A stretch of 64,000 nucleotides of DNA, taken from the NCBI GenBank assembly GCA_026027325.1, contig JAMSLZ010000002.1:1364001-1428000 (forward strand). The letters are read 5' to 3'. Positions 1 through 64,000 of this stretch are shown here, piece by piece; the stretch's first letter is position 1, and every line of letters begins with the position of its first letter. The DNA comes from Actinomucor elegans. Taxonomy: Eukaryota > Mucoromycota > Mucoromycetes > Mucorales > Mucoraceae. Position numbers and translations under genes: made by a program. A model generated the notes under the pieces. The model made no database searches, was not told the DNA's origin, and saw nothing but the letters and a program-made list of their open reading frames with translations.

Positions 1-165
1 AGCATCCCTAGCACCCGTATAGATATCAGGTTCCTTAATCCTTGCGGTTTGTCTGGCTCCATGTTCTTTGAGCGCCGCCGTAAAATCCTTGATAAAAGAG
101 TTCATGTTTGCATTATTTGCATCTTGCGTTGCAAATTTCGAAGTTGTAGATTCACCAGCCATCAT
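1..165 (-). CDS. gag: Gag N-terminus of a Ty3/gypsy element, cut by window edge
   Basis: The minus strand is open from a double ATG at 165 to base 1 (55 codons). The stretch ARIKEP-x-x-Y-x-G-x-RDA matches the equivalent part of the complete Gag at 5156-6064, so this is a related but diverged retrotransposon Gag, the capsid-type protein that packages element RNA. It sits just downstream (in sense) of a primer-binding site and an LTR, the expected Gag position. The rest lies left of the window, so intactness cannot be judged. Confidence 0.75.
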   Translation of the reverse strand, partial: MMAGESTTSKFATQDANNANMNSFIKDFTAALKEHGARQTARIKEPDIYTGARDA

Positions 166-185
166 ATAAAAGTCTTGTTTCGTGC

Positions 186-201
186 GTATCTGGTGCTACC
201 A
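186..201 (-). promoter_or_regulatory. Primer-binding site of the partial Ty3/gypsy element
   Basis: In sense orientation the LTR ends ...ACA, then TT, then TGGTAGCACCAGATAC. The TGG start (pairing with a tRNA CCA end) and the two-base spacing are the same as in the element at 665-6536. The tRNA was not identified. Confidence 0.6.
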
Positions 202-203
202 AA

Positions 204-660
204 TGTAAAAGCCAATATTAGTCAACTCTCAGTGGTTACTAATATATTTCCAAATATAGACAATTATAACCAAAAGTAGAAACTGAGTTATAATTGATCC
301 AATCAAAATAAGTATGAGTTTTAAGTGAAGAATTAATGATGTTTATTCAATGATGCTTTTGGGTATTTATATTCTTTTTCTATTGTATATACAAAGACAT
401 ATGATCCAGTTAAATGGGTAATAATAATATATCATGACAATTATATACAAAGTGAGGTGACTTGCTTATGTGATTATATCTGCTTCTTTCTTTTGATATT
501 TCGTCTGGTGATTGAAGTATTCGGCGTAAATCGCCTCTTCTTGGATTGTTTCTTACGTAACTGTATTTCAAGCTCGACCGGAACATCTTTCATTAGTTCA
601 TCCATTGAAGAGGTAATACCAGAAGTTACTTGCTGAGGATTAATCACCGGAAGCTTGACA
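204..660 (-). repeat. 5' LTR of the partial Ty3/gypsy element
   Basis: A 457-bp block bounded by TG...CA (sense TGTCAAGCTT...GGCTTTTACA), next to a primer-binding site and Gag start. On the minus strand it contains an open frame ending at 474, whose DELM-x-DVP-x-x-LE motif matches the C-terminus of the neighbouring pol. The 3' end of pol therefore lies inside the LTR in this family too. TTTT (661-664) separates it from the next element. Confidence 0.65.
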
Positions 661-664
661 TTTT

Positions 665-1074
665 TGTCAGTCTTGCAGATGGCAAAGATGTTTACTTTTT
701 AATAATAGAAAATCACGTGTTTTGAAATCACGCAGCCAATAGAATAATTGAATGTAACTTGAGGTAAGTACAGGACTTGGAAATATTTTATAAGATAAGA
801 GATAATGTTTATTTTGATGTGTTCTAAAAGCTATTTATACTATTTTGAATGTTATATGTTTGTTATAAATCATATGTTAAATTATACAATATATGACGAT
901 AAAAATGCTTAATAATATATATATCATTGTGAATAGCGTGATAAACTTTATATGTCTTTTCGTCTCCTGACATTTTGTAAAATCGGTTTGAAATGCCTTT
1001 TCCTCTTTTGTGCCTTTTGGAGTCGTACTTCTAAATGCAGCGGAACGTCTTGCATTAATTCGTCTGGCGCGACA
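665..1074 (-). repeat. 3' LTR of the complete Ty3/gypsy element
   Basis: 410 bp, matching 6127-6536. The sense strand starts TGTCGCGCCAGACG and ends CTGCAAGACTGACA. A TATAAATAG box lies at 831-839 (sense strand). Pol reads into this LTR and stops at 948. Confidence 0.9.
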
Positions 1075-4000
1075 TTACCCCCTTCCAAGCTTTGTGTTCG
1101 TCCCTGAACACTTGGGAAGCTGACCATTGGACTAGAGTGAGGACCCATGATTAGTTGATTCGGCATTTCATCTATATTTTTCGAGAATGTCGTAGGAGCA
1201 GACATAGACTTTGATACATCAGACAACTTGACGTCACTAGGAGACTTCACTTCACACTGAGATAACTTGGGAGCAGACATAGCCATTGGTGCCACACTTG
1301 AATCCGAATATGCTTGTGATAATAAACTAGGTGGATAATTGCTAAGTGGTAAATCTTCCACATCAGTCACACCAGTCAATTCGGATTCAGCCCCATCTTC
1401 TTCAGTCGATTTCGTAATTTCAACAGGTTCTTTAACCATTAGTTCTTCAATGGGGTCAACATGATCATCAGGGATTACAACAGGAACCTTTGAATTTGCA
1501 CTATCCTCGACAGTATTTGTTTGTACACCACCTGTAGACACTGGCGTCATTTCCTTCATGATTGTATTATATTCTCGACGCGCCGAAGTGGGATCATACC
1601 AAGGTTCGGTAGGTCGTTCACCACGAGCAGGTTTAAGACGATCGACATGTACTAATGACTTTAATGGCTCACCGGACAACGTTTGCAGCTTGTAAGTATC
1701 GAAATCAGTATACCTTTCAACTATAATAAAAGGGCCTTTAAATCTAGGTTCTAAGCCAAAACGTCCTTCATGAGTCAACATCACCATGTCACCAGTTTCG
1801 AAACTTAGTTTCTTAATAGCAGCATCCCATTTCTTTTTATCTTTTTCAGCCATGGCCTTCAACTTGAATTCCGCAGCAGCTCGATGTTGACCAAGCTTCT
1901 CCAGTTCGCGAGACGTATAATCAGCCACTGTGCGTGGATCTTTGAAAGTTTCAGTATCAATATATGGCTGAAGTGCATCACCAGGGAGACGCGGTTCTCG
2001 ACCATAGGTAAGGTAAAACGGACTGAAGCCAGTTGTGGAATGTACTCTTACACGACAAGCCCATAATGCAGTATTCACGAAGTCATCCCATCTATGTAGA
2101 GCACCATTGACATATTTCCGTAACATTGATTTGATGATACCATTAAACCGTTCCGCTTTTCCATTAGTACGTGGATGATATGCTGATGTTAGTTTATGAT
2201 TTGTACCTATACGCTTTAGATATTCCTTAACAAGGTCACTGGTGAAATTAGCACCTCGATCAGTCACAATCTCAGAGGGAACACCAAAGTTCATGACAAT
2301 CTCCTCATACAAAAAATCGGCAACTGCTTCTTTCGATGCAATAGGTACTGCACGCGCCACGGGCCAACTAGTTGCATAGTCCACTCCAATAAGTAACCAC
2401 CTGTTACCTTTTACTGTTGTAGGAAGGTCTAGGAAATCCAAATGCCATCGATCAAATGCTGTGGGTACTTTTAATGGACGCATTTCGCCTTGATGAGCTT
2501 TACCGCGAGTGCTATTGATTTGGCAGGAATAGCATACACTCACCCATTGCTTCAGATCAAACCTCAGAGAAGGCCACCAGAATCTTGGCATCAATAATTT
2601 CAACATGGTCTTGTATCCAGCATGTCCAAACGATTCGTGATATTTAGCTACAGTATCCGCACGTTCCGAAAAGGGTAAAAATGGCACATTCTTGACATCG
2701 CCTTTTTCCTGATTAACTATTACTTTGCGGAAAACTCGATTAGAAGTAATGATGAAGTTCTTTTCCTCGTTATCCAGTAACTTCTTGACTTCTACGGATT
2801 TTACCTTTGCTCTATTTTCAGGTATTAGCAATAGTGGCCAGTCGCTACGAAGAGTTGGTGGTAGCTTGTCCCAAGCTGCATATAAATAGTCGGGCTCCAT
2901 GGATGTAGCAGCAGGAGGTTCCAATGGAGAGTCGAAATTCATTCTTGATAGTATATCAGGGATTGTGTTTTCCGAGCCTGGTTTGTAGATAATTTCGGGC
3001 GAGTATAATTCTAACTCGGATATCCAGCGCACAAGTCTACTTGGCGGCTTGTCTTTTGACCTGAAATATTGCAAGGGAAGATGATCCGAGTATACTTTGT
3101 ATCCTTTAGGGCAGCCATCAATATAACAACGCCAAGTGCGAAGAGAATGTAGTATACCTAACAATTCTCTTTCTTGGGCCGGGTACTTCCTCTCAGCTTC
3201 CGAAAACTTTTTGGATTCAAAGCAAATGGGATGCCATTGGGCATCAGGGTCTTCACCAGGTTGCAACAATACCGCGCCACAACCACGATCAGAAGCATCC
3301 ACTTCAATCTTGAATGGTTTGTTCATATCTACTACGCGTAACACAGGGCTTGATGATAATAGTTTCTTCAACTTGTCAAAACTGTGCTGACAGTCTTCTG
3401 TCCATATAATTGGTCTTTTCTTAATGCCAGTACCTCTAGTTAAGTCGGTGAGTGGAGCAGCAATAGCCGCAAAATCCTTAATGAATCTCTTGTAAAACTG
3501 AGCAAATCCAACAAATTGCCTAACTTCTTGTACGTTAGTCATGCGAGGCCATTCTTGCAACACCTTTACTTTTTCTGGACTTGGTGCAATGCCTTTACTG
3601 GAAATATGAAAGCCAACGAAGGTTAGTTCGGTTTTTCCGAATTCACATTTCTTCAAATTAACAATTAGCTTCTCTTTTTCCAGCAATTCCAATACATGTC
3701 GCACATGCTTTTTATGTTCTTCCATAGTTTTGCTATAAATAAGAATGTCATCCAGATACACCAAAGCTGTTTTATCAATACAGTCAGCAAGAACTTTGTT
3801 CATGAGGGCTTGGAACACTGGCGGGGAATTACAGAGACCCATCGGCAAGACTAACCAGGAGTACTGCCCATAGCGTGTATTAAAACTGGTTTTTTCAACA
3901 TCTTCTGGGGCAATACGGATTTGATGATAGCCACTACGGAGATCCAGGCTTGTAAAATATTTCGCACCACTTAGCCTTTCTAAGCATTCATCAATCCTAG

Positions 4001-5153
4001 GTAAACTCGAACTATTTTTTATAGTAACTTTGTTTAGCATCCTATAATCAATGCACATTCGTAGAGCGCCTGGCTTATTTGAATTGGGTTCTGGTTTCTT
4101 TCTCACAAAGAGAACGGGGGCACCCCATGGGGATGTACTTGGTCGTATCAATCCTAGCTGTAGTAGCTCTTTCAGTTGTTTCTGTAGTTCATCCAGTTCC
4201 ATAGGACTCATTTTGTATGGTGGTCTTGAAATAGGGGTTGCATCGCCAACGTTGATGGTATGATGAATGCCTCTTTCAGGTGGAAGTCCCGGTAGTTTAT
4301 CCATAAATATAGAGCTAAATTCTTGTACCAGATTATCCCAATATGTGTCAGATTGTAACTTTGGATTCTTGTCTTGTTCTTGGTTACTAGTATTGGAGGT
4401 GATATACAATAGGAAGCTTTCCGCTCCCTTTTTTATACACCGGTCAGCCTGCTTATGTGAAATAAGGTAATTTAAATTAGGTATATGATGTGATTGCTTT
4501 GTGTTTACACATGGTTTTAATTTGATACTGCCATTTTTTAGATACCAAGTATCAGTTGCCCAATCCGGTAATGGTTGTGTTTGCTTCAGCCATGAACGCC
4601 CCAGGATGAGATCAAACTTAGTATCGAATACATATGCCGTGACCTTGTCTTGAAAACCGTTTAGATCAATGTCCATGTTCACTTTATACTTGATTTGAGA
4701 TATTTCACCACCAGCCGTTTCAACTTGACGATCATGCACCGTTATGAACTCCTCGCGTCCCAACTGCTTAACTATATAGGACGATACATAATTCTCGCTT
4801 GCACCTGAATCAATTAAAACCTGAATAGGTTGACCATGATATGACACCCTATAGAGAGGTAAGGTAGTTGCAATAGAGTTCAATTCGGATAGGTATTTTA
4901 GATCCTCCGGTAACGAGTTGGGATACACAATAGGTAACATTTCCGTTACAACGTCTTGGGATGTAAAGCGATTGCCATTGACATTATTTACTTCTTGTTT
5001 GCCTAACTTAATAGGAGTTAAGAGAGGATGCTGGTCATTATCTAGCGACATAGTAGCGTAAGGATCCAAATCAATTAAATTTTTATTTTCAGGAATATTA
5101 TTGATATTATAGTCGTTTGTAGTATGTGGTTGAGCTTCCTGATCGTCAACCAC
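948..5153 (-). CDS. pol: Pol polyprotein of Ty3/gypsy element (protease, RT, RNase H, integrase)
   Basis: A 1,401-codon open frame. In order: aspartic protease with I-DSGAS near residue 115; reverse transcriptase with YLDD near 466; RNase H (VDASDRGCGA region, about 655-780); HHCC zinc domain (HESFGHAGY...CYSC, about 880-930); integrase core with DFLDLP, TDRGANF and the later glutamate. A long low-complexity tail follows. The first in-frame codon after the Gag stop is GTG, not ATG, and the frame lies -1 to Gag across a TTTTC run near 5160, so expression by -1 frameshifting from Gag is likely. The last 42 codons lie inside the 3' LTR. No internal stop is seen, so the enzyme is probably functional. 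No chromodomain is seen at the end, unlike the other gypsy family here. Confidence 0.9.
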   Translation of the reverse strand: MVDDQEAQPHTTNDYNINNIPENKNLIDLDPYATMSLDNDQHPLLTPIKLGKQEVNNVNGNRFTSQDVVTEMLPIVYPNSLPEDLKYLSELNSIATTLPLYRVSYHGQPIQVLIDSGASENYVSSYIVKQLGREEFITVHDRQVETAGGEISQIKYKVNMDIDLNGFQDKVTAYVFDTKFDLILGRSWLKQTQPLPDWATDTWYLKNGSIKLKPCVNTKQSHHIPNLNYLISHKQADRCIKKGAESFLLYITSNTSNQEQDKNPKLQSDTYWDNLVQEFSSIFMDKLPGLPPERGIHHTINVGDATPISRPPYKMSPMELDELQKQLKELLQLGLIRPSTSPWGAPVLFVRKKPEPNSNKPGALRMCIDYRMLNKVTIKNSSSLPRIDECLERLSGAKYFTSLDLRSGYHQIRIAPEDVEKTSFNTRYGQYSWLVLPMGLCNSPPVFQALMNKVLADCIDKTALVYLDDILIYSKTMEEHKKHVRHVLELLEKEKLIVNLKKCEFGKTELTFVGFHISSKGIAPSPEKVKVLQEWPRMTNVQEVRQFVGFAQFYKRFIKDFAAIAAPLTDLTRGTGIKKRPIIWTEDCQHSFDKLKKLLSSSPVLRVVDMNKPFKIEVDASDRGCGAVLLQPGEDPDAQWHPICFESKKFSEAERKYPAQERELLGILHSLRTWRCYIDGCPKGYKVYSDHLPLQYFRSKDKPPSRLVRWISELELYSPEIIYKPGSENTIPDILSRMNFDSPLEPPAATSMEPDYLYAAWDKLPPTLRSDWPLLLIPENRAKVKSVEVKKLLDNEEKNFIITSNRVFRKVIVNQEKGDVKNVPFLPFSERADTVAKYHESFGHAGYKTMLKLLMPRFWWPSLRFDLKQWVSVCYSCQINSTRGKAHQGEMRPLKVPTAFDRWHLDFLDLPTTVKGNRWLLIGVDYATSWPVARAVPIASKEAVADFLYEEIVMNFGVPSEIVTDRGANFTSDLVKEYLKRIGTNHKLTSAYHPRTNGKAERFNGIIKSMLRKYVNGALHRWDDFVNTALWACRVRVHSTTGFSPFYLTYGREPRLPGDALQPYIDTETFKDPRTVADYTSRELEKLGQHRAAAEFKLKAMAEKDKKKWDAAIKKLSFETGDMVMLTHEGRFGLEPRFKGPFIIVERYTDFDTYKLQTLSGEPLKSLVHVDRLKPARGERPTEPWYDPTSARREYNTIMKEMTPVSTGGVQTNTVEDSANSKVPVVIPDDHVDPIEELMVKEPVEITKSTEEDGAESELTGVTDVEDLPLSNYPPSLLSQAYSDSSVAPMAMSAPKLSQCEVKSPSDVKLSDVSKSMSAPTTFSKNIDEMPNQLIMGPHSSPMVSFPSVQGRTQSLEGGNVAPDELMQDVPLHLEVRLQKAQKRKRHFKPILQNVRRRKDI

Positions 5154-5155
5154 AT

Positions 5156-6064
5156 TTACTGAAAATCCTGGCGTCTTTGTGCATGTTGTTCATCCAGTCT
5201 TCGGATGTCAGCCAAACGCAATTTGCAGTTTCTCTTCATATGACCGGATTTTTGACAATAATAACATTTACCACCACTGTTACCACTTTGTTGTCTGTTA
5301 TTGTTAGAGTAGTATTTTGGTCCATTAATACTGCCATTAGAGCCGCCAGCAAATCTTTTCCCAGTTGAATAACCACGACGTTGATCCAGAGCATCCAATT
5401 CCATAGGGTCGTCCACGCGTCCTCGCACACCACTAACACCACCTTGTGTCGGCTGTCCATAGAAATTGAATTGTTGCCGAGCACTGTCAAATGACAATGC
5501 TGATTGGATTGCAGCCTTGAGCGTTTCAGCCTCATATTGTCGAATATGCGCGCGCATATCTTCATTGTTCAAACCTCGAATGAATTTGTCGCATGCCTCC
5601 TCATCAGTCATTTTTGGGATAGCCAGTTTAATATCCATAAAGTTATTGATATAGTCAACCAAATCCCCGGTTTGTTTCAATACAGCTAAGCGATCCCGAG
5701 CAATTCTCACTGAATTGTCTGGGCGAAAGAATTCAATCAACAGTCTCTTGAATTCTAACCATGTGGTAGGTGCATCATCTGTATTTTCGATAGTGCGGAA
5801 CCACGCGTCGGCTCTGCCTCTCAGCAAGGTTGTACCTAAAAGGCAAGTTCTTCCAGAGTCCCATTGGTAGAAAGCAGCGTATCTTTCTACAGATCGAATC
5901 CACCCGTCGATCAGTAGAGCATCCCTAGTACCATCATATGTGTTGGGTTCCTTAATTCTTGCCTGCTTGTTTTCTGTCAGGGCGCTTGTCAATTGTTTAA
6001 TGAGTTCAGCCATGTCTCCTGCATTGCTGTTATTGCTTCTCGGTTCTCCTTGACCGTTGTTCAT
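5156..6064 (-). CDS. gag: Gag of the complete Ty3/gypsy element
   Basis: A 302-aa protein starting at an ATG 43 bp downstream (in sense) of the primer-binding site. The middle part resembles a retrotransposon capsid domain (W-x-x-W-x-F motifs and DALLIDGWIRSVERY, about residues 50-170). A CCHC zinc knuckle, CYYC-x4-GHMKRNC, is near residues 267-280, with a basic glycine/asparagine-rich stretch before it. It ends with TAA two bases before the first usable pol codon. Role: particle assembly and RNA binding in the cytoplasm. Intact. Confidence 0.9.
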   Translation of the reverse strand: MNNGQGEPRSNNSNAGDMAELIKQLTSALTENKQARIKEPNTYDGTRDALLIDGWIRSVERYAAFYQWDSGRTCLLGTTLLRGRADAWFRTIENTDDAPTTWLEFKRLLIEFFRPDNSVRIARDRLAVLKQTGDLVDYINNFMDIKLAIPKMTDEEACDKFIRGLNNEDMRAHIRQYEAETLKAAIQSALSFDSARQQFNFYGQPTQGGVSGVRGRVDDPMELDALDQRRGYSTGKRFAGGSNGSINGPKYYSNNNRQQSGNSGGKCYYCQKSGHMKRNCKLRLADIRRLDEQHAQRRQDFQ

Positions 6065-6107
6065 GATAAATTACTTGTCACCAGCTATAATTTCTTGTTT
6101 GCTTCAC

Positions 6108-6124
6108 GAATTCTGGTGCTACCA
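6108..6124 (-). promoter_or_regulatory. Primer-binding site
   Basis: Sense TGGTAGCACCAGAATTC begins two bases after the LTR end, standard for tRNA-primed minus-strand synthesis. The cognate tRNA is not assigned. Confidence 0.7.
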
Positions 6125-6126
6125 AA

Positions 6127-6536
6127 TGTCAGTCTTGCAGATGGCAAAGATGTTTACTTTTTAATAATAGAAAATCACGTGTTTTGAAATCACGCAGCCA
6201 ATAGAATAATTGAATGTAACTTGAGGTAAGTACAGGACTTGGAAATATTTTATAAGATAAGAGATAATGTTTATTTTGATGTGTTCTAAAAGCTATTTAT
6301 ACTATTTTGAATGTTATATGTTTGTTATAAATCATATGTTAAATTATACAATATATGACGATAAAAATGCTTAATAATATATATATCATTGTGAATAGCG
6401 TGATAAACTTTATATGTCTTTTCGTCTCCTGACATTTTGTAAAATCGGTTTGAAATGCCTTTTCCTCTTTTGTGCCTTTTGGAGTCGTACTTCTAAATGC
6501 AGCGGAACGTCTTGCATTAATTCGTCTGGCGCGACA
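6127..6536 (-). repeat. 5' LTR of the complete Ty3/gypsy element
   Basis: 410 bp, identical by eye to 665-1074. It supplies the promoter in sense orientation. It also carries a copy of the last 127 bp of pol. Confidence 0.9.
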
Positions 6537-6586
6537 TTTTATTGCATGTTGCATTTGGTTATTACCGCTTTTTCATTCACAATTTC

Positions 6587-6619
6587 CACTGCAACTAATA
6601 CCTACTTTTACGGCCGTAA
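6587..6619 (+). repeat. Left TIR of CACTA 1
   Basis: Begins CACTGCAACTAATACC and ends in the palindromic TTTTACGGCCGTAA; pairs with 25525-25557 with three mismatches. The preceding TTC is the TSD. Confidence 0.85.
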
Positions 6620-6637
6620 TATATTGGTATTATTATG

Positions 6638-6939
6638 TGCGGTAAAATTAAAATATAAAAGCAGGTAGTAAGTCGATTATAACTTGGTTATAGTTTATTC
6701 AACTTAAATGTGATTAGTTCTTTCTAACTAGTTTTTCTAGCTTGTATTTATACTCGTTGAATTGTGACTGAAGGTTATTTACTTGTGTTCATATAAGAAG
6801 TATAAGAAGGACGTATCTCTGTTTAAGGACTGTATCGCTGTATAAGGTAATCAATGATGCTTTAGTATGTATGTGCTACAGCTAGGGCGCACAGGCCTCT
6901 AGTCTGTCTGTACTTCAATTATGTGGCTATTTCACCACA
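6638..6939 (-). repeat. 3' LTR of chromovirus copy 1
   Basis: 302 bp, sense TGTGGTGAAATAG...TTTTACCGCA. In sense it is preceded by the purine-rich AGTGGGGGAGCA, the likely polypurine tract. Confidence 0.93.
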
Positions 6940-7200
6940 TGCTCCCCCACTAGAGTCAGTGCACACTGAGTCGACATTAGTAAAGAATAACAAGAAGTTG
7001 TATCTACGTGTTATGTTGTTTTTTGTTCTCCAGTGATTCAATTTTACCAGGTTTATTTTTACTGTAGTATGATATCAACTGCTGAGATACAATTTCCAAG
7101 GCATAACTGCGTGACAGTATATTATTATATTTTTTGTTTAGTTTTGTATATTGACCGGGCAAGTGAGAACTTAAAATGTTTCTTTCACTGTTGCGTGTCA

Positions 7201-10200
7201 TTACTTCCTGCTTCTTTTACTACGTCTAGTCTGTGATATGGGATGATTTAAATCAGTTACCTCACCAGTTCGCATTCTCTTATTATTCGACACATTATCA
7301 GATTTTTGATCAGTAATTGTGTTCTTAGTTGGTGATTTGGTATGAGTTTTCTTTTGGTAAGTGTCTTTCAACCTTTCCTTTGCTAATCGCTTTGACTGTC
7401 TAACCTTTTCCCAATACTTTTCGATAGTGACAGGAGACGAAAATGCATCAACTGAGATCCAGTCATTTTCTCGTTCACCATAGCCTACCCATTTTACAAG
7501 ATATAACCTTTGGCCATTTTCATCTTTATGGTCTCGTATCTCCTCGACTTCAAACAGTTCTTCTTCTATAGCAGATTCGTCAATAGATACGACTTTGAGT
7601 TCTGAGGGTACATATTCACGATGTAATAGTTCATTCGACTCGTCCTTCAATACATAGGTGCCAGCACGTGTCTTTCGAACTACAGTATATGGCCCATCAT
7701 ATAGAGGCGATAACGATGTTGGTCGACCACCTTGTAATTTGACCATTACAGGAGTGTCTATTGGGATATCAATAATGCGATGCTTCTTGTTGAAATCCTC
7801 ATTGTACTTTTCGACGATCTTACGTGTTCTCTCTTCAACAGCAGGAAATACAACGTCAGCCATGTAATCAGCTCTCTTTACCAGTTCTTTTACTGATACA
7901 GGATTCTTTTTGCCCTTCATTTTAGGATCATGATTTGTGCTCAAGTCTACTTGTCTAGCAAACATTAACGAAAATGGTGTACTAGCAGTGCGATCTCTTA
8001 CTTTGATATTGCAGCATAATTGTACAAGTCCTAGCCTTTCGTCCCAGTTACTTGTATCATTACCACAAAGTTTCCGCAGTGTGTTTTTCACCATCTGCAC
8101 GGATCTCTCAGCAGCACCATTGGATTGAGGATAATAAGGTGTAGAGAATCGGTGCTGGATGCCCAAGGTATTGGTTAATGTATGCATCAATCCGTTCCTG
8201 AATTCCCTTCCGTTATCGCTACCAATGATGTCAGGTAATCCATAGTCAGCAAAGATATTAATCAAAGCTTTAGCTACGGTATCACTTTGTTTGTTGGGTA
8301 TAGGTCTAGTGATAATATATTTGGTGCAAATATCGACAAGTACTAGCCCATATATGTTACCAGCCTCAGTTACAGGAAGTGGTCCAAAGAGATCCATTGT
8401 TACATGACTGAATGGTTCGAATGCAACTATAGATTTTTGTGGATTGAAACCCTTCTTGGATACATTGTGAAGTGCACATTCTTTGCAGCGTGAAAGGATA
8501 TCTTTGCAGTCAGCGTAGATGGTATTCCAATGTAACCCCTGGTAAGTGTGGATGTGCTTTACTACACTCTCAATACCGAAATGTCCAAGTGCATGTGCAT
8601 CGTGGATGATTTGATCTCTCTCGTGGGCTGGAGGACAAGCATACTCTGTTCCTTTAGATTTGAAGTCTTTACTATTAAGCTTCACCGCGAGGATGTTCAA
8701 ACGTTTATCTTTCGAGTAGATCTTCTTTTTATGAATAAATCTATCTTTGTCATTGTTAGATGAAGCTCTTCTTAGTAAGATGTATTTCTCTAATCGTTTA
8801 ATATTGCGATCCTGCTCCCCCTCCAGCGTTTGATCTTCAATAATAGGAGGGTAAACGCGAGATAGTGCATCAGGTAGTTTATTGGCAATGCCTTTTAAGT
8901 GAACTACATTCAGATTGAATTGTCCAATAACATCCATATAAGATTGTAATGTACTGTTCAACGTGGTAGACGTGAACATGTAAGTAAGAGCCATATGATC
9001 AGTGAGCACCTCGATAGGTAATGGATGCCCCCATAGCAAAGGTCTAAATCTGATCAATCCGAATACAATTGCAGCAGTTTCGCGTCTATTGGTGGACCAA
9101 TTGCGCTCAGCCGAATTGAGAGACTTGCTAATGAAAGCAATGTGTACAGTTCTATTAAATTCATCTCTTTGAGTGAGTGCACAAGCTATCCCATATACAG
9201 ATGCGTCTGTCTCCAGATAAAATTTCTTGGATAGATCAGGCTGGTGAAGCACGGCATTAGACACAAGAATCTGTTTAATCCGATTGAATCGATCAGTATG
9301 TAAAGACGTCCATTTGGTTTGTACATCCTTATCATTACGTAGTTGATCTAAAGGTGCAGCTACTTTACTAAGCATAGGACAGTAATCCCTTAAATGAGAA
9401 ATCACACCCATAATACTTCGTACTTGTGCAGCGTTTTTAGGAATTGGCCATTTATCAATGTTTGAAAGTCGTCTGTGATCGATCTTTGTAATGCCAGGTC
9501 CAACAATAAAGCCCAATAAATATAATGCCGTTCGAAACCATGTGCATTTGTCGGGATTGATCTTTAAATTTACAGAAGTCAATCTTTCGAGCACTGTGTT
9601 TATCAATTTAATATGTTCTTCTATCGTTTCACTATAGAGTACACAATCATCTACATATGTTTCTACTCCTTCTAAGTCTCCCAAGAGGATGTTCATAACC
9701 CTGCAGTATTGGCTTGTAAGAAAGCTTAATCCGAAGGGCGCGTGGCACCATTTGTAGTTTATATGATTATAAGAGAATGATAATACTTCTCTACTAGCCT
9801 CATCAACAGCGAAAGAGTAATAAGCCTGTTTGAGATCAATTTTAGACATGATTTTTGCCTTTTTTGAGACTCTATCGAAGATCTCAGTAATTTTTGGTAC
9901 AGCAAAATTTTCTTGTAAGTCTTCTGAAATAGATGCGTTGATTTTTCTCAAATCACAACAAATGCGTAGCTTTGTGAGTTTGTCATTTTCATCCTTTTTA
10001 GGTACAGCTAATAATGGTGAATGAAATCTAGCGCTAGGCTTGGATTTTTCAACTATACCGTTGTCCAACCACTCTTTGAGTTGTTTCTCTATTTCTGCTT
10101 TCGCATGAACAGGTAATGGGTATTGTCTTACATAGCAATTAGCGCCACTTTTCATCGGAATCTTCACAATTGATTCAGGTATAGTGCATACCGCTTTAGG

Positions 10201-12312
10201 TTTTATAGTAGCATTTTTGTTAATTGAAGCCTGAATCATTTTCATATACTCTTTTCTTTGTTCAGTGTTTCCATATAGTGCATTGTCAGGGTCATAATGC
10301 TTGTCATTATCGAAGTTAACGTTTTCAAACTGTTTACTTTCTTTTGCAATGTCATTAGGCCAGTTAAAAGCAACGCCTCCAAGATAGATATTCATCTTTG
10401 GTAATATATCAGTACCTAAGAGTACGTCAAATTCAGTTTCCATAACGTCACTAAATTCTACGACTTCAAAAGCATGTTTAAAGGATATATTATTTGTGTA
10501 TGTAACAGTCATAGGTCGTGTTTTACCGATCCTTTTAGCTTTACTATTTTTGCCTTCGTTATTGAGTGCTAAAAAATTTAGATAACCATTCACTTTGTTT
10601 ATGTGTATATCAGAAAAGTCTTTATTCAATATCTTTTTATTAATACAAGCTACATCACTCCCGCTATCCACCTTGGCAACGAGTCTACGACCCTCTATAT
10701 AAATGGGTGTCATTAGATTAAATGTACTTCTTGTATTATGTGATTTATCATCATCGAACTTACAATCATAGTTGAGGTCTTCCATCGCCTCTTTGACCTT
10801 CTTATCTTCGTCTTCCTCCGAGACCAGAGTGTCAGCACGAATTGCAAGAACTGAGGGACCAGGATGGTTAGCCCTCATGGCTTGTCTGTATTCTTGGCAA
10901 GAATGCCCTCTGAACCAAGGCTTCTTGCAAAAACGGCAGGGATTGTTACCGTTTGCCCTTAAAGGTGCATTGTTATTCCCCAAAAATGTAAATGGTCTAG
11001 ACCCAGATGGTGTCATAGATCCAGCACGACCAGAAGAAGAAGAGGACGAAGAAGCGTGCTTGGCAATGCTGAAACAGTTGCGTTCATCATGGTTGGATAG
11101 CTTACCACCATGGCGAGGGCAGTAGAAACGATCAATCGTGGACGCAGAAGTGGGACTGGTGGTACGTTTGTGATGATAAAAATCTTCAGCCTTACGTTTG
11201 CCTTTGTTGATGTTATGTGAGCCTTGAGGCGAGGCCATATCAGCGCCGAAACCACCCTTGGATCTTGACAAACCATTTTCATTGGCTAATGAACCAGGGA
11301 CTTGTTGGCCATACACATTGAGAGCAGCTGCAGCGATATCACTTACAATCCAAGTAGTAGAGTTCTTGCCATTAGAATGCAATACTGTATTAATTGCGGG
11401 TTGCCAAGCTTGGGGAAGTGCATACATAAAAGCATCAGCAATGGTATTGTCAAACTTGCTGTAGCCTGCTTCACTTGCAGCACGAGTAAATCTCAAGTTG
11501 AATGAGTTGATTGTTTCATTGGTGCGAATACGCATATTCATCACCAAACGCCTAGCATCCAGTTTGTCTTGAGCCCCACCAAAGGTATCCAAGAATACTT
11601 TTCGAGCCGTTTCCCAAGTATCTTGTACAAGCAAATCACCTTTCATCCATACGTCATAATCCATAGCTAGAGTACCTTGAATGTACTGCTTCCAAGTGCG
11701 TTCAACATCATTGCCAGTTGAAATAAGAGTCTTTTCAAATGTGCGTAAAAAGTGTTCTACTGAGTTGTATACCGTTTCGCCTGGGTAGTAAACAGTATCA
11801 CCAGTCAGTTGGAACTTGGGCAGATCTCTGGGAGCCAAACGCATGAGGATAGTAGTATCACCGTTATTAGTAGCAGGAGCTCTCTCCGTGGGCATGGCTT
11901 CGGATACAGCTTTGTGGATTTGAATTTTCCTGTTGGCGGTCACCATTACATCGATATGCTTATTGTAGGTATCGATGCACTTGATCAGCCTTTCCATTTC
12001 ACGGTCATACGCCTCGGGATCATTACCAAGAAGTTCAGCACCATCAGAGATGAGGAGACTAGCATATCTCTGAGAAGCTACAGTTCGGCGATCCATTAAA
12101 ATATTGATAGCTAGATCACCAATGGGCCCCTTTTCCTCTTTATGATCCTCAGACATAGCCATGACTGATTCAGTAGTCTTAGCCTGACTAAGTTCGGATA
12201 CGTTACCAGTTTCAATACCTTCCATAGTTTCTTCAGCAGCACAAGTAGCAGTGGGAGTATTAGCCAGAAGGTCAGGTACAGTAACCGGAGTGGTAGAGTT
12301 GTTTTGAGACAT
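7201..12312 (-). CDS. Gag-Pol polyprotein with C-terminal chromodomain (copy 1)
   Basis: 1,703 aa in one frame. Gag covers about residues 1-500 with a knuckle-like C-x2-C-x7-H-x-C (CRFCKKPWFRGHSC) near 458-471. Aspartic protease VDSGSD is near 548, reverse transcriptase YVDD near 886, then RNase H. Integrase acidic residues are near 1305 (MDLFGP), 1365 (GSDNGREF) and 1399 (AAERS). A chromodomain (VEEIRDHK...YLVKWVGYGERENDWI) is at about 1587-1635, followed by a basic tail. Chromodomains in this class direct integration to marked chromatin. The translation is the same as copy 2. No stop or frameshift: probably active. There is no separate Gag stop, so the Gag/Pol ratio must be set after translation. 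Confidence 0.95.
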   Translation of the reverse strand: MSQNNSTTPVTVPDLLANTPTATCAAEETMEGIETGNVSELSQAKTTESVMAMSEDHKEEKGPIGDLAINILMDRRTVASQRYASLLISDGAELLGNDPEAYDREMERLIKCIDTYNKHIDVMVTANRKIQIHKAVSEAMPTERAPATNNGDTTILMRLAPRDLPKFQLTGDTVYYPGETVYNSVEHFLRTFEKTLISTGNDVERTWKQYIQGTLAMDYDVWMKGDLLVQDTWETARKVFLDTFGGAQDKLDARRLVMNMRIRTNETINSFNLRFTRAASEAGYSKFDNTIADAFMYALPQAWQPAINTVLHSNGKNSTTWIVSDIAAAALNVYGQQVPGSLANENGLSRSKGGFGADMASPQGSHNINKGKRKAEDFYHHKRTTSPTSASTIDRFYCPRHGGKLSNHDERNCFSIAKHASSSSSSSGRAGSMTPSGSRPFTFLGNNNAPLRANGNNPCRFCKKPWFRGHSCQEYRQAMRANHPGPSVLAIRADTLVSEEDEDKKVKEAMEDLNYDCKFDDDKSHNTRSTFNLMTPIYIEGRRLVAKVDSGSDVACINKKILNKDFSDIHINKVNGYLNFLALNNEGKNSKAKRIGKTRPMTVTYTNNISFKHAFEVVEFSDVMETEFDVLLGTDILPKMNIYLGGVAFNWPNDIAKESKQFENVNFDNDKHYDPDNALYGNTEQRKEYMKMIQASINKNATIKPKAVCTIPESIVKIPMKSGANCYVRQYPLPVHAKAEIEKQLKEWLDNGIVEKSKPSARFHSPLLAVPKKDENDKLTKLRICCDLRKINASISEDLQENFAVPKITEIFDRVSKKAKIMSKIDLKQAYYSFAVDEASREVLSFSYNHINYKWCHAPFGLSFLTSQYCRVMNILLGDLEGVETYVDDCVLYSETIEEHIKLINTVLERLTSVNLKINPDKCTWFRTALYLLGFIVGPGITKIDHRRLSNIDKWPIPKNAAQVRSIMGVISHLRDYCPMLSKVAAPLDQLRNDKDVQTKWTSLHTDRFNRIKQILVSNAVLHQPDLSKKFYLETDASVYGIACALTQRDEFNRTVHIAFISKSLNSAERNWSTNRRETAAIVFGLIRFRPLLWGHPLPIEVLTDHMALTYMFTSTTLNSTLQSYMDVIGQFNLNVVHLKGIANKLPDALSRVYPPIIEDQTLEGEQDRNIKRLEKYILLRRASSNNDKDRFIHKKKIYSKDKRLNILAVKLNSKDFKSKGTEYACPPAHERDQIIHDAHALGHFGIESVVKHIHTYQGLHWNTIYADCKDILSRCKECALHNVSKKGFNPQKSIVAFEPFSHVTMDLFGPLPVTEAGNIYGLVLVDICTKYIITRPIPNKQSDTVAKALINIFADYGLPDIIGSDNGREFRNGLMHTLTNTLGIQHRFSTPYYPQSNGAAERSVQMVKNTLRKLCGNDTSNWDERLGLVQLCCNIKVRDRTASTPFSLMFARQVDLSTNHDPKMKGKKNPVSVKELVKRADYMADVVFPAVEERTRKIVEKYNEDFNKKHRIIDIPIDTPVMVKLQGGRPTSLSPLYDGPYTVVRKTRAGTYVLKDESNELLHREYVPSELKVVSIDESAIEEELFEVEEIRDHKDENGQRLYLVKWVGYGERENDWISVDAFSSPVTIEKYWEKVRQSKRLAKERLKDTYQKKTHTKSPTKNTITDQKSDNVSNNKRMRTGEVTDLNHPISQTRRSKRSRK

Positions 12313-12342
12313 AGTGTAGTTGTTAAGTTTAATCGAAAAAAA

Positions 12343-12644
12343 TGCGGTAAAATTAAAATATAAAAGCAGGTAGTAAGTCGATTATAACTTGGTTATAGTT
12401 TATTCAACTTAAATGTGATTAGTTCTTTCTAACTAGTTTTTCTAGCTTGTATTTATACTCGTTGAATTGTGACTGAAGGTTATTTACTTGTGTTCATATA
12501 AGAAGTATAAGAAGGACGTATCTCTGTTTAAGGACTGTATCGCTGTATAAGGTAATCAATGATGCTTTAGTATGTATGTGCTACAGCTAGGGCGCACAGG
12601 CCTCTAGTCTGTCTGTACTTCAATTATGTGGCTATTTCACCACA
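12343..12644 (-). repeat. 5' LTR of chromovirus copy 1
   Basis: 302 bp, same as 6638-6939. Only 30 bp separate it from the start codon at 12312, and no TGG primer-binding site follows its end. Confidence 0.93.
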
Positions 12645-12649
12645 CTGCG

Positions 12650-14869
12650 TACAAACCAACAAAATGCCATAACCAGTTGACAGTTCTTTCATCTGGTGGC
12701 AATTTACAACCAAAAAAAGAATACATTTACAACTCGGTAAAACTTACTCTTGAGCGCTTTTTCTCTCGTCCTCATTTTACATCTGCAATTGAAAACTGGA
12801 GAAGTCGAACAACAATCAAAGACAGTTTGTTTGATGTATTTGACGGCAATTACTGGAGCAACTTCAAGAAGGATGGTCTCCCTTTTGTTCTTCAACCTGG
12901 ATCACTCATGCTTTCACTTAATGTCGATTGGTTTTCACCCACCAAGACGATGAATTATTCTGTTGGAGCCATTTACCTTATTGTAAATAACCTCCCTCGA
13001 GCAGAAAGGTTTCGCAGAGAGAATCTGATTCTTGTTGGGATCATGCCTGGGCCAAAGGAACCTGAGTTGGATTCAATTAATCATTTTTTAAAACCAATGG
13101 TTGATGAATTACTTGTGTTGTTTGAAGGTATGATTTTGAGTGATGGTAGGTCTGTTCGTGCAGCATTGATGTCGGTAAACTGTGACCTTCCGGCCGTAAA
13201 GAAGGTTTGTGGTTTTACTGCCTTCAATTCGTTCATTCCTTGTCATAAATGCTCGGATCGTTATCTTGGTCAGTCTGGTCGTCCACAAGCTCGCGATTTA
13301 TCAAACCTCGATGATCTTACTTGGAATCGAAGAGATGGGCAATCAAACAGGCAGCAAGCATTGAAATGGAAGGAAGCATTAACAACTGGTGATAGAAAGC
13401 GCTTAGAACAAATGTACGGTACACGGTATAGCGAGCTCCATCGTTTGGAGTATTTTGATCTGATCAGATGCACAACAGTGGATGCTTTGCATAACCTGTA
13501 CTTAGGCACAGCAAAGCGGATGATGGATTGGTGGAAAAAGACTGTCAATCCAGTTACTCGTCAAGTTTACTTATCTGACGCAGACTTTCGTGTAATGGCA
13601 GCAAGAGCCAAGAATATTGCAGTGCCCCCGCAGTTTACACCGATTGCTCACAAAATTGCTTCTGGGTTCGTTGGAATGAAAGGCGATGAATGGCGAAGTT
13701 GGGTTTTCGTGTATTCTGGTTTACTTTTAAAAGGTAAGATCACTGGTGATGCATTGACTAGTTGGATGAAATTTGTGAAAGCAAATCAAATTCTAGGTGG
13801 GCCCTCCATCACAAATGCACAAATTGACGAAGCTCATAAGTTTTTGAAAGAATTTGGTCAGGAATGTTCGGTTATCTACGGTGCCAACATTATCTCACCT
13901 AATTTCCATTTACACCTGCACCTAAAGGAAACGATACGTGACTTTGGTCCTATCTATTCGACCTGGTTGTATGGCATGGAAAGAGCTAATGGTGATATCA
14001 AAGATGTCAATACCAATTTCAAGCAAGGATTAGAAGCGACCTTCATGAAGAAATACTTGCAGCATGTTCATGCCCAAGATTATATCAAAGGCTTTTCTGC
14101 TCGAATATTTAACAACCCAATCATGATGAATGTTCTCTCTTCTCTTTTGCCTGGTATTGCTGATTCTTTGGATAATGATGAAGATAGTCTTGGAACTGAT
14201 TTGAGTAGTAATACTCAACGCTTTGATTTGGCTACTTTTATTAGTCATTCAACTGATGACGCACGTCTTGTCACAGGTTCTGAACCTCTTCCTCCGTCTT
14301 TCTTTTCTCACAAGCATTTCGATCGAAGTGTAGTGATGAACAGCATGCATCATCAGGGCCTTCTTGACTTTTACAAGGACGTCTATTACCGATTAAACTA
14401 CGATGTCGTTCAATACCGTCTTCCTCATCATCGAATTAGATCAACTCTTATAGCAAGTATGAAAATCAAAAAGTTCACTGAAATTAATCTGCTAGGCCAG
14501 CAAATTCGCTCCGTTTCTTCAAGAACCAAACGAGGAATATACATTGAAGCCTTAGTCAATGGTGAATTTCGTGTTGGAAGAGTAGCCTACTTCTTTAGTC
14601 ATGTTGTTGAAATGCCAGTGTATCAAAGATCACAAACTCAAGACGTGACTCATGTATTTGCTTTTGTAGAATGGTTCAAGAAATCGCCTTATTACTTCGA
14701 ATCATTTAACGCCCACTCTGCTTTCGTTTGGCAATCAGCTTTTGAAACCATCGATAAGCATTCCATCTTGCCAGTGCATCGTATTCATACCTGCGTTGCT
14801 ACTGAGCCTTACGTAGAAAACTCAATGATATCCGTCTCTCTCCCAAGAAAGATTGTGAACACCTTTTAG
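12650..14869 (+). pseudogene. C-terminal 739 codons of CACTA 1 tnp2-like transposase, severed from its N-terminus
   Basis: Open from the retrotransposon flank to a stop at 14869, with no intron. Motifs of the tnp2 family: NVDWFSPT (likely first catalytic aspartate), INNLP/VNNLPRAERF, GIMPGP, a CHKCS zinc pair and DALHNLYLGTAKRMM. These form the RNase-H-like catalytic core that cuts CACTA ends in the nucleus. The apparent ATG at 12626 lies inside the chromovirus LTR and is not the true start. The missing N-terminal part is at 23831-24666 on the other strand. Taking the CTGCG/CGCAG duplication once, the exons total 2,856 bp (952 codons), exactly in frame. The cause is a retrotransposon insertion followed by inversion. 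Confidence 0.88.
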
Positions 14870-14939
14870 GCTTTTGTATCAATTATATATATTATTATAT
14901 CCTTTTTCCTATTTTTTTATGCTATATTGCTAATCTTTA

Positions 14940-16331
14940 TTACTGTTGTGATTCAGTGAAAGAGGGAAGAAAAGAAGAAATATCAAACTGGTTACGAGAA
15001 GCAGCAGTTGATGGGCCAGGAGATCCACCTCGAGAAGCACCAGTTGGTGAGCCACTAGATATGCTACGAAAAACAGAAGACTCAAAAGTCATACGAGCCT
15101 CAGGATCCCATCCCCAAGCAGGAAAGGAGGCGTACTTCATCGCTTGATCGTTGAATGGAATATCCTGCTCCATTGTAACACGAGGAAGATGATTACCTCT
15201 CTTTCTCTTCGTTTTTTTGCAGCGAGGATTAATCCAGAGGTCATCTAACTTATCGAAAGCATTATTCAACTAATGAATGCGATGGAAAAAGAGGTATCAC
15301 CGGTTACTAAGGAGTCAATGAAAATAAGGAAAAGCACGCATATACTTACTTTTGCGCTTCTGTACTGAGGTCGTTTACGAATCAGCACTTGTTGGCCTTC
15401 CATGTCTACATCGCTTTCCTCTTCAGACATCATTCCAGCAACCAAAAAGACTGGGAACTGTTTACCATATTCTTTTTCGAAATGCTCTTTGTTCTGAGAG
15501 TACATATCTACTCTATGGCCCAATTTCTATACCAACAAAAGATGAATAACCTCAACATTACTATCACTGCTACTTTACCAATTGAGTACGGGAATTGCAC
15601 CTGTTTCTTTTGGCGTAGGCTTCGCTAACGGAATCAATAACAACTTCATCGTCTTCTCCCAGATCCTTAGCTTTTTTATGCAACCTCGACATATACCAAA
15701 AGCGGTCAGTGATAATCTGTTTCATTGCCCTGGCTGAAATATGGTGTGTTTGGCGATTGTTCTCACCATAGGTTCTCATTTTTGTTCGAACATCTTTGTT
15801 CGGAGGATAGGATAATGATACCTTAAAATCATACTTTTGCGACAAAGTTCCGTAGTAAGAGGTAAGCAAATCCTAGTATCATTAAAATGTTATTTAAAAA
15901 CTTATTAACCTGCTTTTTTTTTCAACATATAACTTTACGCGAAAGAGACGACGGTTTTCAGCTGAGTCTTCTTCCTCATCTCCTACGGTTGAAGAAGAAG
16001 CTGCTTCACCGCGACTGCCAGTACGGGGGCCACCCGTGCGTACGCTCTGGAACGCAGGTTGGGATTCGAGGCTTCCGCCTTCCTCGTAATCGTACAGCGC
16101 CAACGATCTTTCGTGGGCAGCTGTATCCTGCTCCAAGCGAGCAACTTGGCGGGATAGCCCCTCAACAGTGTTGGTGAGCTGGCGGACGGTGCTCAGAAGA
16201 GTTTCGTACTCTTCTCTTGCTATGACAACGGTTTCTGTCATAGGAGTTGACATTAACTCGTTGCTTGGCGGGATAATAGGAGCGCCTACGCGATTGCTGT
16301 TGCTGGTTGATTGCTGGTTATAATGAGACAT
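14940..16331 (-). CDS. CACTA 1 companion protein, four exons, 397 aa
   Basis: Exons 15939-16331, 15579-15872, 15350-15526 and 14940-15269 (393, 294, 177 and 330 bp). All introns are phase 0 with GT...AG ends (66, 52 and 80 bp), and the total is 1,194 bp. N-terminus: serine/asparagine-rich, then a coiled-coil-like segment (about residues 35-75) and an acidic patch. Middle: KMRTYGENNRQ and RFWYMSRLHKKAKDL. C-terminal third: VAGMMSEEESD, then RKRPQYRS, a basic run KKTKRKR (possible nuclear signal) and a serine/glycine-rich tail. No enzyme motif is recognised. It ends 70 bp from the convergent transposase end. By position it is the second gene of the transposon, perhaps a TIR-binding or regulatory subunit; that role is inference. 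Confidence 0.72.
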
Positions 16332-17822
16332 GCTAAAATATTTTTTAATAGTGATTTAAAAAAGGAATGCCTTAAAGAGCTTTTATTATACTTTTGTGCT
16401 GTGCCTGAATTATGCATGTTATTAATCCAATTACTGGTGAGTCTATCTCTACTTAATAGTTACTATTTTTTGATACGTCATCTTTGAGGCTTTTATTTTA
16501 ATAAAATTTTTTCGCTCTTCTCGTGTTTTCTTTTCATTGTAATCCTTACTTTTTTTTTAATTCAAATATATGTACAAATAGCTTTAATCAGTCATTCTCA
16601 TCAAGGTAAAAATTCCTATTAAATCATAGCTTGAAGCATACTTAATCCTCTTTTCTCTCATTAGCAAACTCACAGCTCATTATTTTTTACATGAGCTTTT
16701 TTTTTTTTTATTTTAATGGTAAGAGAAAAAGTTGTAATTACTTCATAAACTGATCGGTTTTTTAGATTCTTCGTTAATCTTAGCTTAACATATCATCTGA
16801 TTGGTATTAATATGCTCGATATATTCCAAATGGTGATTCCGTCTTCTAATGCACTTGCTATATTTTGTATGTATTAAAGCTTTCTTCTTCAACTTTGTTC
16901 TTATATATTCTTCCATTTAGCTGTTAGATTGGTTTGATTGAGTTGCTGCTTCCAGCTGCTATGTTAACTCGAATTATTTTGGTCATAATCTTTATGGTAT
17001 GTATGAATTTCGTTCACGTTCACGTTTAATTAACCTGTGCTGATTTCTTTCATTTACCACTCATTTTTAGGCCGTTTTGATACTTGAACATATGGTAAGC
17101 ACTTAATCTTCTATCCACTCAAAAGCTTGTTTTACTTACATCCATTTTCATTTGTTAGTACTATTCTGCTGAATGCCTACGCAACAATACTTGGTATGTC
17201 TTAACTTCTGACTGGCATTATATAAACACGTTATTCACTTCTCTCTTCTTGATGTTTAGATTTTGCTCATTAAATTATCCTCTTGGTTGAAGTGGCTTCT
17301 CTTTTTGGTCGTTTCTTAATATAATGTCTTTTCGGTTGTGGCTTTCTTTACTCTGATTTCTTCTCTAAAAATGGCGCGTTTTACTACGACAATACTGATT
17401 TGCTGAAGTTAGTTATTTATGGCTATTATATCTGGTACTCTTTCTGGTGGATTATTATTTAGCAATGAATATACAATATTTTTATTCAATAAAAATGTGT
17501 ATAAACCAAAATTATAGTAAAAGATGTAAAATGTGTAATTATAAAATATCGATTATTATTGGCTCAATTTAATGTAAAAGGACCGTAATATATGTAAAAA
17601 TACGGTAAAAGGAGGACTGTTTTACGGTCATTTTCATGGAAATAGTTGAACTTTTACGGCCTTTTACCAATGGAACAGACGAACTTTTACCATACTTTTA
17701 CCAACAGTACTAGTTGAACTTGTCCGGCCGTAAAAGGATGGTAACAGGCGAACACATACCGCGGTAATAGTTGAACTGTTACGGCCGGAATATTTTGGTA
17801 AAAGTACGGTAATATTACATAA
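16332..17822. other. Non-coding CACTA 1 segment with subterminal repeats
   Basis: No ORF of note. From about 17570 to 17822 there are many short repeats in both orientations built on TTTTACGGCCG, GTTGAACTTTTAC and GGTAAAAGTA, typical of transposase-binding subterminal regions. In the ancestral order this block lay next to the left TIR. The CATAA at 17818-17822 is one displaced TSD copy. Confidence 0.65.
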
Positions 17823-18124
17823 TGTGGTGAAATAGCCACATAATTGAAGTACAGACAGACTAGAGGCCTGTGCGCCCTAGCTGTAGCACATACATACTAA
17901 AGCATCATTGATTACCTTATACAGCGATACAGTCCTTAAACAGAGATACGTCCTTCTTATACTTCTTATATGAACACAAGTAAATAACCTTCAGTCACAA
18001 TTCAACGAGTATAAATACAAGCTAGAAAAACTAGTTAGAAAGAACTAATCACATTTAAGTTGAATAAACTATAACCAAGTTATAATCGACTTACTACCTG
18101 CTTTTATATTTTAATTTTACCGCA
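17823..18124 (+). repeat. 5' LTR of chromovirus copy 2
   Basis: 302 bp, TGTGGTGAAATAG...TTTTACCGCA. A TATAAATA promoter box is at 18010-18017 and an AATAAA signal at 18063-18068, so the R region probably starts near 18040. The bases after the LTR (TTTTTTTCGATTAAAC) carry no TGG primer site. Confidence 0.93.
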
Positions 18125-18154
18125 TTTTTTTCGATTAAACTTAACAACTACACT

Positions 18155-21100
18155 ATGTCTCAAAACAACTCTACCACTCCGGTTACTGTACCTGACCTTC
18201 TGGCTAATACTCCCACTGCTACTTGTGCTGCTGAAGAAACTATGGAAGGTATTGAAACTGGTAACGTATCCGAACTTAGTCAGGCTAAGACTACTGAATC
18301 AGTCATGGCTATGTCTGAGGATCATAAAGAGGAAAAGGGGCCCATTGGTGATCTAGCTATCAATATTTTAATGGATCGCCGAACTGTAGCTTCTCAGAGA
18401 TATGCTAGTCTCCTCATCTCTGATGGTGCTGAACTTCTTGGTAATGATCCCGAGGCGTATGACCGTGAAATGGAAAGGCTGATCAAGTGCATCGATACCT
18501 ACAATAAGCATATCGATGTAATGGTGACCGCCAACAGGAAAATTCAAATCCACAAAGCTGTATCCGAAGCCATGCCCACGGAGAGAGCTCCTGCTACTAA
18601 TAACGGTGATACTACTATCCTCATGCGTTTGGCTCCCAGAGATCTGCCCAAGTTCCAACTGACTGGTGATACTGTTTACTACCCAGGCGAAACGGTATAC
18701 AACTCAGTAGAACACTTTTTACGCACATTTGAAAAGACTCTTATTTCAACTGGCAATGATGTTGAACGCACTTGGAAGCAGTACATTCAAGGTACTCTAG
18801 CTATGGATTATGACGTATGGATGAAAGGTGATTTGCTTGTACAAGATACTTGGGAAACGGCTCGAAAAGTATTCTTGGATACCTTTGGTGGGGCTCAAGA
18901 CAAACTGGATGCTAGGCGTTTGGTGATGAATATGCGTATTCGCACCAATGAAACAATCAACTCATTCAACTTGAGATTTACTCGTGCTGCAAGTGAAGCA
19001 GGCTACAGCAAGTTTGACAATACCATTGCTGATGCTTTTATGTATGCACTTCCCCAAGCTTGGCAACCCGCAATTAATACAGTATTGCATTCTAATGGCA
19101 AGAACTCTACTACTTGGATTGTAAGTGATATCGCTGCAGCTGCTCTCAATGTGTATGGCCAACAAGTCCCTGGTTCATTAGCCAATGAAAATGGTTTGTC
19201 AAGATCCAAGGGTGGTTTCGGCGCTGATATGGCCTCGCCTCAAGGCTCACATAACATCAACAAAGGCAAACGTAAGGCTGAAGATTTTTATCATCACAAA
19301 CGTACCACCAGTCCCACTTCTGCGTCCACGATTGATCGTTTCTACTGCCCTCGCCATGGTGGTAAGCTATCCAACCATGATGAACGCAACTGTTTCAGCA
19401 TTGCCAAGCACGCTTCTTCGTCCTCTTCTTCTTCTGGTCGTGCTGGATCTATGACACCATCTGGGTCTAGACCATTTACATTTTTGGGGAATAACAATGC
19501 ACCTTTAAGGGCAAACGGTAACAATCCCTGCCGTTTTTGCAAGAAGCCTTGGTTCAGAGGGCATTCTTGCCAAGAATACAGACAAGCCATGAGGGCTAAC
19601 CATCCTGGTCCCTCAGTTCTTGCAATTCGTGCTGACACTCTGGTCTCGGAGGAAGACGAAGATAAGAAGGTCAAAGAGGCGATGGAAGACCTCAACTATG
19701 ATTGTAAGTTCGATGATGATAAATCACATAATACAAGAAGTACATTTAATCTAATGACACCCATTTATATAGAGGGTCGTAGACTCGTTGCCAAGGTGGA
19801 TAGCGGGAGTGATGTAGCTTGTATTAATAAAAAGATATTGAATAAAGACTTTTCTGATATACACATAAACAAAGTGAATGGTTATCTAAATTTTTTAGCA
19901 CTCAATAACGAAGGCAAAAATAGTAAAGCTAAAAGGATCGGTAAAACACGACCTATGACTGTTACATACACAAATAATATATCCTTTAAACATGCTTTTG
20001 AAGTCGTAGAATTTAGTGACGTTATGGAAACTGAATTTGACGTACTCTTAGGTACTGATATATTACCAAAGATGAATATCTATCTTGGAGGCGTTGCTTT
20101 TAACTGGCCTAATGACATTGCAAAAGAAAGTAAACAGTTTGAAAACGTTAACTTCGATAATGACAAGCATTATGACCCTGACAATGCACTATATGGAAAC
20201 ACTGAACAAAGAAAAGAGTATATGAAAATGATTCAGGCTTCAATTAACAAAAATGCTACTATAAAACCTAAAGCGGTATGCACTATACCTGAATCAATTG
20301 TGAAGATTCCGATGAAAAGTGGCGCTAATTGCTATGTAAGACAATACCCATTACCTGTTCATGCGAAAGCAGAAATAGAGAAACAACTCAAAGAGTGGTT
20401 GGACAACGGTATAGTTGAAAAATCCAAGCCTAGCGCTAGATTTCATTCACCATTATTAGCTGTACCTAAAAAGGATGAAAATGACAAACTCACAAAGCTA
20501 CGCATTTGTTGTGATTTGAGAAAAATCAACGCATCTATTTCAGAAGACTTACAAGAAAATTTTGCTGTACCAAAAATTACTGAGATCTTCGATAGAGTCT
20601 CAAAAAAGGCAAAAATCATGTCTAAAATTGATCTCAAACAGGCTTATTACTCTTTCGCTGTTGATGAGGCTAGTAGAGAAGTATTATCATTCTCTTATAA
20701 TCATATAAACTACAAATGGTGCCACGCGCCCTTCGGATTAAGCTTTCTTACAAGCCAATACTGCAGGGTTATGAACATCCTCTTGGGAGACTTAGAAGGA
20801 GTAGAAACATATGTAGATGATTGTGTACTCTATAGTGAAACGATAGAAGAACATATTAAATTGATAAACACAGTGCTCGAAAGATTGACTTCTGTAAATT
20901 TAAAGATCAATCCCGACAAATGCACATGGTTTCGAACGGCATTATATTTATTGGGCTTTATTGTTGGACCTGGCATTACAAAGATCGATCACAGACGACT
21001 TTCAAACATTGATAAATGGCCAATTCCTAAAAACGCTGCACAAGTACGAAGTATTATGGGTGTGATTTCTCATTTAAGGGATTACTGTCCTATGCTTAGT

Positions 21101-23266
21101 AAAGTAGCTGCACCTTTAGATCAACTACGTAATGATAAGGATGTACAAACCAAATGGACGTCTTTACATACTGATCGATTCAATCGGATTAAACAGATTC
21201 TTGTGTCTAATGCCGTGCTTCACCAGCCTGATCTATCCAAGAAATTTTATCTGGAGACAGACGCATCTGTATATGGGATAGCTTGTGCACTCACTCAAAG
21301 AGATGAATTTAATAGAACTGTACACATTGCTTTCATTAGCAAGTCTCTCAATTCGGCTGAGCGCAATTGGTCCACCAATAGACGCGAAACTGCTGCAATT
21401 GTATTCGGATTGATCAGATTTAGACCTTTGCTATGGGGGCATCCATTACCTATCGAGGTGCTCACTGATCATATGGCTCTTACTTACATGTTCACGTCTA
21501 CCACGTTGAACAGTACATTACAATCTTATATGGATGTTATTGGACAATTCAATCTGAATGTAGTTCACTTAAAAGGCATTGCCAATAAACTACCTGATGC
21601 ACTATCTCGCGTTTACCCTCCTATTATTGAAGATCAAACGCTGGAGGGGGAGCAGGATCGCAATATTAAACGATTAGAGAAATACATCTTACTAAGAAGA
21701 GCTTCATCTAACAATGACAAAGATAGATTTATTCATAAAAAGAAGATCTACTCGAAAGATAAACGTTTGAACATCCTCGCGGTGAAGCTTAATAGTAAAG
21801 ACTTCAAATCTAAAGGAACAGAGTATGCTTGTCCTCCAGCCCACGAGAGAGATCAAATCATCCACGATGCACATGCACTTGGACATTTCGGTATTGAGAG
21901 TGTAGTAAAGCACATCCACACTTACCAGGGGTTACATTGGAATACCATCTACGCTGACTGCAAAGATATCCTTTCACGCTGCAAAGAATGTGCACTTCAC
22001 AATGTATCCAAGAAGGGTTTCAATCCACAAAAATCTATAGTTGCATTCGAACCATTCAGTCATGTAACAATGGATCTCTTTGGACCACTTCCTGTAACTG
22101 AGGCTGGTAACATATATGGGCTAGTACTTGTCGATATTTGCACCAAATATATTATCACTAGACCTATACCCAACAAACAAAGTGATACCGTAGCTAAAGC
22201 TTTGATTAATATCTTTGCTGACTATGGATTACCTGACATCATTGGTAGCGATAACGGAAGGGAATTCAGGAACGGATTGATGCATACATTAACCAATACC
22301 TTGGGCATCCAGCACCGATTCTCTACACCTTATTATCCTCAATCCAATGGTGCTGCTGAGAGATCCGTGCAGATGGTGAAAAACACACTGCGGAAACTTT
22401 GTGGTAATGATACAAGTAACTGGGACGAAAGGCTAGGACTTGTACAATTATGCTGCAATATCAAAGTAAGAGATCGCACTGCTAGTACACCATTTTCGTT
22501 AATGTTTGCTAGACAAGTAGACTTGAGCACAAATCATGATCCTAAAATGAAGGGCAAAAAGAATCCTGTATCAGTAAAAGAACTGGTAAAGAGAGCTGAT
22601 TACATGGCTGACGTTGTATTTCCTGCTGTTGAAGAGAGAACACGTAAGATCGTCGAAAAGTACAATGAGGATTTCAACAAGAAGCATCGCATTATTGATA
22701 TCCCAATAGACACTCCTGTAATGGTCAAATTACAAGGTGGTCGACCAACATCGTTATCGCCTCTATATGATGGGCCATATACTGTAGTTCGAAAGACACG
22801 TGCTGGCACCTATGTATTGAAGGACGAGTCGAATGAACTATTACATCGTGAATATGTACCCTCAGAACTCAAAGTCGTATCTATTGACGAATCTGCTATA
22901 GAAGAAGAACTGTTTGAAGTCGAGGAGATACGAGACCATAAAGATGAAAATGGCCAAAGGTTATATCTTGTAAAATGGGTAGGCTATGGTGAACGAGAAA
23001 ATGACTGGATCTCAGTTGATGCATTTTCGTCTCCTGTCACTATCGAAAAGTATTGGGAAAAGGTTAGACAGTCAAAGCGATTAGCAAAGGAAAGGTTGAA
23101 AGACACTTACCAAAAGAAAACTCATACCAAATCACCAACTAAGAACACAATTACTGATCAAAAATCTGATAATGTGTCGAATAATAAGAGAATGCGAACT
23201 GGTGAGGTAACTGATTTAAATCATCCCATATCACAGACTAGACGTAGTAAAAGAAGCAGGAAGTAA
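18155..23266 (+). CDS. Gag-Pol polyprotein with C-terminal chromodomain (copy 2)
   Basis: Same translation as the protein at 7201-12312: Gag, CCHC-like knuckle, protease, RT (YVDD), RNase H, integrase and chromodomain in one 1,703-aa frame. The ATG is 30 bp after the LTR. It ends TAATGA, and 262 bp of non-coding sequence with a purine tract (AGTGGGGGAGCA) precedes the 3' LTR. Both copies are intact, so either could supply protein. Confidence 0.95.
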   Translation: MSQNNSTTPVTVPDLLANTPTATCAAEETMEGIETGNVSELSQAKTTESVMAMSEDHKEEKGPIGDLAINILMDRRTVASQRYASLLISDGAELLGNDPEAYDREMERLIKCIDTYNKHIDVMVTANRKIQIHKAVSEAMPTERAPATNNGDTTILMRLAPRDLPKFQLTGDTVYYPGETVYNSVEHFLRTFEKTLISTGNDVERTWKQYIQGTLAMDYDVWMKGDLLVQDTWETARKVFLDTFGGAQDKLDARRLVMNMRIRTNETINSFNLRFTRAASEAGYSKFDNTIADAFMYALPQAWQPAINTVLHSNGKNSTTWIVSDIAAAALNVYGQQVPGSLANENGLSRSKGGFGADMASPQGSHNINKGKRKAEDFYHHKRTTSPTSASTIDRFYCPRHGGKLSNHDERNCFSIAKHASSSSSSSGRAGSMTPSGSRPFTFLGNNNAPLRANGNNPCRFCKKPWFRGHSCQEYRQAMRANHPGPSVLAIRADTLVSEEDEDKKVKEAMEDLNYDCKFDDDKSHNTRSTFNLMTPIYIEGRRLVAKVDSGSDVACINKKILNKDFSDIHINKVNGYLNFLALNNEGKNSKAKRIGKTRPMTVTYTNNISFKHAFEVVEFSDVMETEFDVLLGTDILPKMNIYLGGVAFNWPNDIAKESKQFENVNFDNDKHYDPDNALYGNTEQRKEYMKMIQASINKNATIKPKAVCTIPESIVKIPMKSGANCYVRQYPLPVHAKAEIEKQLKEWLDNGIVEKSKPSARFHSPLLAVPKKDENDKLTKLRICCDLRKINASISEDLQENFAVPKITEIFDRVSKKAKIMSKIDLKQAYYSFAVDEASREVLSFSYNHINYKWCHAPFGLSFLTSQYCRVMNILLGDLEGVETYVDDCVLYSETIEEHIKLINTVLERLTSVNLKINPDKCTWFRTALYLLGFIVGPGITKIDHRRLSNIDKWPIPKNAAQVRSIMGVISHLRDYCPMLSKVAAPLDQLRNDKDVQTKWTSLHTDRFNRIKQILVSNAVLHQPDLSKKFYLETDASVYGIACALTQRDEFNRTVHIAFISKSLNSAERNWSTNRRETAAIVFGLIRFRPLLWGHPLPIEVLTDHMALTYMFTSTTLNSTLQSYMDVIGQFNLNVVHLKGIANKLPDALSRVYPPIIEDQTLEGEQDRNIKRLEKYILLRRASSNNDKDRFIHKKKIYSKDKRLNILAVKLNSKDFKSKGTEYACPPAHERDQIIHDAHALGHFGIESVVKHIHTYQGLHWNTIYADCKDILSRCKECALHNVSKKGFNPQKSIVAFEPFSHVTMDLFGPLPVTEAGNIYGLVLVDICTKYIITRPIPNKQSDTVAKALINIFADYGLPDIIGSDNGREFRNGLMHTLTNTLGIQHRFSTPYYPQSNGAAERSVQMVKNTLRKLCGNDTSNWDERLGLVQLCCNIKVRDRTASTPFSLMFARQVDLSTNHDPKMKGKKNPVSVKELVKRADYMADVVFPAVEERTRKIVEKYNEDFNKKHRIIDIPIDTPVMVKLQGGRPTSLSPLYDGPYTVVRKTRAGTYVLKDESNELLHREYVPSELKVVSIDESAIEEELFEVEEIRDHKDENGQRLYLVKWVGYGERENDWISVDAFSSPVTIEKYWEKVRQSKRLAKERLKDTYQKKTHTKSPTKNTITDQKSDNVSNNKRMRTGEVTDLNHPISQTRRSKRSRK

Positions 23267-23528
23267 TGACACGCAACAGTGAAAGAAACATTTTAAGTTC
23301 TCACTTGCCCGGTCAATATACAAAACTAAACAAAAAAATATAATAATATACTGTCACGCAGTTATGCCTTGGAAATTGTATCTCAGCAGTTGATATCATA
23401 CTACAGTAAAAATAAACCTGGTAAAATTGAATCACTGGAGAACAAAAAACAACATAACACGTAGATACAACTTCTTGTTATTCTTTACTAATGTCGACTC
23501 AGTGTGCACTGACTCTAGTGGGGGAGCA

Positions 23529-23830
23529 TGTGGTGAAATAGCCACATAATTGAAGTACAGACAGACTAGAGGCCTGTGCGCCCTAGCTGTAGCACATACA
23601 TACTAAAGCATCATTGATTACCTTATACAGCGATACAGTCCTTAAACAGAGATACGTCCTTCTTATACTTCTTATATGAACACAAGTAAATAACCTTCAG
23701 TCACAATTCAACGAGTATAAATACAAGCTAGAAAAACTAGTTAGAAAGAACTAATCACATTTAAGTTGAATAAACTATAACCAAGTTATAATCGACTTAC
23801 TACCTGCTTTTATATTTTAATTTTACCGCA
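23529..23830 (+). repeat. 3' LTR of chromovirus copy 2
   Basis: 302 bp, same as the 5' LTR. It is followed by CGCAG (23831-23835), which is the TSD partner of CTGCG at 12645-12649. Confidence 0.93.
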
Positions 23831-24666
23831 CGCAGTGATGATCATATTTTCGCAACGTTTAATAGTACGGTGAACGATAACAGCGTCATAATCGTAAATA
23901 CAGTTGCATCTATCGCATACTACGTATGTCCTTACACCTATAATACAACATATTAAAAAAGCTTAGTACTTATATATAAATCAAGAGTATATTTTTCAAA
24001 AACAAATACCTTTGGTGACGAAATCAGCTTCAACAATATTTCTAACGGTAGCAAGCTTGGAAGGGAAGCGGTAAGGCAAGCTTACAAGGATGAATACAGC
24101 GTTGAAAAGCTTGAGGAGCAATTCTGCTGTTGCAATTGATATGCCGTTGTTTTGAAACAATACGAGAAATACAATCAAGAAGTATGGTAAAACAAGTTCT
24201 TCAGTGATATCTACTACTGTTTCTTGTATTTCAACGTCTTCATTTTCTGTCAGATATAACACAACGTTGAATCAGTCAATTGATTTGTACAAAAATCATT
24301 TTTAAGAAACATACCATCAATCAGAGTCTCGCCCTGGCAGTAATCAAAATTTTCAACATTGTCAACTTCAAAGTTGACGTCTTGAATTTCTTCAGTAATA
24401 TCATCATCGTTATCACTAACAAGTTGTTCTTCATTTTCTAGTGATTCCGTTTCATTGGTGGTAATTGCTTCTTCTACAATGACTATAAAGACAATTTGTA
24501 AGTTCGAAACTATGAATAAGCAAGAAAAGAAATATATCTTACTATTCGAAATTGATCGCATTCTATCTTTTCTTGAATGGCGTAATTTAGTTAAAGGAAC
24601 AACCATTCCGAAACCACGCGTAGTTTTAGTACATTCAGTGCATCTGCACACAACTTTCTTTACCAT
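23831..24666 (-). pseudogene. N-terminal exons of CACTA 1 tnp2-like transposase
   Basis: Four exon segments on the minus strand: 24543-24666 (ATG at 24666), 24315-24482, 24010-24246 and 23831-23937. The introns of 60, 68 and 72 bp are all phase 1 with GT...AG ends. The start has a cysteine pair (VCRCTECTK) and a basic stretch; an acidic linker follows; the last segment has VVCDRCNCIYDYD, a zinc-binding pattern that continues as KCHNQL in the severed part at 12650. The frame runs into the CGCAG TSD and resumes in phase at 12650, giving 952 codons in all. Promoter and N-terminus are here; the catalytic part is 9 kb away on the other strand. Confidence 0.85.
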
Positions 24667-25524
24667 TGAAGTATATAAACGTTTGTAATATAGAGAAAAA
24701 CGCTTTTTCGAAAATTGACCCGCCTTTTCTTGTAAATCACGGCAGGTAGTACGAACAATAATTAATATCAGTTACTTTCAATCAGTAATCAAGGAGCAGG
24801 GCAGGATAAAAATAATATTATGCTTTTATTGGCTATTGTTGTTTCAATAATTAGAAGAAAGAATCATTTTTTGGGGGTTTCAAAACTTCAACAAAACTTC
24901 AACAAAAATTCGTTAAATGAAGTTATTTAAGCGATTCTTACAAGTAAAATATTGCAAAGACACAAATAATTGCTTAACAAAAGTTATAGAAAATTTAATT
25001 GTGCATCTAAACATATATATAGCATGCAGAACTTTAGTTGTTAGACGAAGTTATTCTTTTATAAGGCGTTTTTTGTCATTTTTTTTATTAATTCAACCAC
25101 AATTCGCATATTTTATATAAGATACAATTCTCAAAAAATGCAACCAATTTTCATGTGTACATATTATCCTCATAACTACTCTTTAACCATAGAATATAGC
25201 TTTAATGGATAATAGCAGGGTGATACAAACTCATTTATTATAATTTAAAATCAAGGTTAGACCTTACACCAACCCCATTTGTACAGTCCGCTTATAAGTC
25301 GATGTTTTAAGTTGGACTTTAAAGAAACATAAATATGAAAATATATATTTTCTTCAATATCTCCACAACCATTATAGATACAAACTTAAAAAAAAATGGT
25401 AACCACAATAAAAAATCATGCTCATTACGATTATATCATAAAAAGTGAAAAAATCCTAGTATTGGCCTTTATGTGGTAATAGTTGGAGTGTTACAGCCGT
25501 AATAGTCGGACTATTACCATGCTG
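24667..25524. other. Non-coding right arm of CACTA 1
   Basis: Upstream region of the transposase and right subterminal zone. No gene is seen. Near 25475-25530 GGTAATAGTTGGAGTG, GCCGTAATAG and TTACGGCCGTAA repeat the subterminal motifs of the other arm. Confidence 0.6.
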
Positions 25525-25557
25525 TTACGGCCGTAAAAGGAGGTTTTATTTGCAGTG
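25525..25557 (-). repeat. Right TIR of CACTA 1
   Basis: Reverse complement begins CACTGCAAATAAAACC; 30 of 33 positions match the left TIR. Followed by TSD TTC. Confidence 0.85.
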
Positions 25558-26714
25558 TTCGAAATGCCAAGTAACAAGTATAGTCAAGAATTTGATACAT
25601 ATTGAAGAAAATTACAAGGAATTGCTCCATTTTTGTTTGAAGTCTCTAGCATATCTCTAGCCCGAGATTTTTGCATTTTAGTTTTCAGCCAATGAAGGAC
25701 GTTCGTTATCTCCGCTCTCAGCCAATGAAATTGCGTTCGCTCCTTTGGCTGTAAACTCAAGATCTCTCTGGAATAAGCAAGGTTTCAAGTTACTATCTCT
25801 CTTGGCCTGGTCTCAAACCATTGTATTTTTCTGACACATTTTCCTTTTTATATATATTTTCTTATTATATTTGTTATTCCCTTTACTTTTAGTATTATAT
25901 TCCCTTCATTCAGTTTTTCTTTTGTACATTTCACTCATTTCACTCATTTCATTCACATTGTGAATCTTTATTTTCCCTTTTCTTTTATTCGATGTCCTTT
26001 TTCCATTTTTCCCGTCTTTTCCTTTTTCCCCTTTTGTATATATTATCGTAGATCCATTCAATGTCTCGGTCCCTCGAATTTGACATTTGATCTAGTGTTA
26101 CACCTAGATTCTTATTGTTCTCGAGTGATCGCAGATCAAATGCATTGACTCTGGATAGTTACTCGGTGCTCTGCTGCAGAAGATGAATGTTTTACGCTGG
26201 TTATGTTTCTGATGCTTCAGTATTCACAATCTAATGGTCTTTAGATTGGTGATTGTATATGTTGTGATTAGAAGCCAGTTATTGAAGTTGCTGATGGTTT
26301 ATCCGGTTGTACTTATAGAATGTTAAGTTATGTAGTAGAAGTAGAAGGCAGATTGATGTCTATATAAGATAGATCAATCGTGCCTGTCAATAAACGATAA
26401 TTCAATTTTTGGGTCTTTCTTCCCTTACTTTATCACTTTTTCTTTTACTTGCTTTATTGTCTTTTAAAGCGAACACACCTAAAGCCCTTCTGGATCTGTT
26501 CGATATATATAATAATAGTCTTTACAGTCTTCTATTACGCAATTATATATATATTGTTTACTCTCTCTATTCAAGGTAAACATAAAAGAACATAGCCACA
26601 ATATCAGTTTTTGTCAGTTCCGTATCTTGCAATGGATGTCTGTAGAATCAGTTCTCTCACTGCAAATTTTATCTGATTAAACATATGTAGAATTACTGTG
26701 AAACTAGTAGTTTT
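25558..26714. other. No gene; possible old LTR or promoter-like region
   Basis: No coding frame is supported. A direct repeat of TCAGCCAATGAA occurs twice about 45 bp apart near 25690-25730. Pyrimidine-rich tracts run from 25800 to 26050. TATATAAGATAG followed by AATAAACG near 26360-26395 resembles the TATA and polyadenylation layout of an LTR, but no paired ends or TSD were found. Confidence 0.35.
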
Positions 26715-26734
26715 CACTATGGCGAAAATATTGT

Positions 26735-28329
26735 GTGCTACCCATAATATTATGTGGTAAAACGACGATTTTATTATCATTTACCTACTAATACTATAGA
26801 TTTACCTACTAATAATAATCTGCGAACCAATGAAATTAGAGCAATTATTTTCTATGGCTGCGCAATTAACAGTGCTTTGCTCATTTATTAGTGGTTACTC
26901 CTAATATTAGTGGAAAGCAGACAATAATGTTATGGGTTTAGTCAATATTATAACATAAATTGACAATAAGAAAGAAAAGCCTGAACTCCATTTTATTTGC
27001 AAACAATTTTTATGTATTCTTGTCTTTTGCCGATGAAAGCCAAATCTTGCAAACTTCTTATAAATGAGTACATGAAATTCTGATGCTTGTACGCAACAAC
27101 ATAATCCTCGTTTATTTTATTTACTAAAATGAACTCTGCTTTTCGTTTCAACGATCTTTTATGTAAATTCCTAGAAACGTTTAATTTCAACGTTTGTCAA
27201 AAATAATGTTGAACAATTGTCTTTCAAATGCGTTTATTATTCGTTGAAAAGTCTCTTATACAGGTCAGGTTGCAAAAAATTCTCTTGTAAATTACTCTTT
27301 TGGAAACAAGAACGAATCGCTAGTTCCATTTAATAAGCTGAGCACTTTCATTGCCGTGATTTAGCCTTTGGCTAATAGCTGTGTATTTAAAATGCTGAAT
27401 GACATTAAGAATGAGCTGCCATTAAGTGTCTAATTTACTCAATTTTATGTTTAGTAAAATTATAGAATAAAGAAAGAAAGAAAGAAAAAAAGAAAATACA
27501 TTGCGTTAAAAAAAAAGAAATACATTGCGTAAAAAAAAAGAAATATATTGCGTAAAAAAAGAGATAAATTATTGTGTAAAAAAAAAAATAGGTCAAGTAG
27601 CGATTATTAATTGCCAGTAATCTTAGTCATTATTGCTAGGCGGTTATTTAACTAGATGATTTATTGTCAAAATCATATATCCACTTCTCAAACTACAAAA
27701 AAACGCGTTCGTTTTTGGACTTTCGAGTAATTGATGATTATGATAGAATTCTTAATGACGATCGAAAGCTTCAAAAACATGCACGTTTTTTTAGGTGCTA
27801 GAAAACTACAATCGATGAACATTTTTGCTGTCTGTTGGAAAATTAATCCGCATTGCTTGATAATAAACTAATTTTACTATAAAGATAAACAAGAGCATTA
27901 ATCATATTTTACATTTGGTTTTAAAGATTAACTGGAGCAACTAAATAGTCAATTAACATTATTGAATGATGAATATAGAACTGTATAACTTGGGTTATCC
28001 TGGTTCTATATTTCTGATATTATGAAATAATTTCTTAAACATCAGGGAAATGGGTTAAATTTTTGATTAAGAAATGTTTTTACATTCTGTTGCAAGATTG
28101 CTAATACCTTTCTCTCGAATTAATAACATGATATATAAAAACGAGTTAAATTATCTATAGTTTATATCTACTACAGAAAGTGTAAATACCTATTTTACTT
28201 TTGCTATATTATGATGAAGTCCTTTTGGAGGGAAGCTTTATATTATTTTCGGTGGTTTAAATACATAATCAATTCAGAGAACAATTTTATTTCAAAATAA
28301 AACGCTTTTTGCTCTTGTCTTCATGCTAT
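26735..28329. other. Non-coding arm of CACTA 2
   Basis: No supported gene. It contains subterminal TAATATTA-type repeats near the TIR, the adenine-rich minisatellite at 27494-27590, and AT-rich sequence up to the transposase stop at 28330. A 65-codon frame at 26993-27190 has no recognisable feature. Confidence 0.6.
27494..27590 (+). repeat. Short tandem repeat, about 24 bp x 4
   Basis: Units resemble ATACATTGCGTAAAAAAAAA with variable adenine run length; the last unit has diverged (ATTATTGTGTAAAA). Slippage-prone. Confidence 0.7.
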
Positions 28330-31302
28330 TTACAAACGACTTAATATGCCAGCATTTTGCTCTAGATCTTGTTTAAATATATGATGAGAGATGATCTTGA
28401 ACTCTTTCTCATTAGATTCACTTGAACGCACAAGACCTACACTGGCAACAATATCTTCAAACCGACAGACAGCGTAACTGTGTGCACCGCTACTGTGCAG
28501 CTCAACCAAAGCAATAGTCTTGTCATATTTGGTAGTTGCATTCTTTTTCGCTAAATCAACCAAAGCCAAATACTGTGGTCTACCATTGAATGAATGCTCG
28601 AAAAAGAAAACGATAGAACCAATGAACCAGCTTTCACGAATGGAATTATTTCGACTATTAACAAAGGTTGGTTAATCAAAGAGGTTTTTGTTCTTGAGCT
28701 AATTACTTACTTCAAGTAGCTGGCAGTGATCATCACGTAATTGTTTCCTCGACGATATTCATTTATATGGCTTTTATACATGGTAGACGTATATACATTG
28801 CCATATGCCCAGGCACGACCAGCGATGGAAATACTATTCAACGAATCAATTTCAGCAATATTTACACCATTTGCTTCAGTACGGCGATAGTAATGCAATA
28901 GCGCCTTCAAAAAAGTTTGAGTGGAGACACCAAAGGGAAGAGTATCCACTGAAATATTACTAAAGGGAGCCCATAATTGTGGATCACTAGCATCACCAGA
29001 AGGGTTATTCCTGAAAGTGGATTCGCTGTATTTTCGAGGAGTGATCAGGTCAAGCTCAGTATGAACATCCCAAGTCTGGCTGTTTATATGATTACGCGTT
29101 ATGAGTCTTTCCAAGATATTACCAGCGTTTGCGCCAGCATCAACCTTTGACTTGATGAGCTTTTTGTATTTTCCGATGCTTCTTTCCATTGATCGGGCGG
29201 AATATGCTCTCAACACACCTTGTTGTTTGATCATATAGACTATATGCGAAAGGTAGTGTTGAACAGGCTTGAATACACCGGAATGAATACGCTTTGCCTT
29301 GATTTCTGCCAACAAAAATTCTTGCCATTCTTTGATATATCTTTGGAAAGTATGTAAGTAAACTAGATTTATGAGTACAAAAAAAATATATTTACCTTTC
29401 CATCAGAATAAGGTCTTCAATAGAAAGTTCCCATTTAAGAGCCAATGCGACAGCTTTTGTCAGATGAATCAATGGTTTCTTAGCGGATTCTTGAATCAAT
29501 TCAGGAACGAACAAGGTGGGAATCATATATAAGAAAATATCAATCCAGTCAACAGCACGTTTGCCACCACTCTTGATAATTGGATCTTCCCATTTGGATG
29601 AAAAGGATGTCGGTACAGTGGCTCTAGAAGCTTCAACAAGTTTACCAATTTTGATGAGCGATAATTTTGGAATATAGAAAGTATACGGCCATTCATCAGC
29701 AGACTTCAATCGGGCATCACTCAATTCATCTTCATTGGGCTTATATCGAGTTTTTCTTGCTGCATTGTACTCTTTACCCATGTCGACTGTCAGCATATTG
29801 AATACGTGTTGAGCGATACCTTGTCCGAGAAGATGCATTTCGTCTAAACCAAAAAAAGTAGCGCCAGTAAAACTGGGAAGTATTGCAAATGGTGTTGCAG
29901 ACTTGATACTGTAGCTCTATGAGGTAAAAAGAAAAAGAAATGTTAAAAACTTGTAAAGATTAATGCTGATTATAGTACTTACATTCGCTGCATCTGGGGA
30001 AATGAAATCGTTTCTGCTTCTGATCTCATTGTCGATCGTTAAAAAACAATTATGATAATCATGACGTTCAGCTTGGACACGACAAATACGGCAACCAAAC
30101 GTAGCCATATGACCAATATGATTTGCAAGCTCAGCTGCAGCAGGAAGATCACCAGTAGCCATCACCAAGTTGACTTTAGCTTGACAAACAATTACACCAT
30201 CCTTTTGTACAAGCATGCCTTTGGTAGACAGAGCATGAAACTCATCAATAATAGGCTTTAAAAAGGTATGCATGTACTTTGGGTAGTTTGGACCTGGCAA
30301 GATCGCCAATTGAAGCATGTATTCGTCTTGGTAGCGGTATTCTGGGGGAATGTTCATATTCAAGAGATGGATGATTGTTAACTTGTCCCCTTTATGATTC
30401 TTGCTAGTACAGAAACCATCGACAAAAAGAACCATTGCGACATCATCTTCACCGGAAAACAGAATGCTATTATCCTTAAAGTACTTGTATGCTGCACCAT
30501 CAAAGTAATCTTTATATTCACCGTCAGTTGATTTATAGTTGTAGCGGTATTTCATCAAGTCTCTTGTCTTTGCATTCGCAAGCATTTGAGCGACTTGTTC
30601 ACCAATAGGAAGCATCTTCATAGAGCGACGAGGTTTACCATGATCATCAAAGCGATTTTCTTTACAAGCAGGGTTTTTACATTGAATAGTCTCTATATCT
30701 TCCTTTTCAAACAGCATGCAACCATTGACGCAGACATCATGAAAATGACATTGAATATTGGTTTTTGCTTTAAGAGTACGATCCAAGGTATCAGGGAACA
30801 TGAGAGTGGATGGTAGGTAACCTATATATAATGGGAATAAAAGCTGATAAGTACTTTTTTTTTAACTCTATTTGAATAGATACATACCCAATCCATCGGT
30901 TTTACGGCTCTCTTCATTGTTTTTGATTATGGTACGCATTAGATAGACAAGTTCTCTTTGAGCCTCTCGAGGAATACCATACGTGTCGCAAATATCTCTC
31001 AATTGGATGCTATTTAATTCCGTATTGGTGAAAAGGTTTTGATCCGAGGATTTGACGTTGTAAGCAATTGGAGTAGGCTCTATTTCAAACAAGGTATATT
31101 GTTAAATTAAAAGCTTTAGTAATATATCTGTTAACTCACCTTGGACAGGAATGCTAGCTTCTTGCGTTTGGACGACCCTTTGTTTTCTATGATCACGATT
31201 ATGGCTATAGTGATTACTCCTAGCTTTAACAGTTTTGAATGGCCTCAAACAAGTAGCGCAAGTATATTTATATGGTGTAGCAGAAGAGGAAACTTTGCCC
31301 AT
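28330..31302 (-). CDS. CACTA 2 transposase, tnp2-like, six exons, 889 aa
   Basis: Exons 31140-31302, 30888-31079, 29983-30821, 29396-29916, 28711-29340 and 28330-28654; introns of 60, 66, 66, 55 and 56 bp, all GT...AG. Phases agree at every junction and the coding length is 2,670 bp. N-terminus: a C2H2 finger (YTCATC...HYSHNRDH, residues 13-38), probably for DNA binding. Then CHFHDVCVNGC and CKNPACKENR cysteine motifs (about 143-175), LFVDGF with the likely first catalytic aspartate near 253, NIPPEYRYQ, AILPGPNYPKY, a GDLPAAAEL block with GCRICR, and GLDEMHLLGQG. These are tnp2-family landmarks. Function: cutting and rejoining CACTA ends. No disruption is seen. The start was chosen as the first ATG before the zinc finger. 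Confidence 0.88.
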
Positions 31303-31707
31303 TTAAAGATAAGTAAAAACAAGTAAATATATCGAATTAATGAATAGCGGTTTTGTTGTTTAGAAAAAGCAGGTCTTAAATACGTTTGCTTGGTCTACAA
31401 TTGACAGAGTTCTCAATGGTAATTCATTGTTTTAGGCTGTTGAATCCTTTGAACTAATCAGCTTTTCATATTACTCAGCCTTCCAGATTATTCAGATATC
31501 GAATACATTTTAATGGATCCTTATGATTTCTAATCAAGCTAATTCCTTTCCAAGTCAGTCATACCTGTCAGTAAGCTTACTTTCCAGAAAGCTCTTTGGA
31601 CATTAGTAAGGATTACTAATGGATAAATGGTAAAGTACGCTTATAAAACAGTTAAATAGCTCAAATCATTCAATCACTTTTCTTTATAATATATTTACTT
31701 TATAGCT
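31303..31707. promoter_or_regulatory. Shared divergent promoter region of CACTA 2 genes
   Basis: 405 bp between the transposase start (minus) and companion start (plus). A TATAAAA at 31642-31648 lies 60 bp upstream of the companion ATG. No ORF. Confidence 0.5.
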
Positions 31708-32790
31708 ATGTCAAACAACAACAACAATAATTGGAGCGTCTACTTTGAGAAGATTGAACAAGAAATCTTAATCAACCGTCGTTTAATTCAAGATTTGATC
31801 CAAATATTAGCACCTCTATTTCCTCGAGAAGCTTCGAGGGTTTCATCTAACGAAGAAATTGAACAAGCACTTGACGATGGTACAATCATATCTGAAGCAT
31901 GTTACTACATTCAGTTTTATTAACCTCTTAGCTTGTCATATATAGCTGAACGAGAAGCAATTGCAAATGCTTTGAATCCTAATTTACGTAGTAAACGGTC
32001 AATCCCAAAAGTGCTAGAAGAAGCAAAAGTGCGTTATCAACAAAAGGCAACCAAGACAAATGTCACCCCTTCTGCACCATTAAGGTTATATGCCCTCTTG
32101 AAACACCTCAAGTATATAAAAGGCCAACAAAATGAACTGACCGATGATGATGTTCAACCGCAATACAATACGTTGAAATACTTGGCAAGAGATGTCTTGA
32201 AAGACATGGAAAGGGCAAATATAAATATTGTTGGTAAAACTTGGAGTGAAATTGGCGAAGAGGATACCAGCATTCAAGAACGTTATGCTTTGCTTTTAGA
32301 GAAACGTGCTTTAGATGTGGGCTTGCATCTGCATCTCTGTGTAGAGATGTGGGCTGCCAAGTTACTTTTATCTGAAGCACTCAAAAACAAGAAGACTGTA
32401 CGTACCAGAAGTAATTCTGCTGAAGAAGGTGAAAGTCAACAAAATCAAGAATCTGTTGAAGACAATGAGATTGAATCGTTCTTCAGGTTAGATGCTTTTT
32501 TATTTCTGTTTTTATATCTTTATTAATATGCTTGTTATGCAAATAGTGTGGATAATCAGCATATCCTTGTTGATCGTCTAGCTACTTCTGTTGCTCCAGT
32601 TGGTCTTGCATCTCCAATTGCTAGCTTGTTGGATCTACATTCTGCTCGCTCATCAACGAAAAGAAAAGCCATTACGGTTCAACCTGACGTTGGTGAAGAT
32701 GAGGAGGCTGGATCTGACAATCGTTCCAAAGAAGCGGATTCCAATAAGCGTAAACCACGCTCTAAGAAAAATACAAAAAAAACGAAATAA
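31708..32790 (+). CDS. CACTA 2 companion protein, three exons, 325 aa
   Basis: Exons 31708-31900, 31946-32486 and 32547-32790. The second intron is a standard 60-bp GT...AG. The first is short (45 bp, GTTACT donor) and less certain. Total 978 bp in frame. N-terminus: polyasparagine, then a coiled-coil-like segment (about residues 10-40). Middle: helical and charged (KVLEEAKVRYQQK, DDDVQPQYNTLKYLARDVL). C-terminus: very basic and low-complexity (KRKPRSKKNTKKTK), a likely nuclear or DNA-binding tail. No known enzyme domain. It shares layout (coiled coil first, basic tail last) with the companion of CACTA 1, but clear sequence homology is not visible by eye. Confidence 0.68.
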
Positions 32791-34093
32791 ATATAGACGT
32801 TTTTTTATTGGTTTAAGTAGCTGACGTAGCATTTTTCTGCGGCTTTTCAGTATTAAGAAAAACTTTTTTACACCAATCTTGAGTTTCTTTCTTTTTTTTC
32901 GTTTGCTAAATTGGCACATTAAACGTAAGGTTTCTTGACATTTGTCACTCTTATTGCGCACAACACTTTAACTGAAGCTTCTGTATAATAGGAATTAACC
33001 TCAATGTCAGCTTGTAATTGTGTTTTTTTTTCCAAGCTTTCGAATATTTCCCTCGTTCTTAATGTCGTAATTATCTATAAATACGTCGTCATTCATACTG
33101 CTTATATTCTTATACTGACTTGTATTCTTAAATACTTATACCACTTCAGTAATACTTATAGCCAGTAATGCCATATAGCTTTTGAACCTTTACTATTAGT
33201 TTTAAAGCTAATAACCATTAAGTAAGTGCAATGATTACTAATCCATTAATTTCTTTGTATATTAATCTAATACTGTTATAATAGATTTAGTTGTGTATAT
33301 ATACAAGACGAAGACTATTAAAACTGTAGCCCAGTGAATTATAATTGATTGTGTCTGATATAGTGTTGGTAAGTCTGTAGCAATAGCGAGTTTCATTCAA
33401 GAATCTAATCATTACTTACTTTAGGAAAAGATGATTAAAATATGCTATTATACAAGCGTGGGCCATTCTTCTAAAGGTTAGTTCAAATATACTCTTAAAA
33501 TATTGTTTCATCAACGATAACTGACATTATTTATACAGTTATTTGCTTAATTCATTTACCTGTTACTTGCCAGTGGGACATAAATTCTTTTATACTTGTA
33601 TGACAATAAGGTAAGTTAAATACTGTTCGTGTGTGATAGAAAGCTGGTTATTGTATATTCAGCTATTGAAGGCTAGTGTGTATTAGAGTAATATCTGTTG
33701 AAGTTATATATTATATAAATAAAAAAAATAGCAATTAAATTATTATCTGAATAACCAAAATGACTATAATATTATTAGTAGTGTATTGTGAATATATGAT
33801 AGAAAACTAATAATAATATTGATTATAAATCATCAATATGGAGGGATTAATCCATACTATTATTGACTGGAAACCACTACTATTATACAATTTACCCATA
33901 ATAATATTGAAGGAAAACCCTTAATATTATAGTATTTACCCATAATATTATCGAATAAGAGTCACTAATATTATCAACCGCCGAAAAAACACTGCCTAGA
34001 AATTGACAATAATTATTAGCAGAACTATAGTCGATTTTACCCCTAATATTATCAACTTTTGGGCAAAAAACCGACAATATTTTCGCCATAGTG
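32791..34093. other. Non-coding right arm of CACTA 2
   Basis: No gene. From 33760 to 34093 the sequence is dense in TAATATTAT and its reverse complement, several copies preceded by ACCC, and ends in the TIR. These are probable transposase-binding repeats. Confidence 0.6.
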
Positions 34094-34149
34094 TTTTACA
34101 GTGTTTTCAAAGTGATTCTACATATGTAAAACTCCTAGTTCTACAACTA

Positions 34150-34350
34150 AGAATTTGGTATGTTCTACAGTCGTAGAATTACTGTAAAACTCGTAGTTTT
34201 ACAGTTTTTGCCCCACCTTAATCTCCTAGTTTTACAGTTGTAGAACTACGAGTTTTACAGTTTTTATCCCACCTTAATCTCCTGGTTTTACAGTTGTAGA
34301 ACTACGAGTTTTACAGTTTTTCCCCCACCTTAATCTCCTGGTTTTACAAC
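34150..34350 (+). repeat. 56-bp tandem repeat, three units
   Basis: TTTTACAGTTTTT starts at 34197, 34253 and 34309, exactly 56 bp apart. Each is followed by CCCACCTTAATCTCCT and, in two, GTTGTAGAACTACGAG. Units differ by a few bases. Within each unit, GTAGTTTTAC/GTAAAAC-type palindromes resemble sequence just left of CACTA 2 (26690-26714), so CACTA 2 may have inserted into this repeat region. Confidence 0.85.
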
Positions 34351-35030
34351 TTTGAAATCACTTTACTATAGAATCATGGCTTTGATTCTTCTTTGTTATT
34401 GGCACAACTATATGTTTCTTATTGGTGGATCATGGCATTAAATTCATCTGTAATGCAGCTATCATCATCACTTTTTCAGACCGTTTAATGCAGATTTTTT
34501 ACAAACTGCATGATAACATTTAGCAATGTTTTAATTTTAAGGTTTGTTTCTTTTATTAAAATGTCAAAAGAAACTACATGTTTCAAAAGTAGTGTAATAC
34601 GGCATCATTAACAGTATTGCTTAATCTACTCTAAATAAATAACAATACGGTTCTATATGGCTACCTGCTTATCTGTTTAATGCGAAAAACTAAGACCAAT
34701 AAGAGTTGCTAGTTGGTAGCCTTGATATATGCATATCAGATACCTAAAAATTGAGCGGTAAACCTAGAAGTGCATGCTGCGAGGCAAACTAATATAATAA
34801 TAAACGATAATGAGAATACTTATCAATGAAAATGAAAGAAAAGTTAACTGGTATTTTATCTCTTACCTGACACTTATTCTACCTTTATTGCTATAAAGAA
34901 AGAAAAAGATCATTCCCTAAATAAAGATCTGCTATTTCCTAAGTATTCTTGTAATATTAGTATGTATTTCGATTAAACAAATGTGCTCATTTTTTATATA
35001 TATGCAATAATACCTTAAACTAATACATAT
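34351..35030. other. No gene seen
   Basis: AT-rich sequence with no supported ORF, TIR or LTR. Confidence 0.5.
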
Positions 35031-35331
35031 TGTGGTGAAATAGCCACATAATTGAAGTACAGACAGACTAGAGGCCTGTGCGCCCTAGCTGTAGCACATA
35101 CATACTAAAGCATCATTGATTACCTTATACAGCGATACAGTCCTTAAACAGAGATACGTCCTTCTTATACTTCTTATATGAACACAAGTAAATAACCTTC
35201 AGTCACAATTCAACGAGTATAAATACAAGCTAGAAAAACTAGTTAGAAATAACTAATCACATTAAAGTTGAATAAACTATAACCAAGTTATAATCGACTT
35301 ACTACCTGCTTTTATTTTTAATTTTACCGCA
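35031..35331 (+). repeat. Solo LTR of the chromovirus family
   Basis: 301 bp, nearly identical to the 302-bp LTRs at 17823 and elsewhere. Flanked by the 5-bp duplication CATAT (35026-35030, 35332-35336). An internal part was lost by LTR-LTR recombination. Confidence 0.93.
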
Positions 35332-35705
35332 CATATATTTTATATTAATTTATATTTTGAGAAGCAGCATGTTTGGTTCAAACTATGATGAGTAGATCAA
35401 ATAATATTGCGATGAATATACTACAAGCAATGGGTTATATCATAATGAAGAACAATTCAAATTAAAAGATGTATCTATTATTTTATTTTTATTTTTTTCA
35501 CTTCTAATTTTATATATTAATATAATTATAATTATACTTCGGATTTAAAATACCCCTAGTTTCGTACCAGCCACATATGTACGAGAACCTTTCTCTAAGA
35601 GAAAGAACCATAAAGAGTCGCGGTGCAAGTTTTTTTTGCAACTTACACCTTAAAAACTAATACAAAATTAAAAAAATATATACAATAATGGAGTTTAATG
35701 GATTC
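35332..35705. other. No gene seen
   Basis: AT-rich. A GCAAGTTTTTTTTGCAACTTAC hairpin-like stretch near 35625-35645 resembles GTAAGTTATTTTTGTAACTTAC near 62236; significance unknown. Confidence 0.4.
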
Positions 35706-35907
35706 TCAATAACTTACCTTTAATGAATTAAATGAAAAAATAAAAGAAAGAGAAAAAACGAGAGAAACAAGGAAGTGTACATTCTTAAATAAAAAGCAAT
35801 ATGAAACCATTGTAGGAGTTTTATAACCCATTGATAATGCAGAAGTTTGAATCAAAACATTGTAGCGGGCATAATTATTCATATAGAGAGCTGTGATACA
35901 GTAGTTA
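35706..35907 (-). pseudogene. LINE-ORF1-like gene, 3'-most fragment
   Basis: Continues in frame from 37504-37624 once the Tc1 element at 35908-37503 and one TA are disregarded. The frame stops at 35706 after a hydrophobic, probably non-native end. Cysteine positions (YC...) suggest a decayed zinc-knuckle zone. Part of one minus-strand gene broken by three insertions. Confidence 0.45.
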
Positions 35908-37503
35908 CACTGGCCGGTGCACAAAAATATAAATTTGCTTTTTTTAATGTTTCTTAACGTACAGTCACTCGAGTAAGCCCAAACTTTAAATGTATGTTTG
36001 TTGGTATATTTAAATGATATATGCCAAATTTAAACATGAACTGTATAGTAACTACATTTGGAAACTTTACTAAAATTATATTTTGGAATTTTTTGGCTGA
36101 GAGAATTAAACGTGCTGTCTTTTAATATCGAGTATAGCCACCTTTAGCTCTAAGGACTTGCTCTATTCTTTTAGGTAAACTGTTATAGTACGACTCCATG
36201 TCTGCTTTGGTAAATTTGTACCACTCCGTCTCAAATCGTTTGAATAGTTCTTGCTTTGTTTTTGGAGGGGTGTCATATTGGCCTAGTTTTGACTTAACAT
36301 GATGCCATAGATGTTCTATCGGATTTAAGTCTGGGCTATATGGTGACCACTTGTTCATATACTGTATGTTGTTTGCTTTAAGCCATTTTTTAGTTACTTT
36401 GGATGTATGTTTTGAGTCGCCATCTTGCTGAAGAATCACATCATCAGGATTGCAGCCGTAGTAGTCCAAAGTATCCTTAAACGATGTACCCAAGAATTCA
36501 ATATAACAGTCTGAATCCATAGTTTTCTGTAGTACTTGACTAGCGTAGCCTACTCCCCGTGGTGTCATACAGCTCCATATCATTAGGCTTCCGCCACCAA
36601 ACTTTTTGGTCATACGAGTATTATGAGGAAGATCTCTCTGGCCTGGCTCTTTCCATGTATAAATAGCTCCATCAGACTGCCACATGTTTATTTTCGTTTC
36701 ATCCGAAAATACAACTTTCTTCCATTGCTCAACAGTCCAACCATGGTATTTTCTGGCGTATTGGAGTCTATCCTTCATATAATCAACCTTGGTATATGGT
36801 CGCTTTTTCATAATATAAGCCTTAAGTCCAGTTTGATGGATCAACTTTATAGTCCCATTATAGCTGATTGAATAGCCGAGGGAGTTTAAATATTTGTGTG
36901 CATCTCGACCATTCCTTAAGTATCCGCTTCGAAGTTTGTATTTCAGTGTTACCATAATACGTTGAGGCACTATTCTACGGCCACCACCGGTAGGTCGAAC
37001 GTATTCTGGGTCTATTTCGTTTTTCATTCGGTTTACTGTCCATTTTGAAACTCCTACACGTTGCGCAATAATACTGGTTGGCTCTTGTTTTAGTACCAGT
37101 GATTTGATGCTGGTCGCGCTTGTTATGAGAGATTTTATAAGGCATTATATAGAACGAAGTATGGTCAAGAAAGAAGAAAGGAGAATGGCTGAAACGAATC
37201 AGAATAGGCTTCTTTATATAATTTTCCGTTGCCATAGGCAATGTTTCATTAGTATCAATAGATAAACGGAATTATTATTAGTGATTATGGTCTATTTACG
37301 TCATAAAACGGAAAAGCCCTCAAATTTTAAAAGTTGAAAAAACGGTTTATCATCATTTTATCACTATGACGTAACATAAACCCTAGCCTAAACATTTAGT
37401 ATTTTCATGCAGTATGTTAGAGCTATAGCTCAATATTACTTGATCTGGTTAAATTTAAAAATTGACGGAGTAATAGCAATTAAAAGTTTTGTGCACCGGC
37501 CAG
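35908..37503 (-). mobile_element. Tc1-like element A
   Basis: About 1.6 kb. The TIR CTGGCCGGTGCACAAAA occurs at both ends in inverted orientation and TA dinucleotides flank it (35906-35907, 37504-37505). The left end has two extra bases (CA), so the exact end is uncertain. Inserted in the LINE-like gene. Confidence 0.85.
36122..37145 (-). pseudogene. Tc1-like transposase, one early frameshift
   Basis: The likely start is the ATG at 37145 (MPYKISHNKRDQ). The length to the stop is 1,024 bp, one base more than a codon multiple, and the frame shifts between 37110 and 37070. After that the protein is open for 301 codons beyond an internal Met. Motifs: helix-turn-helix (IIAQRVGVSKWTV), the first catalytic aspartate in VVFSDETKI, the second in LQQDGDSKHTS, and the glutamate in SPDLNPIE, with 35 residues between the last two. 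C-terminus: LRAKGGYTRY, usual for Tc1. Expected length about 340 aa. It is nearly intact, so decay is recent or the shift is a sequencing error. Confidence 0.85.
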
Positions 37504-37624
37504 TAAAACTACTGTATCGACAATAAGGATCCATAGAGGACCAATTAGCATATACAGTGGTCGCATCTGCGTAATCGTTGTTTCGCACGGAAGGGCGAAT
37601 TGAGAGTTGTGTAAACTGCCAATG
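37504..37624 (-). pseudogene. LINE-ORF1-like gene, middle fragment
   Basis: Bounded on the left by the Tc1 TA and on the right by the 9-bp Merlin duplication CTGCCAATG (37616-37624). Read on the minus strand it continues the frame of 44715-45191 as HWQFTQLSIRP and later W-SSMDPYCRY. The last motif recalls the start of zinc knuckles in LINE ORF1 proteins of Mucoromycota (from memory of the family). Confidence 0.5.
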
Positions 37625-38260
37625 GGTGTGATATGATTATAACTCTCATATACTAAATATGGTAATTATTTTTGATATTTATTTTGGGATAGGTCAAAAT
37701 ATAATGTACAGATTTAATAAATGTTGTTTTACAACTTTTATTTAAATCTCAAAAACATAAATATTAAAAAATTCAAATTAAAATCTGAGTGATTTTATTT
37801 TTTTCGTCTTTTTTATATTTACTTTTTAGAAATAATTAAAAATAAATGTAAAACATTTATATTTAATATTTCTGTACATTATTTTGATAATGATCCTTAT
37901 TTTTTTATTCCATCCACCTCCAACAGTTTATTGTCATATAAAGGACATTATATAGAGAAATGTTTCAAACTAAATAAATTTTATGTAGATTTTAAAATAT
38001 TTATATAATTGAAAAGTAGTAATAAAAGTAATAAAAAGGTAACATTGTAATTAATAGAAAATTTTTAAATAATGTTAATTTTGTAATATAAATAAGTTTG
38101 TAAAATATGGTATAAATGTATATTCTTTAAAAGTGTAATAAATAAGAAATAAAATATTAAAATAAATATGGTTAGAAAACAAATTATGTAATTATTAACA
38201 ACCTTGTAAAATACGTATAACATATACAGTAAAACATTTCTCATATATATATGTTTTAAT
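37625..38260. other. Non-coding part of M1
   Basis: Very AT-rich. A 67-codon frame at 38065-38268 is hydrophobic by base composition and not credible as a gene. Confidence 0.5.
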
Positions 38261-38520
38261 TTAATCATTATCTATTATCATATCATTTTCATTAATTGTA
38301 TTTTCTGTTATATTATTAGTCTTTAATATGTATGCATATTCATATTTTTTTCCATTAATTAATTTCATGGTGATTAAAACAACATCATTTTTTTTTAATT
38401 TAAAATTTATATCTATTATATCAAAATTATATTTTTATTTTTAAAAATTTGTTGTGGTATAAATGAACATTTCAAATCTTTTATAAACTTTTTATTCAAA
38501 AACGGATTATTTTCGGACAT
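38261..38520 (-). pseudogene. Merlin M1 downstream accessory ORF, one frameshift
   Basis: Starts ATG at 38520 (MSENNPFLNKKF), frameshift near 38425, then reads ...KLKKNDVVLITMKLINGKKY and ...KTNN, to a TAA at 38261. The pattern K-x-K-x-D-x(4)-I-x-MK-NG recurs in the 98-aa ORF at the same place in Merlin M3 (51473-51769). Function unknown; small, charged, lysine/asparagine-rich. Confidence 0.5.
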
Positions 38521-38596
38521 GATAATATATATCAATTAATTTATTTATTTTTATGCCCAAATTCAATTTTTTTTTATTTTAATAAATTTTAATCTT

Positions 38597-39451
38597 TTAA
38601 AAATTCCATCCAAATGTTTTTATTTTATTATTTCTTCTCCATTGATATTCTTTTATATGTAACATTATGTTCTTTTTATTTCTATGTATAGGCATTAAAT
38701 TTCTTTTAAATGCTCCCCAAGTAGCTTCAATTGATTGTGTATGAACTTTAGTTATAGGATCTACAAAATGCTTAGAATGGTTTACAGTTTTATGATTATA
38801 TCCAATATTATTTAAATTATTATATCCTTTCCAGCAGTCAGTATATATTGTTGTTCCTTCATTTATATATTTATTAACAATATAATCTATATTTATACTA
38901 TTTCTATGTTTTATAGGTAGCATAAATAATTTTTTATCTTTATTATCATTACTTCTTTCAATACCTCCAATAATCCAAGCACCATCAATTTTCCTACCTT
39001 TATGGTATTTTCTTTTAGCAATTTTACTTTCATCCATTTCTACTATTTTATCTTTTCCTCCTATTTTTTTATCTGGTGTAATTAATTGTTTATTTTTTAT
39101 ATATTTTCTAAATATTTTTTTATATTTTACAACTGTATTTTTATCAATATTTAATGCTGATGAAATATAAGTTCCGGTGACTTTACCAAGAAACAAATGT
39201 AATAAATGTAATTGTATGTTTATTGGTAATTTCATTTTATTAAAAATTGTACCATTTAATGGTGATATAGTTTTTCTACATTTATAATTTCTACATACGT
39301 ATAATTTTTTATTTAAATTTAAAGTCATATCTTTTCCACAATTACTACAATTTTTATATCCATTCACATAGTCATTATTTATTAAGTATAACAAAGCCTT
39401 TCTATCGTCATCAAATATTTCTTTTAATTTTTTATATGGCTCTACTAACAT
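38597..39451 (-). CDS. Merlin M1 transposase (ISXO2/IS1595-like), 284 aa
   Basis: Starts MLVEPYKKL. A zinc ribbon C-x2-C...C-x4-C (CSNCGKD...CRNYKC) is at about residues 36-60. The DDE core: first aspartate in VEMDESKIAKRKYHKG, second in TIYTDCWKGY, glutamate in HTQSIEATWGAFK; a conserved VNHSKHFVD lies between. The full length is close to M3 (293 aa) and M4 (292 aa). No stop or shift inside. Its promoter side is separated by the inserted block at 39486, which starts 35 bp upstream of the ATG. Confidence 0.9.
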   Translation of the reverse strand: MLVEPYKKLKEIFDDDRKALLYLINNDYVNGYKNCSNCGKDMTLNLNKKLYVCRNYKCRKTISPLNGTIFNKMKLPINIQLHLLHLFLGKVTGTYISSALNIDKNTVVKYKKIFRKYIKNKQLITPDKKIGGKDKIVEMDESKIAKRKYHKGRKIDGAWIIGGIERSNDNKDKKLFMLPIKHRNSINIDYIVNKYINEGTTIYTDCWKGYNNLNNIGYNHKTVNHSKHFVDPITKVHTQSIEATWGAFKRNLMPIHRNKKNIMLHIKEYQWRRNNKIKTFGWNF

Positions 39452-39485
39452 TTTTATAATATATTTTGAACATAATTTTATTACT

Positions 39486-41288
39486 GGAAAATATACATGC
39501 TATTCATATACCTATGTATCTTTAAAAAATATTCGTAAAATTTATAATCATATATATATATATAAAACAAAAAAAAATTACAAAATCTTTTTTATTTTTT
39601 AAGTCATGTGACATCATGATACGTATCCCTTAAGTTTAAAGGTTATCTAACCCAGCATGATATTCATCAATTATTTCTCTATCATTAAATGCTAAAATGA
39701 AATAAAAATTGAAAAAAACATATATAAAAAACATAAAATGGATAAACTTATATACGAAGAATTAAATAAAATAAAACATAGTTACTGGAATTTTTTAGAT
39801 GAGGAATGGAAAATAAAAGAAGATGAGTATAAACATAGAACAGAACTAAAAGATGTAAAAAATATTGAAGAAATTAAGGTTGAATTACAAAACAAATTAG
39901 GCATAATACCTATATTTTTCTTTTTAAATAATATATTTGTAAATTATAAATATAAAACTCCATATAGAGATATTGAAAAAGGATTACTAATAATATATCA
40001 CTTAATTACAGGTAAAAGCATAAGAGAAATGAATGATTACATACCCTATTCATCATTTCATGAAATATATAAAAGTTTCTGGGATGTAAACTTAAATGAG
40101 CTACATAAAACATGTAATAAACTATTAGAAAATATGTTTAGCACAATTTTATTAAGAATATATTATGCTAATAGACTTAATCCTGAGCATTTTAAGCATG
40201 TTACTTTACTTTTGGATGGACATGATAGTAGAGTTAACTATACAGATTTGAAAATTAAAAGTAAAGATATGTATTCATATAAATTTAAAAAATCAGGATT
40301 TAGAACCCAAGTAATAATTGATGTTAATGAAATAGCTATTTATGTATCAGATAGTTTACCATGTAAAAAATATAATGATGGTAAAATGTTTTTAGCAATG
40401 AAACTAGAAAATAAATTAAATGAAAATGATTGTATAGCAGTTGATGGAGGTTATAATTTATTTATAGAAGACTTCTTAGAGAATTGTAGTAAATATGGAA
40501 ATGATAAAATCAATAACGATAATTTTATATTTCCATTTAGAAAAAAAAAGGAATTAAGTTAAGTGATAATGAAATTGAATTCAATAATACTTTTGGAAGT
40601 TTTAGAAGCATCATTGAAAATAAATTTGGACGATTAGGTGATAAATTCCAAAGATTTGATAATAGTAATAAAGTTCTTAAAATTGATAATATAAGAATAT
40701 ATAATTTACAGTTAAAAATGGCATTATTATTAAGTAACATCCAAAAATTTGTTGAGCTTCAAAATATTCCAATTAAAGATTATTATGGATTATGGATACA
40801 AGATAAATTTAATTATCCAAGTAACAAAATCATAATGAAGATGCATTTACTGAAACTTTTGAATATTGTAGAGTCATTAATATGAGAAATAAACAAAACT
40901 CATTTATTAATGATATGCTAAATAAAAGTGAAATGATAATTGACGAAAATATAGAATACATAGAAAATGATTCATATGAAATAGAAAAAATATTAAATCA
41001 TAGAAAATATAAAAAAAGAACAAAATATTTTATTAAATGGAAAAATTATGATGATAGCTACAATAGTTGGATATGGGAAGACGCATTTAATGATAGAGAA
41101 ATAATTGATGAATATCATGCTGGGTTAGATAACCTTTAAACTTAAGGGATACGTATCATGATGTCACATGACTTAAAAATAAAAAAGATTTTGTAATTTT
41201 TTTTTGTTTTATATATATATATATGATTATAAATTTTACGAATATTTTTTAAAGATACATAGGTATATGAATAGCATGTATATTTTCC
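39486..41288 (+). mobile_element. Long-TIR element H1: Harbinger-like transposase with chromodomain
   Basis: 1,803 bp with near-identical terminal inverted repeats of about 206 bp (39486-39692 and 41083-41288), starting GGAAAATATACATGC. ACT lies at the left; the matching ACT is found only beyond the next element at 44631, so H1 and H2 may have entered M1 as one unit, or one landed beside the other. The right-hand boundary sequence 41289-41328 belongs to neither TIR. Confidence 0.8.
39738..41139 (+). pseudogene. Harbinger-like DDE transposase with C-terminal chromodomain, two frameshifts
   Basis: Frame 1 (39738-40562, 274 codons): LLLDGHDSR (first aspartate, about residue 158), YSYKFKKSGFRTQVIIDV, and CIAVDGGYNLF (second aspartate). 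A run of nine adenines near 40540-40550 shifts frame; beyond it FNNTFGSFRSIIENKFGRL supplies the expected glutamate zone. A second shift is near 40825. The last part (40882-41139) is a chromodomain: YEIEKILNHRKYKKRTKYFIKW-x-N-Y, then NSWIWEDAF and IIDEY. The final 19 codons lie in the right TIR. The DDE_4/PIF-Harbinger resemblance is from motifs. A chromodomain on such a transposase is uncommon and suggests chromatin-guided integration (inference). Homopolymer shifts could be sequencing errors. Confidence 0.75.
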
Positions 41289-42348
41289 TTATAATAATAA
41301 CAGTCAAATTTACTGTAATACTTATTAAGGAGAACATGTTTGTGCATTTAAGCATAAAAATTTAACAATTTACATAGATTTCATGAATTATATAAATGTT
41401 AGGGTTAATTTTAAAATCACGTGATTGTTAAAATGCCCCTAAATTTATGAATTTCATTTTTTTCAGCTTTTTTTTAGAATACCAAGACATTTTTAGAAAT
41501 CACATGATATGATAGCTATAAAACATACTATATAACAACAATGTCATCCAATTAATATATGTATAAAAACTAGATTACTCTTATATTTCCAATTTTAATT
41601 TATTTAACATAAATTGAAAAACATACATTAAAATAAATATGCCTGTAATAACATTAACAGAATATGATAAAAATGCTTTTTTAATAGAGAAATTTAAGGA
41701 TGACAAATACAATGTATTGTATAATGGTCATAATTTCATAATTGATACAAAGATTGCATTTGAAGATAGTCAATTATGGATTGAAAAAAAACCATATAAA
41801 ATAAAGATAGATTTAGACATTACTAGTAATGAACATATGGGTGATTACCAAACGAGGTCTCAGATTTAATTTATACTAATAATACATAATATTTTATTTT
41901 ACACTTCATAGGGAAATGCTTAACATTTTTTGTTTTTTAAGCTTTTAATATGACCAATAAATATATCAAAAAGTATTTAAATAATTACTATTACTAATTT
42001 CTAAATAATTCTTTTTTTCATATTTTTATCATAAATTCTACTTTTTCCTTTATTTTCAATATTTTATTTTGTTTTTCTATTAAAACTATTTAATTTTATA
42101 TATCAAGTAATAGATAATAAAATATTAATTAAAAATATATAATAACAATAAAATTATATTTAAAATGTTTCTCATATGATGAATATAATGAAAATTTATT
42201 AGAAATAGATATTGTGAAGGAAGAAATAAAAAACTTAGAAAATAAAAATTTAATTTAGATAATAATTATCAGCATGATATAAATGTTAAAATTAATGGAA
42301 TATATATTGAAAAATTTAATTTAGAAAATATATTTAAATTATAATTTA

Positions 42349-42645
42349 AGTTTTTTCATGATGGGTGCGATTTCATCAAGTATCATATTATTCTTATTAT
42401 CTAATGTTTTTCTTTTTATACCTTTGTTTTTATCTTTATTATATGTCTTAAATTCATATACTTTTCTTAATCTTTATTTGAACCATTTTTTTCATGTAGA
42501 TTCATAACACCCATCTTTTTGCTTTATTTTGTATTCTGCTAAATCATATTTTTTCATATCTTTTATAATTATACTTCGTTTAATATTGTATTTATATTTA
42601 TCATCTACAATAATATTAATATTTCATCCATTTCTTTTTTATATT
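42349..42645 (-). pseudogene. Merlin M2 accessory ORF, frameshifted
   Basis: Equivalent to the 98-aa ORF of M3 (51473-51769), but with small deletions (for example TCTTTATTTG here against TCTTTTATTTG expected), so it is not open. Confidence 0.55.
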
Positions 42646-42901
42646 ATTACTTTTTCAATTTTTTTATTTTTTTATAATAGATATATTTAATCCCACTCAT
42701 AATGTAATACCCAATTGTCTCTGATCTATTACATAATCATTGTGTCTTAAATAGGCTAGTTTACTGACTTAGTCAGGTCCTTGTAATAAGAATAATGAAT
42801 ATCAAATATGCATTTCACATTTATAACTATCAATATATTTTCTATCATATTTTTAATAAATATAAAAATTCAATTTTTTGCATTTTTTATGTAAATTAAA
42901 A

Positions 42902-43783
42902 TTAATCCTTTAAAAACTTTTTCCATACGTTATACTCTCTATTTTTCTTACGCCATTGATATTCTTTTAAATACAATACTATATCTTTTTTATTTCTATT
43001 TCGTGGTATTATACTTTGCTTTAAGCCATTCCATGTGCCTTCAATTGTATTTGTATGCACACCTGTATTTGGATCTTTAAAATGCTTTGAATGATTTACA
43101 GTTAAATGTTTGTATCCTATATTTTTCAAGTTATTATACCCTTTCCATAAATCCGTATATATTGTTGTACCTTTTTTTACATATCTTTTTATAATTAAAT
43201 CAATATTATTAACATTTCTTTCTTCAATGGGTAATAAAAACATTTTTTTGTTTTCATTTTTTATTTTATTTTTTAGCATACTTCTTTCGATACCACCAAT
43301 TACCCAAGCACCTTCTACCTTATGCCCCTTATTATATTTTCTTTTTGCAATTTTACTTTCATCGATTTCTACAATTTTATTTCTACCTCCAATTTTAATA
43401 TTTCTGTTACCTAACAATTGTTTATTTTTCAAGTATTTTCTGAATATTTTATTGTATGATGACACTGTATTTTTGCTAATTTGCAAACTTGATGCTATAA
43501 AGGAAGAAGGTGCTTTTCCAAGAAAAAGATATAATATGTGTAATTGAGTATTTAAAGGTAAAGTTAAATTATTAAAAATTGTTCCTTTCAATGGTGATAT
43601 TGCTTTCCTACATTTATAATATCTACAAACATATAATTTTTTATTTAAGTTTAATTTAGTTTCATGTTCACATTTATTACACTTTATATGTTTATTAACG
43701 TAATCATTACTAATTAAATATAATAGTGCTTCTTTTTCATCGTCGAATATTTTTTTTAAAGATTTATATGGTTCTATAAACAT
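42902..43783 (-). CDS. Merlin M2 transposase (ISXO2/IS1595-like), 293 aa
   Basis: Start taken at MFIEPYKSL (43783) by agreement with the other Merlin copies; an upstream ATG at 43912 would read through the TIR. Zinc ribbon CNKCEHE...CRYYKC, then DDE residues in VEIDESKIAKRKYNKG, TIYTDLWKGY and HTNTIEGTWNGLK, with VNHSKHF between. Same translation as M3. Function: cut-and-paste transposition making 8-9 bp duplications. Intact. Confidence 0.93.
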   Translation of the reverse strand: MFIEPYKSLKKIFDDEKEALLYLISNDYVNKHIKCNKCEHETKLNLNKKLYVCRYYKCRKAISPLKGTIFNNLTLPLNTQLHILYLFLGKAPSSFIASSLQISKNTVSSYNKIFRKYLKNKQLLGNRNIKIGGRNKIVEIDESKIAKRKYNKGHKVEGAWVIGGIERSMLKNKIKNENKKMFLLPIEERNVNNIDLIIKRYVKKGTTIYTDLWKGYNNLKNIGYKHLTVNHSKHFKDPNTGVHTNTIEGTWNGLKQSIIPRNRNKKDIVLYLKEYQWRKKNREYNVWKKFLKD

Positions 43784-44714
43784 CTGCAATTTTATTAAAT
43801 CCTTTTTATTTTTAATTTTAATTTGTAAAAAAAATTCAATTTTTTCATATAACAATAAAATTTGTGGTAGTAGGAGTTTCAATATGGACCTGAGAGTTCC
43901 TTTGGGATACATCCGAACATATTGATTTTGAAAGTTTTATAAATGTTTTAATAAATGAAATAAATATGTATTGTAGAAGAAATAAAATTATGAATGTAGA
44001 ATTATTAAATCCTTTAATAGAATCGAATTCAAAAGAAAATACAAAAATTATGTATTTGGTATTAACTAATATATCCAAATTTAAAAATATAGAAAATAAT
44101 CAAAATTTAAGTATTGATGATATTAAAAATAAATGTTTTTCTATTTATCCATCATTATTTTCACCATCTATAAATATTAGTAATGGTAAGATATATATAA
44201 ATTTTACAATTAAAACAGGTTTTATTAAAATAAATAACGAGATAAAAGATGAGGATATAAATTATGATGATGCTATTAATATATTTAATAAATTAAATAT
44301 TAAATAAAGTCAATATATATTTTAATATAAATAATTTTTTGAATCCTTTTATTTAATTAATAATAAAATACGAGACTCTTAATATAATACATCCCTATCC
44401 ATTAAACATATAATGATAGTAAAATGAATTAGTATGTTTTATAGCTATCATATCATGTGATTTCTAAAAATGTCTTGGTATTCTAAAAAAAGCTGAAAAA
44501 AATGAAATTCATAAATTTAGGGGCATTTTAACAATCACGTGATTTTAAAATTAACCCTAACATTTATATAATTCATGAAATCTATGTAAATTGTTAAATT
44601 TTTATGCTTAAATGCACAAACATGTTCTCCACTATAAAAAAATTCAATTTTTTTTTTCTAACATTTTTTTTAATTGAGTTTGAAATTTTATGAGACTTAT
44701 CTTCATATTTAAAT

Positions 44715-45191
44715 CTGCCAATGTATTGTGTGCTGTAATTTAGGAATCAGGGAGCTACTACTATTCATGGAGCGTTGGTCAGGCGCCTCCAGAACAGCAT
44801 AACCCCGACCAGTAAAGGTATCAGAGATACCTGAAATTAACCCACAATCAACGACTTGTCTATAGGGTGACAGGTTCCTAATCATATCAGCTTTCAATTC
44901 TGCCGCACCCCCATGTAAGCGGCCATATTGGCGAGGTAGGCCAGTAATGGAGATCTTCAAGATCTCGGAATCACTCGAAAGGGAAAAGAAGCCCCAAAAT
45001 ATCTTTTCGAACGATGGAAGTTTGAGGCCTTCAGTACAGAGCTTGTCGGCCATCACTGCTGATAAAAGGAATTCCGCAAATAAACGACGTCCATCGAGGC
45101 GAGGTTTCTCAGCCAAGCCCCAGAGGTGCTCATTCTTATTGCAAACAGCCGAAAACTCTTGAAAGAAGATCGTTTGGTTTTCGACATTCGT
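44715..45191 (-). pseudogene. LINE-ORF1-like gene, main fragment
   Basis: Open on the minus strand from the solo-LTR edge (45191) to the Merlin edge (44715). It contains FSAVCNKNEHLW...LDGRRLFAEFLLSA, then KISITGLPRQY, VVDCGLISGISDTFTGRGYAVLEAPD and LQHTIHWQ. The ITGLP...GRGYAVLE pattern is like an RNA-recognition fold. I recall this arrangement from LINE ORF1 proteins of Mucoromycota, where it precedes a zinc-knuckle region; no search was run. The frame continues in phase into 37504-37624 and from 47325. Endonuclease or RT parts are not seen. Confidence 0.5.
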
Positions 45192-45647
45192 TGTCGTATA
45201 CACGCTTATATTCACAGGCTATACATACGACATGTCTCAATTAAAGCTATATCTAACTGCGTAACTGATTGACCCGTCAAACAGGTTTCACCAGTCAAGC
45301 AATCACGCATAATCAATTAAGCTTCTAGATCGATTCATCATCACTTGTCATTAACATTACTCATCAGTAATAATACAAGAACCAATACAAGAACAGTACG
45401 TTTACTTGTATAAACTAATTCTACCGTAACTTGCAAGTAATCGGCTAAACATGAATTATTGTTTCATTCATTCATTCTCAGCAGTACCTGTCAATCGGTT
45501 AAACATAAGACCTTTAACTAATATAAATACACCTTCATTTATGATCGAAATAAACAATCAATAACTATCTTATTACCAATCAGTAATCTGATTACATATA
45601 CAAGTCTTATTATTATTATTATTACGTGAATCTTTGGTCTTTAGCTA

Positions 45648-47308
45648 CAGTGACTCGCAAAACTGTTCAAACGTTTGACATTTTTTTATAAATCGCATTC
45701 AAAATCAAACTTTTCTATCGCTGATTTTGATGTTACTATATTGTTGTAAAGAGCAAATCGTGTAGATTACATTCAAAAAAACTTTGGTCAAATATTTCCA
45801 TTTATGGAATAGTTATTGTGACTTCAATTTGATTTATACATTTGAACAGTTTTGCATGCACAAGCTAAAATGGAAAAATCGTTGAACCACAAGTTGGCTT
45901 TTATTCCAAGGTCTCTTATATTTAACATATGTCTTGGCTAACATATGAAGAAGATTTTACTACAATTATACGCTCACATTATATATCAACTTTTCCAATT
46001 TAAGTCTAAATATTGTTGGACATGCGCGCTATATCAACCGATCAACGTAACCAAATCATATCTCTTCTAAATTCCGGTCAAAGTGTTCGTAAAGTATCTG
46101 AAAAGGTTGGAGTTAGCATCAGTACTGTATCCAACATCAGTAGATTAGAATGTTCACTGGAAGAAAACTGTGCAAAAGTGGTAGACCCGAGGCCCTGTCT
46201 AGTGCTGATAAACGATATTGTGTACGTTTGATTACTAAAGGCAGAATGGATAACGCTGTTAAAGTCAAGAAACAGCTTCAAATTGATCATGGAATCCATG
46301 TTAGCGCTGATACTATTCGTAGAGCTCTCCGTAAGGAGGGTTTGGGGGCTATTGAAAAGAAGAAGCCTAGATGCTAAGTGTAAAAAATGCCAGAAAAAGG
46401 CTCGCATGGTGTAAAGCTCATCGTTATTGGACAATTGATGACTGGAAACGTGTGGTATGGTCAGATGAGACCAAAGTAAATCGCTTCAATTCGGATGGAC
46501 GCACTTGGGCCTGGATTCGGGATGGTCAAACGTTGCAACCGCGACATATTAATGCTACGGTAAAACATGGAGGAGGTAGTATTATGCTTTGGAGTGCGAT
46601 TACGTACGCTGGTGTTAGATGGATGTGCAAGATTGAAGGCCACATGGATAAAACACTATATAAGGAGATCTTAGAAGACGAACAGAGACAAACGATCGAT
46701 TTTGCATGCGAAAATTTGGGTCTCCGGCGTGACCAAATCATATTCCACAGCAGGACAACGACCCCAAACACACTTCAAATCTCGTAAAAGACTACCTTAA
46801 AGAACAGGAGTACCAAGTCATGGACTGGCCACCACAGTCACCAGACCTCAACCCTATCGAGAATATGTGGAGGTTATTGAAACTGCGCTTAAATGAGTAT
46901 GAAGCACCTGCAAAAGGTATGAACGACCTGTTCGAAAGATCGAAGGAAGTTTGGTATGACATCATTAAGAAGGAGGAGTGCCAAAAGGTTATAGAAAGCA
47001 TGCCAGAGCGTATTCAACAGTGTATCAGAGCAAAAGGTTACTGGACAAAGTATTAAATGCCGTTTAAACACTGATATTTGTCATATTTGATATCCGTGCA
47101 AAACTGTTCAAATGATATTCTGATTTTCTGTGTCCGATTAAATTCCTGAAAATGGCAATTTATTAATAAATTTTTTCTTGAATACATTCCTGACTCTTTT
47201 CTCTTTCGAATGATATTAATTATATAGTATGTTGATAATGAAGAACTTCAGGTTTGAACCCGATATTTAAAAAAGTATCAAACATTTGAACAGTTTTGCG
47301 AGTCACTG
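45648..47308 (+). mobile_element. Tc1-like element B
   Basis: 1,661 bp, ends CAGTGACTCGCAAAACTGTT inverted at both sides, TA flanks (45646-45647, 47309-47310). Each end also has an inner, opposite copy of the AAAACTGTTCAAA core (about 45840-45866 and 47095-47115). Confidence 0.93.
46022..47056 (+). pseudogene. Tc1-like transposase, frameshifted three times
   Basis: ATG at 46022 (MRAISTDQRNQI). Helix-turn-helix VRKVSEKVGVSISTV; frameshift near 46150-46185; second domain GRPEALSSADKRYC and TIRRALRKEGLGA; shift near 46370; catalytic VVWSDETKV; shift near 46750 where QQDNDPKHTS is broken; then WPPQSPDLNPIE and the end RAKGYWTKY. The D-to-E spacing is 34. Closely related to the N-terminal piece at 62825. 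Inactive. Confidence 0.88.
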
Positions 47309-47324
47309 TAATTCGGATTCAACA

Positions 47325-47404
47325 TTCGTGTTGTGTACGTGGATAGAAAGAGGATTATAATAGAAGAACAGAAGAATAATATCAAAACGGTGGTAAGTCT
47401 TTTA
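47325..47404 (-). pseudogene. LINE-ORF1-like gene, 5'-most visible fragment
   Basis: The minus frame of 44715-45191 continues here without a stop for at least 25 codons once the LTR and one TTCGT are disregarded. No convincing start codon was found. 47405-47615 shows no gene. Confidence 0.35.
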
Positions 47405-47615
47405 TTTCAAAATTAAATTTCGAATGATCTTTTTCTAATCAGCTAAGAGCTCGTCCTTTTATACTTTTCAGCTTGCTGCGGTTGACTAATGATATTATGG
47501 GTATACGTAAGCTATTAGCTTGTTGACTGCGCGGCTCATAGTGACTTGCTGATATTCCAAGATGATGATGATGGCCGACATACTGCGGTACCATATCGGA
47601 CTGTAAATAAAGGTA

Positions 47616-49252
47616 CAGTGGGTGAAAAAACTGTTCACGTGTTTTGTATTTTTACATATTCTTATTGGCCTCTCGGCCCCAAATGGATGTACGGTTATGA
47701 AAAAGCTATCATTAGAATGCTGAAGTAAAGCCCTATTATACCAATGTATTCATTAATATATCAGGACATTACAGTATGTTACACAGCCGATTGAATATAG
47801 GGTATGCACGTAAACAGTTTTTTCCTCACCCGCGCCAAACGTAATATAACATAACAATGGTGCTATAAATCCATTATGGTTGATCCGAAATGATCCGAAA
47901 TAATCCGAATTTACCGAACAATGACGTAAGATAATGTAAAGTATAAAAGAACCAGTATTAGTTTGGTTATATGTCATTTTCCAGACCTTACAGTTATACT
48001 CTTCATTATACATCAGATATGACTCATTCTCTATCTATCGACACCCAAATGGACATGAAAGCTCTTTTTATCAAAGGAATACCCTATTCAGTGATTGCAA
48101 AAAGGTTTGGTGTCTCTGCTGGGGTTGTATCTAAGTACAACAAGAAATGGTTTCCCGATGGTCAACGGGTGATAGACCAGCTATTGTGGACGAAACAAGC
48201 AAGGCCCTAGTTAGACGAAAGATACTATACGGTAGGCTTTTGACGGCCCAAGATGCCTACAAAGAGCTTTTGTTATTTGGTTACTATTTGTCATACAAAA
48301 CAGCCACAAATATTTTGAAACCAATGGGATTCCATGCAGAAATAAAGAAAAAGAAGCCATTCATCAGCCATAAAAATCGTTTAAAGCGATATAACTGGTC
48401 CAAAAAGCATCAGCATTGGACTGTAGACGATTGGAAACGTGTAGTTTGGTCAGATGAAACGAAAATAGACGTTTGGGGTTCCGATGGATGCAAGTACTAC
48501 TGGTCTAGGCCCGGCGACTCATTAAAACCCCATCATATCGACGTTACAGTTAAGCATGGGAATGGCAGCCTTATGATGTGGGGCTGCATGACCTACTGGG
48601 GGCCTGGATACTGCTTGCCAAATTTACGATGGAGCAATGAATGCCGAAGATTACCAAGGTATATTGGGCACAACACTTCAAGAGAGTCTCGATTACTATG
48701 GTTTGAAATGGGAGAACATCTACTTTCAACAAGATAACGATCCAAAGCATACTGCTAATTCCACAAAGAAGTGGTTCTCTGAACATAATATGAACTGGGT
48801 TGACGATTGGCCACCTCAAAGCCCCGATATGAATCCAATTGAACACCTGTGGCATCACCTTAAGCTTAAGCTAAGTGCATACGACACGAAGCCAACCGGT
48901 GTACATGATTCATGGAAACGGTGTGACGAAGAATGGAATACATTTACTGAGGAGGAATGTAGGAGGTACATTGAAAGTATGACAGCTCGAATTAAAGCCG
49001 TTTTGGATGCGAAAGGTGGACCAACTAGATATTAGTTTAATAGGGAAAAAATTGTTCACGTGTAGTACCTTATTTGTTTAGTACATTACACAACAACCAA
49101 TAAAGCAATCGATGCATATTTTTTATCATAGTTGCATATTCAATCAAAGTTTTTTATGGATATTTTTACATAATTATATGTCGAGTAGTTCTTGAGTTTT
49201 GGAATGATTTATCCGAAATCATTAAACACGTGAACAATTTTTTCACCCACTG
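47616..49252 (+). mobile_element. Tc1-like element C
   Basis: 1,637 bp, ends CAGTGGGTGAAAAAACTGTT inverted at both sides, TA flanks (47614-47615, 49253-49254). Inner opposite copies of the end sequence are at about 47808-47834 and 49039-49061. Confidence 0.93.
48019..49035 (+). pseudogene. Tc1-like transposase, frameshifted twice
   Basis: Starts MTHSLSIDTQMD; helix-turn-helix YSVIAKRFGVSAGVV. A shift near 48165 moves into the frame with RPAIVDETSKALVRRK, catalytic VVWSDETKID and VKHGNGSLMMWG; a second shift is near 48620-48640. Then FQQDNDPKHTAN and SPDMNPIEHLW, with 35 residues between the aspartate and glutamate. Ends DAKGGPTRY. All catalytic residues survive but not in one frame. Confidence 0.9.
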
Positions 49253-49254
49253 TA

Positions 49255-49474
49255 AGCATTTTATCTCGGCATAACACTCGATTAGGAATTTGTCTTTTAC
49301 TGCTATTTCTTGTTTTATAATAAAGCGTAATAATTACACAGTTGTTCATATTCTGGATTCGGGTAATAATGAGTTACATCTTCAAGCTATTCATAAAGGT
49401 GGGCATATGGCTACCAAAGCCTATACAACCTCTTCTTTACTGATATAATCATGAGCGTTTACAACAATTCGTAA
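49255..49474. other. No gene seen
   Basis: Sequence between the Tc1 element and the next LTR; no feature recognised. Confidence 0.4.
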
Positions 49475-49862
49475 TGTCAACAAAGACCGATTCCGGAATG
49501 GTGCCTTTCAGGAACGGGTTGGGTGTTGGGATCACAACAAGCCCAGATGAGGAAGTGTGATTAGACTCTACAATGGTTGAAGGACATAGTAGCGAGGTTT
49601 TGTTAATGTCGGTGGTTCGACATACGTTAGCCCACGATCTCGGAGCTATAGGTTTGTGTGTTATTCCAGAAGTTGCCTTAGTGGGCATATTGGAGTAAGT
49701 GAAAAAGGTTCTTTTTTTTTGTCAGGTACACACAGATTTGTGCGTAACCTTTTAATTAGTATAAGTATCAAATAGAACGCTAAATGAATAAAGATCATCT
49801 TTTATCTCTTAATTACACTTTTATATAAATCTACACTAAAATATACATCTCTGCTCACGACA
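49475..49862 (+). repeat. 5' LTR of a Ty3/gypsy element (plus strand)
   Basis: 388 bp, TGTCAACAAAG...CTGCTCACGACA, followed after two bases by TGGTAGCATTAGAACC (49865-49880). That is the same spacing and nearly the same primer-binding site as the elements at 1-6536. A TATATAAAT-like box is near 49831. No 3' LTR is seen. Confidence 0.65.
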
Positions 49863-49880
49863 TTTGGTAGCATTAGAACC

Positions 49881-50190
49881 AATTGATCGTTTTAATTTAT
49901 TTAGATTGTATATTTCATTTGTGAATGAATATACTATCAGAAGAAATAATACAGAAAAAGAAGCACTATTTTGAAATAGAAGAAAGAGTTATCAAATTGC
50001 TAAAAAATCAAGAAGACATTAAAATTATTATAACAACAATTTAAGAAGAACTATAAGCAATCAGTTTAATCAACAAGAAAGATTAAAATCAACAATACCA
50101 AAAGAACAGCATTGGAACAAATTAGCAACTGAAATTGCAATAAGGTTATTTTTGGATCATCAATAGTCAACAAAATCAACAACATCGATA
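49881..50190 (+). other. Leader of the Ty3/gypsy fragment
   Basis: 310 bp between the primer-binding site and Merlin M3. It has stop codons in all frames; the gag start is just beyond M3 at 52279. The last nine bases (50182-50190, ACATCGATA) are the M3 duplication. Confidence 0.5.
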
Positions 50191-50321
50191 GGATGTATCC
50201 CAAAGGAACTCTCAGGTCCATATTGAAACTCCTACTACCACAAATTTTATTGTTATATGAAAAAATTGAATTTTTTTTACAAATTAAAATTAAAAATAAA
50301 AAGGATTTAATAAAATTGCAG

Positions 50322-51203
50322 ATGTTTATAGAACCATATAAATCTTTAAAAAAAATATTCGACGATGAAAAAGAAGCACTATTATATTTAATTAGTAATG
50401 ATTACGTTAATAAACATATAAAGTGTAATAAATGTGAACATGAAACTAAATTAAACTTAAATAAAAAATTATATGTTTGTAGATATTATAAATGTAGGAA
50501 AGCAATATCACCATTGAAAGGAACAATTTTTAATAATTTAACTTTACCTTTAAATACTCAATTACACATATTATATCTTTTTCTTGGAAAAGCACCTTCT
50601 TCCTTTATAGCATCAAGTTTGCAAATTAGCAAAAATACAGTGTCATCATACAATAAAATATTCAGAAAATACTTGAAAAATAAACAATTGTTAGGTAACA
50701 GAAATATTAAAATTGGAGGTAGAAATAAAATTGTAGAAATCGATGAAAGTAAAATTGCAAAAAGAAAATATAATAAGGGGCATAAGGTAGAAGGTGCTTG
50801 GGTAATTGGTGGTATCGAAAGAAGTATGCTAAAAAATAAAATAAAAAATGAAAACAAAAAAATGTTTTTATTACCCATTGAAGAAAGAAATGTTAATAAT
50901 ATTGATTTAATTATAAAAAGATATGTAAAAAAAGGTACAACAATATATACGGATTTATGGAAAGGGTATAATAACTTGAAAAATATAGGATACAAACATT
51001 TAACTGTAAATCATTCAAAGCATTTTAAAGATCCAAATACAGGTGTGCATACAAATACAATTGAAGGCACATGGAATGGCTTAAAGCAAAGTATAATACC
51101 ACGAAATAGAAATAAAAAAGATATAGTATTGTATTTAAAAGAATATCAATGGCGTAAGAAAAATAGAGAGTATAACGTATGGAAAAAGTTTTTAAAGGAT
51201 TAA
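50322..51203 (+). CDS. Merlin M3 transposase (ISXO2/IS1595-like), 293 aa
   Basis: Same translation as the M2 protein. Start MFIEPYKSL at 50322, chosen by alignment with M1, M4 and M5 starts; the ATG at 50193 lies in the TIR. Zinc ribbon at about residues 36-60, DDE residues in VEIDESKIA, TIYTDLWKGY and NTIEGTWNGLK. An intact gene with an intact downstream accessory ORF and good TIRs makes M3 the best candidate for an autonomous Merlin in the window. Confidence 0.94.
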   Translation: MFIEPYKSLKKIFDDEKEALLYLISNDYVNKHIKCNKCEHETKLNLNKKLYVCRYYKCRKAISPLKGTIFNNLTLPLNTQLHILYLFLGKAPSSFIASSLQISKNTVSSYNKIFRKYLKNKQLLGNRNIKIGGRNKIVEIDESKIAKRKYNKGHKVEGAWVIGGIERSMLKNKIKNENKKMFLLPIEERNVNNIDLIIKRYVKKGTTIYTDLWKGYNNLKNIGYKHLTVNHSKHFKDPNTGVHTNTIEGTWNGLKQSIIPRNRNKKDIVLYLKEYQWRKKNREYNVWKKFLKD

Positions 51204-51472
51204 TTTTAATTTACATAAAAAATGCAAAAAATTGAATTTTTATATTTATTAAAAATATGATAGAAAATATATTGATAGTTATAAATGTGAAATGCATATT
51301 TGATATTCATTATTCTTATTACAAGGACCTGACTAAGTCAGTAAACTAGCCTATTTAAGACACAATGATTATGTAATAGATCAGAGACAATTGGGTATTA
51401 CATTATGAGTGGGATTAAATATATCTATTATAAAAAATAAAAAAATTGAAAAAGTAATAATATAAAAAAGAA

Positions 51473-51769
51473 ATGGATGAAATATTTAATATTATTGTAG
51501 ATGATAAATATAAATACAATATTAAACGAAGTATAATTATAAAAGATATGAAAAAATATGATTTAGCAGAATACAAAATAAAGCAAAAAGATGGGTGTTA
51601 TGAAATCTACATGAAAAAAAATGGTTCAAATAAAAGATTAAGAAAAGTATATGAATTTAAGACATATAATAAAGATAAAAACAAAGGTATAAAAAGAAAA
51701 ACATTAGATAATAAGAATAATATGATACTTGATGAAATCGCACCCATCATGAAAAAACTTAAATTATAA
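51473..51769 (+). CDS. Merlin M3 accessory protein, 98 aa
   Basis: Starts MDEIFNIIVDDKYKYN, ends APIMKKLKL. Lysine-rich, predicted soluble, with KIKQKDGCYEIYMKKNGSNK in the middle, resembling the frameshifted ORF at the same position in M1. It lies 270 bp downstream of the transposase on the same strand. No known domain; it could be a DNA-binding or regulatory partner (inference). Confidence 0.6.
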   Translation: MDEIFNIIVDDKYKYNIKRSIIIKDMKKYDLAEYKIKQKDGCYEIYMKKNGSNKRLRKVYEFKTYNKDKNKGIKRKTLDNKNNMILDEIAPIMKKLKL

Positions 51770-52278
51770 TTTAAATATATTTTCTAAATTAAATTTTTCA
51801 ATATATATTCCATTAATTTTAACATTTATATCATGCTGATAATTATTATCTAAATTAAATTTTTATTTTCTAAGTTTTTTATTTCTTCCTTCACAATATC
51901 TATTTCTAATAAATTTTCATTATATTCATCATATGAGAAACATTTTAAATATAATTTTATTGTTATTATATATTTTTAATTAATATTTTTATTATCTATT
52001 ACTTGATATATAAAATTAAATAGCTTTAATAGAAAAACAAAATAAAATATTGAAAATAAAGGAAAAAGTAGAATTTATGATAAAAATATGAAAAAAAGAA
52101 TTATTTTAGAAATTAGTAATAGTAATTATTTAAATACTTTTTGATATATTTATTGGTCATATTAAAAGCTTAAAAACAAAAAATGTTAAGCATTTCCCTA
52201 TGAAGTGTAAAATAAAATATTATGTATTATTAGTATAAATTAAATCTGAGACCTCGTTTGGTAATCACCCACATCGAT

Positions 52279-52548
52279 ATGTCTACACAAGAAGGAAGTT
52301 CAGCTGTTAATAACAGTGACATTCTTAAAATTGCTGAAATCTTGAAGGAAGTTATCCTTTCTAAAACAAACAAAAATGATGAACTGGAGTTTATCGAAAG
52401 ACCAAAAAAATATGATGGATCCAGGGATCCCCACGCTATTGAATCATGGATCCAGTCCATTGAGGATTATTCATCGCTCAAGGAATTTACATCTGAGAAG
52501 ACAACTAAATTAGGTGTTACCTTATTGACAGGCGCAGCCAAAGTGTGG
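52279..52548 (+). pseudogene. gag: Gag N-terminus of the Ty3/gypsy fragment, truncated
   Basis: ATG at 52279; 90 codons to LLTGAAKVW, then the frame enters LTR-like sequence. FIERPKKYDGSRDPHAIESWIQSIEDY matches the capsid start of the complete Gag at 5156-6064. The rest of this Gag is not in this orientation; a related C-terminal Gag lies on the other strand at 53079-56152. Confidence 0.75.
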
Positions 52549-53078
52549 TGTCGTATACACGCTTATATTCACAGGCTATACATACGACATGTCTCAATTA
52601 AAACTATCTAACTGCGTAACTGATTGACCCGTGTCAAACAGGTTTCACCAATCAAGTAATCACGCATAATCAATTAAGCTTCTAGATCGATTCATCATCA
52701 CTTGTCATTAACATTGTTGTAAACATGACTTGTTCAGTGTCGGTCACCAATCAGGTCAATGTTCGACAATGCTTATACTCAGCTTGTGCTTTGACAGCTT
52801 TGTAACGTCGGTTAAGAGATATATATGGAAATCAATGCTTAGTGCAACTAACCTTCATAAACTATCTATCACCGAATATAAAGTCGTACTAGAATGGATT
52901 ACTATAAATCCTTGTTAACTCCATGAGCGCAGTCTTTGACTAACTCAATCGTCTATAATATCAAGTTAAATCCGAACTTCAATTTTGTATAAATAGCTCA
53001 TCATTTTAATGCTTTAATAAATTAATTCGTTTTATCAGTCTGGTTATTTTTACAGTCTTTATTATATTCGATATAACA
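52549..53078 (+). repeat. LTR of family X, second copy, with mismatched flanks
   Basis: Starts TGTCGTATACACGC like 45192 and ends ATTCGATATAACA, similar to the end of that copy. The first 165 bp match closely; the middle differs. TATAAATAG is near 52988 and AATAAATTAA near 53017. Flanks TGTGG and AGTAG do not match, and the Gag fragments on the two sides face opposite ways, so this LTR marks a rearrangement point. Confidence 0.65.
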
Positions 53079-53177
53079 AGTAGTTTTCGGGTCATTGTGT
53101 GGTGGCATAGGAGCAATATAACGTTGAGCAGGCATAGTTTGTACGGGTCATTATGCATCTAACTCTCATATAATTTT

Positions 53178-54336
53178 TTATACCATTTCTTCAATTAATT
53201 TTATAAAACTATCAATTGAAGTCTTCTTTATACTATTAAATGTATATAAAGGAAAAACTAAATTACTATTAATTATTTTTTCATTACTACATATTTTGAA
53301 ACTTATTTCTAAATTTTTTAAAAACCTTGATTTGTTTTTATCATACATTTCATAAATATTATCACTATTTATTTGATTATTTTTAATTTTTGTATATAAA
53401 TCATTAAACAATTTTAATGTATTTCTATTATTAACAATTACATCATTAAGCAAATTAACATCATCTTTACATTTAAGTAAATTCAAATTGTTCTTTTTAA
53501 TCTATTTATTACCTTTAAGTTTTCTTCATTATTATTTATTTTAATATAATCTTTTCTTTGTTTTTTATTATTATTACTGTTTGTAGTGGTACTATAATTA
53601 CTTGTATTTGAGATGTTTCCTGAGATGTTCGTAATTAGTTAGGTACGTGTTTAATTAACGAGACAGAAAACAAGAGAGAGATTTATTCTACCACTGCCCG
53701 CCTTCTGTTATTAATAGGCTGGGTGGTGGTTACATATAGTAAATATAACTAGTCACGATTACACAAGTTAACTATTCAGGCCACTTCTATTACTATTCTA
53801 TGTAAAGTAGTTATGTCCACTACAGTATTACTGGTTATAGAACTATTATCATCATATTCTTCAATATCATTACCGCTGCTAATACTATTATTTTCCTCAT
53901 ATAACTCATCTTCTATATCTTCTAAATCACTTTCTAATATTTCATCTTCATAGTTTTTATTTTTATTATTATTACTTTCTAAAAATTCATCATATATATC
54001 TTCTTCGATTACTTCTTTATCTATTTTATTATTTTGTTCATGATATTCTATAACTTTAAAATGATTTAAACAATATAAATTATTATTAACTAACCAATTA
54101 CCAACTTCATTGCATTTATCATTATAGCATTTTTTACTTTCTAATTTTAATGTATTTCTATTAATATTATTTAATTGATTTTTTAATTCTTCATTTATTT
54201 TTTTATAATTATTATTTTCATTTGTTAATATTTTATTATTTTTTGTTAAAAATGAAACCTTTTTAATGAGATAATAATAATCCTTCTTGTTAATTTTAAT
54301 GTATTTTAATTTTTTATTTGGTCTTACTCTACTCAT
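53178..54336 (-). pseudogene. Merlin M4 accessory gene, broken by an LTR-like insert and one frameshift
   Basis: N-terminal part 53776-54336 (about 186 codons): basic start MSRVRPNKKLKYIKI, a coiled-coil-like segment (about residues 27-65), a cysteine/histidine cluster CYNDKCNEVGNW...LYCLNHF, and an acidic asparagine-rich tail. After the insert the frame resumes near 53620 and, past a frameshift near 53490, runs to 53178 (LLKCKDDVNLLNDVI ... IKLIEEMV). Same position downstream of the transposase as the smaller accessory ORFs of M1 and M3. Function unknown. Confidence 0.5.
53620..53810. repeat. Short LTR-like insert in the M4 accessory gene
   Basis: About 165-190 bp of different composition (GC-richer, with CACTGCCCGCCTTCTG and GGCTGGGTGGTGG) interrupting an open frame. 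CTCTCTCTTGTTTTCTG on the minus strand recalls the end of a copia-type LTR. Exact ends and TSD were not found. Confidence 0.3.
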
Positions 54337-54364
54337 ATTTTTATTATATAATGAAATTCAATTT

Positions 54365-55243
54365 TTAATCTTTCAAAAAGTTTTTCCAAATATTATATTC
54401 TCTATTTTTTTTTCTCCATTGATATTCCCTGAGATATAGAATTATGTCTTTCTTGTTTCTATTTCTAGGTATAATACTTTGTTTTAATCCATTCCATGTT
54501 CCTTCTATGGTATTTGTATGAATTCCTGTTATAGGATCTTTAAAATGTTTTTTATAATTTACTGTTTTATGTTTATACCCAATTTTATTTAAATCATTAT
54601 ATCCTTTCCAACAATCTGTGTATATAGTTGTACCTTTCTTAATATACTTACTAATTATTTGATTAATATTCTCTATATTTCTTTCTTCAATAGGTTCTAA
54701 AAATACTTTTTTATTTTCATTTGTAACCTTATTCTTTAATCTACTTCTTTGTATTCCACCAATAACCCAAGCACCTTCAACTTTATGTCCCTTGTTATAT
54801 TTTCTTTTTGCAATTTTAGTTTCATCAATTTCTACAATTTCATTTCTTCCACCTATTTTATTACTTGGTTTAATAAGTTGTTTATTCTTAATGTATTTTC
54901 TGAAAATTTTATTATATCTACTTACTGTATTTTTATCAATTTGTAAACTTGAGGATATAAAAGATGAGGGTGCTTTTCCTAAAAATAAATACAATATGTG
55001 TAACTGGATATTTAACGGTAATCTTAATTTACTAAATATTGTTCCTTTCAATGGTGATATAGCTTTTCTACATTTATAATATTTACAAACATACAATTTT
55101 TTTTTCAAATTTAATTTCATATCATGTCCACATTCATTACATTTTTCAATCTTATTCACATAATTATTTTTAATTAAATATTCCAATGCATCATCTTCAT
55201 TATCGAATATATGCTTCAAACTTTTATAAGATTCTATAAACAT
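54365..55243 (-). CDS. Merlin M4 transposase (ISXO2/IS1595-like), 292 aa
   Basis: Starts MFIESYKSLKHIF. Zinc ribbon CNECGHD...CKYYKC at about residues 38-62. The DDE core: VEIDETKIAKRKYNKG, TIYTDCWKGY and HTNTIEGTWNGLK; VNYKKHFKD replaces the usual VNHSKHF, so a conserved histidine is changed. Intact frame. Diverged from M2/M3, so it is an independent lineage of the same family. Confidence 0.92.
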   Translation of the reverse strand: MFIESYKSLKHIFDNEDDALEYLIKNNYVNKIEKCNECGHDMKLNLKKKLYVCKYYKCRKAISPLKGTIFSKLRLPLNIQLHILYLFLGKAPSSFISSSLQIDKNTVSRYNKIFRKYIKNKQLIKPSNKIGGRNEIVEIDETKIAKRKYNKGHKVEGAWVIGGIQRSRLKNKVTNENKKVFLEPIEERNIENINQIISKYIKKGTTIYTDCWKGYNDLNKIGYKHKTVNYKKHFKDPITGIHTNTIEGTWNGLKQSIIPRNRNKKDIILYLREYQWRKKNREYNIWKNFLKD

Positions 55244-56152
55244 AATAGATAATAATATCTTGGGTATTTAATTTAATAAATTATGAAAATTCAATTTTGA
55301 TGAAAAACAATTTTAATAATTCGGAGTTTAAATATAACCTGAGACCTATATGCAGATACATCCGTTTGTACATATGGATTGTTTAGTTGTTTTTGTGTCA
55401 GATTTTCACTTGTTCCAGGGATGTTGATTGGAATAGCATCTGCAGCACCTTCTTGATTAACTCTTCTTCTCTTGGGTAAAGCAGACATCACAGGCATGTT
55501 TGGAATAGCTTCGACATAGTGAACTTGACCATAATTAGAGGTTTTTGTAGAATTTTGCACGTCAGAGCCCCTATTCAGTGACGTGCTCTGTCTTTTCCCG
55601 TTTCTTGAGCACTATTAGCCTTTTCTTCGGATTTAAGCACAGGACAATCATACTTCTTGTGACCTTCTTGTTTGCAGTAAAAGCAAGTGATAGCACCCCT
55701 TCTGATTCCCATATTTGAAGTAACAGCTCCGCTTGTATTCGACTTTGATGAGCTTGATTCAACCATTGCTTTGGTTGCATTCAGGAGATTAATTTTCATT
55801 TCTCTGAATTCTTTAATTAGTTCATTCATAGGATCAGAGATGACAGATTGATTGGAGGCTTGTTCACTCGGTTTTCCTTCTTAACTAAATGGATTATGGC
55901 TAGCTTCTAATTCCCCAGTTGAACGATAGGTAGGAAATGAGATAATTCCTTTACCATGATACTTCTTCAAAAACGTTTCAGCCTTGGTAGCTAACTTGAC
56001 TACTTCCATAAGACTTGTATCATCTTCAACCCCATTTCTTTCGACTTCTAGAGCGATTTCAGGGTGTAGAGCCTTTAAAAACGTTCTTTTAACCATTTTA
56101 TCATCTTTGACACCGACTAATTGATATAATTCACGAATGCGAATATCAATAT

Positions 56153-56437
56153 TGTGGTGAAATCCACATATAACATTCTACATTATATTAAAAAGACGGG
56201 ATTCATTTAATAACTATCCATCAAAAGAGGGAGTTTTGAATCACCGCTGAAAATACAATTAATGAAGAATGAACATAGATTAAAAAGACCTTTGATTATT
56301 ACTAAGAGACCATTTCTTTGGAAGTATAAATACAAGAGATACAAGCTAGATAGAAAAACTAAACTCACTTTGAATCAATAAAACCCGATAAAACGGTTCT
56401 AACTGATTCACTCGCTTTTTATTCAATTTTCACCGCA
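56153..56437 (+). repeat. 5' LTR of the decayed chromovirus
   Basis: TGTGGTGAAATCC...TTTTCACCGCA, recognisably the same family as the 302-bp LTRs but diverged. A TATAAATA box is near 56325. Followed by a T-run leader as in the intact copies, again without a TGG primer site. Confidence 0.85.
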
Positions 56438-56456
56438 TTTTTTTCAGTTATACCTA

Positions 56457-58105
56457 CAGTGGGTGGAAAAATGGTTCGGGTGTTTTCCAAAATTTTACAA
56501 AAAAAGGAATATACAGGGAACTACGAATCCTATCAACGCCAAACTAGCTTTATTAGAAAGCACAAACTATTATTAATATATTTTCTTAATTTTGTACTGA
56601 TTGGATAACTGAGTTTGTATATATCAGAGAGTAAAAATATAAGGTACACCCGAACCATTTTTCAGGGTCAAGCTTAGAAATCGAAACTTCTAGAAATCTC
56701 AGGATAAAAAGGCCCCAATGGATTACTAATTAATATTTGTGATTAATAATCACTATGTTGCGTCTCAAATTTAAAAAAAGTATAAAAAGAAGCGTTTTTG
56801 CTGAGAGATAAGCTCACCAATTTTCAATTTTTTCATTTTTCAACTATGACACGCTGCATTCCCAAAGATACTCAAAACAACATCAAAAACTTGTTGGAAT
56901 CTGGCTATTCTTACTCCCAAATCATGAAGCGTATCCCTGGAGTCAAAAAAACTACGATCAATAGTTATAAACGCAAGTGGTTTCCAGATATGAAGCCATT
57001 GCCATCTGGTCGTCATGCCATTGTAAATGCTACAAGTCGCAATTACATTCGCAGGAAGTTTATACTTGGAACTTTTAAAACTTTCAAGGATGTAGAAAGG
57101 CATCTTGATGATCTGGGAATGAAAATAAGCTACTCTGGATACTTGAAGTTGCTCAGATCGATGCATTTCCAAGCCGAGATTAAAAAAAAAACCTTTCCTT
57201 AGCAAAAAGCACATGGTTCGAAGGTTAAACTGGGCCAAAGCCCATAGAAGTTGGACTAGCGATGACTGGAGGCGAATGGTTTTCTCCGACGAGACCAAGA
57301 TCAATGTTTGGGGCTCCGACAGCTGCAAGTATTTCTGGAGAAGACCTGATGATAAGCTCCAGTTCCATCATTTGGATCTTACTGTGAAGCATGGTGGTGG
57401 AAGCTTAATGATGTGAGGATGCATCACTTACGATGGTCCTGGATATGCCTGCCAGATATTTGATGGTACTATGAAGAAGGAGGACTACATCCATATCCTA
57501 GAGACAATTTTAAAGGATGCCATGGAGTGGTATGGATATGACCCAAAGAAGTCTACTTCCCCAACAAAACAAGGACCCAAAGCATACTGCCAAGGCTACA
57601 AAGCATCAATGGTTCAAGGACCGGTGGTTTTAACCTTGATTGGACATATAGTCGGCCACCCCAAAGCCCTAATTTAAACCCAATCGAGCATGTTTTGCAT
57701 CACCTAAAGCTCAAACTTAGCGCTTGTCCGGATAGGGCCAAAGGAGTCCATAATTTGTGGGAAAGAGTTAAAAAGAATGGGATACTTTTACAAAAGAGGA
57801 TTGCCGAAATTATATTTATAGTATGCCAAAAAGAATCGAAGCAGTTATTAAAGCAAAATGTGGATATACTAAGTACTAGCTATGATTAGCATCGACCCTG
57901 AAAAATGGTTCGGGTGCATACTATTTTTTAATCTCAATTTAAATAAACCTCCGCTAATATAGGGCTATCATATTCCGACATATAATTGATATTGACTTCA
58001 GCTTTCTAACAAAGTTAGTTTTACATTGATCAGATTAGTAGTTCTTGTTTTATTCCAGATTATATAAAATTTTGGAAAACACCCGAACCATTTTTCCACC
58101 CACTG
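56457..58105 (+). mobile_element. Tc1-like element D
   Basis: 1,649 bp, ends CAGTGGGTGGAAAAATGGTT inverted at both sides, TA flanks (56455-56456, 58106-58107). Inner opposite copies of the end (ACCCGAACCATTTTTC) are at about 56647-56670 and 57894-57917. Inserted in the chromovirus leader. Confidence 0.94.
56846..57879 (+). pseudogene. Tc1-like transposase with several disruptions
   Basis: ATG at 56846 (MTRCIPKDTQNN). N-terminal helix-turn-helix (YSQIMKRIPGVKKTTI) and SGRHAIVNATSR; frameshift in an adenine run near 57183; catalytic MVFSDETKINVWGSD; an in-frame TGA at about 57415 (TGAGGA); shifts near 57455 and 57560 where the second aspartate motif is broken; NLNPIEHVLHHL later; ends KCGYTKY at 57879. 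Inactive. Confidence 0.88.
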
Positions 58106-58120
58106 TATAAAAATCTTACT

Positions 58121-61100
58121 ATGTCTCAATCAAACTCTACTCCAGTTACTATGCCTGGTTCTCCTCTCTCTGAAACTATCAATGTTGATATCCCTAATCA
58201 ACTCAATGATAATATGGACGGTGTTGAAATGGGTGATGCTAATGATGTCTCCCCCACCACTTCCGTTGTTCAAACTGCTTTTGGTCAAGGTGCTACTACT
58301 ATTGAAGCTAGTCAAGACACTGCTGCCAATGTTGTATCTGACTCTTCGATTGCAATCAAATCATTGATGGTTCGAAGAGCTGAAGCTATTCAGCGTTACA
58401 CCAGCCTACTCACCGGTAACGGGGTAGAACAATTGGGTAATGAACCTGACGCTTATGAACAAACTTTGGGACAGTTGATCAAGAATATTGATACTTACAA
58501 TCATCACATTGATGTGATGACAGCAACAATTGCCAAGAAAAGTCAACCTATTACTGCTAGTACTGAACCTACTGAAATACAAGGAAATACTAATGGTGCC
58601 TCGTCGTTTACTTTTCGTTTGACTCCAGGTGATTTGCCTAAATTCCAATTGAAAGGCGACACGGTATACTATCCTGGTGAGGATTCATACGACTCGGTTG
58701 AACATTTTTTGCGTACTTTTGAGAAGACAATCTCATCTTCCGGGTATAAGGTGGAAAACATCTGGAAACAGTGCATCGAAGCCACTCTAGCCATGGACTA
58801 TGACACATGGATGAATGGTGATCTTTTTGCCCAATCTTCTTGGGATGATGCCAGACAACTCTTCTTGTCAACCTTTGGCGGTGTCCAAGACAAGTTGGTT
58901 GCTCGTCGCCGTGTTATGAATATGCGTATCCGACCTAATGAAACGGTCAATGGTTTCAACCTTCGCTTTTCTCGTGCTGCTAGTGAAGCCGGATACAGCA
59001 AATTTGACTCTACTATTGCCGATGCCTTTTTGTGTGCCTTCCCTCAATCTTGGCAAACACAAATTAACACTGTGTTGCACTCACGAGGAAAAGACTCAAG
59101 CTCTTGGATTGTAAGTGATATCGCTGCAGCCGCATTGAATGTATATGGTCAGCAAGTACCTGGTGGCCTTGTCAACAATCCTGGTACTGGCATGTCTTCT
59201 TCTTCTGGTAGTAGTTCTGCGCCCACAATCAACTAGGGAAAGCGCAGAGCTGATGGGTTTGGTTCTGGTTCTGGTGCTGGCTCTGGATCTGGATCTGGTA
59301 AAAGACGCACTTCTGGGTCACATTTTTGCCCACGACATGGAGGCAGTCGATCCAACCATGGTGACAAGGACTGTTACAGAGCTTCCAAGAAACCTACTTC
59401 GTTCGCTGCTGGACCTTCTTCGTCCAATTCTACCACGTTTTCTCGTTCTGGCTCTGCTACTTCTTCCGGGCCAAGGTCTATAACGTTCTTGGGAAATACC
59501 AACGCACCATTCAGGGCAAATGGTAATAACCCTTGCCGTTATTGCAAGAAACCTTGGTTCCGTGGGCACTCCTGTGCTGAATACCACCAAGCTATGAGGG
59601 CCAGCAATGGACCTTCTGTGCTGGCTATCAGGGCAAATAACGGTACCAACACTTCTGCTTCCGAAGAGGAAGACAATAAGGTAAAAGAGGCCATGGAGGA
59701 CCTTAACTACGACTGTAAGTTTGATGATGATGAATCACAAAACACAAGAAGTACTTTTCAACTAATGACTCCTATTTATATAGAGGGCATCCGTTTTGTG
59801 GCAAGGATAGATACTGGTAGTGATACATCCTGCTTCAATAAAAAACAATTAAATAAAGACTTCTCTGATGTACACATAAACAAAGTCGATGGTTATTTAA
59901 ACTTCTTAGCACTTAATGGCAAAGGAGAAGGTAGTAAAGCTAAAAGGATCGGTAAAACACGACCTATGACTATTACATACACGAACAATATATCTTTTAA
60001 ACATGCCTTCGAAGTCGTAGAGTTTAGTGATATAATGCAAACTAAATTTGACGTATTATTAGGCACTGATATATTACCAAAGATGAATATTTATCTTGGA
60101 GGCGTTGCTTTTAACTGGCCTAATGACATTGCAAAAGAAAGTAAACAGTTTGAAAACGTTAACTTCGATAATGACAAGCATTATGACCCTGACAATGCAC
60201 TATACGGAAACACTGAACAAAGAAAAGAGTATATGAAAATGATTCAGGCTTCAATTAACAAAAATATGAATATAAAACCTAAAGCTGTTTGTACCATTCC
60301 TGAATCAATCGTAAAGATTCCGATGAAGAATGTTGCTAATTGCTATGTAAGACAATACCCATTACCTGTTCATGCGAAAGCAGAAATAGAAAAACAACTT
60401 AAAAAGAATGGTTGGATAATGGTATAGTCGAAAAAGCTAAGCCTAGACGGACATCTTGTTTCATATAAATTTGGTACGTATATTAGGAGAAAGCATAAAT
60501 ATAATATTGCTTTTTCATGCAACATGGAACAGTTGCCTTCTTGATAATGTTTATTATACTTAATAATAATTTTAATTTATGAAAAAAAGTTATAAATTAT
60601 AAAATATATGGATATATTAAAAAAAATAGGACATATACAATAGATTTAAAAGATATATTAATTGTAGATATCTGTCCTAGCGCTAAGTTTCATTCACCAC
60701 TATTAGCTGTACCTAAGAAGGATGAAAACGATAAGCTTACAAAGCTCCGCATTTGTTGTGACTTACGAAAAATCAATTCATCTATATCAGAAGACTTGCA
60801 AGAGAATTTTGCTGTACCAAAAATTACGGAGATCTTCGATAGAGTGTCAAAAAAGGCAAAAATCATGTCTAAAATCGATCTCAAACAGGCTTATTACTCT
60901 TTCGCTGTTGATGAGACTAGTAGAGAAGTACTATCATTCTCTTATAATCATATAAACTACCATTGGTGTCACGCTCCTTACGGACTAAAATTTCTTACAA
61001 GCCAATACTGCAAGGTCATGAACATCTTGTTAGTTGACTTAGAAGGAGTGGAAACATTATGTAGATGATTGTGTACTCTATAGTGAAACAATAGAAGAAC

Positions 61101-61577
61101 ACATCGATCTGATAAACACAGTGCTGGAGAAATTGACTTCTGTAAACTTGAAGATCAATCCCGACAAATGCACATGGTTTCGGACATCACTATATTTATT
61201 GGGCTTTATCGTTGGACCTGGCATTACAAAGATCGATCATAGACGACTTTCAAACATTGATAAATGGCCAATTCCTAAAAATGCTGCACAAGTACGAAGT
61301 ATTATGGGTGTGATTTCTCATTTAAGGGATTACTGTCCTATGCTTAGTAAAGTAGCTGCACCTTTAGATCAACTACGTAATGATAAGGATGTGTACAAAC
61401 CAAATGGACGTCTTTACATACTGATCGATTCAATCGGATTAAACAGATTCTTGTATCTAATGCCGTGCTTCACCAGCCTGATCTATCCAAGAAATTTTAT
61501 CTGGAGACAGACGCATCTGTATATGGGATAGCTTGTACACTCACTCAAAGAGATGAGTTTAACAGAACTATACACAT
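58121..61577 (+). pseudogene. Gag-Pol of the decayed chromovirus
   Basis: Homologous to the 1,703-aa protein. First 371 codons open, then TAG at 59234-59236. Gag knuckle CRYCKKPWFRGHSC and protease DTGSDTS follow (59489-60427). A 2-bp gain near 60405 shifts frame; the MITE-like insert is at 60447-60675; RT resumes at 60681; a 1-bp gain at about 61056 destroys the YVDD frame; a 2-bp gain is near 61391. Sequence ends in RNase H. Parts of protease/RT are much closer to the intact copies than Gag is, which could reflect gene conversion. Confidence 0.88.
60447..60675. mobile_element. MITE-like insertion in RT region
   Basis: 229 bp absent from the intact copies. Flanked by the perfect 5-bp duplication CCTAG (60442-60446, 60676-60680). 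Short imperfect terminal inverted repeats (ACGGACATC / ACAGATATC). No complete ORF. Superfamily not assigned. Confidence 0.8.
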
Positions 61578-62451
61578 TTTATATGTTTTTCTTATTAGTA
61601 ATGGATAAAATATAGTATAAAAATAAATCTTTCGTTATAATAGATAGTGATAAGATAGAAAATGTCAATGGGAAAATAGTTAAAAAGTGGAAAGATGATG
61701 GTTCTTCGGATCAGGGCAACGAAAATTGGTATTGTTGTGAAGGTGGTAGATATAGAGATTTGGAAAGATAGAAATACTTTTAAAACTGTGGATAGTTTTT
61801 ATTATAGATCAAGAATTGATTAACTGGTCAAAAGGTGATAAAACGCATCTCTTATATACTTTTTCTCGATCGGTACTTGATTCTAAATTCATATTACGAT
61901 TTGCCAGGAACAAGGTTGGACTGCGTATAAAGAAGACCAGGAGTAATGATACAGAATTAAATTATAATAATATTATAACCTAATTTATATACTTTTAATT
62001 TTTAATATAACTATAAAAATAACTTATTGTTTTAAATACCTTAATAAATTATATACTGTATAAAACATTTTATATATCGTTTTATTTTTAATTAATATTA
62101 TTTTTGTAAATAATTATAAATTTATAAATAGCATTAATTATATTTTAATAATTTATATGTATGAGTGAAATTTTTATTTTTCAAAACAAATTTCATAATT
62201 TTTTTTCTTTAAAAAATTAATTAAAAAAGCACGTAGTAAGTTATTTTTGTAACTTACAACTATAATATACTAATAAACGTGACTCCAGGGATAATAACCA
62301 AATGAGCGGACCAAGATTAGCGGCGAGGAGTGTCGGGATCAATATATCCAAAGGTAATAGTATTGAATGTAATATTTGGTGTGAGAGATAGTATTTATCA
62401 ATTAGCGTCTACTTGCTCAGAGTGATATATAAATAAAGATATTTTAACATA
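61578..62451. other. No intact gene; AT-rich remnant
   Basis: Short open stretches near 61625-61780 (KSFVIIDSDKIE-like, then stops) suggest an old coding remnant I cannot identify. A GTAAGTTATTTTTGTAACTTAC hairpin is near 62236. Confidence 0.4.
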
Positions 62452-63156
62452 CAGTGACCAGCAAAACTGTTACAATGTTTTCAGTTTTTGAACATAATCG
62501 CTTATATCTCCACAAGATCGCATTCATACTAAATGAGAAATAGCTTATTCTGAAGCCCAAGTTATCGGCTTTATTAAGAATGTTTCGGATTTGTGACTGC
62601 ATTAGTATTTTCGGAGAAACAGATTGAGAAATGAGAGAACAACATTGTAACAGTTTTGCTGCTATCATGAAAAATTAAAAAAATGGAATACCACAACTTG
62701 GCTATTCCTCTTAGAGCCTACAGGTTCAAGCCGAATACTTTTAAAATCGTTAAAAACACTGTACTATAACTTTGGGTTTTTTTACTCAGTAAATTTGTGA
62801 TTTTATAACAACTTAACTCTACCTATGCGCGCAACCTCTGTCTCTCAACGTAATCGCATTGTTTCTCTTTTGAAATCAGGCGAAACTATTCGGGAAGTAT
62901 CCCAAAAGGTCGGCCTTAGTACCGCTACTGTGTGCCGAATCGGAAAGCAAGCTTGTTCGGACCGTAAAATGAACAAAGGCGGCAGACCACAAGCCCTGTC
63001 ACATGCCGATGAAAGGTATTGCTCGCGCCAAATCACCACAGGGAAGTTGGATAACGCTGTGAAGGTCAAGAAAGCATTAAAAAAGGACCTTGGTATCCTT
63101 GTGAGCCCCGATACGATTAGAAGAGCCCTTCGTAGAGCAGGCTTGGGTGCTATTGA
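62452..63156 (+). mobile_element. Tc1-like element E, 3' part missing
   Basis: The left end CAGTGACCAGCAAAACTGTT is preceded by TA (62450-62451). An inner opposite copy (TAACAGTTTTGCTG) is near 62645-62662. Sequence is cut at 63156 by a CACTA-like end. Confidence 0.8.
62825..63156 (+). pseudogene. Tc1-like transposase N-terminus
   Basis: ATG at 62825; two helix-turn-helix units (IREVSQKVGLSTATVCRI and TIRRALRRAGLGAI) with GRPQALSHADERYC between, like the transposase of element B. The frame runs into the CACTA-like TIR after GAID, so the catalytic domain is absent here. It could resume beyond the window. Confidence 0.8.
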
Positions 63157-63648
63157 CACTATGGCGAAAAACTTAGGGTAAAATACACTAAGATTGGTGT
63201 AAAATACACCAATTTTTACTAATAGTTACTTGGTGGATTTAATGCAGTAAAAAAATTTCGAACAACCAAGTTTAGTGTATTTGCAACCAAGTTGGTTGGT
63301 GTAAAATACCTTAATCTTGGTGTATTAACAACTAAGCAAGTTGGTGTAAAATACCCTACCCTTGTCAGTTTTACATTTCCAATACCATTACTAATTCATT
63401 TATATGAAATAATTATATATTTTGATAATATTATATACCATCGATTTTATTTTATTTTTTACTTTCATTTAATTATATTAACTAATAGTATGAAATACAC
63501 AATATAAAAGCTATATGTATTCATGACATACTTGTAGTATAATATATACTATAAATGTATATCTATCTAGCTATCAACTTACCGTTATTATCAGCTGTTT
63601 ACCCTGCACAATAGTCGCTATATGTATCGAGAAGCGGAAGACAATATG
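63157..63648 (+). mobile_element. End of a third CACTA-like element
   Basis: Starts CACTATGGCGAAAAAC, matching the TIR of CACTA 2 over 14 bases, and is followed by subterminal repeats of TTGGTGTAAAATAC and its variants (63180-63360) in both orientations. No gene within 490 bp. Cut by Merlin M5. The other end is not in the window, so this is one end only. Confidence 0.6.
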
Positions 63649-64000
63649 ATTTAAATATGAAGATAAGTCTCATAAAATTTCAAACTCAATTAAAAAAAAT
63701 GTTAGAAAAAAAAAATTGAATTTTTTTATAGTAATAAAATTATGTTCAAAATATATTATAAAAATGTTAGTAGAGCCATATAAAAAATTAAAAGAAATAT
63801 TTGATGACGATAGAAAGGCTTTGTTATACTTAATAAATAATGACTATGTGAATGGATATAAAAATTGTAGTAATTGTGGAAAAGATATGACTTTAAATTT
63901 AAATAAAAATTATACGTATGTAGAAATTATAAATGTAGAAAAACTATATCACCATTAAATGGTACAATTTTTAATAAAATGAAATTACCAATAAACATAC
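63649..64000 (+). mobile_element. Merlin element M5, cut by window end
   Basis: From ATTTAAATATGAAG onward the sequence matches the 5' end of M1 and reads across the point where M1 was interrupted, which fixes the M1 insertion site. Confidence 0.85.
63764..64000 (+). pseudogene. Merlin M5 transposase, frameshifted, partial
   Basis: Starts MLVEPYKKL; the first 48 residues match the M1 transposase (38597-39451). One adenine is missing in the run near 63907, so the frame ends early (LNLNKNYTYVE instead of the zinc-ribbon continuation). The rest lies outside the window. The shift could be a sequencing error in an adenine run. Confidence 0.75.

Follow-up and report, generated by a model that had tools for sequence, protein, structure and literature searches.

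Solo LTRs form by homologous recombination between the direct repeats of a single element, with deletion of the element's interior. Recombination between separate copies of a transposon has been described for inversion 2z3 of Drosophila buzzatii, where, as the cited part of the report presents it, the target duplications of Galileo are exchanged and ectopic recombination was inferred (PMC2775673). Aberrant integration is a second route to rearranged flanks: in the part of the work cited here, aberrant HIV proviruses formed in the presence of drugs or by integrase mutants usually have duplications much larger than 5 bp, or deletions (PMC5041404). Here, we describe two LTR retrotransposons of the chromovirus type that lie in opposite orientation in the genome of the fungus Actinomucor elegans, and whose target duplications are exchanged. 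The analysis covers a stretch of 64,000 nucleotides, referred to as "the window", together with searches of the whole genome.

The chromovirus pair and its host transposon

Both chromoviruses sit within one CACTA (tnp2) transposon whose ends and TTC duplication are intact. Members of the CACTA (EnSpm) family are defined by CACT(A/G) termini and a 3-bp target duplication. The host element spans 6587–25557 (18,971 bases including the insertions), its ends read CACTG…CAGTG, and TTC lies on both sides (6584–6586 and 25558–25560). The terminus that starts with CACTG extends on the plus strand from 6587 to 6637, where the first insertion site (site A) is located; it is identical at 51/51 bases in five of seven other matched copies and at 50/51 in the other two. 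In the genome search with the joined site A (see below), the alignments of other CACTA copies start at 6587 (query position 150). The C-terminal part of the transposase frame (12645–14869, plus strand) matches Transposase_21 with 52.3 bits against a cut-off of 28.6, and is cut off from the preceding part of the coding sequence. That part belongs to the upstream portion of the transposon, at 23836–25557 on the minus strand, which also carries the other terminus (CAGTG at its plus-strand end). The best named matches of the transposase are in Mucor saturninus, Rhizopus, and Phycomyces; matches in animals rank lower.

The two chromoviruses code on opposite strands. Copy 1 (6638–12644, minus strand) is 6007 bp long and copy 2 (17823–23830, plus strand) is 6008 bp; pairwise comparison reveals no substitutions and a single 1-base difference in a run of T. 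All four LTRs are 302 bp long (6638–6939 and 12343–12644 in copy 1; 17823–18124 and 23529–23830 in copy 2), and the two LTRs within each copy do not differ from one another. The polyprotein frames (7204–12381 in copy 1 and 18086–23263 in copy 2) both encode 1726 aa, with Pfam matches to reverse transcriptase, RNase H, the integrase core, and a C-terminal chromodomain (PF00385, residues 1610–1659). Neither frame has a Pfam match to gag or protease at E 0.01.

LTRs of this chromovirus family begin with TG and end with CA, and the family has a 5-bp target duplication. Neither copy 1 nor copy 2 has a duplication of its own. The order on the plus strand is TTATG (6633–6637), copy 1, CTGCG (12645–12649), 5.2 kb of CACTA sequence, CATAA (17818–17822), copy 2, and CGCAG (23831–23835). 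Read in element sense, copy 1 lies between CGCAG and CATAA, and copy 2 between CATAA and CGCAG, such that the four 5-mers make two perfect crosswise pairs: TTATG and CATAA are the outer and inner halves of site A, and CTGCG and CGCAG are the inner and outer halves of the second site (site B). Comparison of the junctions indicates that the segment at 12645–17822 (plus strand) has its order inverted relative to other CACTA copies, with the two homologous, opposite-facing chromoviruses at its two breakpoints, one at each. An earlier note on this DNA had reported the same flanks and the two perfect pairs, and reading the flanks bears this out. Its label "chromovirus" agrees with the domain matches in the 1726-aa frames, and its description of the copies as "identical" holds with respect to substitutions but not with respect to the one homopolymer base.

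The surroundings are rich in other repeats. Another Ty3-type LTR element (665–6538, coding on the minus strand), with an identical 412-bp repeat at 665–1076 and 6127–6538, stops 48 bp before the start of the host CACTA. A second, different CACTA lies at 26715–34093; its terminal inverted repeat is the 20-bp CACTATGGCGAAAATATTGT, it is flanked by TTT at either end, and it has a tnp2 match at 29917–30861 on the minus strand. Further along are a solo LTR (35031–35331) that belongs to the chromovirus family of copies 1 and 2 and has a perfect CATAT duplication, and a diverged relative of the chromovirus (58019–61578), 69–97% identical in pieces, whose frame is broken up into several open stretches. 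Between them, at 38600–55267, open frames lie within a nest of inverted repeats; those at 38600–39499, 42905–43936, and 54368–55267 match the ISXO2-like DDE_Tnp_IS1595 domain, and the frame at 50133–51203 largely overlaps an arm complementary to 42652–43914. The 3.7-Mb contig that includes the window (C12) has 16 LTR starts among those listed, in three clusters, one near each end and one at 1.37–1.48 Mb. The window falls in this inner cluster, which could be pericentromeric.

Uninverted junctions in other CACTA copies

To reconstruct each site, the flanks were joined into the arrangement expected before the insertions and the flip, keeping a single copy of each 5-mer, and the joined sequences were searched for in the whole genome. 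For site B, the site in the transposase, the search gave 11 rows, with 11/11 candidates scored; two rows represent the halves of the site in the window itself. The joined junction is crossed without a break in the nine other places. Eight of these span all 400 bases of the query, five at 100% identity with the top score and three at 99–100%; the ninth covers only 113–400, at 93%. For site A, the terminal site, the search gave 43 rows, with 40/70 candidates scored, and all counts for this site are therefore lower bounds. Excluding the two rows that are the window's own halves, the junction is crossed in at least 14 other places. At least nine of these are 95–100% identical over the whole stretch between the CACTA end and the last base of the query, and at least five are partial or more diverged (86% in one case). 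A short row at 81%, on the opposite strand of one of the fourteen, was left out of the count, and in most of the other rows the match is confined to query positions 1–103, which represent the neighboring LTR rather than the CACTA.

The earlier note had suggested a search for an empty CACTA copy elsewhere in this genome, and such copies exist, with the joined flanks unbroken at both sites. Two CACTA copies (L050 and L051) have exact 60-base junctions at both site A and site B; a third (L054) has an exact junction at site B but not at site A. Since the joined junctions are unbroken in other copies, the uninverted order is the norm for this CACTA family, and the copy in the window is the changed one. 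The uninverted order, with a single copy of each target, is thus seen in paralogous CACTA copies and not at this very locus; the genome search with the joined site B revealed no second, interrupted allele of this site in the assembly. As a separate observation, the window's CACTA has a patch at 17117–17601 that diverges from three other copies, which are themselves close to one another; 21/28 window-specific differences of the inner 5.2 kb fall in this patch.

The coding sequence gives a matching result. Once 12645–17822 is turned round, the minus-strand stretch that starts at 23836 joins 12645 in frame. The transposase frame across the joined site B stays open over 42 codons upstream of the site and 741 codons downstream; in the downstream direction, each of the other two frames runs into a stop within 11 codons.

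Origin of the inversion

The best explanation, and in our view a very probable one, is that two independent insertions were followed by crossing-over between the inverted copies, which flipped 12645–17822. The CACTA transposon, already bounded by its TTC duplications, would have been the target of one young chromovirus twice, in separate events and with opposite orientations. Insertion A would have taken place 51 bp from one CACTA terminus, at the target TTATG, and insertion B in the transposase coding stretch, at the target CTGCG/CGCAG, with a separate 5-bp duplication arising at each. Homologous crossing-over would then have taken place between the 6-kb inverted copies and flipped the intervening 5.2 kb, the product being two hybrid elements with exchanged duplications. 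Insertions and crossing-over account for every feature of the locus; the two-step order, and homologous recombination in the organism as the mode of exchange, are what we infer. Because the copies differ by only one homopolymer base, the position of the crossover within the 6 kb and the chimerism of the copies are invisible. This history, which the earlier note had called proven, is supported by the swapped flanks, the opposite orientation and near-identity of the copies, the uninverted junctions, the open joined frame, the intact TTC ends, and the matching duplications that prevail elsewhere in the family, but "proven" is too strong a word for it.

Three alternative explanations differ in how well they survive, and a census of target duplications across the family bears on each of them. 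Pattern searches identified 127 LTR starts (100 listed) and 97 + 14 LTR ends. We read 105 of the 111 ends (100 fetched and five in the window). Among them, solo LTRs number 53, 5′ LTRs 21, and 3′ LTRs 18, and the other 13 have no recognized start. Complete elements were paired by position, and the count does not include the 13 start-less and seven unpaired LTRs. Flanking 5-mers are identical in 47/53 solo LTRs, with the limit that 105/111 LTR ends were read, and in all 14 complete elements other than the window pair. Mismatches occur in 8/69 scored insertions, namely six solo LTRs and both elements of the window pair; the only reciprocal swap is that of the window pair. Solo LTRs are not all independent: three of the 53 (L145, L156, and L159), on three contigs and each ~30 kb or less from a contig end, agree with one another in the 15 bases flanking each side, indicating that they are copies of one duplicated segment.

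First, the organism may have normal duplications, with the assembler having reversed 12645–17822 between the identical 6-kb inverted repeats. Such a reversal would yield exactly the observed pattern, the copies are only one T-run base apart, and the CACTA around them is in turn a near-identical repeat. Nonetheless, we consider it unlikely. The same 6-kb repeat is resolved consistently elsewhere, with matching duplications in every one of the 14 other complete elements, meaning that reads apparently span the element; this lowers the risk of a false reversal without removing it, and contigs reach 5.0 Mb. None of the 14 control elements belongs to a close inverted pair of complete elements, such that the hardest case is without a control. 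On balance, the history of two insertions and a flip is strongly supported, with the flip probably in the organism and not merely in the assembly.

Second, two cDNAs, each bridging sites A and B, could have inverted the segment in one event of concerted aberrant integration. The final structure would be the same, identical copies close together would be explained, and faulty retroviral integration can invert adjacent host DNA, according to the cited part of PMC5041404. Against this, both sites here have exact 5-bp duplications, as opposed to the large duplications or deletions that are usual in that account (PMC5041404), and two coordinated errors would be required. Moreover, near-identity is no mark of this pair: LTRs are without a difference in 13/14 other complete elements, and youth is general in this chromovirus family. 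Concerted integration therefore seems very improbable.

Third, the exact duplication is missing in 6/53 solo LTRs, but an accidental crosswise match between two unrelated elements, each deprived of its duplication by mutation or deletion, has next to no likelihood and is rejected, since both uninverted junctions occur elsewhere, unbroken and base for base, which accidental flanks would not give. By base count, two 5-mers would match at random about 1 time in 10^6; among the solo LTRs, the upstream 5-mer of one equals the downstream 5-mer of another in 15/2756 cases, a rate inflated by the three LTRs of the duplicated segment.

Several other readings were also rejected. Inversion by the CACTA transposase is at odds with the CACTA ends at 6587 and 25557, which are not breakpoints and keep TTC on both sides, and the intact outer ends likewise exclude a larger rearrangement. 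The arms do not derive from one long inverted duplication: the flanks beyond the elements agree at only 14/30 and 9/30 bases, and tolerant extension of the inverted-repeat arms ran at most 20 bases past the element ends. Finally, the CACTA is not a chimera of two copies, given that its inner and outer parts are both ~99% identical to L050, L051, and L054 (with the patch at 17117–17601 diverged).

Reversible flipping is conceivable, given the near-perfect match between the two 6-kb inverted arms. It is a possibility, albeit a doubtful one, that the 5.2-kb segment flips to and fro in growing cultures, with coexisting isomers of which the assembly caught one; if so, the locus would be a natural counter of retrotransposon recombination in a fungus. 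The flip lies wholly inside the CACTA transposon, and no host gene is therefore expected to be affected.

Comparison with known systems

The locus is an unusually complete record of retrotransposon recombination: a single genome preserves, in readable form, the scars at the targets, a reference for the uninverted order, and the outer boundary. Reciprocal swaps are rare here, with one among the 69 insertions scored in the census, and the same flank test could give the number of such events in other genomes. A search of the literature by title and by the start of the abstract found no fungal chromovirus inversion with exchanged duplications, a result that extends to those parts of the publications and is not a claim of absence in print.

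Solo-LTR formation has in common with the proposed exchange that homologous recombination acts between identical sequences of the same family, and it has been frequent here (53 solo LTRs among 105 LTR ends). The difference is that two whole inverted elements would have recombined at this locus, with nothing lost. Aberrant retroviral integration, as presented in the cited part of PMC5041404, shares the potential to invert adjacent host DNA; in the window, however, exact 5-bp duplications are kept at both sites.

The closest parallel is Galileo 2z3, with which the window pair shares opposite-facing copies at the breakpoints, exchanged duplications, and single targets in the uninverted arrangement, as far as the cited part of that report describes them (PMC2775673). 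Galileo belongs to the DNA transposons and has duplications of 7 bp; its copies, which are chimeric, are at the breakpoints of a chromosomal inversion (PMC2775673, same part). The window, by contrast, has LTR retrotransposons with 5-bp duplications and a 5.2-kb flip inside another transposon, and chimerism between its near-identical copies is invisible. The process itself is thus known, and the window pair is a clean further case of it, involving a retrotransposon in a fungus.
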